Origin: Caenorhabditis elegans
Lineage: Eukaryota; Nematoda; Chromadorea; Rhabditida; Rhabditidae
NCBI RefSeq assembly: GCF_000002985.6
Contig: NC_003284.9
Span: 16,926,001 to 16,990,000, forward strand
Direction: 5' to 3'
DNA: 64,000 nt
Shown: one piece after another, positions 1 to 64,000 of the stretch
Numbering within the stretch: the stretch's first letter is position 1
How the letters are laid out: every line of letters starts with the position of its first letter
Made by a program: the position numbers and the translations under genes
Notes under the pieces: generated by a model
Told to the model about the DNA's origin: nothing
The model's database searches: none
Seen by the model: only the letters and a program-made list of their open reading frames with translations

Positions 1-2023
1 CATTGCAATTGTACTTACTCTGAGTACGTCTCATAATTGAAAAGTTTTAATGAAAGTGATTTATTTCTGATTTTCAGCATATGTAAAATTCAAATTCATG
101 GATAGCCATGAAAACAATGAGCTGGACGTTTTTGCGGAGACTAATTCGGAAGGAATTGTGGTCGTAGATAAAGTATGGTTGTTTGAGCCTCCCTCCATGG
201 TAGTCAGTCATAACGAATATCAAAAACAAGGACTTGTAAAGGATTCTAAGTATTTCAAGTAAGTATCCCGTTTTAATAATGTTTGATAAACATAATATTT
301 TCAGTTTTTTGTTTTTTCAAGTGTTTGGATTCGTCTTGCCTGCAGGAATAACATTATTCGTTAGTAGACAGCAAAATCGGAACAATTTAGACGTCTGTTA
401 TCTTAATTATTTATGCAGTCTAGATGTTTTCGGATTCAACGCATTCAATTCAATGACCAGCTCCAGTAGTATTGCAGTTATCGGAATTCTAAATTTGATA
501 ATTGTATTTCGAAAGAAAATCTTTCGATATCAAGTTCCAAGGTTTCCAACTTCACATGGCGTTCAAAAGAGACAAGCACCAAAAGTCGTTTTCCTGTTGG
601 GGCTTTGTGCAGTGGGAATTTGGTCAATTGTTACAGTGAACTGCCCACGAAGTTATACATATCACCTCAGTAAGTATTTCTATCCAAATTGTCAAAACAA
701 CGTATTCCGTATGTGTTCATATACAAAAAGTTCATTCCATATACAATTTTATAATTCATTACCGAGTCAATGTGCAGCCGACATCGTACGTAATCGATAT
801 CTAACGTTTGAAATTTGTTAAAGATATTACACGTGATTGACAATGAGATAACAATAGTAAATGTGTGAATTTCCCGTAATTTCAAAAAGTCAAATACGCA
901 TATAGTGCTATCATGAATACATTGAGGTTGATGTAGTTTTCTAAGGTTTCCCAAGGTTTCTTTATGAATGAACATGTTGGTAGTTTTACCGTGAACGTAA
1001 TCGGTCGTTTAAAGAAAATTGTCATTTCAGAAATTCATTATTAACATTTCGTTAAACAATTCCAAATTTCTAGATTACTTCACACGTCTTTGGGTATGGC
1101 ATTCTATTACTATGTGGATTTACTCTAAGCGACACGGAATTCAGAAATGGCAACAACTCTATATTCTGGCATTTTCATCAGCATCTCAGTTTTTAGCGCT
1201 TGCGGCAAATGTGAGAAAGTTTTAATTTTATTATGAAAACTTTAATAATTCATGTACTTATTTGAGATATTTGAATTGAGTGGTGTACCTGGGTTTATCA
1301 TTAAAATCTTGTTTGCTATGCTTTCATTTAGTTCGACAGCATTTTTCTGTTTCAAATACTATTTTCAGGTAAGATTGTATAGCAGGTTTAATTTTGAAAA
1401 TTCTTTTTTTCAGAGACCATCTGGAATTCAAGAAAATCAGTGGATAGTTTCTCCCTTACAAACAGTGGAATGTGTTTTGTCAGAACAAAATAATGTGTAC
1501 CGACCTCTCAAATCAAAATTAGCACTGATGACGTGTTTGATGCTTTCCACTTTTTTCTGGTAACTTCCCTTAATCAATTTGAAATTTCAAGAAGACAGTT
1601 TTTCGAAGCATTTTCAGCGCAACTCTGCCATGTATCTCTAACAGTTTACTATATGTTGCAATATTGCTAGTGGCATCAGGACAATGCCAAATATATTTGT
1701 ATTACTACATTATTCAAAAAATAAGATTTGAACGAAAATCATTCAAAAAGTCTTACATGTTCTACACGGTTACTATTTTTGCAATAATGGCGATTAATGA
1801 ATTTTCATCAGGAATCCTTTTAAGTCGATCATTCACTTCTGATGTTTCACTAACACCTGCAAAATCTAGAGAAATGAATGCAAACTGTTTTCTACCTGGA
1901 ACTGATTGGAAAGATATTTTGAATTACAGTTCTGCTTTCGATTTATTGATGATTATGATATTCATGGATTTTATCGACTCAAATTTAAAAAGTGTTCCGA
2001 AGAAGCATATTTTTGTTTTCTGA
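1..2023 (+). CDS. SID-1/SIDT/CHUP-family multi-pass membrane protein, 3' part (5' end outside window)
   Basis: Six exons join in one frame: 78-258, 305-669, 1074-1210, 1267-1368, 1414-1559 and 1618-2023 (stop TGA). The 5' end lies upstream of the window. The product is hydrophobic and multi-pass. Family marks: DVCYLNYLCS followed by a membrane segment, where SIDT proteins have a DxCYxNxLC block; a NCPRS block where the family has YHxCP; DWKDILNYSSAF where it has a DWHDxWHxxSA-like segment; and a C-terminus KKHIFVF matching the family ending KRDKIYVF. Known members carry dsRNA (SID-1) or affect cholesterol uptake (CHUP-1). The acceptor of exon 3 was placed at 1073 because the nearer AG at 1030 would put a stop in frame. 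Oddity: the family's conserved histidines appear replaced (YH to VN, HxxxH to KDILN). Family call is good; transport function is not implied. Confidence 0.72.
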
Positions 2024-2270
2024 ATTTGTTCTACTTGTTAAAAAGTTTTTTTACTGAAATGTTGTTTATTGTTAGCTTGAAATTGCAATATTAAAATTTG
2101 TTAATACAAAAATTTATCTCATGACGTTTTTCTTTTGTTTTCGTAAATTGTTTAAATCTGCGTTGAGTAAAAATACAACTTTGGAACTACAATTGTTTCA
2201 GCCCCTTAAACCTCCTTACAACTGCGGAGTTCTAATTCTGAGTCCTAAATGTCTGAAAATCCAAAAGAAT

Positions 2271-2341
2271 TGCATCGACCGGGAATCGAACCCGGGCCGC
2301 CCGCGTGGCAGGCGAGCATTCTACCACTGAACCACCGATGC
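2271..2341 (-). tRNA. tRNA-Gly(GCC)
   Basis: Reverse complement gives a 71-nt cloverleaf without intron: acceptor stem GCATCGG pairing with the 3' strand, A box TGGTTCAGTGG, B box GGTTCGATTCC and anticodon GCC (plus-strand ggc at 2307-2309). A T-run just beyond the 3' end (plus-strand 2261-2266, AAAA) can serve as Pol III terminator. CCA is not encoded, as usual in eukaryotes. All arms look intact, so it is probably functional. Confidence 0.96.
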
Positions 2342-3650
2342 GCGGTTCTCACTGGTAAAGAAGCAGGAGAGTAAGTAAAGGGATATAAAAACAACGCGTG
2401 GAACGAAAACACAAATGTGGGGAACCGGCTGTAGGAATATGCATATGAGTAAATCGTGATCAATGAATACAATAATACAATATTTAGTGAACAGCAGACA
2501 AAAACTCTGCTGAAATTTTTTTTTCAAGTTCGGTAAGTGTCTGATGACCTAATTGTTGATGGTTAGTAGATATGTCATCTTCAAGAAATGCCAACTGTCG
2601 TCTTGAAAAAAAATTCTGTGAAAACTTTAACAACAGTATCCAAAGTTTCACATAATTTTCATACCATTTCTTTTTTACAATTGCCATTGGTAATACCTAT
2701 TTTGCAGAAATTCTACGCCTTCCTCATTTTTTTTTAATTTTCTGTATACCTATCAAACTGATAAGAAACTTTCATTCAATTTTCAAGTTCACTAAAAATG
2801 CCTTCCTCATCTTTATTTCTTGTACAAAGTATGTTATCGCAAACTACAATTTAGACATAGCAATAGTTTGGATTTTACACAATATATATCTCTCATTTCA
2901 TATTTCGCAATTATAAACTGTCCTTTTTGTTTGGTAAAAAGTTTTTATTTTAGGTCAAAATGGTCAAAATATTTAATATTGATGCGGATATGATGGCTTG
3001 CTTTGACAAGTGACTAAAAAATTTAGAGATTTTGATCCTTTTTTTTGGAATTTTTTCGCTTTTTTTGTTGATTATTTTTAGACGATTTCCAATTTTGCAA
3101 AAATTAAACAAATGGTATTTTTGGATGTTTCAGACTAGCGCGGCTTTTGGCAAGGTCGCTTTTTAGTGTTGAAAAAATGCAGACCCGTCTGTCAATTTTC
3201 TTGGGGTAGAACTACTGTATATATTTTTGGATAATATAATAAATAAATTGAAGTTCACCTTTTGCCGCTTTTATTTTTCAAGTTTTATTTTTTCTTGGTT
3301 TATATTCGTGCAAATAGAAAAGATCATAATAAGGACCTTTTTGATCATTCCCAAAAAATCTTCAAAATTTCCAAGTTTTGATTTTTTGAACTTCAGAACT
3401 GTACTTTCACAATCTATTTTTTATTTAAAAAAATATCAATTTCTAGTTTCTATTCAATTCGAATCGCTCGTCAGCCCCTTTCTCATTCTCTTTTCTTCTT
3501 TCCACATTGCAAACACACACCCCCTTCCAATTCTTTTCAAGCGAAATTTTTCGAAAAAGAGGCAGTGACGTGTAGGGAGCCAATTTCGCAATGCGACGAA
3601 TCGTTTCGAAAACACCACCCGCTTCCCTCTCCCTTTCACAATGAGTCCCC
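2342..3650. other. Intergenic AT-rich DNA, no gene seen
   Basis: No open frame here has splice support or a recognisable family. Long A/T homopolymers dominate up to about 3450. From about 3440 the composition becomes CT-rich and leads into the heat-shock promoter block. Confidence 0.6.
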
Positions 3651-4370
3651 TGTCGTCTGACTCTAGTCACACGCATCGCAGCCGCTTCGCCTGACTCCAG
3701 CTGCTACAGCTTCTACTCTGCGTCTCTTAAAGCATCCCTGCCTGGTTTCTCTGACTCTGGTCAACCGCGTCGCGTGGCACGCTTCGCGAGGCATATTATT
3801 TGTCTAGCACACACTATTGCAGTCAGATGATGTCTGGCACTCTCACGGGGAGAACGTTCTCGAAGCCTCAGCAAGAGACGCCTATAAATACGCCGCTTGC
3901 CCTACAGTCAGCCGTCATTTGTTCCCTCACCCTTACTTTCGAATTCCCTCCCCTTCTCTACCGCCCGTAACCCCGTTCTCTCTTTATTCTTCGTCAGCAA
4001 AACCGTAAGGTTCCAGGACTTCAGGATACTCCACGGCTCCACTGCTCCCAGCATCTGGATTTAGGGATATTTGGTGAGATGGTTCCAAAAACAGGACTTT
4101 TCCCCTCGGCAATCTTTTTGTGGTCTTCGTCAGTCGGTTGAAAAAATGACGCAAAATCTTGTGACTATGCATAGCTGAGGCTCTTCTTGAAATTGTTCCC
4201 AAAAAGAAACCCAAACTGCTACGTGACTCAATCCGCGAAGCACACTGTAACTACTTGACACGCTCCAACTCACTACCTCACTTGGACTCAAAAGTTGTTG
4301 GTCTTAAGGTTCGTTAGGTTTGCGCCTTGCATCATTTTTCCATCTTTCTATCATCTCTGGCGACCCATCT
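3651..4370 (+). mobile_element. Candidate solo/5' LTR with primer-binding site (decayed LTR retroelement)
   Basis: The block differs from its surroundings in being less AT-rich and CT-biased. It starts TGT at 3651 and can end TCA at 4353. It contains a TATA box (3883-3890) and a CT-rich leader. Four bases later is TGGCGACCCATC (4358-4369), the form of a tRNA primer-binding site (TGG at the start). No second LTR, gag or pol frame follows, so at most a remnant or a solo LTR remains. Termini are inferred, not proven. The alternative is a stand-alone non-coding heat-shock gene. Confidence 0.35.
3851..3890 (+). promoter_or_regulatory. Heat-shock element plus TATA box
   Basis: Positions 3851-3865 read agaacgttctcgaag, three perfectly alternating units (GAA 3852-3854, TTC 3857-3859, GAA 3862-3864), the consensus for trimeric HSF. 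TATAAATA lies at 3883-3890, 18 bp further on, which is normal heat-shock promoter spacing. Start of transcription is expected near 3910-3920, within ctacagtcagccg. The direction is rightwards, towards the satellite. Confidence 0.72.
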
Positions 4371-5377
4371 AAGGGCTTCGTGTCAACTAACCCAATGATT
4401 CCAGCTCAGATACCAACGTACCTCTACTTCCAGTTAGAAAACTCGCTCGCTTTCAGGTGTCAAAGGGATTATAGTAACAAGTCATGTGAAACTCAGTCAG
4501 TCTAAGGTTCAAAATTCCATCTCTTACTTGCCCGATACGTGACGCGAAGACGCTTATTGTACAACTCTTCCGGATAGCTCTGCCGGATCTTTGCGTGCAT
4601 TGAAATCGATTCTGTTCCTCCGTACCTATCCAAATTTCACTTGAAAACTTCAGACTTGAAATCTCTCCTTTGAAATTTTAATTTGAAAAAAATTGAATTG
4701 TCAAAAGAAAAGTCTTCTCTTACCAGAAGTTCTTCAAAAAAAACCTACCAAAATTTGAATTGTAACCTTATACTTTACTGTGCATATATATTAAACTTTA
4801 AAAAAATCTAATTAGCAAACAATAAATAATGGTAAATTCCAAAGTCTTAAGTGTTTTTTGATCCTTCTCTCTTCAAATAGGTATTTTGAAACATTTCGAA
4901 CAACTATTGCGAAATCTCGGATCATCAAGCACCCACGACGCGCTATTGCGAAATCAGCCCCGTAGTGCACTGAATGACTCATCGCTGTCTGTATCTCAAT
5001 ACCAGGTAAAAACCAATTACTTTCTCAACTGTTTTTGCAGGATTTTTTGGGATGACTTTGTTCCGGTGGCAATTAGCATTTCGCAACTTTAGGAAAATTC
5101 CAGAACGTTTTCATTTCTTCCGAAGAAAAAAACTTTGAGATTCAATTTTTGCATACTGTACTTTAATAAGTAGTTTCAGTAACAACTATTTTAGACTAAA
5201 GATGTCAGGCGCAGCAGTTATATCTTCAAAATTCAAATTGAATATCATCATTCACTCTCACTAATGGACACAAACTGAATTATTGGGTTTCTTGTAAATA
5301 AATAAAATTTTAAAATAAAATTAACTTTCAAAAATCTACTTTCAAAAACGTAAGTTCGTGTGAATCAAAAGTTTCAG

Positions 5378-5681
5378 AAAACCGTCGAATGACGCTTTAA
5401 AACTGGTTGTTGTGGAAAATAATATTGTGACTCCGGTTTATATGTGTGATGAAATGTTAGAAAATTGCAACGTGCCCAATTACTTCATACCAACATCTAT
5501 TCGCGTCTTGATGCTTTTCTTTATGAATGCCGAAGCCTTTTACTATTCTCTCAAATCGAACCGTAAATTTAAAATTTGGAAGACTAGACTATTTACTCGA
5601 ACCAAAAACTCAAACCAATCTCCCAATCAAAATTCGAAAAAACCTAAATCCCAACCGCGTAGAAAACTATCTAAAAACTAA
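5378..5681 (+). pseudogene. Orphan 3'-terminal coding exon, possibly of a membrane receptor
   Basis: After the acceptor tttcag (ending 5377) a frame runs about 100 codons to a TAA at 5679-5681. It has a hydrophobic stretch (IRVLMLFFMNAEAFYY), then a basic tail rich in Lys, Asn, Gln and Ser. A last transmembrane segment followed by a cytoplasmic tail would look like this, but I do not recognise the family. An exon-like segment at 4883-5006 (KHFEQLLRNLG onwards, donor CAG/gtaaaa) lies upstream in the same direction, but I cannot join the two in frame. The tail from 5548 onward is homologous to the satellite that follows. Either a gene fragment or the end of a rapidly changing gene. Confidence 0.4.
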
Positions 5682-8600
5682 TATCGTGTTAAGCTCTCAA
5701 ATATTCTAACTTCAAATTTAAAAATTCTGAGACTGTAACATTCTTTCCAAACCAAACCTCATGTCAAACTCTTAACAAACCGTATAGGAAACTATCTCAG
5801 TAACTAAGATCGTGTTAAACTCTCAAATGAATCCAAACTTTAAATTAAAAAAATTCTAAGACTGTACCATTCTCTCAAATCAAAATATCAGGTCAAAAAC
5901 TCTACCAAAGTTACCTAAATACCAAAATCCAAATCGCGTAGGAAGCTATCTCAATGACTAAGATCGTGTTAAACTCTCAAATCAATCCAAACTTAAAATA
6001 TAAAATTTCTAAGACTGTACCATTCTCTCCATTCAAAACCTCATGTCAAACTCTCAATCAAAATTCTAAATACCAAAATCCAAATCGCGTAGGAAACTAT
6101 CTCAATGACTAAAATCGTGTTAAACTCTCAAATCAATCCAAACTTAAAATATGAAAATTCTAAGATTGTACCATTCTCTCCAATCAAAACCTCATGTCAA
6201 ACTCTCAATCAAAATTCTAAATACCAAAATCCAAATCGCGTAGGAAACTATCTCATTAATTAAGATCGTGTTAAACTCTCAAATCAATCCAAACTTTAAA
6301 TATAAAAATTCTAAGACTGTACCATTCTCTCCAATCAAAACCTCATGTCAAACTCTCAACCAAAATTCTAAATACCAAAATCCAAATCGCGTAGGAAACT
6401 ATTTCAATAATTAAGATTGTGTTAAGCTCTCAAATCAATCAAAACTCTAAATATAAAAATTCTAAGACTGTACCATTCTCTCCAATCAAAACCTCATGTC
6501 AAACTCTCTACCAAAATTCTAAATACCAAAATCCAAATCGCGTAGGAAATTATCCCAATAACTAAGATCGTGTTGAACTCTCAATTCGATCCAAACTTAA
6601 AATATGAAAATTCTAAGACTGTACCATTCTCTCCAATCAAAACCTTATGTCAAACTCTCAACCAAAATTCTAAATACCAAAATCCAAATCGCGTAGGAAA
6701 CTATTTCTATAATTAAGATCGTGTTAAACTCTCGAATCAATTCAAACTTTAAATTTAAACATTCTAAGACTGTACCATTCCTTCCAATCAAAATATCATG
6801 TCAAACTCTCAACCAAAATTCTAAATACCAAAATCCAAATCGCGTAGGAAACTATCTCAATGACTAAAATCGTGTTAAACTCTCAAATCAATCCAAACTT
6901 AAAATATGAAAATTCTAAGATTGTACCATTCTCTCCAATCAAAACCTCATGTCAAACTCTCAATCAAAATTCTAAATACCAAAATCCAAATCGCGTAGGA
7001 AACTATCTCATTAATTAAGATCGTGTTAAACTCTCAAATCAATCCAAACTTTAAATATAAAAATTCTAAGACTGTACCATTCTCTCCAATCAAAACCTCA
7101 TGTCAAACGCTCAATCAAAATTCTAAATACCAAAATCCAAATCGCGTAGGAAACTATCTCAATGACTAAAATCGTGTTAAACTCTCAAATCAATCCAAAC
7201 TTAAAATATGAAAATTCTAAGATTGTACCATTCTCTCCAATCAAAACCTCATGTCAAACTCTCAATCAAAATTCTAAATACCAAAATCCAAATCGCGTAG
7301 GAAACTATCTCAATGACTAAAATCGTGTTAAACTCTCAAATCAATCCAAACTTAAAATATGAAAATTCTAAGATTGTACCATTCTCTCCAATCAAAACCT
7401 CATGTCAAACGCTCAATCAAAATTCTAAATACCAAAATCCAAATCGCGTAGGAAACTATCTCATTAATTAAGATCGTGTTAAACTCTCAAATCAATCCAA
7501 ACTTTAAATATAAAAATTCTAAGACTGTACCATTCTCTCCAATCAAAACCTCATGTCAAACGCTCAATCAAAATTCTAAATACCAAAATCCAAATCGCGT
7601 AGGAAACTATCTCAATGACTAAAATCGTGTTAAACTCTCAAATCAATCCAAACTTAAAATATGAAAATTCTAAGATTGTACCATTCTCTCCAATCAAAAC
7701 CTCATGTCAAACTCTCAATCAAAATTCTAAATACCAAAATCCAAATCGCGTAGGAAACTATCTCATTAATTAAGATCGTGTTAAACTCTCAAATCAATCC
7801 AAACTTAAAATATGAAAATTCTAACATTGTACCATTCTCTCCAATCAAAACCTCATGTCAAACTCTCAATCAAAATTCTAAATACCAAAATCCAAATCGC
7901 GTAGGAAACTATCTCAATAATTAAGATTGTGTTAAGCTCTCAAATCAATCCAAACTTAAAATATGAAAATTCTAAGATTGTACCATTCTCTCCAATCAAA
8001 ACCTCATGTCAAACTCTCAATCAAAATTCTAAATACCAAAATCCAAACCGCGTAGGAAACTATTTCAATAATTAAGATCGTTTTAAACTCTCAAATCAAT
8101 CAAAACTCTAAATAAAATATTTCTAAGACTGTACGATTCTCTCCAATCAAAATATCATGTCAAACTCTCTACCAAAATTCTAAATACCAAAATCCAAATC
8201 GCGTAGGAAATTATCCCAATAACTAAGATTGTGTTAAGCTCTCAAATCAATCAAAACTAAATATAAAAATTCTAAGACTGTACCATTCTCTCCAATCAAA
8301 ACCTCATGTCAAACTCTCTACCAAAATTTTAAATACCAAAATCCAAATCGCGTAGGAAACTATTTCTATAATTAAGATCGTGTTAAACTCTCGAATCAAT
8401 TCAAACTTTAAATTTAAACATTCTAAGACTGTACCATTCCTTCCAATCAAAATATCATGTCAAACTCTCAACCAAAATTCTAAATACCAAAATCCAAATC
8501 GCGTAGGAAACCATCTCAATGACTAAGATCGTGTTAAACTCTCGAATCAATTCAAACTTTAAATTTAAACATTCTAAGACTGTACCATTCCTTCCAATCA

Positions 8601-11600
8601 AAATATCATGTCAAACTCTCAACCAAAATTCTAAATACCAAAATCCAAATCGCGTAGGAAACTATCTCAATGACTAAAATCGTGTTAAACTCTCAAATCA
8701 ATCAAAACTTAAAATATAAAATTTCTGAGACTGTACCATTCCTTCCAATCAAAATATCATGTCAAACTCTCTACCAAAATTCCAAATACCAAAATCCAAA
8801 TCGCGTAGGAAACTATCTCATTAATTAAGATCGTGTTAAACTCTCAAATCAATCCAAACTTTAAATATAAAAATTCTAAGACTGTACCATTCTCTCCAAT
8901 CAAAACCTCATGCCAAACTCTAACCAAAATTCTAAATACCAAAATCCAAATCGCGTAGGAAACTATCTCATTAATTAAGATCGTGTTAAACTCTCAAATC
9001 AATCCAAACTTTAAATTTAAAAATTCTAAGACTGTACCATTTTCTCCAATCAAAACCTTAAGTCAAACTCTCAACCAAAATTTTAAATACCAAAATCCAA
9101 ATCGCGTAGGAAACTATCTCAATGACTAAGATCGTGTTAAACTCTCAAATCAATCCAAACTTAAAATATAAAATTTCTAAGACTGTACCATTCCTTCCAA
9201 TCAAAATATCATGTAAAACTCTCTACCAAAATTCCAAATACCAAAATCCAAATCGCGTAGGAAACTATCTCAATGACTAAGATCGTGTTAAACTCTCGAA
9301 TCAATTCAAACTTTAAATAAGAAAATACTAAGACTGTACCATTCTCTCCAATCAAAACCTCATGTCAAACTCTTAATCAAAATTCTAAATACCAAACTCC
9401 AAATCGCGTAGGAAACTATCTCATTAATCAAGATCGTGTTAAACTCTCAAATCAATCCAAACTTTAAATATAAAAATTCTAAGACTGTACCATTCTCTCC
9501 AATCAAAACCTCATGTCAAACTCTCAACCAAAATTCTAAATACCAAAATCCAAATCGCGTAGGAAACTATCTCATTAATTAAGATCGTGTTAAACTCTCA
9601 AATCAATCCAAACTTTAAATATAAAAATTCTAAGACTGTACCATTCTCTCCAATCAAAACCTCATGTCAAACTCTCAACCAAAATTCTAAATACCAAAAT
9701 CCAAATCGCGTAGGAAACTATCTCATTAATTAAGATCGTGTTAAACTCTCAAATCAATCCAAACTTTAAATATAAAAATTCTAAGACTGTACCATTCTCT
9801 CCAATCAAAACCTCATGTCAAACTCTCAACCAAAATTCTAAATACCAAAATCCAAATCGCGTAGGAAACTATCTCATTAATTAAGATCGTGTTAAACTCT
9901 CAAATCAATCCAAACTTTAAATATAAAAATTCTAAGACTGTACCATTCTCTCCAATCAAAACCTCATGTCAAACTCTCAATCAAAATTCTAAATACCAAA
10001 ATCCAAATCGCGTAGGAAACTATCTCAATGACTAAGATCGTGTTAAACTCTCAAATCGATCCAAACTTTAAATATGAAATTCTAAGACTGTACCATTTTC
10101 TCCAATCAAAACCTTATGTCAGATCGTGTTAAACTCTCAATTCGATCCAAACTTAAATTATGAAAATTCTAAGACTGTACCATTTTCTCCAATCAAAACC
10201 TTAAGTCAAACTCTCAACCAAAATTTTAAATACCAAAATCCAAATCGCGTAGGAAACTATCTCAATGACTAAGATCGTGTTAAACTCTCAAATCAATCCA
10301 AACTTAAAATATAAAATTTCTAAGACTGTACCATTCCTTCCAATCAAAATATCATGTCAAACTCTCTACCAAAATTCCAAATACCAAAATCCAAATCGCG
10401 TAGGAAACTATCTCAATGACTAAGATCGTGTTAAACTCTCAATTCGATCCAAACTTAAATTATGAAAATTCTAAGACTGTACCATTTTCTCCAATCAAAA
10501 CCTTAAGTCAAACTCTCAACCAAAATTTTAAATACCAAAATCCAAATCGCGTAGGAAACTATCTCAATGACTAAGATCGTGTTAAACTCTCAAATCAATC
10601 CAAACTTAAAATATAAAATTTCTAAGACTGTACCATTCCTTCCAATCAAAATATCATGTCAAACTCTCTACCAAAATTCCAAATACCAAAATCCAAATCG
10701 CGTAGGAAACTATCTCAATGACTAAGATCGTGTTAAACTCTCGAATCAATTCAAACTTAAAATATAAAATTTCTAATACTGTACCATTCCTTCCAATCAA
10801 AACCTCATGTCAAACTCTTAATCAAAATTCTAAATACCAAAATCCAAATCGCGTAGGAAACTATCTCATTAATTAAGATCGTGTTAAACTCTCAAATCAA
10901 TCCAAACTTAAAATATAAAAATTCTAAAACTGTACCATTCTCTCCAATTAAAACCTCATGTCAAACTCTCTACCAAAATTCTAAATACCAAAATCCAAAT
11001 CGCGTAGGAAACTATCTCAATGACTAAGATCGTGTTAAACTCTCAAATCAATCCAAACTTAAAATATAAAATTTCTAAGACTGTACCATTCCTTCCAATC
11101 AAAATATCATGTCAAACTCTCAACCAAAATTCTAAATACCAAAATCCAAATCGCGTAGGAAACTATCTCATTAATTAAGATCGTGTTAAACTCTCAAATC
11201 AATCCAAACTTTAAATATAAAAATTCTAAGACTGTACCATTCTCTCCAATCAAAACCTCATGTCAAACTCTCACCCAAAATTCTAAATACCAAAATCCAA
11301 ATCGCGTAGGAAACTATCTCATTAATTAAGATCGTGTTAAACTCTCAAATCAATCCAAACTTTAAATATAAAAATTCTAAGACTGTACCATTCTCTCCAA
11401 TCAAAACCTCATGTCAAACTCTTAATCAAAATTCTAAATACCAAAATCCAAATCGCGTAGGAAACTATCTCATTAATTAAGATCGTGTTAAACTCTCAAA
11501 TCAATCCAAACTTTAAATATAAAAATTCTAAGACTGTACCATTCTCTCCAATCAAAACCTCATGTCAAACTCTTAATCAAAATTCTAAATACCAAAATCC

Positions 11601-14337
11601 AAATCGCGTAGGAAACTATCTCATTAATTAAGATCGTGTTAAACTCTCAAATCAATCCAAACTTTAAATTTAAAAATTCTAAGACTGTACCATTCTCTCC
11701 AATCAAAACCTTATGTCAAACTCTCAATCAAAATTCTAAATACCAAAATCCAAATCGCGTAGGAAACTATCTCAATGACTAAGATCGTGTTAAACTCTCA
11801 ATTCGATCCAAACTTAAATTATGAAAATTCTAAGACTGTACCATTTTCTCCAATCAAAACCTTAAGTCAAACTCTCAACCAAAATTTTAAATACCAAAAT
11901 CCAAATCGCGTAGGAAACTATCTCAATGACTAAGATCGTGTTAAACTCTCAAATCAATCCAAACTTAAAATATAAAATTTCTAAGACTGTACCATTCCTT
12001 CCAATCAAAATATCATGTAAAACTCTCTACCAAAATTCCAAATACCAAAATCCAAATCGCGTAGGAAACTATCTCAATGACTAAGATCGTGTTAAACTCT
12101 CGAATCAATTCAAACTTTAAATAAGAAAATTCTAAGACTGTACCATTCTCTCCAATCAAAACCTCATGTCAAACTCTTAATCAAAATTCTAAATACCAAA
12201 ATCCAAATCGCGTAGGAAACTATCTCATTAATTAAGATCGTGTTAAACTCTCAAATCAATCCAAACTTTAAATATAAAAATTCTAAGACTGTACCATTCT
12301 CTCCAATCAAAACCTCATGTCAAACTCTTAATCAAAATTCTAAATACCAAAATCCAAATCGCGTAGGAAACTATCTCATTAATTAAGATCGTGTTAAACT
12401 CTCAAATCAATCCAAACTTTAAATATAAAAATTCTAAGACTGTACCATTCTCTCCAATCAAAACCTCATGTCAAACTCTCAACCAAAGTTCTAAATACCA
12501 AAATCCAAATCGCGTAGGAAACTATCTCATTAATTAAGATCGTGTTAAACTCTCAAATCAATCCAAACTTTAAATTTAAAAATTCTAAGACTGTACCATT
12601 CTCTCCAATCAAAACCTTATGTCAAACTCTCAATCAAAATTCTAAATACCAAAATCCAAATCGCGTAGGAAACTATCTCAATGACTAAGATCGTGTTAAA
12701 CTCTCAATTCGATCCAAACTTAAATTATGAAAATTCTAAGACTGTACCATTCTCTCCAATCAAAACCTCATGTCAAACTCTTAATCAAAATTCTAAATAC
12801 CAAAATCCAAATCGCGTAGGAAACTATCTCATTAATTAAGATCGTGTTAAACTCTCAAATCAATCCAAACTTAAAATATAAAAATTCTAAAACTGTACCA
12901 TTCTCTCCAATTAAAACCTCATGTCAAACTCTCTACCAAAATTCTAAATACCAAAATCCAAATCGCGTAGGAAACTATCTCATTAATTAAGATCGTGTTA
13001 AACTCTCGAATCAATTCAAACTTTAAATAAGAAAATTCTAAGACTGTACCATTCTTTCCAATCAAAACCTCATGTCAAACTCTCAATCAAAATTCTAAAT
13101 ACCAAAATCCAAATCGCGTAGGAAACTATCTCATTAATTAAGATCGTGTTAACCTCTCAAATCAATCCAAACTTTAAAAATAAAAATTCTAGGACTGTAC
13201 CATTCTCTCTAAACAAAACCTTAAGTCAAACTCTCAACCAAAATTTCGAATATCTAAATCCAAATCGCGTAGGAAACTATCTCAATAACTAAGATCGTGT
13301 TAAACTCTCAAATCAATCCAAACTTTAAAAATATAAATTCTAAGACTGTATCATTTTCTCTAAACAAAAGCTCATAAAAAGCTCTCAACCAAAATTCTAA
13401 ATACCAAAATCCAAATCGCGTAGGAAACTATCTCAATGACTAAGATCGTGTTAAACTCTCAATTCGATCCAAACTTAAATTATGAAAATTCTAAGACTGT
13501 ACCATTCTCTCCAATCAAAACCTCATGTCAAACTCTTAATCAAAATTCTAAATACCAAAATCCAAATCGCGTAGGAAACTATCTCATTAATTAAGATCGT
13601 GTTAAACTCTCAAATCAATCCAAACTTAAAATATAAAAATTCTAAAACTGTACCATTCTCTCCAATTAAAACCTCATGTCAAACTCTCTACCAAAATTCT
13701 AAATACCAAAATCCAAAACGCGTAGGAAACTATCTCATTAATTAAGATCGTGTTAAACTCTCGAATCAATTCAAACTTTAAATAAGAAAATTCTAAGACT
13801 GTACCATTCTTTCCAATCAAAACCTCATGTCAAACTCTCAATCAAAATTCTAAATACCAAAATCCAAATCGCGTAGGAAACTATCTCATTAATTAAGATC
13901 GTGTTAACCTCTCAAATCAATCCAAACTTTAAAAATAAAAATTCTAGGACTGTACCATTCTCTCTAAACAAAACCTTAAGTCAAACTCTCAACCAAAATT
14001 TCGAATATCTAAATCCAAATCGCGTAGGAAACTATCTCAATAACTAAGATCGTGTTAAACTCTCAAATCAATCCAAACTTTAAAAATATAAATTCTAAGA
14101 CTGTATCATTTTCTCTAAACAAAAGCTCATAAAAAGCTCTCAACCAAAATTCTAAATACCAAAATCCAAATCGCGTAGAAAAGTTTCTCAGTAACAAAGA
14201 TCGTGTCAAACTCCCAAATCAATCCAAACTTTGAATACAAAAATTCTAAGATTGCACCAATTTCTCCAACGAAAACCTCAACCCAAACTCTCAATCAAAC
14301 TTCCAAATACCAAAATCCAAATGGCGTAAGAAACCTG
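5548..14337 (+). repeat. Satellite array, 151-bp unit, about 58 copies
   Basis: Successive copies of caaatcgcgtaggaaac fall at 6081, 6232, 6383, 6534 and 6685, exactly 151 bp apart, and the pattern continues to the end. Outer copies are the most diverged: the first (5548-5693) is 146 bp, the second (5694-5819) is 126 bp, and the last ends near 14337. Inner copies fall into subtypes by short variants (tctcaatgactaag or tctcattaattaag; aaaccttaagtc or aaacctcatgtc). The unit is very A/C-rich and G-poor on the plus strand. Because 151 is not a multiple of three and every unit has stops, the array is not protein coding. Confidence 0.98.
12660..14170 (+). repeat. Higher-order duplication inside the satellite, 755-bp (5-unit) period
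   Basis: Rare variants occur twice in the same order: gtgttaacctctc at 13146 and 13901, caaaatttcgaatatctaaatc in both blocks, and the tttctctaaacaaaagctcat variant in both. The offset is 755 bp, exactly five 151-bp units. This shows recent block duplication by unequal exchange or replication slippage at the right-hand end. Confidence 0.9.
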
Positions 14338-17300
14338 TTTTTTATCTGAATTTGGCTGACCTAGAATGTTTTCTCTTCGAACCTATTCCCTAGTGCATTA
14401 TATTTTCCTAATTGATATACTTTTCATTTTGTTTCTAACACAACATTCTGGTGTTTCTTTTTAATTAATATGTAATTGTCACATTTAGTTACGTGCATAA
14501 GGTGAATTTGTAACACTCACTCGGGTTTTTTTTCGAAAATTTACTCTGTATTCTCCACGGTTTCGCACTTAGTTTTTTCTCAATTTGTCTGAACTTTTGT
14601 AACATTAAATTAACTCGCAAGTTCTGCCGGTGATGGAAAAATGTCAGTGTTCATGGTAGTTTTTTCAGAGCTAGTTTTCTCTTTACCTCATCTTTGAGCA
14701 TATTCTATCTTTTTTTAATTTTAGAGTTTTTCAGCTACTACTGATTAACGGCCAATTAACTATCTAAACGAGGGCTCAGACTTTAGTGTCATCTCAGTCG
14801 CTTATTTTTTTAAACTCTATTTCAATCGTTGCCGTACTACCTGAAGTTTGAGAATAATCAAATTTATGAGTGTCGCGGTGAAGTTTCGTTTTTTTGTTGC
14901 ATAGCATGATGTTTTCCCAGGGTCTTCGGTCTTCTTATAAAATGGTTCAGTTTTTAACTTCTCCATAATGTCAAGCTGTCGTAACTGACTAGTGAAGTCT
15001 ACTTTACAAATTGTGTGTATTGTTTGAGGCTTACTTTTCAAATTAGAATTTGCACAATTTTTTACGGTGTCAGTTTGTACATTTTTCCTAATTCTTAGCA
15101 CACTTCTTTTCACACAAAATGGTTTAATTCCGCTAATTTTTCAACTTTCGCCTTCTTCTTTCAGGTAAACGTCGTCCAAATGTATTTAAACCCTCACAGA
15201 GAATACCCTGTTAACTCATTGATTCCCACAAGATCTGCTAATACTTTTTCACTGTATCGCCTTACAGTTCGGGTCTCTCGTTTTCACCCAAGTCGTTTAG
15301 TTTTTTTTCTACGTGTGAAATTGTCATAATTTGGCGTTGGCTGCATGATTCTGTCCTTCGATTGGCACTATTTTCGGCGTCAAATTTTTAGTTTTGACAA
15401 ATGTTTAATGTGTCATAACTAAAGTGGCCATAAGCTTGTATAAGCTTGATCACAATCAAGCTCCTCGCACTATCCAGCCTTTCGCTTTGTTCCTCCAATT
15501 TTCAAAAAAGTCATTGATTTTTCCTAAATTTAAATGTAATAAAAAACCAGTGAATGTCGCAATTGTTAAACAAACATTTCTCAACCTCAACATTTTTGAT
15601 TTCATAGCTTCGAAACAGTCTTCGAATTTTCGTCACCTGCATTTCGGCCAGCTTTTTTCTGTCTACCCAAATCCAAAATTTTCCCGGTTATCTAAAATTG
15701 TAACAACACATATCTCCTTTAATTGTCAGTTTTACCAGCATGCGTTTTGCTGATTTTCTCATGTTACTTTCCAGAAATCCTCCTGATGCATTTGTAGTTT
15801 GTGGTTGTTTAATATGGTTATTCTTAAGGTATGAAATGTGATTTCCAATATTCCGTTGTCATCGTCACTTTCCTAAGTTTAGTTAAATAATCATATAATC
15901 TACATCAGATGTTTGACGTTACCACTCTAATGAGTATTTGCTAATAACAAAACTTGGTCACTTTTTAGATCTAACTCCTACCCCATTAAATTATTATGTC
16001 TTTCCGGTCTAATAATTTGTATTAGCATAAAGTTTATCGGGATGTTTCTGGTTATTCTAAAACTTCAGTGTTCATGGTGATTGTCATTATTTTCAGCTTC
16101 ATATTTCGTGTATTCAAAACTTTTCGCCTAACTCGCCATACACAGCTGTTAGCTTTTATATAAATAGGTAATAACATAACATTTTTGTGAGTGTCGAAGT
16201 TAATTGATAAGTTGCTGAGCATGACTTTTGATCAAGAAATTTTTTATGCCTTAGTTTGTTCTTTTTTCCCAGATGAAGAACAATTTATTACCGAAATAAC
16301 GCACTAGCACCAGAGATGCCTGTTAAAGTTTTTATTGAATATCTGCTAACACTTGATATCGAAAATTAAATTCTCCACGTTGTGAGTTTTTTTTTTTACA
16401 TTTCAGCTCTAATTTTCAACACATCTACTATTTTTCTTAATATGCGGTGCCCATTTGGCCAAATCATTATGCTGGTGCTCTTAAACGTTTTATGTCTTGT
16501 GACACAATCTAAGTTCAATCTCACCTGTTTACCCAACTTCTGGCTTCAAATTTTCAGTTTACAATACATTTTTCAAGGATTAGCATGACTTCCATAAATC
16601 GCAGCGCACTAGCACTAGAGGGTGCCAATCCGCCAGTGATACTAATTCTTGATCCCCAGTTTAAAATGTTCTACGTTATATTGAGATCCTTATAATTTTT
16701 GTGAGTGTCGCCGTGATCAATTATTCTTCAGTTGCGTCGCTAAAGATGACTTCTCCCGTGGTTCTTTACGTCTTCCTAGCTTAACTTGATCATGGCTTTC
16801 AAATTTTGGTGTATATAACTAGGTGTTGAGCATGATTCTCAAACGATTCTGAGCACTAGCACTAGAGGTTTTGAGGAAAAACCATATTTGTTTTTTTTTG
16901 ATTGAGAAGAACAATTTGGTTTCTGAAGTTATTTAAAAACTTACTTTCCTTTTGTTATTCCTATTGTTGCCCATTCGGTTTTAACAGGTTGCTTTTTTTA
17001 ACGATTCCGTAATACCCAATAGGTAATTTTTCGCTTGTGTGAGTTTTGAAAAAAAAAATCTGAAATTATTTTACGTCGTATTTCAACAGCAAGAAAGCTT
17101 TTTAAGATTTCGAAATTATAAAGTTACCAAAAATTTCGTCATAGTTGTTAATAAAGTTCGTCGTCATTTCATAGTAGTATTTAGGTGAAAAACTATTATA
17201 GAAAACATTGACAACTATATTTACTCTATGTTAAGTTTCTTTTTCTGAAAACTTGTTCTCTGAAAAAAGTTACCAGTTATTTTCTTTATATCCCCGAAAC

Positions 17301-17377
17301 GTTCTCAAAAATTTCTTCAATCTCTTCCACAAACTGAGAACTTCTAAATTTCACTCCTGAAACCAGTTGTTCAGCTT
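14338..17377. repeat. Non-coding region with an old, blurred dispersed/tandem repeat
   Basis: No convincing gene. Short blocks recur: gcactagcac at 16301, 16606 and 16852; agcatgact/agcatgatt near 16225, 16582 and 16829; tgtgagtgtcg near 16186 and 16698, with a related tatgagtgtcgcgg near 14865; cagtgttcatgg near 14645 and 16066; and gaagaacaattt twice. Spacing of about 250-300 bp around 16.3-16.9 kb suggests an ancient tandem repeat unrelated to the 151-bp satellite. Confidence 0.5.
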
Positions 17378-17515
17378 TGCCGTGAGGCTGTGGTGGGTAA
17401 CTCCGTCATTAGTAGTGGCACTCATTCGCCCGACGCTTCTGACACATGGAGGAATCCTGGTGGTCGGTGAACTGTCGTACTTGCACCGAACTTGCCAGGC
17501 TCGCCTCTCAGTTTG
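17378..17515. other. Less AT-rich island with a strong hairpin, possible structured RNA or its pseudogene
   Basis: About 140 bp stand out from AT-rich flanks. Positions 17457-17500 can fold as CCTGG...TCGGTG...CACCGA...CCAGG. I tried to match the segment to U1, U2, U4, U5, U6, SL, SRP and tRNA signatures from memory and could not. No open frame with splice sites covers it. Strand is unknown. Confidence 0.3.
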
Positions 17516-18165
17516 AAAAAACTCAAAAAGTTTTAGACAATTTTTGTGAAATATTCAAAAAATAAACTTCTTTTAAAATTTTTAAGACATAGTAAAATTT
17601 AGGCATTTTGCTCATTTTAAATCTTAAATTGCAATTTTAATTTTTTAATAAATCATTATGTTACAAAATAATAAAAAAATTCCAAATACTTTTTGCTGAT
17701 CTTTTTTAATCGTATTCAAATAACAAATTTTGTGAAAAAATATTAATTTCATAGAAATTTTGCTAACATTTTTGCAGACAATTTTGGCACCAAATTTGGA
17801 AACGTTATTTCGACATCGTTTTTGGATCTTTTTTTTGTGTTTGTTCGAAAAAAAATTAATAAACATTTTTTTGTATAACAACAGTGTTAATCACATCACA
17901 TAAAATTCAGATAAATTGACTATAAAGAAATTGTCCGAGCCGAACTTCAGCATTGGAACTATCAACATTGGAAGGATATCCAGTATCCAACTTGTGGACA
18001 ATAAACCTGAACAAATATTATTTATCATCAAAAGGTGGCAAGATTGGGACTCCTTCCCGCGTTTGAACAATCCAACAAGAATAAAGTGTAGCACAGATTT
18101 AATTTTTCACAAGTAGTCTATAAAAGTGAAAAAGGAGCCGCGTTACGCAAAAAAGGTACAGGTGA
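17516..18165. other. Intergenic AT-rich DNA
   Basis: Only short, unsupported frames on both strands (about 60-80 codons). No splice pattern, no recognised family. Confidence 0.5.
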
Positions 18166-18857
18166 CCAGGGGCCAAGAGCGTGCAAAAAAACTTGCACAC
18201 TCCAACACGAGGAGGCGCGATCTTGTCATAAGTATTCCTATCCCATTTTTTGATTTAGCACAACAAACGATCTGTTTTTTTTTTTTGAGGGAATAAAACA
18301 TTTTGTATATAACAAATATATTTAAAAATATATTATGGGCAAATTGCTCATTGTTTCTTGAGAAAATCTAGGTAAGAAAATTATTTCTGGAACAAATTTG
18401 AAGAAACTTCGGAAAAAAATTGTAGAGAAATTTCAAAAATAAAATTATTTAAAAAAATTTACAAAAGATTTTGTTGCAAATGTTCTTGGGGAGGTTGACA
18501 TTGGGGAAGAGTTCTGGAGTTTGACGACAGGTTCAGAAGAAGTTCACATGTCGAGGCATTTAGTCTTAAGCGCTTAAACGTAGCTTGGTGTCCTCTTCTG
18601 AAAAAAAATTATTGAAAAATTTCCAAAAATTACAGTCTACTCACGTTTTTGTGCATATTTTTGGAGTACGTTAATCGGATGCTTCTTTCCACAAGCCTAT
18701 AGCCTTCTAGTCGTGGTCATGTGTTGGTCATGTATCTTGAGCACGTCTTCTGATGGAAATGCGTCCAGAAGCTCTCTGTTCTTGTCAAGAATGTTTTTCA
18801 TTCTCTTGAGATGCTCTCGCGCTATTCCGTAGTGGAGTATGATTTTTATACGATGTT

Positions 18858-19022
18858 TTACATATCTGTCTCTTCTTCATCGATGTTCTTTTCGGATCGA
18901 TTGATCTTTTGTTGATCTTTGACTTTTTGCTCTTTTTGTTGAGCGGGATGGGCATCTGTTTGATCTGATGTGTCCATGAGGATGATTTCGTCCATTTTCT
19001 CTTGATCCGCAGTCTGTTCCAT
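18858..19022 (-). CDS. Small acidic ORF, likely terminal exon remnant of the Helitron gene
   Basis: Directly after an acceptor (ttttttcag) lies ATG at 19022 and a 54-codon frame ending in TAA at 18858. The product is hydrophilic and rich in Asp, Glu, Gln and Lys (start MEQTADQEKMDE, end DEEETDM). In the next frame coding-like sequence continues (RRDRYVKHRIK..., ARERMKN-like, LLDAFPSEDVLKIHDQH) to a TAG near 18700, then across a possible intron (donor gtgagt near 18647) to about 18574. This looks like one longer C-terminal region broken by a frameshift. I do not recognise a domain. Confidence 0.35.
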   Translation of the reverse strand: MEQTADQEKMDEIILMDTSDQTDAHPAQQKEQKVKDQQKINRSEKNIDEEETDM

Positions 19023-19221
19023 TTCTGAAAAAAATATTTGTTTATATAATATTTTGACCCTTTTTCTGTGTTTTTTGTAATTTTTTGGGGCCGGTCAACT
19101 GCATTAAAATACATGTTGTTATGTATTTTATTACAGTTGTTCCTTAATTTTTCTACATTTTCCAATTTTCCGACACTACTTGAATAACCCAATTACAGGC
19201 ACAACTTTCGAAATAATATTT

Positions 19222-19974
19222 TTACACGTTGATGCATTTCCAGCTGTTATCAGATTGCTTGATCCATGATACATAGTGTCCATTACCATCCGTTCCTGTG
19301 AATTCAGTGAAAGCTTTCAGATAATATTTGGAAGAAAGAAGTTCGACTGCTTCGTTCGAATTGAAATCTTTGAACTCGGATTTGTTGTCATGGAAAACTG
19401 GAACGAAGAGATAGTGAGCAGATTCCATAGACATCGATTTCACAAGATTTCCTTTTCCGCAAATGGTGTACTTGGTTAGAGTTGTTCCCAATCCATGAGT
19501 GAAATCGACTGTTTCTTGCAGTGTTCCGCTCTGGTGCATCACCAATCCCAGATATTTCTCGAATTTTGGTTGTTCGTCGGTAGACTCATGACACTCTTCG
19601 CATTCGGTTTTCGTGAGCAGGCGCACTTGGAATTCATATTCAAAACTTGCATCTTCGCCAATCAAATCAAAAATATTTAAGTAATTATTTGTTGATTAAG
19701 TGAAATTTACCTCTCTCAAAACATTGAAAGCTTCTGAAACATTTTGTTGACCAGCGTGATATCCCCGATTGGGCAAAAGATGACGAAGTCTTTTGACAGA
19801 TTTGACATTTCCTCGGAAGATTCGTCCAACTTCGGCACTGAGCTTCTCCTTCCGCTGCTGATGGAATTCTACAAACTTCTCGCGAATAGTTGCAGAGACA
19901 AAAAGCATGTTTAAGAGCGCGTTCATAAAGCAGTTTTGCTGGCCAAATGAATTGTCCAGAAACAAGAATGGCAT
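19222..19974 (-). pseudogene. USP-like (peptidase C19) deubiquitinase block within the Helitron
   Basis: Two open blocks, 19974-19696 and 19665-19222, separated by a short AT-rich intron-like gap (start gtaaat). The first has the Cys box NSFGQQNCFMNALLNML, like the GQNxCFxNAxxQ form of C19 enzymes. The second has a CxxC pair (TECEECHES) and the His box GNGHYVSWIK followed by SWKCINV and a stop at 19222. Known C19 proteases cleave ubiquitin from proteins. The catalytic Cys and His are present, but the core (about 240 aa) is shorter than typical USP domains and ends soon after the His box. It lies downstream of the truncated helicase in the same direction. It may be a captured host gene or a fused domain. 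Confidence 0.6.
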
Positions 19975-20046
19975 CAGAGTTTGCTCTTCTATTGGCTCAT
20001 CGAACTCAAATAATGATAATTTTTCTTGGGTGTAATTTGAGTTATC

Positions 20047-23000
20047 TCAAAAATTTGTAACTATAAAAAATGAAAGAAACACATACCTGAATTTCTTCAA
20101 CTGGTTCAGCTGGAACTTGAACTGAAGCTTGAACTGGAACTTGAACTGGAGCTGGTGGAGATCTTGGGCGACTGCACATCCCATCAAATTCATCTTCTTC
20201 TGGCATTGGGATCTGCTGAATATCTTCTGGCTGCGGAGGAGCCATTGAATTGAGAATTGTTTTCGGATCATCATTTCGAATGATTTCTGGGTAGACGACG
20301 TTTCTAACCAGAATTCCTCCTCCATATGGCGAGTCACCGTTGTGAGATCGTCTTGCGTGCCACACACGGAAATCAGCGGCTCTCTGTACTCGAGACATGG
20401 CAACACCAAGTAGGTATCTTTTTTCAGCGTGTAGTTGACGGCACCTTGACTGTGAGCTTCTGGCACGATCGGCAATATTTGTCGCCAGTCACCTCCCATG
20501 ATCATCAAAACTCCTCCAAATGGCAAATCACTCTGGTGCATTTTTTGAAAGAATTGGCTGCAGAATTCGTTTATCAGTCATGCACACCTCATCCCAGATC
20601 ACACACTCCACAGTTGCGAGAAATAGATCTAAAAACGAAAATTATCTTTAAAATAAATTTAAAATGCAAAATTGAATGTTGGAAAACAAACAATAATGGG
20701 TGAAATTTAGAATTCGGAAAAAAAATTTTATAAAAAAAAAAAAATTTTAAATTTAACTTTAAAAAAAAGTTTCTTGTTAATAAAAATAGAATGCCTGTTA
20801 TTTTGGAATAATGTGATGTTTTGAAAGAAATTGCTTCTTGATATCGAAATTTAAAAAAATGAGAAAAGTTGACTTACACTCAGGTGATGGTGCGAAACAC
20901 AAATTGTTACAATAGACTTTGCTTTGAAAGCAAAGTAAATTGTCGTGTAACAGAATGTTTTCCCCGTTCCACCTGGACCGTCCACAAACAATAATCTTGT
21001 CGTATTCCGTCCAATGGGTCCCAATTCGAGTGCTCTGTCGACAAATTTCTTCTGATTTGCGTTCAGCTTCTTGTACTGAGAGTTGGAACGCAATTCGTAA
21101 TCCGTCTTCGTGATGAGATCGATGTTTGGGTTGTCTTCTTCTTCTTCAGCAGTCAAACCGTCTGGCACATTTCCAGAAACATCCAATTCATCCAATTCGA
21201 AGTCTGCCAATGACATGCCTCCGTTGTTCAGAATGAAATTGATGTGGCGCAAAGCATGGGCTCTCTTTTCATCATCAGATCTTTTTGTCGACTTTTGATT
21301 CACAAGTTTTTCGTAACACAAATCGAAAAGCAGCTTTGGTTTTCCTGGACACGTATAGAGAAGAATCTGAGCGAAGGCTCTACGAGAAGCAGTTGGTCCA
21401 TCCAATTCAAAGATTTCATTGATAACGTTCACCCACTCGTCAATTCCATTCATCAAGCCACGAGCTTCAGCTGCTTCCAAACAGGTCTTGTACACTTTTC
21501 CTTTGTAGGTTTTCAGCTCATCAAAACTTGTCGGACCGCACATATTCATTGCGAGCAGACGGGTGGCAATAGCCTGCAGATTTCTCGCTGGTGGAGTGTG
21601 AATACGTGGCAAAATCATATGGGAAAGATCTTGCTGGCGGAAAATGAAGCTTTTGCTCGCCGTATCAAAACGGTAGTACTTTGGAACTTCGAGGAAGGTG
21701 AGATCGGTAGTTCTTCTTCCATCTCCAAGGTCTATCGGCTTTTTATTGATTCGGAACCATGCAATCACCTGAGAATCCTCCTCTTCACTCAAAATATGCT
21801 CCGCTTTTTCGGCATCAATTCCGTCCTCATCGAGGAATACAGTCGACTTGTTCTCCGCGTCCACGTAGAGCACTTGTCCAATATGTGAACTTCCGTGCAT
21901 CAAAAATCTAGACATGTTCCAGCAAGCTTCAAACGGTCCCATCACTTGGAAATCAAGATGGTAGTGAGCCTCGTTCAGCATGACACGCCGCTTTCCCTGT
22001 TCTACTGGACCTCCAGCCTTATCCATCATTCATTCTATCAGCTTCTTTGATTCGTTCCGCGACAACTTCTTTGTCCAAGTTGCGAGGAACGAATACACTT
22101 CCGCTCATAGTCAGGCTGTCCGCCGCCAGCATTCCTATTGGAACTGTTTCGCATGCTTCATGGATGGCACGGTCGGGCCCTTTGAAAATATATTTAAAAA
22201 TATATTTCAAGGAGCTGATGGAATTGACCACCTCCACATTACAGTGACAGTCATACTTCAAAAGAATGTACGGGTTATAAGCCACTACCCACTCACTGCC
22301 AGCAGTCACATACTTGGATCCTCTTTTCAGCTCAACCGTATTTGCTCTCGTTCTTCATAACTTTGCATATGGGCCGTCGTCGAGCATCGTCTCATCCAGG
22401 AATGGCTTTGGGAAGTCCTTTCCACATCTTGTCCAATGTCCCTTTTTCCCTTCGTTACAATATGAGTCAGGAGCATCTTTGCATGGGAAGTGAACATGCT
22501 TCTTCTCAACAGCTTTTCGTAGACGCATTTTCTGTAAGAAAATTTGTTCAAATGTGTTCGCAATTGCATTAAATTTATGAGCACTTGTCCAAATTTATTT
22601 AAAAACATTTGTTTTCTATTGTTTTCTATTCAATAATTTGAATGATAAGAAAAGTTGTATGAGAAGCATAAAAGTTAAATTGAATTTTTAGGAGGATTGT
22701 AAATTAAACTTGTTTTTTTTTTCAGAATTACTCATATCAAATTTTAATTATAAAAGGGAAAATTTTAAGTTAAAAGTTTTGAAAAAAAAATTAACGTACC
22801 GAGTGGAAGTCAGGATCGGATGGATCTGGAATCGGAGGCATTTCAGCAGTGGTGATGAGATCGACTTGATGTGCATTCGTGATCGGTTCCTCCAAGCAAA
22901 CCAACATATGCACATGAGGCATTCCTCTTTGCTGGAACTCAACTGAATAAGTGTACCACTTCACTTTCCCAAAGATTCCAGACTTCCTGTACACTCTTCC

Positions 23001-26000
23001 TCGCTTCTTAGAATTTCGACTCCAGTCACGAGTCTTCTCTCCAATAACATCATCCTGGAGCTTCTCGAACTTTGTCTTGAAGACGGCATTGACAAATGCT
23101 GGAGCATGATACCATTTGCAATTTTTCTCCTTGGTGTACTCCTGTATCTCTTTCCATTCCGGATTTCCCGTGAAAGTGATGAACAAATTTGGATTGCCCA
23201 TCTCGTTGGCCATTGTAACCGCATGAAGAATCAACTGGCGCTGTTATTTGCTTGTCCCAGGAACTCTAGAAGGCAGAGTTATCAACATTCCCAGCTGGAC
23301 TGTTACCTTGATCGCTTTATGGATACGATTTTTGAAGTACTCCATAATTGCGTTCCTATCGGAAACTCGAGCCACCTTCTTCCGATGCTCCATGAGTGCC
23401 ATCATCCGTCCTTGAATAACTCGAATGCAAGTGTTGATGCACCAAAGTTCGATGATTGATCCGTGGTGTTGGAATCGACAAACGTAGTACAGTCGATCTT
23501 GATAGCGGTAACATGCGTATTCCGCGAGACTGACCCACACTCTTGCATCCATCTGAAAGCATTGTTTATCAATTTGAATTTATTTTTTGATGTTCACTTA
23601 CGTTCTGAACAAGTTTTCCGCGATTTCGGCGACCAACATCAAGCGGTTCTCCAGTGTACTCACCTCCCCAATTGACATCTTCATCTGGGATCCTTTCGCC
23701 ATTTTTGATCACAAATTCGATATCTTTTCCTGGAGCATCCATTTTTTCAAACTTGGGACCTTTAAAGCTGAACATTCCGTTGTCCTCCTCGTCCTTTTCA
23801 TCTTCCAGATTTTCATCCTCATCACTCTGATCATCTGGGAATCTGCGTTGTGGATCTACTTCCTCATAAAATTCTTTCGGGAAAAGAGGATTTCCGAATT
23901 GAACTGGGATATCCATGAAAACTCTTTTTGGCTGCAATCTTCCATTCTTGATTATGTAGACTTGACGCTGTTGTCCTACTTCGTCGGAATCTTCTTGACG
24001 ATCTTCATATTTGCCATAGGTGAGAATTTGATCGTCGTTTAAGCTGAAAAAATAATTGAAGTTTTGATATTAACAGTTAAAAACTCACTTGAACGGATCT
24101 TCCAGCTTTCCCTCTTCATCTTCATAATCGTGGAGCATCTGATCGTCAACATCACTTTGAGAACTGTAATTGAACATTTAAAAGTGTACAATTAAAAACT
24201 GTCTTTAAATTTAAATGTGAAGATGAAAACGTGAAAAATTATTTTGAAAAAACTTTTGTTAAAAATAACTCACTTGGACGACTTTTTATCATCTTCATCG
24301 GAAACCATTTCATTTTCACTTTCATTTTGAATTGGTTCAGCAGAAGCATCTTCATTGTCTTCTTCCATGTCTACATCTTGATCCTCTTGTTGTTCTGCGG
24401 ATTTCTTCTCTTGCTGGCTTCTCAGAAGTTCTGTGATGTTCGAGTAATAGTCCTCTGGATTTTCTTTTCGTTTTCTGATTGCTGCCACTTCTTCCAACAC
24501 ATGCTGTTCCCAAGTCAATGGCTCGCCTTTTGAAAAATCATGACGTCGGAACTTGTGAATGTTGTAGCCTCCAACTCCATCGGGAAATAGGAGCACATAG
24601 CCTCCATGTTCGACAATATCTGAGAAGAAAGAAATGGTGCGCTGAGGTTCCTTTGGATTTCTCGGGTAAACATCAACTCCGAATGGAATCCAGCTTCCAT
24701 CATATCGATTAAAAGAGTAGGCAACAAATACATATCCTGGATCTTGTGGCATCCTTTCTGGAAAAGCATAGACTCCTTTGTGTGCCATCAGATTTTTCAA
24801 ATCCTCCTTGTTGAGATCCGTTGTTTTCACGATGCGGAATTTGATGTCATTTTTTGCGATGTATTCAGCATGGATTTCATCTTTCATCATGCGTCGTTCC
24901 ATTTCACCGATGCTTTTGTACGTTGCGTAGAGCTTATGATTCGCGTTCAGGTATTCTTGAATTCCATTGAAGAAGTATATGAGCTTCGCTGGAATTTTGT
25001 CCCGGTTGAGCAACTGCAGCCTGAGATCCGCAATTTGTTCGTTGTTTCTTTGCATAACAATCAAATTTCCAAACTGTGCGTTCTTCTCGTCCCATGCGTG
25101 AAGTGCAGATACATGGCCGCTAACTCCTCCTCTAATCTTTGTCGATTGCACTCCGTGTGCCGCCTGAGGTACCCGTTGGTAGCGAATACTAATCACGGCA
25201 AAGTGTCCATTGATCTGGAAAAAAAAATTTGGTACTATTCCTTTTCTACCCCGTATTTTTTCTGGAACATTTTCTTCGATAAATACGTGGCCTTTTTCTG
25301 TACTTCAGGCTTAGTAATGATGCTTTCTAAGCTTAATTTTAATGCTTTTCCTCAACTTTAAAATTTTCAAAACATTATAATTGTGTACGCTGAATAAAAA
25401 CTCACCACTGTCGTCAGGTCACGGTACGTTGTACTTTTCATGGTATCAGTAAAGACTTGGGACAACTTCTTCAGCGGTGGGAGGTGCACAGCTCCATTCT
25501 TACAACAAGTGAAATTTCGAGCATCTTCGAAATGAAGTGCTCCGCAGAATGGGCACGGGACTGTCCGTTGTCCAATGTCCAACACTTCTGGCATGATCGA
25601 TCGCCCGCGACTGTCATGAGGCAACATCTGGATTTCCCTGCGCGTTTCCTCAGCTGGATTGTTGTCAAGCAATGATCTTGAGTCGATTCCCAACAATCCC
25701 AATTCCACGAGCTTCATCGAAATGTAGGTGTCGACATTGAGAATCGTGTTATCCGAGTTGTCGACCCAAGCTTCATCAGAATCAAACTGGAATCCAATCT
25801 TGCACTCTGGATACATCCGTTCCAAACATTGCAAAGATTCACTTCGGAAACGTCGGTTTCGGAAAGTGATTTCCATGTTGAGATCTTGGTTCAGATGATA
25901 TCGGTAGTGGTTGAACTTGTACTCGTGCAAGACATTCTCCAACAGTTCCTTGGCTTCTTTTTGTTGCCTTTTCGTCCCAGAAGCTTTTGCAGTATCGTAG

Positions 26001-26485
26001 TTCGTCTGGGCGTTAATAGCTGCTTCTAAAAGAAAGCTCACACTTGTGATAAGAATGAACTTTATTATATGAAAAATAAGAATACAGAAAAAATGGTATG
26101 AAAAAAAAAACATTACAATAAAATCAATTATAATCTATTATTGCATTCCTTGGCTTTTGCTTAGAGGTATGAATCATCAAAGAGGTTTCATACAGCTTCG
26201 GCGTGCTTATTGAGAGCTTCGACTTCTGCATTAGTTATTTTTGCTTCCAATCGAACAGCGTCGTACGATGAAAGATGATTTTCCAATCCCACTTCGTAAT
26301 TTTCCAGCTTCTCGGCAATATCATTGTGAGCTCGGTTGCGCTGCTCCAGTATTTAGGCTCGATTTTTGAACCATTCCGCTGTCCGTGGAATAACCTGAAT
26401 ATTTGGAAATATACATTTTTCACTCTTTAATCGAATCTTGACTCACAAGTTTGTACAGATCAAACTTCTTGACGTTTCCAGCCAT
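20047..26485 (-). pseudogene. Helitron Rep/helicase (RepHel), broken
   Basis: Blocks in order on the minus strand: ATG 26485-26447; 26394-26194; 26025-25406 with zinc-finger CPFCGALHFED...CC; 25214-24274; 24163-24089; 24043-23602; 23553-22800 with NPNLFITFTGNPEW and HUH motif PHVHMLV; from 22531 with the tyrosine motif YIFKYIFKG; 22029 onward with Walker A GPGGTGKT; 20628 onward with Walker B VIWDEVCM and GGDWRQILP. Rep would nick and join DNA for rolling-circle transposition; the helicase unwinds it. Lesions: TAA at 26353-26355, TAA at 23244-23246 (after VPGTSK), TGA at 22355-22357, a tandem AATG duplication at 22027-22034, and a frameshift at or before the A-run at 20541-20546 (T-run on plus). 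The last helicase motifs are missing. Confidence 0.88.
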
Positions 26486-26600
26486 GCAAAACGTTTTGCT
26501 CTGCGATTGGTCATGCGCGACTCAATCGCATTATTCTCTGCAAATATTTAAGAACTATACTCAAACGGGTGGGTGAAAAGAGGAATACATTGGGATTGTG

Positions 26601-29130
26601 ATAGACACATTACAAAAAATGAACCATGATAACCCATCAACATCATTCGATATAAAATTTTTAGCTATGGAAAATGAAAACGTGTGGTGTTTTTTCTTAT
26701 ATTTTTTAGGCCTAGCAAAAAACCATTTTCAAGACTGAAAAAATACATACAAGAATACAATTTCACTATAAAAAGTACTCAAATCACTGTTGAAATGATA
26801 TGTTGAATTGGGGAAAAATTTGGTGAAGACTGACCTTGTATTGAAATCAAATCAGTGACAAAATATAGGCAAAAAATTACAGAGTAGGTAGAATAAAGAA
26901 AATATAGCAAAAAAGAGACGACCGCTCACCAAGCAGTCAAGAAGACCAGAGTGAGTAAACCTCTCACTGACATTCATTCGGGTGAAGAACGCTGCCAGAG
27001 GTGTTTTCCCGGGAGGCAAGCTCCGCCTATGGATCCATTAGAGTGTACAGTTGTTCGTCTCTTCTCTTGTGTGCAACGTCATGATAACTGTGATGACCCT
27101 GGCCACTGCATAGCGCAACTGATGATATTTTGTACTGGTCAAACACAATAAACAACATTTGTTTTGTTTAAAAAAAACTGTCGAATAAGTTTAACACGCA
27201 AGATGGTTGCTCAGAAATGGAAGATTTCTTGAACTGGCCCACCCTTGCCTGGATTTTTGAAGTTAACCTGGAAGTATCATTTTGACTGTAATGAACACTT
27301 GCTTGTTTGGAATTTTGTCCGGGTTGGAGTACACTTTTTAATGCGCTTGAAGTTTTTTTTTTTGATATCTTCATCGCTCAAGCCAATGGGTAAAACTCAG
27401 ACGACCGCAAAAAATGTCGAAAAATTCCAGAAAGCGAGATTAGGTAGAATTGTTTTAAAATATCCATGACTGTGAACATTTTTGCCATTTTTTCCTTTAA
27501 GTTTTTATAAATTCAAAAAAAAAACTTTCTAGAATACATGAGAACGTTTTGGAAAGTCTAATTGTAAGTAAGAAAACTTGAGGAACTTCTGAAAACCTTC
27601 TGAAAACACAATCATCTTTTGGAGAGTTCTGGGAGTTTTGAAAAGTTTCATGAAATTTGAGAAATACTTGGATAGTTCGATTGTGGAAATTTTTTTAAAT
27701 AATTTCCGAAAATCTTGGAAAGATCTAAAACATATTTTGCAGTGAAGCACAGCAAGATTATTTTATTAATAAAAACCTCTGCAGAGTACCATGTTTAAGA
27801 CCAACTCAGTTTTGTTAGTCCTGTTACCGTACTTTTGCAGTTCTCTAGTCATGTTACCGTCGCTTTTCTGCATATTTTCCGGTTTAAAAAATGTCTGTAA
27901 AATATAAGGAAATCCCGTGAAAAATTCATTCTCATTTTTTCTTTCAAATGAAATTAAGTTGTTCCTTTTTTATTCAAATAGAATTAATTAGTTTCCTAAT
28001 TTGAAATTATTTAAAATTCACGTGAACTTTTCATTTTCACAAAAGCAGAAGTTACATTTTTCTCAAATCAATATTCACGTGTGTTGTATTAAATAATCAC
28101 AACTTTCATATTATTTTGCGGAGGACTGGCTCATTGTCAGAAGCTTTAACTATAGTTTATCAGATGTTGTGGAATTAGGTTTACTTTGTTGTTTCTATAC
28201 ATTTTCTTTCCAAAATAAAATCGTTCGATAAGTCAAGCCGGCATTCCTTGGAGTTCTGAACAATAAATGTTTTAGTTGTGAGCATATTTTCGTCTTTATC
28301 GAGAACAGAAATATAGTTAAGCACAGATCTAGAATATTTTGGTCATCGTTTGATGCTCATATCTCCCCAGGCAATTATGATATCGAAAAGCTTATACTGA
28401 AACCATGTTATTCAGTTGCTCATAAATATTCAGTTGGCATTATTTGGTGATTTTCCTCTTTGTAATGGAAAATAAGAATAGAGCACTGTAGAAACTTAAG
28501 AAACTATAATGATTTCAGATCGTAAAACACTTTATGACAGTATTTCAAAATAAATTTTTTAAGTGCAATTTTTTCTAATCAATTGTTCTAATAGAGGAAC
28601 ACCTGATATAGCAAGTTAATAAAAGGCAAATATTTTATTGCTTACTATTGACTAATATCTTCTTTCAAAACAAAGAAACATATGAGACGATGCGATGTCG
28701 TAAAATAATAACAAGAGAAGGAGGTATTTTACAATCAACTAACACAAGAACATCTTTTATATTTGGAATTTATTTGAATTTCTTCTTTTTGTTATAGACA
28801 TATCATAACCATTCCCAATAAATATGAGTCAAAACGAAATATTCCTATGTGATATGGATACATTTTCCGCCATTGAAGACTTCCTCATTACCAAAATCAA
28901 GTTCTCAATAATTAAAAAAAAAAAAATTTTCATCTATTTTGCATTTTAGTTAACATTTTACAAGTCAAAAAACTTTACTCATCATTTGCATGTTTGCGGT
29001 TCCGGTACTTATGTATTGCATGCCCTTATTTTAAAATTAAATTAAATTTTCATTAATTTCTCCAATCAAACTAAAAGTGATGTACTTTTTCCTATTTAGG
29101 CTTAGAAAATGTTATGTCCTAACAAGGGAA
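26601..29130. other. Intergenic, no gene seen; includes possible Helitron 5' flank
   Basis: A less AT-rich stretch at 26930-27120 (around cattcgggtgaagaacgct) may be the non-coding 5' end of the Helitron or an unrelated insertion. The rest is AT-rich with no supported open frame, RNA gene or repeat. Confidence 0.4.
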
Positions 29131-30653
29131 GTCTTTGAAGGGGCCGGTAGATTTGGGGTTCTCATGCTAAAATTCCTACAGAAGAGTGTTAGTTATGATC
29201 TCTCCAAAAAATTTAGCTGCCCCGGTCAAGTTTCAGCAAAGTTATGACGTTTTGAAATTTCAGTTAAAAAAACCATTGAAATCCACTGAAATGATCTACA
29301 TCTCACGAACTTTGTGCAAAATATTTAACCAACTTTGAAGTTGCATAACTTCGTTGAGGTGAATTATTTTGAAAAATGATTAACTAATAAATTGTTTGTT
29401 GAGTAAAAGTGAACAAAGTTTTAGTTATAAACTTTTTGATACCTTCAGCTACAAAGAAGAAAACAAGGTTGGCATTTGGCTAGTTTTTCTATTAACATTG
29501 TGTTTTGGAAAACGGTCACAACTTTTTGGTGGCTGAAGGTATCAAAAAGTTTATAACTAAAACTTTGTTTACTGTATTCAACAAACATTTTGTTAGTTGA
29601 TCATTTTTCAAAATAATTTATCTCAACGAAGTTATGCAACTTCAAAGTTGGTTAAATATTTTGCACAAAGTTCGTGAGATGTAGATCATTTAATTTAATT
29701 TAATTTAATTTATTACGATAGTAAGATATCGTGAGGTAGAAAAAAAACACACACACATTAATAGATACAAACCATCACAAGTCGTTACACAAATAAATTA
29801 CATAAATAAAACGGAACAAAAATAAAAAAGAGATGAGAAGAAAAAAATGGCTACATTGGAGAGGAAGCAAAAAACACAAATATCGTTGTATAAAAGGCAA
29901 GAATAAATGATGGATAGAAGTGAGGATAAGGTAACATTAGATCAGTGTTGCTTCATTGTGGGCAGTGTTCTGTTGACAAAAAAGTGTGTCCTAAGTTTAG
30001 ATTTTCCTGTGCTCCAGATATATTTTTTTTTAGAACGAGTGTGGGTCTCTTGTTGCTCAAAAAATTCGACGGTTTACTTGCGAATAGAGAGTTAAAACTT
30101 GTGTAATGTACGTTTCATACATTTCTGAACAACAACATAGCAATTTCATAATTTTTTAGAAAAATGAAATTTTTTGAATTTTTTGCTTGGAGTTAAGCAA
30201 AAATGAAAAAAATAAAATTTTCCAAAAAGTGCGGACAATGATTCTAGGTTCCCGAATAAGAATGAAATCACTTTAAAAATGCGCAAAAATGTTTGAATGA
30301 GTTGTTTTACAACTTTATTCAACTTACAAAAATATTTCAAAAATAGAAGGAATCTAACCAAAGCTTAATTCTTATCAGACGCGCGCACTCCCAACTCGGC
30401 CACCGAGGACATTTTTCAACTCAATGTGGTGGGTATCACATTTTCGGTGGTCACGCAAGCTGAGGTTTGCGTGGATTGCATGGTAAGACAGTGGATTTCA
30501 ATGGTGTTTTTAACTGAAATTTCAAAACGTCATAACTTTGCTGAAACTTGACTGGGGCAGCTAAATTTTTTGGAGAGATCATAACTAACACTCTTCTGTA
30601 GGAATTTTAGCATGAAAACCCCAAATCTACCGGCCCCTTCAAAGTCTTCACTT
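29131..30653. mobile_element. Large fold-back (inverted-repeat) element, right arm interrupted
   Basis: The left arm 29131-29455 is nearly the reverse complement of two separate pieces: 29533-29691 and 30489-30653. Examples: ggggccggtagatttggggtt at 29140 against its complement at 30617-30640; atgatctacatctcacgaac at 29291 against its complement at 29670-29690. A loop of about 75 bp (29456-29532) separates the arms. The element carries no protein-coding frame and resembles non-autonomous nematode fold-back elements. Confidence 0.9.
29692..30488 (-). mobile_element. 797-bp insertion with tRNA-like Pol III promoter (SINE-like)
   Basis: It splits the right arm between gatcattt (ends 29691) and cagtggat (starts 30489). 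Read on the minus strand it contains a perfect A box TGGCCGAGTTGG (30402-30391) and, 31 nt on, a near-B box GGTTAGATTCC (30359-30349), the spacing of a tRNA. Its far end is a short tandem tail of AAATT units (29692-29715). A tRNA-related head and simple-repeat tail are marks of SINEs, but 797 bp is long and I see no clear target duplication. A 7-bp hairpin cacgcaa/ttgcgtg lies at 30455-30476. Confidence 0.45.
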
Positions 30654-33600
30654 GTAAGTTTAAAATACTAAAGTGTGGTTCGTTTTTATTTTGCATAACT
30701 TAAAAAATTTCTATTAAAATGAAGGCATGTAATGCACAAGTTCCGCGGTTTCTTCAGATATGAGTACTGATAAAACTGTACTTACGTTTTACAGATTAAT
30801 AGCAACACTTCTTTAGTCGAGCAGAATCAGAATCGGATTTTTAAAATTAAAATTTAAAGACTAGCGCGTCAAGCGGTAAACTGGGGAAAATTTGGATTTT
30901 TTTGAACCAAAATTGACTGAGCCATGGCCATTTGAAGATAATATTTTTTCTGGGTCTTTATTAAGTGTATTCGGGCCTGTGGCACCCATCCTGATTTATT
31001 GGGCTTAGAGTAGGTTTAACGATTGTCCAACACTTCTATGTGTATTCGGGCCTGCGGCCCTCAATCCGGATTAACTGGCCTTTCCAAAAACAGACGTAGT
31101 TATAGAAACATACGTCTCATAGAAGGCCTCCGGCCTGATCTGCTGGGAGTAGGGATACAAGTGGCTCAAAGTTTCTAAGAGTAAGAGGGCGGCTCTAATC
31201 CCTGATTTTCGGGTTTGAGGGAAATACAATAGCATCGCAGGCCTCCAGCCTGCCTAGTGAGGTTAAAATTGACCAAAATGTTCGAATAGTGTGGTCCAGG
31301 GTGTGCGGCAAATCTCAAAATTTCGATTAACCATCACAATAACTCAATTTTGTGCTAATTTACTAAACTTTTGTAGACAAAAGCCAATAGTTTTCGTCAA
31401 AAGTGTAATGCCAAATTTTTGATGTGTGCGGCAAAGTTCAAAGAGCTCGGCAAACTCGGCAAATTTGCGGCACAACCCTGGTGCGATTCGAGAAAAAGTA
31501 AAAATCTCGAAAAATCTTTAAAATTAAATTCTCCTCACGTTATAAAAATAAGAAATGAAAATTATCGAATTCATTCCCAAAATAGAGAGAGAGAGAGAGT
31601 GGTAGGAAAGTTTTTCACGTTTAATCCATCTTTTTGATTTTGCCAAATTTGAATGATGGCCTACATTTTGGAAAGTGTGTCATTTTTTTTCAAAATAGTT
31701 TCAAAAAATTGGTAATTCGAAGTTCTCTCTTGTGCACAAATTGGAACCAAATCTCAGAAAAACTGCTCGTTTGGGATTGAAAAATATAAAACTCTTCAGT
31801 ACAAAGAAAATATTCAATTTTCGCGGTCTCCAGAAACCCGCGCAAATTAGTGTTCTACCCTTCCCAAAACCAATCCCCTCAATAATGACCATGGTGGGGC
31901 AACTATTTTTGAGTCATTCGCACTTAGTGAATGCAAAAGCGCCAGCTATGAGCCAAGTTATTAAAGCTCAAAGTTTGTACATTTTTGTCGGACACCCCAT
32001 GTCGACAACGTCCCTTATTTTTTATTTCTGTCAAGAATGCAATTTCAGGATTTAATATAGGAAGAGGCAGACATTTCTACTACAGGAGTAATGCAAATGT
32101 CGACAGTTCATTAATTCAAAACATGTGAAATGGATAGTCTAAAAAATAAGACAAACAAAAAAAATTGAAAACTTGAAAAAAGATCAAAAACATCTGGAAC
32201 CATTCCCCACGTGCTCCTAACCACCTGATCCTTTTTACTCCGTTCACCGAACATGTGTCAATTGGCAACCAAACTCTTTTTCATTCTCTTTCTCTTCGCA
32301 ATGTCAACGGTTTTGTTTTGTTTGAAAATCTCAAACAAGTCATCTACTTACCAACAATCATTGACAATTGTTTCTACTGCGCCCTTTTCACCTGACCAGC
32401 GGCAAATAAATGTTTGAAAGATGATCGCTTTTTTCGAGCTGTTGTCTTGTTTTTTTCCTTTCCGCAACTCTAACAAATAGTTGCTCACTGTTCTGCTGCA
32501 GTTTGAAAACTTAACTAATTTTTTTTTCATTTTTAATTATTTTGGAAAACTTAAGCATTGCAATATTATTACTCCACTCGAATTTTGCTAAAAGACTTAT
32601 GTTTCCAAATTTCAGGGTTTTAAAAAATAAGATGATTTTCAAAATCTATTTTTTTGATTACAGCTATTCCTGATGCTTAAGCCAGAGCTTTGGTGTCTTT
32701 AAGTTTTGAGATATGTAAGCTTTACTGATATGGTTCAGAGCATTGTATATAAACCAAGCGACTTACATGAAAAAAAAACATTGAAATTTGTCTCAAAATT
32801 GTTACTGGTTCAAAACTTTCTGTCATTTCGCGCAAAAAATTATGAATAAGTGTGACAAAAAAATTTCTGATTAAATTTGTTTTGGGTTTCAAGCTCTCTT
32901 TGCCAAAAAACTATTCTATGTACTTTGATGCCTGAAAAACCTTTCAATCGTATTTCCTATTTCAATGTGCTCTTCTGCAGCTAGTAATGCATTCTTTGCC
33001 GATGCCGAAAAACTTTTCCAAAATTTGAGTTTTTTTAATCGAATATTGCACTGTTTTTTTGTAAATACTCAAAAATTTAACTGTGGTGTTCAGAGTTATT
33101 TTCAGAATAATTTTTTTAGCTATATTATCGACGTCTCATGTTTCTGAGAAACTACTTGTTTTGTTAGAACATAATATATGTTATCACAGGTATATGCTAG
33201 ACGTTAAGCCATAATTAATATTTAGAACACTCTAATATTTTGTTTGAACAATAATATTTTCTCATGTTCATCTCCCAAGCACGTCATGCACATTCCGTCG
33301 ACTAAAGTAAAATGTGCATAAATAGCTGCTGTATCATTTTTTTTGGAGAAAAAAAGGGGAAAGGACCACCAAAACAACAACAACAAATTCACTGCTTATC
33401 CTGCTCAGGGACACACTAGCGACGCACTAGGGATGGAAAGATACAACAATTCAAATTCTTTCTTCTGTTCAACTATTTCGTGTTTACAAGAGATGCCACC
33501 CAAACTTCTTTCCCTCAATCCCACAATGGAGAGAGTCAAGCATTTATTTTGTTGAAATTCCCAGTGGGGCAAGTTAAAACTGACCACTTTGTGAAGCTAG

Positions 33601-35300
33601 TCTTGTTAGTCTATCGGTTGAACTTTTCAAAATTGGTTTTTTTTCTGGCGCTTCAATGAAACTTCAAGATGTGCTCTATGCCTAAGATTTTTTAATTTCA
33701 GTTTCTAAATTTTTCTATACTTTTTTCTTTCCAAGTTGTCGCGGTGCCACCGCGAAGGGTGCAACGACTACGAGAGACGCAGAGGCGGTAGCGGTCAGGC
33801 AACGAGCTGCGCTCGTATAATTATTATTGATCCCCCCGTTTGATCTACCCGCTAAATACTAATTTCTCGCCCCCCTAAATTTTTTGTTATGAGACAAAAG
33901 AAAATACTACATACATATCGACCAAATTTTTTTTCAAATTAAAAAAAAATTACAAAATGTGTCCAAAGTTGACCCCTTGTTCAAGAGCAATGTGGTTTGA
34001 AGCTTTAAAGTACAATTCGAGGACAAGAGCCCAGTGGTGGCTAAAAAATGCGTTTTGGATGACCTCCGCCTGACTCATTTCTCTGAGGAATATTAAATCG
34101 AATTTGAATGATTTAGTTTGAGCTGAAAGCGTTTTCACGTGCACGAGTAACGTTTTTTTGTACAAGGCAAATTTCGGTTAAACTTTATTAATTGAAAACT
34201 TCAAGTGATATTTTTTCTGGAAAAAAACTCAAATACAGAGTGACAAATCATTTTTTTAGTTGACAGAAAATAATTCAATGAGACTCTGAAACTTTCTGGG
34301 AAACTGCTCTGTTTGGTTGCACGGTTATCTTTTTTTGAAACGTTCAATTCCAGCACAATAGATTCATTTGATATTAGTTTTAAAAACTTCTAAATTTTCA
34401 AAAACCATAGTAGAACCGATTTTTTTGTAAATATAATTTATTGGATGCATAAATACATTAATCCGAATCTCTTCAAAAACAATCAAAGTATCTTATTAAA
34501 TTCTCTCCGGTGCCCTCCCACCAAAACCCATTGAAGCAAGAGAGAGGAGAGCGATTTCCGTCCCGATTCCAGATGTTCAAATTGCATTACTCACCAAACA
34601 GAACGGCGATGCCTGTCTGTGCCTTAATCCGGTATGCACAACCATTATGTGCCGTTTAGGTTCGGGTCGACATTGACAGGGGTGTGTAGGAAAGCTGAGA
34701 GTAGTTGAGGATAAATTATGCATTGTGAGTGACTTATGGGCTCTCCACAGGACACTGACGCTGAGGGTTTGTAGACAGCTGTTTCTTATTTTCCAAGAAA
34801 CTGTATTCCAAATCAAGAGTGTCGCTTGTTTTTTTTTTTTTGAAAAATCGAAACACTAAAATGTTTGTTAATTTTCGTTCCGTGATTTCCCGATTTGTCG
34901 ATAAATTTTTTTGTAAAAAAAGCTTCAAAATTTAGACACTTTGTTATAATACTTAATTACCTTGACAATACTGATGCATGAACTGTGCTATTTTTTTTTC
35001 TGAAATTTCTGCATATCAGAGCGAATTCATATATTGTCTATATGTAGCACTCTTCTGTAATACTTTTGCACAGTTTTGACAGATTTTTCTTAACGCACCA
35101 GTAGTAAAAATAAAACTGTTCCATGAAATTATAATTATCTTTTTTCGCTATTCCCAAAAGAGTTGATTATGAAAAGTAAAATCAAGATTACAACAATTTC
35201 AGGGAATTGAGTTCTAACTAATGGTGATAACCAAAATAGTTAATATTTAAAAAAGTTGAAGTTTTTCGCTAAAAGTGGTAACCCCTGGTTTACGAATGGT
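30654..35300. other. Gene-poor intergenic DNA with short repeats
   Basis: No supported gene. A less AT-rich stretch at 30975-31260 repeats variants of cgggcctgcggc and ggcctccggcctg several times. A GC-rich hairpin segment lies at 33735-33816. A minus-strand exon-like frame near 34570-34720 has a donor (gtgagtaatgc) but no recognised family. Confidence 0.5.
33735..33816. other. GC-rich double-hairpin segment
   Basis: Positions 33739-33755 (tcgcggtgccaccgcga) form an 8-bp perfect stem, and gttg at 33735 can extend it to caac at 33762. A second stem acgagc/gctcgt lies at 33802-33816. The segment is GC-rich in an AT-rich region, so it is probably part of a small element or structured RNA. Identity unknown. 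Confidence 0.35.
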
Positions 35301-35720
35301 TAAATCGTGTATTTGTGGGGTTTTGTATGACAGAACAGCTTGCGGAACAGACCTTCCGGAAGGCATGGGACAATTGGCGGCGACGAGCATTTTCCATTGG
35401 GGACGGCTGTTCGTGAAGGAAGGGGGGTCTGGACACTTAGCCGGGTGGTCGTTATGAAGTATCGATCTGTCGCGTCACCAGACTCTCGTTCTCTTCGTTT
35501 TCGTCCTCTTTGCCCCCGGTCGCGTCCCTCCCGCATCGTCTGTGTGTGTATGTGTGTGTATGTGTGTGTAAGTGTGTGTGTGTGTGTGCGATGAGTGAGT
35601 GCCAGGCGCAAGAGACGCAGACAGTACGAGAGGCTGTGTGACCCTCTCTCTGTATACTCCAATCGGCTAGTCTTCCTCTTTCTCCAACTCGTTCCCTGCC
35701 TTCTTTTCACCCCCTTTTTC
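35301..35720 (+). promoter_or_regulatory. CT/CpG-rich promoter-like region with TG microsatellite
   Basis: The stretch has relatively high GC, CT tracts (ttcttcgttttcgtcctctttgc region), an agagacgcagac motif near 35610, and a (TG)n/(TGTA)n microsatellite at 35540-35590. Worm broad promoters often look like this. It lies 2.4 kb upstream of the first PRRC2 exon found, so it may be that gene's promoter. A second CT-rich, CpG-containing zone is at 36800-37060. Confidence 0.35.
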
Positions 35721-37870
35721 CAACATCCCCACCCGTCCTCCCATCTTGCCAAAAATGGCAGAGAGCTTACTATTTTTTTTTTGTAGCAGAAGTTTGATTG
35801 CTCTGATTTGTGGGACCTTTTTAATATCCTGACATAATTGTTGATCAACTTTTTAGCACCATTTTAGAGATTGTTATCTTTTTCCTACCAAAAAATGAGA
35901 TAGGCATGACCCTGATTGCCCTTAAGATAGTTGTTTTGTGGATAGTTATTTTCAGATGTCTTTTAATAGTTTTGTGAAAATATTTTTGCGTTTCTAGTTC
36001 GTGAAATGGTTTCATTTTACTTCTGAAAAGGATAACAAACATATTTTCAAAAATGAACAACAGTTTTTGCTCATTTTTTCTGTATTATTTTGAAATATTT
36101 TAACCGTTTTTTTTCAAGTTTTATAGAAATCCTTTGAGCTAGGATTTTTAAATTTATGTTTTTATGGCTAGTTTCTGAGGTTAAAGCCACCATATGGGCA
36201 TACAATTTTTAGAATAAACTACATTAAAAATAATAGAAATTAAACTAGAAGATTGAAGTGAGCAAAAGGTATTTTCAATATACGAAAATAAAAGTTCCTA
36301 ACTTTTACCAGTTTTTCAGTAATCTCTGTAATTTCAAACAAATTTCAAAATTTTCCTCATTTCCTCTTGCAAAATTTACTTCAGCTGAAAACCTTTATTT
36401 TACCTCCCTGAGCTTATCAAATCTGAATCATATGACAAATGCTGCTCCTACTTGTAAATTCCAAAAGTTCATTGGAACATTTCTCACGGCCTACGTGTTA
36501 AGCACAGTTAATCGCTCCCCGTCGGCACAGCAAACCACGCGATTTATGCAAATTTGGTGGCGTCGTCTGAAAATGCCTACAGTTTCAGCCATTTTTTGTT
36601 GGCGGTTTCGAGATACCTTTCGCAATGATTTCCTAGTTTTTTATTTTCATTTTTACGAAATAAATTGCAATTCTAACTGAAAGTATAATGTTATTATTTC
36701 AAAACTTTTCGAACAAAAAAAAAGTTTGAATACATTTAAACTACCCAACAACTCCAATTTATGTAAATACCCATTTTCCATTACGGAGTTGTGAAGTTCT
36801 CCTGTGCCCTTTACTCATCCATAATCTCATTTTTTCTCATAACTTGGCCCGCACATCCACTTTTGACTATCTCCCACTCCCCCCTTTCCATCGCCGCTCA
36901 CACAACTACTTTTGCTCCGGCTCTTTCTGCCCGTTTTGGAAATCTTCTTCTTTCTCTTCTACGCGCGGACGGACCCCCACTAAAATTTTCCGGGCTACTC
37001 AATAAACTCATGTCGCGCTACCCGCCGCGCTCGCCTTGTTTTGTGCTCTTTTCGTAACAATTTTTTGGTGGCTCCGAGTTTTCAGGAATTGGGTCATTTA
37101 TTTTAACAAGAACTTTGTATTTCTGTGAACATCTATTTTTGAAATTACTCGATTTCTCCGTTTAAAAATAGGGAAAAACTAGGAATTGTTGATGCCGAAC
37201 TTTTTGGGAATGTTGATGTCGAGCTTCAGAAAAATTATTGCTGATGCAAAGTCAAGTTGCAATGCCAAAATGAAAATTAGTATAGTTAAAATTTTGAATA
37301 ATGATAGAGTTCGAATTTCTCAGTTTTGACCAACCCAATAAATTTGTAAATTAACCAAAGAAAATAATTTATTACGAGTTCATCATTTTTTTAACGCTCC
37401 TATTAAATCTAAGAAATTGGCAAATTATTTTGACTAACAATTTTGAATATTTAATACCTTTTGTTGAGTTTTTATTGAGTGTTTGAAATTGTTATTTGTC
37501 AATATCTGTCAGCTCAATTAAATTTAACATTTTCTACATTCCACTAAAAATCCATTTTATTTTTAAAAATAAATTTGTTGCTTGAAAATTTTATTGAAAG
37601 TAAAAAAACCAATCAATCGTTGTTCTACAAATAGGTCATTACCCAACTTACCGGTCTCTGTCTAAAACACCCCCTTCCACCCACTGATAATGATTCTAGA
37701 GTGGCCAAATCTTATCACTATTCCAAATAAAAAAAATACAGTGACGCTCACCGGTCACTACATGGAATCGCCCTTCTATCAGTTCTCGTGTTTGCAATTT
37801 ATGACTTTTCAATAATTTTTTTCGAAAATCAAAATTTAAAGTTTGAAAAAAATTAATATCATTGTTGCAG

Positions 37871-37954
37871 GTTGATTTATCCTGGCAAAATTTCTCAACC
37901 CAAAGAGCTGGCGTTTTTAATTGGATCTCCGTCTATGTTTGTTTCTTTGATTGC
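37871..37954 (+). other. Probable 5'-UTR exon of the PRRC2 gene
   Basis: Acceptor gttgcag ends at 37870 and donor GC/gtaagt starts at 37955. The segment lies 189 bp upstream of the coding exon and has no in-frame start leading into it. Trans-splicing at 37870 or at 38138 is equally possible. Confidence 0.4.
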
Positions 37955-38143
37955 GTAAGTTTTTTTAGACCAGAAAAAGATGACCTTCAAATCAAGAATT
38001 TTAAATTTTGGTTTAGAAAAACACGAGATTAAACTAGTTATTTCAAGTATAATTTGGAATAGATTTAAAACATAGAAATATTGACAAAGAGAAGCGTGGG
38101 AGTTCTTTTTTTTTTTACAAACAATTTCATATTTTCAGATCGC

Positions 38144-41100
38144 ATGTCGTCTCAGAATCGAGGTGCCCCGGGCACCATTAAACCAAAAGCAGTATCTGTG
38201 AATAACCTCTTCTCTGGACGTAATCTCGCCCCCGGGCAAAGGGGCAACGGTGAGTTGGTAGTTGTTTTGGAAGAACACAAAAGTTTGCCTTGAAACAAAA
38301 ATGTTCAAGACCTGCACTTTAACTCTAACAGATGATATTGTGGTTGTTTTTGGGTTTATAAAAAAATTTTCATTTTGAAAAACTCTGCTGATTTATCTAT
38401 TGTTTAGTAGATAGAAAGTTTTCAAGAAAGAGCAATGTGTAACTAGTATACATGAGAAAATGTAGTGAAAAATGAATTAAACAACTGGAAAAAAATCATG
38501 TGTAAAAATTATGAAATATTATTAATAGTAAAACCTTTCAAAAAATAAGAAAATTATATTTGAAGTCAAAAAGTTATGAAAACTATGTGTTGATCAACCA
38601 TGATTTTGGAAGTTGGCCGAAAAAAATCTGCGAGTGTGATATTTCAATTCTGCTTTAATTGGCTGTTTTTAAACTTTGTAGGTGTTAAAATTTGCACCAA
38701 TGCTCAAAATTTATCAAAAAAGTTGCGCAATTTATAAAAATTTTGAAAAATCTATCATTAAAAACTTTCAAAGTTAGAAAAATCTCTGCCTTCCAATTTC
38801 TCCAAATAATTTATTTACGCAACTAGAAAATTCAAAAAATCAGTGTCAGGGAATTAGTGTGATGGGTTCTTGAATTTGACTATTTTCGAAAACGATAATT
38901 CCGGGGGGAGCTTTTTTGCAGCTTAATCTGTTTTTAAATTCAAAATTACCATTTTAAAAACTAACTATCAGCTTTTATTTGTACTGCTTTCGAAAGGACA
39001 ATCTTAACTATTCAGCCTAGAATTTTGTAGCCAAAATAACAAAATACCCCACAGTTTTTTCAAACAGTACTAATTTTTTAGGGTTCCTTTGTAAAATTTT
39101 GACGAGAAAATTCTTTACCAGAAAAATCTGAGACACACCAAATAAGGGGAAATTCTCATAGGTTTCCTAAACTATAGACTCAATTCTTACAGACCCCAGC
39201 CGAAATGGCATGCAAAGTGTTGGAAAAGCAGCAAATGTGGTCCGCCGCATGCCACCGCCAGCGTCTTTGCCTTCACTAAGAGCCGAGAACAATGGACAGG
39301 ATCCGACTACACCAGTGGTTCCACAAGGTAAGTACGGCGTTGCAAAACCGAGCCAAATGAAGGCTATAATCATACCCTACTAAGAATTTGAAAAGAAAAA
39401 TTTTGAAAAGGTGGTCACGAAAAATTATAGTGTTGAGAAAGAGAGAGAGAAAGAGAGAGAGAGCAAGATTGCAATTTTTGAAACAAGAATTCATAGAAAA
39501 ACATACATTTTCTGAACCAACAAATTTGTTCCTTTTGGGAATTCCCTTCCAAATATTTTATTTCGAGATAACGTAGCACATCGTTTTTTTTCAAAACGCC
39601 TAGAAAACAAGTATAAATACTTACCTCTAAAATTCAATAAACTAACCTGTAGTCGCACGATCTGAAAAATAATAATAGTGCTCAGAATCGATAGCAGCTC
39701 TTGCCCTTTAAAATAAGAACGACATGACTTTGTGAAGCGAAGCAGAAATGGGAATTTAAAAAAAAATCATACACACCTCATGTCTTCGTGCCCTTTCGGT
39801 TTCCATGGTAGTTGCTGTTGGAGCCAAGGATACCCAAAGTTGCTCATTTCTCTTCCACCTAACGACCTGACAACGTGTCCTCACTATCTCCTCGAGCTAC
39901 ACTCTGCCTCTTCTCCCCCTCTTCTACTCATTTCCACTCATCAAGCTTTGTTGGGCGGGGGTGCTCGCATCGCTTCTGTTTTCTTCCAATTCTAATCCAT
40001 CTTCCTTTGTAGGAGGTACTGGATGGAGCAAGTCTGACAACCCAAACGGAGCCGCCGAGCCGCCTCAGACACCGACGAATCAGGCGCCTGCAGTGCCTCC
40101 ACCACCACCACCACAGCCAGCCAACGACTTACGACCATCGTGGCTCGTCGCCGCCAACGCCGAGCAACAAGCGAACAACAGCCAGGCTAGAGAGTTTCCC
40201 TCACTGGCTCCACCCGCCAACGACTCCGATAAATCAAATAGTAAGTTGCACAGTTTTTTCAAATAAAAAATCGGAACGTTTCTCAGATCCGCGTGTTTTA
40301 GCTAAATAAATTTGTAAATTATTTGGAATTTGAGCTTTTTGAATAAAGTGAGAGAAAATATGAACTAACATTTTCCAATGATTGCGCTTACTTTTCTTCT
40401 GATTTCAACTTTTATCCTCGATTGCATGTAATTAAAATAAACATTCTACAAGGTTAATTTCATTTTTTTTAACTTCTCCATTTTCCAGACAAGTGGGATA
40501 TCACGTCATCATCACTTGCCGAAAAGCTCACCGACATGCCGAACGGCGAGCAATTCGAAGGAGGAGTGCCCATCCGATTTCTGGGACCCAATACTACTGC
40601 TGCTTCAACTGCCGAATCCGCTTTTAACGCGAAATCCGGTTCCCAAAAACCACAACCACCCACCACTGCCAACGGCAGTTCCACCAAATACAATAAAATT
40701 AGTAAGTGAAAAGTGCGAGTGCGCGAGAATTGAATTGGAGTGAGAGGTGTGCAGGGTGGTTATTAGATGATTTTTGTTACGAGCTCAATAAGTGCTTTAA
40801 AATGCTCCAAGTTCAAACTACCATTTACCCCCCCCCCCCCCCACTGCACATCTCTTACCCCAAACCAGATAGTCTGTTCAGCGGGAAGTCAAGACGTTCG
40901 ATGCCGACACCCCGAGCTGGTGCACATCAAGCAGTTCTTTGAGCCAAAACCTATACAGTGTACGGCAGGAGAGATAGTGTTGTGCTGGTCGCCTTAGATT
41001 CTAGTCACATTTACGCGTCTAGAAGTTTAAATATACATTTATTCATATATTTCTCGTGGTTGTCCAGCCCCTTAAAACGCAACACATCATGCTTTATTCT

Positions 41101-41592
41101 CTCTAATAGTAGTGAATTGTTTTGTTTTAGAGTTTCTGATGAAATGTTTTTGTAACCTGAAACTTAAACTTTTTTGAGTTTGCAACAAATAAATAACAAG
41201 TGAGGAGATTAGTTTACAGCCAGATGAGACATATTATTATAAAAGATTGTGCTTAAAATAATAGCTTATCACCAAATTTTATGCAGGAAAACTGAATGAA
41301 ATTTTGATTTTGAATATTTTAAACGTAAAATTGTTTTTTGTGTTTTTGTTTTAAAGCCAGTGATCCTGCTCGATCTGTTTTTTGCTGATTTTCGAAAAGT
41401 TTTGAATATTTATAAATGTTCGAAAATCTTCAAAAACGCTAATCAGAAATTTCACACATATTTGAAATCTTATGTTTTGTGAGAACCTAGTCTAAGTACA
41501 AAATTTCAAATAAGACGTGTACTGTTTTAAATTTTGAAACCGAACTCTGTTCCTTGTAATACATGCTCTACTAATAAGGAGAATAAAGTTTA

Positions 41593-41624
<32 letters not shown>

Positions 41625-44600
41625 ATCTTTGTTTTGTGCCAACTCTTTGTGACATGCTAAGCCTATTTCTTCTACTTTTCTCGTTTAGTTCTTTAATTTT
41701 TTTTTCTTAACACCAAATATGTGCGTACTGCTCACCCTACCTAATTTGAAGATATTAGTGTAGTTTTGAGGAGAATTTTGGATTTGGGTTAAAATTGTTC
41801 ATGAGGATTTTCCGATTTTCTGTAAAAAATTGTTTTCATAAAAATCTTACCCAAACTGTAAAACATTCTCAAAACTGCAATAGACTCATAACCCATGAAC
41901 AGGGCTTTACGCTCTCAAAAACGGTCATTCAACTCTCCCAAGCTTTTCCAGGCGACGACGAAGGGTTCGACTCGCAGGACCGCGATCGAAACTATTCAAC
42001 GGAGGAAGGCGGCTGGTCGCCGAACGGCTCGCCGAGCCAGACTGTCTGCTATGGGCCGGATAAGGATACGGAAAACGAGTATCGATCCTACTTGAGGAAC
42101 GACCTTCCCCAGTTCCGGGTGAGTCTTGATGGATGGAGGGGAGGAGGGGGGGACTCATTTCCATTTTTGATTAATTTTGAAAAGGGGAATGATCTATACG
42201 GATTTGGGCTGAGATATATTGAACATCATAATATCCTTTTAGACGAGCGAAATTCGAATTCTGAAGCGAGCCACTGAGCAACTGCTACTACAGGATATCA
42301 GTGACGACGAAGATGGTAAGTCCATATTGGAATGAGAGTTTGTGAAGATACTTTTTGTTATCTTATACTTTTTGTTTACTGAACCATCAAAATCTTATCA
42401 AAATCTTAAACAACTAAGAATTCTGAGGTTTCAAAAATCTCATAATTCATATTATCAACACTCGAAAAATAAATCAAAACAATATATTTTGACACTTTTC
42501 AGAAGTTCAAATGACACGACTAGACAAGCCGTCACTTTGTATTGTGAAGCGCGGTGGAGAAATCAAGCCTCCGACCGTTGCAAAGCAAGATAGAGAGAAA
42601 TCTGTACAAGAAGCTAAAACTTCACACCCACCTGCACCAGTCAAGCCTCCCAAGGAGAAGAAGCTTCGAAAAGAAGGAAAATCATCCAAAAAAGAAAAAG
42701 ATGTAAAAGAGAAGAAGCAGACGGTACCGCCACCAAATCCCGGCCCCGCTCCAGCGCCTGCTCCAATTGCGATTGACACACCGCCAGCTTCGGAGAAGAC
42801 GACTCCAGCTGAAGAAGTTCTTCCAGCTCCGCCACCACAAGAAAATGTATGGGCGAAGAGGAAGGAGGAACGGGAATCTTTGGAAAGAGAAAAGGTATGT
42901 GTTAGATTTTTAAACGCGTTTGAAATTTTAAATGAAAAACTGGACTAAATATCTATAAAAAATAGCGCCCAGAAAGCTAAGACCGATAGTTTCACTATTG
43001 AAATTGGAAACAGTTACCCAAAAACCAAAAATCATTGACTGACTTGTTTTGTTGTAATCTACTAAAAATTAACTTTGCCAAACCAGTTCTAGACCTGATA
43101 AATTTAAACTTTACAGGAGAAATCTCTAATGCCACGTGTTATGCAACAAGCAATCGAACAACATTTCCCAATGGTCCATGACGCTGCCACAATCAAAGTG
43201 AACAAGGAATCCACCAGAAAATCCAGTGACACCGAGTTTACCCGCGCCGCTATCCGAGCTCGCAAACAAGCCACGTCAAACGATGTGAGGAGACTGATGA
43301 ACTCGGAGAGCAGTGCAAAGATGAAAATGAATCGCATGGGAAATCAAGAGAATTATGGTAGGTTTTTTTATTAATTCAAATTAATTCAATATTTTTAATT
43401 CAAACAAAATGAACTTACAGGCTCTGAAGAGAAAGTCAATGGAAAGCAGAATGGAGGCTTCACCAATGGATATAAAGCCGCTCAGAACGGTGCTCTTCGC
43501 AATAATCAGACAAATGGACGGTTTGCGGAAAATAGCCACAGAGAGCGCAAGGATTCGCACCGAAGCAATGTCTCGTCTCACGTGAGTCAAAAGCCCAAAT
43601 CGCGCTCTATTGATAAACCTTGAATTCAAAACAGCTGCGGGGGGCACTGGTCCTAAAATTGTGTTTGAAAAACTGCTAGCTTTTGTTTCATTTTTTCAGA
43701 CAAATTTAAAACTAAATCTGTTTCAATTTCATCTTTCAGAAAAAGTATTTCCTTCGGAAGAGATATATGCTGAAGGTATCTCACTAACTTTGCATGTTGA
43801 CAATCATTAAAATATAAAAATCGATTCTTAGTTTTTATTATTGTTTCTCTTATTATAATACATTCAATCAATAGTCCCCAACTTTCACTTTTTTCAATAT
43901 CTTTCAATTTTTCAGCACTCTGACGACGCAAAAAAACACATGAATGGTCACAGCAAGAAAAAAGAGACGGAGAAGCTAAAAGAAAATGGAGATGTGAAAA
44001 AGTTTAATATTGAGGATTGTTCGAATGTGAACATTGAAAGTTGGGCGGATGAGATGGAGAATATGGATGGGTTTGAAGAAGTGAATAGCAAGAAAAAGAA
44101 AAACAAGACATTGGCGGAGAAGCAAAATGTGCAACAATCAAAGTCTCAATTGCAAAATCACACTCAGAACCAAAGCCAGAATCAGAGCCAAGACCACGAG
44201 AAAAACTCGAAAACGAAACCAAAAGACCCGAAACAAGGAACTCGATTGTTTGTACCAAAAGCGCTTCGAAAAGGTAAGATTTATCTTTCTTATTAAAGCA
44301 CCTTTTTACTAAAATGTTATTTTCCAGAAGCCGATGATCTCCCTGCAAACGGGCTACTAAGCCCGCAGAGTGTAGAAACCAAAGAGAAAATTGCGGCGGC
44401 GAAATCCAACGGAGATGTTTTCAAGAGTGACGAGCAGTCGAAAGGTTTCTGGGATTCCTTGACACCGGAAGTCTCAACCATCCCGAAGAAAATGACAAAG
44501 AAGCCTGAAGGACAACATGTGGAGTTTCCGAAACCTGTTGGCAAATCTTTGGATATTACTGGATATGATTTTACTTTCGATCCGCAATTACAGGTAAACT

Positions 44601-45521
44601 GCGTGATTCAGAGTAACTAATGCTTTGTAAAGCGGCTTTTGATGGCGTGTTCTTGCCAAATTTCTGCAACTTACAGACGACTTTTAGCTGTTTAAAAGCT
44701 AACTTAGCAATGTCCAGTCAGAAACTTGACAATTTTTTGAGAGATTTTCAAATCCAATTTGTCCAACTATATAACTGACGTTTTAACGCATTATTTTTAT
44801 AACTATTTTTCAGATTACAAATCCAATCATTTCTGACCGTGTTGCCATTCAACAAATGCTTTCCGCTGAGAACGCTGCCACTGACGATGATTCACACCAT
44901 CGAAGAAATGTGCTCAATGAGCTACGACAATCAATTGATGAACTGGGCCCTGTTGCGATGGCAAAGGTGTCTCAGGAGTACAACGAGGTGTTCTCTTGCC
45001 GGCCGAACAACAACAATGTCAGTTTGGCACCATTCTCCAATCACTACTCATCTTTCCAACCACTATTCAACACGGGAGACGCCCCGCTCCTCTACCCAAC
45101 CGCCGCACCTTCACCACCAATGAGCTACCTCAATATGATGAACTTTTCAAATTTGAAACGGCAATCGGGATATGGTGCGCCGGAGAACGGGCTTCTCGGA
45201 CGTATTCCGAACAGCCAGGCGGCCGCTGCTGCAGCTGTGGTCGCTGCACAGCAACAAAGAATATGGAACGGTGGAGCGGCTCATTTTGATATTAACTCAC
45301 TTGCCGGTACTCCACCAGCAAACTATAGTTCCAATGGATCCTATGGATTCTTTAATAATGGCTCCAACGCCAATGAGCACCGAGCTCCGTTTGGCGGGCT
45401 TCCAAACGGAATGTTAAATGGTATGGGTAACGGTCAAGCGCCTTATTTCGACCGTACCACATTGCCACCGGCAAACTTGGCTGTTGGAAGTCAACGACAG
45501 TTTAGTGGCAACATGAATCGT

Positions 45522-45552
<31 letters not shown>

Positions 45553-46468
45553 CATCGGGACAGTCGCACCCGATGAATGGGATGGGCAACTCAAATGGAG
45601 GACCACAATTCCCACAACAAAACTTCACGCAACCACCGCCACCAGTGATGAGGTATGTTAAGCCATATTCAGTTTTTTTTTCAAAATTTTAATTATTTCT
45701 GAAGACAAGTGTGATTTTGCCGCTCTATATAAAAATTTTGAATAACTCCAATTCTAGCCAATTCAACGGATTCTATTTAAAAAATGCGCAAATCACAAAT
45801 TTTTACGTGTAGATAGGGGAAAATGTTGATGTATCCGAATTTTACATTGAAAAAGACTAAATAATTCTAAAATACTATATTTTCAAGAAATTTCAACAAC
45901 GGCTTGTTGAAATTATAGAAAACTTAGTGAATAAAAATTAGGTTTTAGAACATACATACATATGTCGAACACTTTTCCTCAACAAAATCAGTTCATCATC
46001 GCACTTCTGCAATTCCAGGTTTCCGCCTTCAAACGGAACATCTCACCAAGACAACGGTCCATTCTTCTTCAACAACGGTAACCGTGCACCAATTGGCAGA
46101 CCGCCAGGTCTCTCGGCGGCCGGGCACTCTGCACAACTGGATATGATTTGGTCGAACTCCAACAACAGCTACTTTGGTAATGCGGGTCATTCCAATAGCA
46201 GCTGGAATGGCGGAGCTGGAGCTGGCGCTGGAGGAGTCGGCGGTGTACAGGCGGCTGGTCCGCTGAGACAGAACGGCTACAATCAGCGTGTGAGTTTTGT
46301 AGTTTGATACACTTTTTCTTTCAAATAATGTGTATATTTACTTGAAGTTTGAAACATATTTATGAGTAAAAACCTGATTTGTTACCGATTTTTTTTCAGC
46401 AAGTTCGCGATAATCAACAAATGAACAACCGAATGCGGCCTACACCAGTTCAAGGCAATCGGCAATAA
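38144..46468 (+). CDS. PRRC2: PRRC2/BAT2-family protein (nocte homologue)
   Basis: Fourteen coding exons join in one frame, 1172 aa: 38144-38249, 39193-39327, 40013-40240, 40489-40701, 41952-42118, 42243-42315, 42503-42894, 43117-43357, 43421-43581, 43916-44273, 44328-44593, 44814-45652, 46019-46289, 46400-46468. The N-terminus is the BAT2_N domain: LFSGRN, then NGMQSVGKAA, RRMPPPASLPSLRAENNGQD and GGTGW. The rest is low-complexity: Pro-rich (PAVPPPPPPQP), Lys/Glu-rich coiled-coil-like (KEERESLEREK), Asn/Gln/Gly-rich and a Q run near 45523. Vertebrate PRRC2 proteins bind RNA and initiation factors and help leaky scanning and stress-granule assembly; fly nocte acts in temperature entrainment of the clock. 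All splice sites fit consensus. The start is the first ATG after the acceptor at 38138. Confidence 0.92.
40828..40842 (+). repeat. C15 homopolymer in a PRRC2 intron
   Basis: Fifteen consecutive C, so a G15 tract on the other strand. Long G tracts can form G-quadruplexes and in C. elegans are deletion-prone without the DOG-1/FANCJ helicase. Confidence 0.95.
41599..41626 (+). repeat. (TC)n microsatellite in a PRRC2 intron
   Basis: Uninterrupted tctctc run within the long intron between exons ending 40701 and starting 41952. The intron otherwise shows no gene. Confidence 0.9.
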
Positions 46469-46798
46469 TTCAAGCTACTGACTTATTATTTCCTTCTTTA
46501 TATTCTTATTTGAATTCCTCGAATTCCTACTTTTCCCCTTATTATTATTATTATTTTCTTCCAATTGTGTCTTCATTATTTTGTCATTATAAAAACACTC
46601 ACCGCCCTCATACACAAACACACCCACACACACACCAACCACTCACGCTACGTCTCTATTTGAAAGTTTTATTTTCAAAAAACTGGCTTCAAACCTCCCC
46701 GAGTCTTAATTGTCTTCATTTTGTCAAATTATTTTTTTGTCTTCGTCTCATGTTGTTCGAGTAATTTGTCTGAAATCGCATTCCTCACAAAAAAAATC

Positions 46799-46804
46799 AA
46801 TAAA
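46799..46804 (+). terminator. Poly(A) signal of the PRRC2 gene
   Basis: AATAAA about 330 bp after the stop codon, before a T-rich stretch. It is the first clear signal on this strand and gives a 3'-UTR of roughly 350 nt. Confidence 0.65.
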
Positions 46805-47318
46805 CTTTTTCAAAGTCAGCTGTTGCAAGATTTTGTAAAACGTTTAAAGTGATGATACCAAGTGATTGCAAAAAAAATAAAAAAACGTAACCGCAATTTT
46901 TAAAACATTTGAAGTGAGAAACTGGAAAATATTACACTAACAGAAAAAACCAATCTTAAAATAAAAATCAAAGTTGTAAAGGAGACGTCTATCACATCTT
47001 GGGCCTTCTAGCTGTTTGAGAACAATAAGGTCTTTGGAACTTATGTAATCACAAACTAAGAAAATTCTAACAGCTTGAAAAGCTACGTGCAAAAGGCGAA
47101 ATGGAGCCTACTGGAAACTACCAGCAAGTTTTTCTAACTTGGAATATTCCGATAAAAAACTCAGCAAAAATAAAAGTAACAATGTTTTAAATTGACGATT
47201 TGTACAACTCTCGTAAATACTTGTAAAACAAAATTAAGATTCATTTCATCGAAATATACAAATACGAGCAATAACTTCGCTCTTCAAATTACCATAAAAC
47301 AATACTTCACAAAATAAA

Positions 47319-50130
47319 TTAACACAGTTTACAACTCTTTCCACAAAACTTCAGCTTCTGCCTTGTCGTGTACAGTGAGCTCTCACAAAACCCTTCAGCA
47401 GCCCACTCTTCACAATCTGATCTCCGATCCCGACAGTCATGGATTTCGCTTGGAGTCTGGAAAATTAAAGTTGCAATTTTGAGATAAAACGGAAAATAGC
47501 TTACAATATTGACAAGGTGACATCTTGCACAAGTCTTCGCGCAGTTGTTTGTCATGAACTGTCGGTATCCTTTTCGGTCGCACAGATGGGTTAGGCACCC
47601 AGTTAAGACGTCCGTGCAGTTGATTTGAGGTGTCAGTATACAACACTGACCCTCAACACAACCATGACCCTCTGGGCATTTGTTGGCAATGCATTCTGAA
47701 AAAAAGACAATTTGGGAATTGTATAAAACGATTGTAAATAGGATTTTGAATATGAAAATGTTGCATTTTTTCAAATTCTTATTATTCGTTTTTTCCTTTG
47801 ATGAAATTAATGTTTTATCTACGTTGTAATTTTCACTTTCATCTCTTAAACCGTAGTATATTTTGAGTAAGTCTCGTTGAGATTTTAATTATAGTGGTTA
47901 TCATATTTTAAAAATTTCACACAATTATTTCAAGAACGTGCTGTTTCTTCGGGAAAAGAAGAGAATTACAGAAAAACAAAACTACATTTAATGAAAAACT
48001 CCGATTGTGATTTCCTAATGATTCTTTTTGAAACCATCGACCATTTTTCGTTTTTTATAAGCCAAATACAATTTCAAAATTAAAGTTCACCGCACTGACC
48101 TCCAATTGGTGCTCCAACCGGACACACAAAATGCGGCTCGGTAACTTCCTCGACATTTGGCGCCTGTGTTTCCAAATCGGTCACGTCTTCTTCAGTAGTT
48201 GTTGTGTACTCTTCGGTTGTAGTTGTCGGAGCTTCGGTCGTGGTGGTTGATGTTGTTGTGGTTTTTGTGGTTTTTGGTCTCTTAGACCTGAAATTTGAAC
48301 GATGACGTCAGGATGAATATTCATACAAAAAATGCAATGCTTTTCCAAATAATTTTTTATCCGAAGTTGAAAATCAGACCACAAATCCAAGTATTTCTGA
48401 ACGCGTTGACATTCAACAAATGATTGCGCTGAGAACGCTGCTACTGACGATGATTCACAACATCGAAGAAATGTGCTCAATGCGCTACGACAATCAATTG
48501 ATGAACTGGGTCTTGTTGTGATGGCAAAGGCGTCGCAGGAGTACAACGGGGTGTTTTCTTACCGGCCGAACATTAAGAACAGTGTCAGTTTGACACCATT
48601 TTCCAATCACTGCTGATCTTTCCAACCACTATTTATTACGGGAAACTTTATGAAGTTTATTTTTCAAATTGGGTCTTTAACGAGTACAGTTTTTTAAACG
48701 GGTGTGGAACTAGTGCTCAATCCATCTTTGTTAACCCGTTTCTACAATTTCACTCGCCTATTTTTCTTCGATTTCTTCCTGTATTCACTAGTCGTTGATG
48801 GCTCCTCAGTCGTTGTGGTCGTCGTCGTCGTTGTAGTCGTTGATGAAGTTGTCTGTTCTTCCTCCTCTTCCAACTCGGAGTCCTCCTCGTCGACAATCTC
48901 CTTCTGATAAATTTCAACTTGTTTTTCCAAACAACAATTCTCGCTCACATCGGGTGCAAACGTCGAGTTTCGCTCCTCGGAATCTTCCTCGCTTCCCTTC
49001 ATTTTTTTCCTCGCCTCATTCTCCGAATTCTCATCTGGAGCGACTGTGATCAAGCTTATTGGAGAAGATTTCATTGGGATTTCCTCCTCTTTTCTGGCTG
49101 AAACCATTTTTTTTCTGTTAGTACTTATGAATATTATTACTTACATTTCAGGGACCATTTCTTAAAACCAAGAGTTTCTGAATCTGTAAAAGGCCACTGA
49201 AAAAAAAAACAAAATGATTTTATTTTATCCTACCACAACACAATCCAGCGCTACACTGATAACCCAGCGGGCAAGAGTTTGCAATACACTCTCCAATGGA
49301 TTTTCCTCCATTTAGACATGCTGGGTAATCTGTAGTCTCTTCAGCTTCCACTTCAACTTGTTCCAATGGGGATAATGAGCCAGATTTTCGATTTTTACCT
49401 TGAAAATTTGAAAAGATCAGTGGGAAAATAATGATAAAATATGAGAAGAAAACTTACAACAATACGAATTAATACATTCAGATCCGGCAGGGCAAAGTCC
49501 AACGAGACATGCTGGAATTTCCTTTTTAATAGTTAATAAAGTACGGTTTACCCAAAAATAAATTTTTTTGACAAAGATGCAATGCCAACCTTTTTGTCAA
49601 ATTAACAAATGAACAACTCATACGTTTTGGAAGATCCAAGCATTCTCTAAAAAAGATTAGACAAAAAACTTTGGCATATAATTCTGACAGTTGTTTATTT
49701 CAGTGACACATTTCACAGGTTTAGAAGCAATTTTTTATTTATCAGACGCGAAATGTTTTAATTTCAGATTTTGCAACGACAAATCTTTCTTTATGCAAAA
49801 CACGTGCGCTTTTAAAGTATTGTAACTGCCAAATATTCACCATCGATTTTTCATGATAAATTGTTTTTTATTCATTGAAAAACTCAAAAAAGCTAATGAA
49901 AAACTCAAGATTTTCACGAAACGTGAGTAAAACTATAAAAAAAAGATAGTTTGAATATAATGTACTCTTCAAAAGCGCATATCTTATAACATGGTGCAAC
50001 TCTAATGAATATGAAAAAAAGCCTCCTCATAAAAAATACCTCCGATAGACTGTCTCCTTCCTGGACAAACGTCGAAAAACCTTGCCGTGGCGGATACTAT
50101 TAAGATCGAGAGCACGTACCATATTCTCAT
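47319..50130 (-). CDS. Secreted Cys-rich protein with EB-like modules, Thr-rich linker and two ShKT domains
   Basis: Eight exons join in frame to 405 aa: 50130-50040, 49511-49458, 49398-49234, 49183-49145, 49097-48746, 48287-48100, 47695-47505, 47456-47319. It begins with a signal peptide (MRIWYVLSILIVSATA). EB-like Cys modules follow: CLVGLCPAGSECINSYC, ECIANSCPLGYQCSAGLCC, and later ECIANKCPEGHGCVEGQCC. The middle has an acidic stretch and Thr runs (TTTTTTTTTTTEEP, then TTKTTTTSTTTTEAP), likely O-glycosylated. The C-terminus has two ShKT domains of about 36 aa (NCTDVLTGC...CAKTCARC and DCRDRRSDCEEW...CGKSCKLC). ShKT domains occur in worm cuticle, secreted and astacin-type proteins. The exon at 49183 uses acceptor ttttacag; the nearer AG gives a stop. 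Donor at 48745 (TT/gtagaa) is weak. Confidence 0.85.
48375..48646 (+). pseudogene. Broken copy of a PRRC2 exon, inside an intron of the ShKT gene
   Basis: The segment matches 44811-45080 of the PRRC2 gene almost throughout (for example gatgattcaca, cgaagaaatgtgctcaatg, acaatcaattgatgaactgg, ccaatcac.tctttccaacc). It includes the CAG of the upstream splice acceptor and possibly some intron sequence, so it came from DNA, not mRNA. A one-base deletion after caacaaatg breaks the frame and a stop (tgctga) follows near 48613. Direction is that of the parent gene, opposite to its host gene. Confidence 0.93.
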
Positions 50131-51109
50131 TGTGTTCTGCAAAAATGAAAAGTGGCATGCAAAATTTTAAAATTTAAAATGAGAAAAGGTAATGCTCAGC
50201 GCGAATTCTTGTTTTATACTCATTCAAATTTGTTAGTTCATGCAAATTTGGTGGTCAATGCGTGATTTAAACATGGATCTTGGATCTCATAACCATCACC
50301 AGCAGCTGACCTGACAACTATATTTGCCTTTAGTTTCGGTTTCAGCGAGCTATTAATGAGCAGTGATGACCAAATAAAGGGATGCAATCAAATAGAGCAT
50401 AAATGAGGGAAATATGCGAGAGAGGGGGGGGGTCTCCCGCCCCGTAGACTCATCCCTCTGAATTTGTGTCCATGTTGACTGAAGTACTCGAAAGGTGTGA
50501 GAACAGGTGGCTCACGCGTCCTAACAACACAATGCTGTTCGAAATGCGATTGCAAATTTGGAAGTTGAGGTGTGATGTTTATGCACTTGAGTGCAGAACT
50601 GTTTTTGAAACAAACCCATAAGTTGTCTATGAGTCCATGAACTAAAATAGAGCAGGCTGAATATTGAAACAAAAACTGAAGATCAAGATTGGAAAGAGCA
50701 AGACCGGTTTTTTTGCCATATTCGCCGGAGGACAATGGACACACCGGTGGCGGGAAAACGTTGAAAATAGATATCCGAGAAGCGACCGAGATACGTTCAA
50801 GTGGATTGTTGAAAGGTCATATTGAAAGAAAAAAATAAGAAAGACTGGAAGCAACATGCTGAGATTTTCCTTTGAGAAATGATTTGGGGGTATGAAAATC
50901 GTATGTAAGACATTTAAGAAAACTATAGAGTATATAGTTAATTAATTAATAGAATTATGGTTTTCAAAGTTTCATACCTCCGGGAACTATCGGATCATTT
51001 AAAAATACTACTCAGTTTTAGCAAAAATGCCTTAAATTAACAGACCAACAGGCAAGCTAATGACTGGAATAATTTAGAGCATCATGATAAACACTTTATT
51101 TAAGAAATA
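50131..51109. other. Intergenic region, no supported gene
   Basis: A minus-strand frame of 118 codons at 50744-50388 has no recognised domain or splice support, and I treat it as chance. The upstream region of the ShKT gene (promoter side, above 50130) is here. Confidence 0.5.
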
Positions 51110-51441
51110 CACTTAAAATAAAAAAAAACCGCGTGGCGTGTACTGCAGAAAACCTAATATTCTTTTTCTCGTCCACCCACGGAGAAAAGACAAAATTCGG
51201 GACACCAACCAATATCAGACCGCCGACATCGTACGGGTTCCGCGCGCCGCAGCGTTTAACTCGCTGTGGTCATGGCGAGCTGTCACGTTGCGAGTTAAAC
51301 ATAGCGGCGGGCGGAACCCGTGATATGTCGGCGGCCTGATATTGGTTGGGGCCCGAATTTTGTCTTTTCTCCGTGGGTGGACGAGAAAAAGAATATTAGG
51401 TTTTCTGCAGTACACGCCACGCAGTTTTTTATTTTGAGTGT
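51110..51441. mobile_element. Near-perfect palindromic (fold-back) element, about 330 bp
   Basis: Left arm 51110-51249 is the reverse complement of 51303-51441 with few differences (gtggcgtgtactgcagaaaac at 51133 against its complement at 51399-51419; the arms run through cacccacggagaaaagaca). The centre (about 51250-51302) holds smaller inverted parts (gtttaactcg, cgagttaaac). No coding capacity is evident: the same short frame appears on both strands because of the symmetry. This is a typical non-autonomous nematode palindromic element. Confidence 0.93.
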
Positions 51442-52607
51442 AATTTTTTTCAAGGAAAAAAATATTTTATTTTTTGAATTTAATTTTTTTTCTTAACTTT
51501 TCTGCATTGTTAATTCGTGGTTATCGTGAATTGCAGACTATTTTCGGTACTTTAAAACAAGTTTTTCATTTACGCTACTCCACCTTCAACTTCATCATCA
51601 TTCCATAATAGCTGTGTTATGCGCTGATTAATTCCTTGTGTCTATTCTGAAGTCACGTTTCAATACAACGTGTGAGCAAGTAGCGCACACACGTTGTCAA
51701 GTCATAAATCAGCCGAAGACAGGCATACACTTCCCCCAGTTGGGAAACATCAGGTTTTTGGTTTTTAAATTGTGTACTTTTGTTGTGAAGTTTCGCATTT
51801 GTTCTGTATAAAAACAGGAACCATTGATTTGAAAAATTAATTCGAGTTTCAAAAAATTATTTAATTTTCGGTCTTTGTGTATGCTGAGAAATTAACTTTC
51901 GAATTCATTTTTTTAACGGCAAATTTTTTTGCAGAATTTTGCAGGCAAACATCATTTTTATTTTTTTATTTTTCATTCAAAATTGTAAGAATGCTCAGAA
52001 AGCATTCTTACAATCTCTAATATATATATCAGTTCTATTAGTATAGAATACACTATTACACATCTTGCAAAATAAAAACATCAATCTGTTTAAAGTTTTC
52101 AAATATGTAGTTTTTTTTTGGGAAATAACCTTTTTAAATGGCCCTTCAACAAATGCTTCACTAAAAATGAAATCAATTTTCTTGTGGTAGCCTATGTATT
52201 TCAAAGATTATCTTACAAACATTATAAGTTTCTTCCAAAAGTCTGAATATCTTTAAAAATTAGTCGTTGTTAAAAATCTCAAGTTTTCAAAAACTTACCC
52301 AATTTCCGCCAAAAAAACCCATTTAATCTTGTTAGTAGTTTTAAGTGTTCTCAACTCTTGAAAATTCCATTATCATTTTTCATCGTCTACTCCCAACGTC
52401 CCATTATTCTCGTTGCCTCCCTCCTACCCTACATACCGCTAAAACTTATCACATATCTATCACATAAGAGTTTACAACGCAAAGAGTGCTTTTTTCACGT
52501 CCCCCAACGAGAAAATATAATCACGAGCATTTTTTCGAGCAACTCCACAAATCCATTGGTTATTGTTGGCTGCTGATGACTAATCAATCTTCCTCTCAAT
52601 TTCAGCA
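51442..52607. other. Intergenic AT-rich DNA and promoter/5'-UTR of the next gene
   Basis: No gene. A CT-rich stretch at 52370-52440 lies within 250 bp of the next start codon and may be promoter sequence. The acceptor ttcag just before 52606 could receive a spliced leader. Confidence 0.4.
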
Positions 52608-55600
52608 ATGTCTCGTAGATCCTTAAAAAGACGTATCAGGCGACAAAATAAGAAGGGGACGGTGTTCAAGAAGGCTCGAATCGACCAAGAAACTGTGAGT
52701 GAATCACTTTTTTAGTCAAACATACGTGAAAGGTTGCGGCACAAGTGTACGTTCTGACAGAGCACCAGGTGTTGCGCACATGTAGAAAAGAAAAAAGGGC
52801 AATCGAAACATATAGTTTTGTTTAATTTTGAAGAATGATTGTCTTTCCTGGTGTAACAGCTAAATGTCAAAAAAAGTTTACATCAGTACTTTTGAAACTA
52901 TTATCAGTGGAAAAAAATGTTGAAACTACTGAAATGTTGGCAAAAATAGCCAATTATCATAGAAAAACAATGTTTTATTTGAGAATGATTTATTGACAGT
53001 CAAAAAATGGCTATTACAGAAAAGTTTGAGATTTTTTGAGAAAACTTTCACATGTTTGAATCCGCATATTCGAATCCCTACCGTATTTAAATATTGATTT
53101 GCAACAATTTCCGCAAAAAAAAAACAAAATTCGTAGGAATTTTTTTTCTAAAAATTCTTCTTCGACTTCTAAAAATTGATAGAAGATAAGTTTCCAACAT
53201 TTTTAGACTCGAAATAAAAAATTTTATTTAAAAATAGTTTTGCTACATATTTAGTAACTTTTGGATTACAGGAATGGTTTTTAATCATTTTCAACTTGCC
53301 GTACTTCATCTATTATTTTGATTTTAGTATTTAATTTTTTGATACTAAAGTTACTAAGAAGTAACTGCACGAATTGGTACTATGAATATGCACTTGCCTT
53401 TGTATCGCTTTCTATTATTAGGTTTAAAGGCAAAATTTTGTCAGTAAGGAAAATTAATTAAACTGCTATAATGCTAAAATAAAAAAAAAAACCTTTGAAA
53501 ACCTTTGAAAACATATTCTCGAGCCTGATTTTTGGTCCGAAAATTTTGAAAGTTTGACTGTTAACAATCACTACTTTTTAAATGTGTGATTGACTTATTT
53601 CAACAAATTTTCTGATCTTGCTATTGAGCAACACTATGAATGACAATTTTATGCATGACTTTTATGCGTTTTATTAGAAAAGTACTTCACTATTTTTCAG
53701 AGCAATTTTCAGACAATTTTCAATTATTAAAAACAGTATCAGCACTTTCAAAATATCCCATACATCTTTACATATTTAAAACGCTATTTTTTTATCTCTT
53801 TCTCTCTGCATTTACCTGAAATTTTTCACAGGAGAAAAATGAAAGAAAATGTTTTGCTTTGACGTCGAGCACGACATTTTTTTGTCTGTCCACAAACGTA
53901 ACATTCCAACAATACAAACTGTACTTTTTTTTCCAATATACATCTGTCGGTACCCCTCAACTTTCTTTCTTTGATATATAGTGCATCGTTAGTCATTCTA
54001 ATTTTGTGTACGAAAAGCTAGTTTTTTATTCATTTGTTAAATTAAGTTTGTAACGGGTGCGTCTTTTCTTTGGCTAAAATAGTTGACAATGTGTTTTTAT
54101 AATAACTGTTTAAAAACGGAAACCTATTAATTTGCCAGTTAAAAAAATTTTGCTACCATATGTGCTCTATTAGTATTGCACCCCATTGTTTAACATTGAC
54201 AGCTTATATCTCAGCTATCGTTTGTTCTATTCAAAATTTGTTAACTAACAGAATAATTGTTTGTTCTTTTTCTTTCGTAGTTAATAAATTATTGATATCT
54301 TTAAAATGAACCGAGATATAAAGTAATGATTCAAAAGAGTAGAGTCAATCCATGGTCCAAAATTTGTATTTCTTCTAAATTAGCATTTATACAAGAATCA
54401 ATGGACTGTTAAGCTAGTGTTTTTCAACTGATCATGAAAGTGCCACGAAAAACTGTTCACTGCGTCTCCGCAAGTTAGACTTTTAGCCAACGCCCGGTAA
54501 ATTGACTCGAAAACCTTAAGAAACTGTTTTAGCAAAACTTTTAACAAAAAGTTTTTGTACTGTTTTCTATAAATTCATAAATAATTGGATTTGGTCCGTA
54601 GAGCGAATTTGCGCTGACATAGTGCATAACTTTCTGTGATGCGCAGCTGAAGTTAATTTTGGTCCGTACTAATGCATTAAGAGAATCTACGACAAAACTT
54701 GAAAACGAACATGAAAACTTTTGGAATCATTTTGAAAAAGGTTTTTGAACTTGCTCTTTCCTTTTTGCGACATTGTGTTGCTGGACGATTTCTGAAAGCT
54801 ACTCGATCATTTAAAATTTTTTAGCCAAATCCAGTTTAGTTTACCATCAAAGAATTGCAATTTGAGTCATAATGATCCTTTCATAATCCTACCACAAAAT
54901 TTTCTGCAACAGCTTAGCAAAACAATGAGTGCATAATTAGAAAGTGGAAGTGGTGTTGGAAACTCTCTAGAGACGTCTCTCAAAACCTTTTTTCACGACT
55001 CACTCCTTTTGTGAACGAGAAAAAAAATGACGGGGCAACCGAATGAGAAGATATTCCGTTCCTCGTTTCGTTTCGCCATTTCAATGTTTCTAGTCAAATG
55101 TGTTGTATTCTTGTTCTACCTATCTTCCTGTCTGCTGTCACATACACAAATCACCTTCCTCTTTCCCCTCAAATGAATATACAAATCAGTAATACTATAT
55201 ATGCGTACTGTATATGAATCAATTCCCCCCCCCCCCCCCCCCTATTATGCATTCCATTGTCCTCGTTTGATTTCATTTGAGTGGCACGATCAAAAACCGT
55301 TTTCCATTTTTCACATCGGTGAAATGGTATGGAAACAGGTACTGATTTTGATTTTTGTTCCAGTTTTAGATTCTTAGATAGGATAGGTTTTATTTTGAAG
55401 ATTACTGTAGTGTCGATTCTTATCTTTATTAACTGCCGATTCCAGATCAAATGATCTTGATGGGGGGGGGGGGGGGGGTAAATGAAAAACTGAATGTCTT
55501 TGTTTCAGCGAAATATAATTTTGTGAAAAACATGAAATAGAATTCATTAGGCGCTAAACTAAAAGTTTTGGTTTTACTTTTTTACCAGTTAAAAATCATG

Positions 55601-58600
55601 ACCTTAATAGAAAACGAGTTAATTTCAAAATAGCGAAAAATACCGTATCATTAGCAAAAAGTGGTGATTTTTTCATTTAAAAAGTGTAGTTAATTATTGT
55701 TTGATATCCGTGTGATGAATTTAGAAATAAGTCATCAAAGCAATTTTCTAAACAAGTCTATTAACGTAAGAACGGAATATTTAATTAGTCTTCAGCCTTT
55801 AAATCTTTTTTTTTTGGTTTTTTGAAAATATTTTTGGAATTATTATAAACAGGCAAAATTCGTGTTGATTCGTTTATTATAGTTAACAATTTTTTTGACA
55901 CATGTAGAACGAACGGAGATTTTTTTTTCTGAAAAAAACAATTTTCGAAAAACATGAAACAACTAAAGTAACTTCAAACTACCGTTTTTTTTTTCTGTCA
56001 CTGAGCTTTGAACGCCTCTTAACTTTGGATACTTATTTTTCTTCCACAAAATTATGTTTAATTTAATTGGAGAAATTAATAAAAATTTAATTCAATTTCA
56101 AAATGAGGGATGTAATCCACAAGTAACGGAAAAAACATTATACCTAATTTTGACCAATTTGAAACTGTACAAAATTATTGACCTTTTGACAACCCCTGAT
56201 CAAATATAACTAACCCCTAACACAAACCGTCTGTTTCGAAAGTCGTAGCAACCAAACACCGAGTCTTGTAATCTCCTTGTTTAAAGTTCCAAATAGGGGC
56301 AATTCAGTGATAAACTGTTTGGCAACAACTTGCTCGTTTGTCCCGCTAACCAAAACATCGTGACCGTACAAATCAGCTAATAAACGGTCTAATCCGTTGC
56401 TCAAATTCTGTGCGGCGCGCTTGCTCTTGGAGAAGAACGTTTGTGCTCTTTCAACTGACGAGAGACTCCTGTCATGATGTTCTTTCTTTTTTCTTCTTCC
56501 ATTTTTTTTGTCTGTCTTTTTTCCTTATTTTCTCTTCTATTCTCCACTATCTGTGTTCCATATTTCCTAACAAAATTACTCATTTCTGTCTATCGATCAT
56601 ACTAATACTTTCCAACCTTTGCATGCAATTTGTCATCCGCTACTGCGATTATACAGCCTCATAAAATGTAACCCCTTTTCCTTGAGCACTCCTCCCTTTT
56701 CTTCCCCTTTTTGGGCTCGGCGCCCGCTTTCTTTTGCTAGAAAAAGAGAAAAATGACTCTTTACGGGAGTAGAAATAGAAATTTTGACTTTTGTGATGAA
56801 TTATCCTTCATTAATTTATTTTTCACTTTTTAGAAAATAGTTTCAGGATTTCCTCTGAGCTATTTTACTATTAAAAAGTTGTTTTAAAAAGTTGAAGAAA
56901 CCAATTGGAAACCGCATAGAACAAGCCACTGATGCTTTTAAACTGGAACATTCTAGATATTTTGAAACATTTTTGCAAAACATTTATTGTCGGAGTTTAC
57001 TGGAAAGCTCTAGATAATAGATTTTGCAACGTTGTGAGTGTCTTCAGTTTTTACTGTGGTGTATCTTTTTTTTTATAATGCGGTTTTGTTTTCTGAAATC
57101 ACAACTGCATTATTTTTACAAGACGCTTAGCATTAGAAGGCTTTTTTTTTGGCAAAAACATTGCAACTTATTGAAAGTTGTTCACATAATTTGCCAAGCT
57201 TTTAGCAGGGACTTACCACGTTAAAATTTGTGTCAATTTATGCTTTTAACAGTTGAACATTGTCGAAAAAATTTTTTGGCAAAAATGAGATTTTATGATA
57301 GTTGTTTTCAAATGCCGACTGGAACGTTTTTTAACTTTAGAAAGCTCGCAAGTTTGGTTCGGCCTCACTTAATAGTTCAACTGACTGTAACTCTCTTTTG
57401 GATGTCTCATTAAAATCGGATTGTGAGGAACCCAACTTGGCACAACTTGCTAAAAGCCTAGAGCCTCGTTTTAGAACACCTAGGTTTTTCTACTAGGTGG
57501 GGACTGTCAATACCTCTGAAAGCTCAATAGTTTGTAGTTGTAGTCTCTAATCTCAAAGGCTCAATTTGCACAATATCGAACATTTAAAATCGTCTAACTG
57601 TAGGTGATATTTTGAAACTTCATGGCTCAATTTTCTATGACATGTCCCATAATAAGGAATTTTTCTGTGAAACACAACTTAATTCATTTAATCTTTTTCC
57701 ATAGGTCCCGGAGCTCACTCGGTACAGTTTCAAAACCTTTGAAAACTCGAATCTTATTGGTGGACTCACTTTTGATGACTCAACTCACTCAAATCCGAAC
57801 ATTTTGAGATTTTTAGGACTCATCCTTTTCAAGCCATTTCCTGTGTGCACCGCCGCCGCCAACAATGCTCATCCAATATTCTCGACATGCGATTGTTAAG
57901 AAATTTATGAGTATCTTCAGTGACTTGTCCCCTCTCTCTTGGTTTCTCTCTCTTTCTCAAAATGGACATAAAACTCGAATTGTGCATATGGTACCATGCA
58001 TATAGAAAGAGCCAACGGGACGCCCACCGAGCAGCTCCCAGCTTGGAGCAGTGTGCCTTTCGAGACGTTTGCCCTTTTGCAAAAAAGATCAAGAACCCGG
58101 CGCCAGTTCCACGACTCCGTCTGTCCTCGCTGCTCCTCCACCACGACAACATTCGCTTCTAGAAGCAATTAGTGGGAGTCAGTGGTGCAATGGGCTACTG
58201 ATCTCCCTAGTTGTCCAGACATTTTTTTTGTTCATCTTCTTGTTCTCTCTTGTCTTTTTATCTTCTTACGTCTTCCCGTCTTCTCATCCTTTTTTGGGTT
58301 CATCCCGGATGGTGTGCAGAGCACAAAATTAGGTTTTTTTCGGGAGACAACACACAGCGAGAGGACACCCCACTTCTGCCAATTCTGCAGAGCAGCTCTG
58401 GAAGGTCGTCTTTCCTATTCATCAAAAAAGCTGACACACAGGCGTCTCGGAAATTGGAAAATTTCGCAATTCTCGTTTTGTCTTATTTGTTGGGGTGTGT
58501 ATGTGCGCTGGATCACATCAAATCACATTAGATCGAGGTGCAACTGAAATTAACTTTTTTTTGTTTGGTGAGCTACTTTTAATTCCTGAAAGCCTTAACT

Positions 58601-61600
58601 ACAGTATGTTGCAAATGTTTTTGCAGACGTTTTCGATTTAGACATCACAAAGCATCTTTTTGGAATTTGAACAGTAGGTAGCGCTTTGGCAAGCGGTTCT
58701 AGACATAAGTAAACTTTTAATAAAAATCTTTGTAATTAGTTGTTATTATCTAGGAAAAACAATTTCCAATCAATAATTCCTTCAAGTTCAAATATTAATT
58801 CCGAGTAGTAAAAAAATCAATCAATAATTTGCATTAAGTTTTTTAGAATTGTTCAGCTTTTTTCTAAAATAAATCTTTGTGGAGGTTTCGTTTTACACGT
58901 TTTTTGGTAACATGGCCAATTTTCTAAAAATTTGAATTTTTTTTAGTAAATTCAAACTTTGCAGCAGGTTCGAACACCTAAAATGTTTATAGGCAATTGT
59001 AAACATAATTAAAGTATAAAACGGTAATCTAAGTTTTCACGAACTTTTGACTAAATAGTTTTTTTTTGAAAAGTTTAACTATTTTTTAGGACTGTTAGTC
59101 ACTGTAGAAGCGTCTTTAAACAATTGTACTACTGACTATACTCAGTTTTTAAAGGATCATTTCCCACTGCCCACAATGTTTCCAGAATCTAGAATCCAGT
59201 TCGCAAACAGTAAATATTCAATCTTCCACACCACTTACCTTTCGCTTTTTAACGTTTTAACTTTTCACGTATTCTCTCATTTAATTTTTGAGTGAACAAT
59301 ACTGTCCTCCTCCTGTTTCAATGCAGGCATCCGGTTTTCAAAAGCATTCTCCCTTTCCATTGACATTGACACCGCTGACCCAACCCAAAAACTCTTCACT
59401 TTTCCACAAATCATCGTTTTCCGACTTTTCTAGCCAATTCCATCATCATCATCATTGGCATATTGGAACTTGGAAAACTACATTTTTCTATTTCAATGCA
59501 GTTGATGTTTTGCATTTTTTATAATTCAGATAAATTATAAAACCTGTAGAACAGTTCCCTCAAATTTGAAAATATTTCGAATAGCAGAGCTTTGAAATTC
59601 ATATTTTTACAGTATTAGTTACGGTTTTGTTTGCTCATCAGCTTTGACAGACAACATGGTAGCTTCCAGATTTGTTTTTCATTTTAAAAATTGATAACCA
59701 CTATCATTAACTTCTATCTATCGTATAGGTAAACTATTAACCAATAATTTTGAAAGAAAATGAGATCCTGGCTGTAAATTTTTTTAAATGAAATTCTGAA
59801 AAAAAATTCTGTAAGTTTGAAAATAGGCACACCAGTTAAACCAAAAACCTACAAATTACTTGGTTTTTTTTTTTAATTTTGGTTTTTATCACCATGCAAA
59901 TATTCGTAACTGCTCAGCCTGCGAACAAAATATAAAATTAACGTTGAAGTAATCAAAAAAAGAGCCAAAAAAAGCAAAAAAAAAGTGCATTTATTTTTTT
60001 GGATGCTTGTATGATACCCCCAAATTTTAAAAATTAGTTTTTAACGAAAACCTAAGGTTTACTTTAGACTTCTCAGAAAACACTATTTCTAAGGTTAAAC
60101 ATTTTACTTCAAATTTAATTTGAGTTAAGAAAATTTAACTTATTATTTTAAAAAATGGGATTATAATGCACAAATACCAATTTTAATTAAAAAAAAACAA
60201 ATGTTTTCCTATAAAAACTTTGTGAAAACAGCTTAAAATCCAAAACGAAAATTTTTGTAATTCTCAGTTTGAACGTTTGCATTTTCTCAAAGTGCATGCT
60301 CACTTTCAGGTATGTAACTATAATATTTTATTCTAAATTCCAAAATCCCATGTCATCAAGTGATCTTCAAACACGTTAACAATTCAAAATTATAATTGAA
60401 ATATTTTTAAAGTAGAAATCTCCCTTTTTCTTTTTCGCACTAGTCTGATAAAAAGTCTCCTCCCCCACTCAACCTCCACTCACTCCTTTTTCTCATTACT
60501 TACCTGATGGTACTTATAATCATGCATACCAATTTTCCGGCTAAGAGTGAGACGATTCCCGGGAGCCGAGCAGTATTCGGAGTATTCGGAGCAAGCTTCA
60601 TCCCCCCTCACTCACCTCCTCACACCTTATTCCGACTATGACCGTCTATTTTCTGCCAGACGAGAAAGGTGCTATCCAGGTAATCTTTTTCGGGGGGAAT
60701 TTTTGTGGATGCTGGCTTTTGGCTGTTTGCTGGCGACTGCTTTTCCCGTTTCGATTCTACAATTTCACATTTTGTAATGCTCCAATCAATCGAACCCGCT
60801 TGCTCTTGCTCCCCTAATGTTGTTTAGTCGTGTTGGTTTGTTAGTATTTTTCCCCAAACTTGCGCACCACACGTTTTGTTTTTTTCCTTCTTCAATTCTT
60901 TCTCACCAGTTGTGCACCCCTCGAAAAAAAATCAGATGTTCCTGATTTTTTTCTCGTTTCCTTTTGTGTCCATGTTTCACCATATGACTAACCAGTAACA
61001 ATTTTTATTTTTAGTTTTTTGTCTCCGATGACACATGTGACAAGAATACTATTTTAGAAATGTTCCTTTCAACTTTTGATTCGAAATTCAAATTCAAAAT
61101 TTACTAAATTCCAAGCCACAATGAACAAAGTGGGGATGTTTTTGCATAAAACAGTACATGAACATATTCCATTATTATTATATCTCAGTTTTGCAATCAA
61201 TTGGTTAGGGTGGCTTGGGGCAGTACATGAATGGAATACATGAATACATAATCAAAAAACGTCAATGCAAACCGATTATGCAACAGATGTCGTTGTTTCT
61301 AGACACTTCGTTTAGACAAGATCTCATGGAAAATGGGAGAACATTTTTAATGTTCACAAAAAGAACATGTTCCAATTTTGAATTTGTCTAGAGTTAGGGA
61401 CGGAGAATGTACTGGAATATAAAATATCGGTACTTATGGGTTTCGTTCCCCCAAAATGTTTTAACTTTCCAAATTCAAATTAACCACAAAAACGTGAACT
61501 TTTTGGAACGATTTGTAGAAATGAATGCTTTGTTCTGTTTTTTTGTTCACGTTTTTAATTTGAGAAATGGAAAATTAAATTTTAGAAACCACAAAAACGC

Positions 61601-63671
61601 GAACTTTTTGGAACGATTTGGAGAAATGAATGGTTTTATTTGTAGAAAATGGATGCTAATTGAAATTTAGAAAATAAAAACGTTTTGGGGGAATGAAACC
61701 CATGAGTGCCAAAATATCATTCGAACAATTTATAAGTTTGAGACTTTTCAAAGATAATAAAATTCACAACTCGAAAAAAACACATCGGCCAAGGAAGTGG
61801 CATCAATTGCAATTTTTTTGAAGCTTTTCAGTATTTTTTATTTTATTTGTCAAACATGATGTCTTCTAGGCTGTTAGTCTAAGAAAAAGTGTATGTCAAG
61901 AATTTATCGTTTCTTTTACAAAATTTTCAAACAACTATATTTTTCTGCAAATTTTTCAAATAAGACCCAAATGGGTGGTCCTTTATAGGTGGTCCTTCTG
62001 AGCAACATTTTTTTTCTGAATATGATCCAACGTTTTTTGAAAATGGTCGAAAGCATCCCTGATAGTGAGAGTTACTGCTTACAAATGTAACATAACATTA
62101 GTTTCAAAATTATAGAATAAAACCAAATAGAATAAAGCCATAGAATAAAACCAAAAAAGTAAAATTTTAATGTGGCTAAGAATTTTCGTATACGGCTACT
62201 ACGCAATTACTATTTTCGAAATTGCAAAATACTGTTATCACTGTCTCTAACCTGGTCGCAAAGTTCATGCATAGTTCTCAGTGCTTGAACTTTTAAATTA
62301 TTCCGATCCCTCTCAGTTTGCCGCAATAGGTTTTCCTAATCTGCTTACTGTGCCCATCATCTCTTTTGATTTTTGGCGGAGAGTGACAAATGTATCGCAT
62401 GCTTCACAAGGGGGCTCATTCGCCGCTCTTTCATGTAAATGAGCTGTTCAATGGGCCTCGACCCCGCTTCAAGTGTGTGGCTATTAAGACACCAATTGTG
62501 CCTACAGTCATTTCTCTTTCTCTCTTCATCTTTTTGTGGCCCCCCGCCTTTTTCGGCTGGCATTTGCCTCTGGGGACAGCCGGTTGACAGATGGCTGTAT
62601 CATCGTCTGAACACAATTGATGAGGGTCATCACCTCGAGACGATAAAGCTTTTAGCTTCTGTTTCACCCTCTCGTTTCTCGCTATCGATACAGTTAAACA
62701 TGGGTCGTTAATTTTTATGATCACCTCAACCTCCATTGAGAAAAAGAGAGAAGCATGGAGAATGAATCGGAATAGGTTATGGTATCAAAAGATGTTCAAA
62801 TTGGAGTAAAACACAAGAATTGTGTACTTTTGTTCTAAATTTAACCAAAAGCTCTTTCGAAAACAAGCTATCAATTTTTAGAATATTTTTCTCTGAAATT
62901 CAAAAAATTGATTTCACCGCAAAAATCGGAAAAAAAACCATAGGGTCACAAAAACGTAAGCTGTAGGGTGTATAAAAAACAAATAAATTCTGAAAATTTG
63001 TTAAGGTGTTTCTAGAAACCTTCGGGTGCACCCCTGTTTCAAACCACTCAATTTTATTGTGAATCATCGTTACTTTAGTTTTTGAAAAAGTACCTTTTGA
63101 TATAATATTCAAAAAAAAATCCGACAACATTGATTTTTTCAGAAGTGGGAACAATAGTCTGTAACAATTTTTAGTTTGTTCCGAAAATATTGAAAATGCA
63201 CAACGTTTAAAATAGAAACTCTGATGAATTATTTTTTTTCGAACTTTAGAGCAAACTGAAGTTAGCAGCCGGAGTAATGCTAGAAGCTTGAACAGTTTCT
63301 GTAAATTTCAAAGTTGAATTTTAAAAGATAGCGTCGTTTCCTGATTATGTAGAGTTTAGCACCAGTTCCTCAAAGCGTCACGTCAAAAAAAAGAAAAAAA
63401 AATCACAATCGATATCGGAATATAAACATTGCCAATGTTTTACACCACCCCATTCTATATGCTTTTTTTTCTTGCACCTAAACTTTTGCATGCATCAGTT
63501 TCTGTCGAAAATTTCAAATTTCTCTTCTCATTTATCAGTTTCCATATTTTTGCAGGCAGTTCCGCAACACTTGTTACCGTTCCATATGACGTCATCACAG
63601 CAGTTTCAACCACAACAGCAGCAGCAGTTCTTTGCAAGTGACGGAATGTCAGTGACTCAGTTGCCTTATAG
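52608..63671 (+). CDS. First two exons of a gene with a basic N-terminus and Gln-rich region (continues beyond window)
   Basis: Exon 1 is 52608-52694, 29 codons, starting MSRRSLKRRIRR and ending RIDQET; Arg/Lys-rich and able to act as a nuclear localisation signal. Donor ACT/gtgagt is phase 0. The next exon that fits is 63556-63671 (acceptor tttgcag, phase 0), with HMTSSQQFQPQQQQQFFAS, donor AG/gtaagc phase 2. The Gln-rich composition would suit a nuclear regulator, but this is inference and I do not recognise the gene. The intron is 10861 bp. The joining of these two exons is by phase only; exons between them may exist. Confidence 0.5.
55225..55478. repeat. C18 and G17 homopolymers 220 bp apart in opposite orientation
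   Basis: C run at 55225-55242 and G run at 55462-55478. Each strand therefore has one G-quadruplex-capable run, and the two could also pair with each other. Confidence 0.95.
60544..60680 (+). other. Candidate alternative exon inside the long intron
   Basis: An open segment encoding FPGAEQYSEYSEQ...YSDYDRLFSARRERCYP ends at a good donor (CAG/gtaatc, phase 1). It does not join the 63556 exon in frame and needs a later, unseen exon. Preceded by CT-rich promoter-like DNA, so it could start a shorter isoform. Weak evidence. Confidence 0.25.
61421..61717. mobile_element. Small inverted-repeat element with internal direct repeat
   Basis: Ends 61421-61463 and 61673-61717 are reverse complements with a few mismatches (atgggtttcgttcccccaaaa against ttttgggggaatgaaacccat). 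Inside, accacaaaaacgtgaacttt at 61493 is repeated at 61588, each about 35-45 bp long. No coding capacity: a MITE-like element. Confidence 0.8.
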
Positions 63672-64000
63672 GTAAGCCACGGAGGATTAGAATTCGCTCA
63701 TCTTTGGGATCCTTTTTCCGGTAATGAAAGTGGCTAGTGGCGTTGAGAAACAAAGGAATAGCAGTTATAGTGTTTGGTTCGTAAAATGTTGTTAAAATGA
63801 AGAAAAAACTTTACATTGTACCATTATTGTTTGAATAGTTCTGGTGAATGATTCCGAATTTACAACTATTTTATTAATTATTTCAAAACTATTGATTTTT
63901 TCGATAAGCGTTAAAAGTAAATTACTAAATTTTGTACTAAATTTTCACATATAACAGTTTTGCAGATTACCCAAAATTCTCAATTATGTTCAAACTATGT

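What the first reader, a model, noticed from the sequence alone, without database searches (positions are those of the whole stretch)
3851..14337. Perfect heat-shock promoter upstream of a large satellite: an hsr-omega/HSATIII-like locus?
Seen: a perfect GAA-TTC-GAA heat-shock element 18 bp from a TATA box, pointing right, with no long protein frame directly downstream, then 8.8 kb of 151-bp tandem repeats starting 1.6 kb away. Known: Drosophila hsr-omega and human HSATIII are HSF-driven non-coding transcripts made of tandem repeats that nucleate nuclear stress bodies. Inference: this could be a nematode equivalent, with heat-induced read-through into the satellite.
Basis: partly seen in the sequence, partly recalled or inferred. 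Interest (0 to 1): 0.8.

Follow-up and report, generated by a model that had tools for sequence, protein, structure and literature searches.

The report
Heat-shock promoter beside worm satellite DNA
On the C. elegans X chromosome, a promoter built like those of classic heat-shock genes points, with no recognisable protein gene in between, at a large tandem-repeat array; it may make a heat-induced non-coding RNA, but no transcript has been shown here.

Summary
The window matches C. elegans chrX:16,926,001-16,990,000. A perfect three-module HSE (3852-3864) lies 18 nt before TATAAATA (3883); the hsp-16 promoters read here have 15 or 21 nt. No + strand frame before the array has a homologue or Pfam family (six of the frames untested). 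The array is 58 units of 151 bp, 5681-14337; a genome search found no copy elsewhere. The satellite is already catalogued as X:16931765 and called species-specific (PMC4595182).

Added here: a second perfect HSE (5093-5105); AATAAA at 4821 and 5297-5314, which make termination before the array the default; a sense satellite RNA of 7% G that hardly folds.

Best reading: an orphan HSF-1 promoter makes a 0.9-1.4-kb non-coding RNA, with heat-induced read-through into the array, as inferred in print for hsp-16.2/16.41. The order of parts resembles Drosophila hsr-omega. The unit is not HSATIII-like: no three-module HSE in the array.

HSF-1 binding, transcription, read-through and stress-body nucleation are untested. 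HSE plus TATA is not rare (P = 0.10 in 55 kb shuffled), and most C. elegans HSE-bearing genes do not respond to heat (PMC9148306).

The parts
3500..3900 (+). CpG-dense, GC-rich promoter-like block; TCTGCGTCTCTT at 3717 (+) and GCGTCTCTT at 3881-3873 (-)
   Evidence: GC 0.54 and 22 CpG in 3601-3900, among the highest CpG counts of the window. TCTGCGTCTCTT is shared with the hsp-16 promoters but is common in the genome: 1,091 matches against 395 for the reversed control
3852..3864 (+). perfect three-module heat-shock element GAACGTTCTCGAA
3883..3890 (+). TATA box TATAAATA, 18 nt after the HSE; start site expected near 3912 (inference)
   Evidence: hsp-16 promoters have gaps of 15 and 21 nt
3912..4840 (+). 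putative short non-coding RNA (ends inferred); first 86 nt are 79% pyrimidine
   Evidence: As RNA, 3912-4680 folds less well than 20 of 20 shuffles
4821..4826 (+). AATAAA, followed about 30 nt on by a T-rich stretch: candidate proximal poly(A) site
   Evidence: AATAAA in 3912-5680 is 4 against 2.25 expected, P 0.20, so not beyond chance
5093..5112 (+). second HSE, GAAAATTCCAGAACGTTTTC: three perfect modules plus a fourth at 2 of 3, 576 nt before the array
5297..5319 (+). three AATAAA (5297, 5301, 5314): second candidate poly(A) region before the array
5681..14337 (+). 151-bp satellite, 58 units; A 0.42, C 0.23, G 0.07, T 0.28 on the + strand; 0 three-module HSE, 16 two-module GAANNTTC
   Evidence: listed as X 16931765, 8401 bp, repeat 151, 50 repeats, CENP-A score 1.150 in PMC4595182 Table 1
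14338..17560 (+). T-rich single-copy region with degenerate internal modules; AATAAA at 15538, 17150 and 17561; possible distal end of a read-through RNA (inference)

Best explanation
3852-3890 is an HSF-1-responsive, TATA-type promoter of hsp-16 design that serves no protein gene. Shown: the HSE, the TATA box, their spacing, the lack of a recognisable coding frame downstream, AATAAA signals before the array, and the satellite. Inferred: on heat shock HSF-1 binds the HSE (and perhaps the one at 5093), Pol II starts near 3912 and makes a non-coding RNA that normally ends at the signals near 4821 or 5297-5314. Under heat, termination weakens, as described for other C. elegans heat-shock genes, and part of the polymerase runs into the 8.7-kb satellite. 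The product would be a long, A/C-rich, G-poor, nearly unfolded RNA held near its X-linked locus.
For: HSE-TATA gap of 18 nt against 15 and 21 nt in the hsp-16 promoters, each of which also carries a single perfect trimer at that position. CpG-dense promoter-like block with a promoter-enriched 12-mer shared with hsp-16. No HSE+TATA in 25 of 25 stretches flanking 13 other long satellites. No homologue or Pfam family for the frames tested. Sense satellite RNA: mean MFE -0.041 kcal/mol per nt in 9 windows, against -0.188 in 25 other + strand windows and -0.162 for the antisense strand of the array. Precedent: heat-induced downstream-of-gene read-through, with CERP16 reads ascribed to hsp-16.2/16.41 read-through (PMC6765114, section read), and downstream transcripts on heat shock (PMC6453478, sections read).
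Against: No RNA or ChIP data seen. HSE+TATA has P 0.10 in 55 kb of shuffled sequence. Most of the more than 4000 HSE-containing C. elegans genes are unaffected by heat (PMC9148306, passages). Its printed lists of top heat-induced genes hold no ZK721, C06G1 or F52G3 name (those locus names are recalled, and the lists cover annotated genes only). Schreiner et al. [quoted passage not shown] the names are in a supplement I could not open. AATAAA signals before the array favour termination. This satellite is not in the table of most transcribed satellites of unheated tissues (PMC9918286).
Confidence: 0.35

Rival explanations
1. The HSE/TATA is real DNA but not a heat-responsive promoter: a chance or non-responding HSE in a generic CpG-dense promoter or open-chromatin block, with the satellite an unrelated neighbour.
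For: HSE trimers occur at near chance rate in the window (4 against 2.33); HSE+TATA P 0.10; most HSE-bearing C. elegans genes are not heat-induced (PMC9148306). The shared 12-mer is a common motif.
Against: hsp-16-like spacing, coincidence with one of the window's strongest CpG peaks, and orientation away from any other gene found.
Confidence: 0.3
2. A heat-induced short non-coding RNA (about 0.9 kb, 3912 to about 4840, or 1.4 kb to about 5330) is the whole product; transcription ends before the satellite, which is a bystander amplified from local sequence.
For: AATAAA at 4821 with a T-rich stretch after it, and three more at 5297-5314. Array units have the usual pattern of diverged edges and homogenised centre. 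13 other long satellites lack such a promoter in the flanks read. Long C. elegans satellites are called species-specific with one exception (PMC4595182).
Against: AATAAA count is not beyond chance (P 0.20), and heat is reported to weaken termination at strongly induced genes (PMC6765114).
Confidence: 0.25
3. The satellite works as DNA, not RNA: each unit carries TCGCGTAGGAAA, close to the X-recruitment motif MEX (TCGCGCAGGGAG), so the array would be a weak dosage-compensation-complex platform on X.
For: 9 of 12 positions match; 52 of the array's sites fit TCGCGYAGGRAR. The least-varied 20-mer of the unit spans it (4 mismatches in 55 units against 53.6 expected; permutation P 0.016). Exact MEX occurs 3 times in the genome, all on X. 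Motif clustering matters at rex sites (PMC8825453, passage).
Against: The CAGGG core is not met (TAGGA). Outside the array the T variant occurs 3 times, all on autosomes, 0 on X. The conservation signal fades when distinct variants are counted (P 0.09-0.30).
Confidence: 0.03

Closest known systems
C. elegans hsp-16 heat-shock promoters (V:1.80 Mb and V:9.09 Mb)
   Same: One perfect three-module HSE 15 or 21 nt before a TATA box; here 18 nt. Shared TCTGCGTCTCTT upstream.
   Different: hsp-16 genes are divergent protein-coding pairs; here one promoter with no recognised protein. Each hsp-16 intergenic region read holds two perfect trimers; here the second lies 1.24 kb downstream.
Drosophila hsr-omega (93D)
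   Same: Single locus; heat-type promoter, unique leader, poly(A) signals before a tandem-repeat array (hsr-omega anatomy is recalled, save single-locus origin and speckle role, seen in passages).
   Different: No shared sequence sought beyond the recalled repeat nonamer ATAGGTAGG, which has 0 exact matches in the window. No RNA, speckles or hnRNP binding shown.
Human HSATIII / nuclear stress bodies
   Same: Tandem repeat linked to HSF (if the promoter works).
   Different: [quoted passage not shown] this array has no three-module HSE and its sense strand is 7% G.
HSE-bearing Helitrons of C. elegans
   Same: HSF-1-bound HSEs driving heat-induced non-coding repeat RNA (PMC6765114; PMC6927752, passages).
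   Different: The first HSE hits listed in the genome search include clusters at 10-bp steps; here single HSEs in single-copy DNA. A Helitron helicase relative lies 18.8-26.1 kb on the - strand but carries no such cluster in this window.

Membership tests
HSF-driven TATA-type heat-shock promoter | Perfect HSE of three or more modules close upstream of a TATA box | tested here: met
   control hsp-16 loci L017-L022
HSF-driven TATA-type heat-shock promoter | HSF-1 binding and heat-induced Pol II transcription | not testable with these tools
   no ChIP or RNA-seq data at hand; supplements not open
hsr-omega-like locus (works-like) | Tandem-repeat array downstream of a non-coding unique region in the promoter's direction | tested here: met
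hsr-omega-like locus (works-like) | Poly(A) site before the repeats giving a short and a long RNA | tested here: inconclusive
   AATAAA at 4821 and 5297-5314, but 4 against 2.25 expected, P 0.20
hsr-omega-like locus (works-like) | Intron in the unique region | tested here: inconclusive
   5' splice-like sites at 4005, 4074, 5350 and one 3' site at 5034; none beyond chance
hsr-omega (membership) | Repeat nonamer ATAGGTAGG (recalled) | tested here: not met
   0 exact matches in the window; 4 at one mismatch, none in the array
hsr-omega / HSATIII | Nuclear-retained stress RNA scaffolding a nuclear body | not testable with these tools
   needs RNA FISH
HSATIII | HSEs within the repeat itself | tested here: not met
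   0 three-module HSE in 5681-14337; 16 two-module GAANNTTC only
Helitron-borne HSE | HSE inside a repeated Helitron sequence | tested here: not met
   window 3440-5560 matches only itself in the genome search
rex site (MEX motif) | TCGCGCAGGGAG-like motif with CAGGG core | tested here: not met
   unit has TCGCGTAGGAAA, core TAGGA
rex site (MEX motif) | DCC binding | not testable with these tools
   no ChIP data at hand

The most novel reading that the evidence does not exclude
This is the nematode counterpart of hsr-omega: an X-linked, HSF-1-driven architectural RNA whose 58-unit, G-poor, unfolded satellite tail binds RNA-processing proteins and seeds some of the HSF-1 nuclear stress bodies of C. 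elegans. It predicts one such focus per diploid nucleus in XO males against two in XX hermaphrodites.
Probability: 0.06. Interest if true: 0.9.

Novelty: new variant of a known kind. Interest (0 to 1): 0.48.

Why it matters
If the satellite is heat-transcribed, flies, primates and nematodes would each pair HSF with an unrelated repeat RNA, pointing to convergence. C. elegans forms HSF-1 granules, and the RNA of the overlapping heat-induced dsRNA foci was reported as unidentified (PMC6453478). A single-copy, deletable array on X would make the nucleation question directly testable. If it is not transcribed, it is a well-placed negative showing how often HSE plus TATA occurs without function.

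Tried and rejected
Helitron origin of the HSE: rejected, the 5' region matches only itself in the genome. Protein-coding product: no Pfam family over cut-off in 7 frames scanned; no homologue for 5364-5678; for 15409-15750 the one hit is 99% identical and carries no source, so I take it as this same sequence. The codon-usage test is weak: it scored a true SID-1-family exon near zero. Known structured RNA: Rfam gives only the tRNA-Gly at 2271-2341 in the window, and no match at E<=1 in 2900-18400. Special meaning of the shared TCTGCGTCTCTT: dropped, it is a common genomic motif. ATTGCGAAAT repeats near the promoter: at chance level in the window (13 against 11.85 with one mismatch). 10-bp A/T periodicity: lower in the array (0.47) than in other stretches. 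Strand-biased mutation in the array: C>T and G>A per-site rates alike (0.44 and 0.40). Extra splice signals in the 3' region: weak (P 0.025-0.055 for + strand motifs, several tests). Extra repeated 12-mers in the 3' region: 14 against 0.99 expected, but another stretch of the window has 13. Papers: 10 searches. None of the listings showed a paper linking this satellite to heat shock, and ZK721 with heat shock, elegans and HSF-1 gave 0 papers; most subscription papers and all supplements were out of reach.
Full report
Where it is. The genome holding the window has 100,286,401 bases in 7 contigs, and the window is contig 6, 16,926,001-16,990,000. Two published coordinates agree with C. elegans: the 151-bp satellite at X 16931765 (PMC4595182 Table 1) and hsp-16.2 at chrV 1,804,000-1,806,000 (PMC9148306 passage), against the HSP20 hits at contig 5, 1,804,474-1,805,739. 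To the left lies a SID-1-family gene (recalled as chup-1, ZK721.1), then a tRNA-Gly on the - strand at 2271-2341. To the right, Helitron-type frames on the - strand begin at 18.8-19.2 kb; one matches PIF1 at 25.8 bits, just under its 25.9-bit cut-off.

The promoter. A perfect three-module HSE lies at 3852-3864 and TATAAATA at 3883, gap 18 nt. In the six hsp-16 loci fetched (L017-L022), the HSEs that have a TATA box downstream stand 15 or 21 nt from it. The block is CpG-dense and shares TCTGCGTCTCTT with hsp-16, though that motif occurs 1,091 times in the genome against 395 for its reversed control. A second perfect HSE, with a fourth module at 2 of 3, lies at 5093-5112.

How surprising it is. 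In 200 shuffles of the 55.2 kb outside the array, HSE+TATA arises at least once in 10%. The perfect-HSE count alone is 4 against 2.33 expected. As a look-elsewhere control I read 25 stretches beside 13 other long satellites, of the 27 in the published table: 0 of 25 had HSE+TATA, 5 of 25 had an HSE without TATA, 0 of 25 had TCTGCGTCTC. They were placed by published coordinates of an older assembly and not checked to abut the arrays. The genome-wide count was requested 13 times and never answered. The promoter is thus plausible and well built, but not proven by rarity.

The region between. From 3912 to 5680 the + strand has no frame with a detected homologue or family; three of its frames were scanned against Pfam and the longest, 105 codons, against 5.8 billion proteins. 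AATAAA occurs at 4821, 5297, 5301 and 5314, 4 against 2.25 expected. If used, they would end the RNA 0.36-0.84 kb before the array. That is the main sequence argument against constitutive read-through.

The satellite. 58 units were found, 52 of 57 steps being exactly 151 bp. Central units differ from the consensus by 1-9%, edge units by up to 14%. A genome search with a 303-bp piece found 30 matches, all in this array; that tool warns that its counts are lower bounds. The satellite is already in print: among those longer than 7 kb, with CENP-A score 1.150 (median 0.922), and no related satellite in the other Caenorhabditis species compared. Since CENP-A chromatin is reported to be inversely related to germline transcription (title of Gassmann et al. 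2012, seen as a reference), the array is probably not germline-transcribed at normal temperature (inference). It is absent from the printed table of the most transcribed satellites in unheated tissues (PMC9918286); its full tables were not open to me.

The RNA it would make. The + strand is 42% A, 23% C, 28% T and 7% G. Nine windows of the array fold at -0.041 kcal/mol per nt as + strand RNA, against -0.188 for 25 other + strand windows and -0.162 for the array's - strand. One 453-nt piece folded less well than 100 of 100 shuffles, and the leader 3912-4680 less well than 20 of 20, though in 200-nt windows the leader's z ranged from -1.73 to 2.75. A single-stranded A/C-rich RNA suits binding by RNA-processing proteins (inference). 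It does not suit the idea that its own folding supplies heat-induced dsRNA foci.

What is known nearby. Schreiner et al. (PMC6765114, sections read) found heat-induced ncRNAs; HSEs with HSF-1 binding were detected for 11 unclassified ncRNAs, 5 pseudogenes and no lincRNA among the induced ones; the names are in a supplement I could not open, so this locus may or may not be among them. They ascribe CERP16 reads to read-through from hsp-16.2/16.41. Melnick et al. (PMC6453478, sections read) saw heat-induced dsRNA foci partly overlapping HSF-1 granules, not reduced in an hsf-1 hypomorph, and could not say which RNA is in them. More than 4000 HSEs lie in C. elegans promoters and most such genes do not respond to heat (PMC9148306, passages).

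A side finding in the unit. The least-varied 20-mer of the unit, AAATCCAAATCGCGTAGGAA, holds TCGCGTAGGAAA, 9 of 12 identical to the X-enriched MEX motif TCGCGCAGGGAG. For TCGCGYAGGRAR the genome has 73 sites: 52 in the array, 11 elsewhere on X and 10 on autosomes. The T form outside the array has 3 sites, none on X. The low variation is significant by mismatch count (P 0.016 for 20 positions) but not by distinct variants (P 0.20). I hold this as a weak rival.

The 3' side. 14338-17560 is single copy, 39% T, and holds degenerate modules (GTGAGTGTCG, GAGCATGA, CGCACTAGCACTAGAGG). It could be the distal part of a read-through RNA, but repeated 12-mers nearly as numerous occur elsewhere in the window.

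Verdict. I put 0.35 on a heat-induced non-coding RNA with read-through into the array, 0.25 on a short heat-induced RNA with the satellite a bystander, 0.30 on a promoter that does not respond to heat, and 0.06 on a true stress-body scaffold.

Noticed in passing
window 5681-14337, in each unit: TCGCGTAGGAAA, near the X-recruitment MEX motif, sits in the least-varied part of the 151-bp unit (52 sites fit TCGCGYAGGRAR).
   Followed up: partly
window 14338-17560: T-rich single-copy region with degenerate repeated modules GTGAGTGTCG, GAGCATGA and CGCACTAGCACTAGAGG at irregular spacing.
   Followed up: partly
genome, contig 6: The exact MEX 12-mer occurs 3 times in the genome, all on this contig (2,997,121; 2,997,296; 11,094,123).
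   Followed up: no
window 5954-13594: Many satellite units carry a 52-codon open frame whose stop overlaps the next unit's ATG; the frame shifts each unit because 151 is not a multiple of 3.
   Followed up: no
window 18785-26113 (-): Helitron-type frames, one with a PIF1 match just under its cut-off, lie downstream and face the putative + strand transcript.
   Followed up: no
window 3583, 4906, 4945, 5078: ATTGCGAAAT-like sites recur around the promoter and second HSE; the window total is at chance level.
   Followed up: partly
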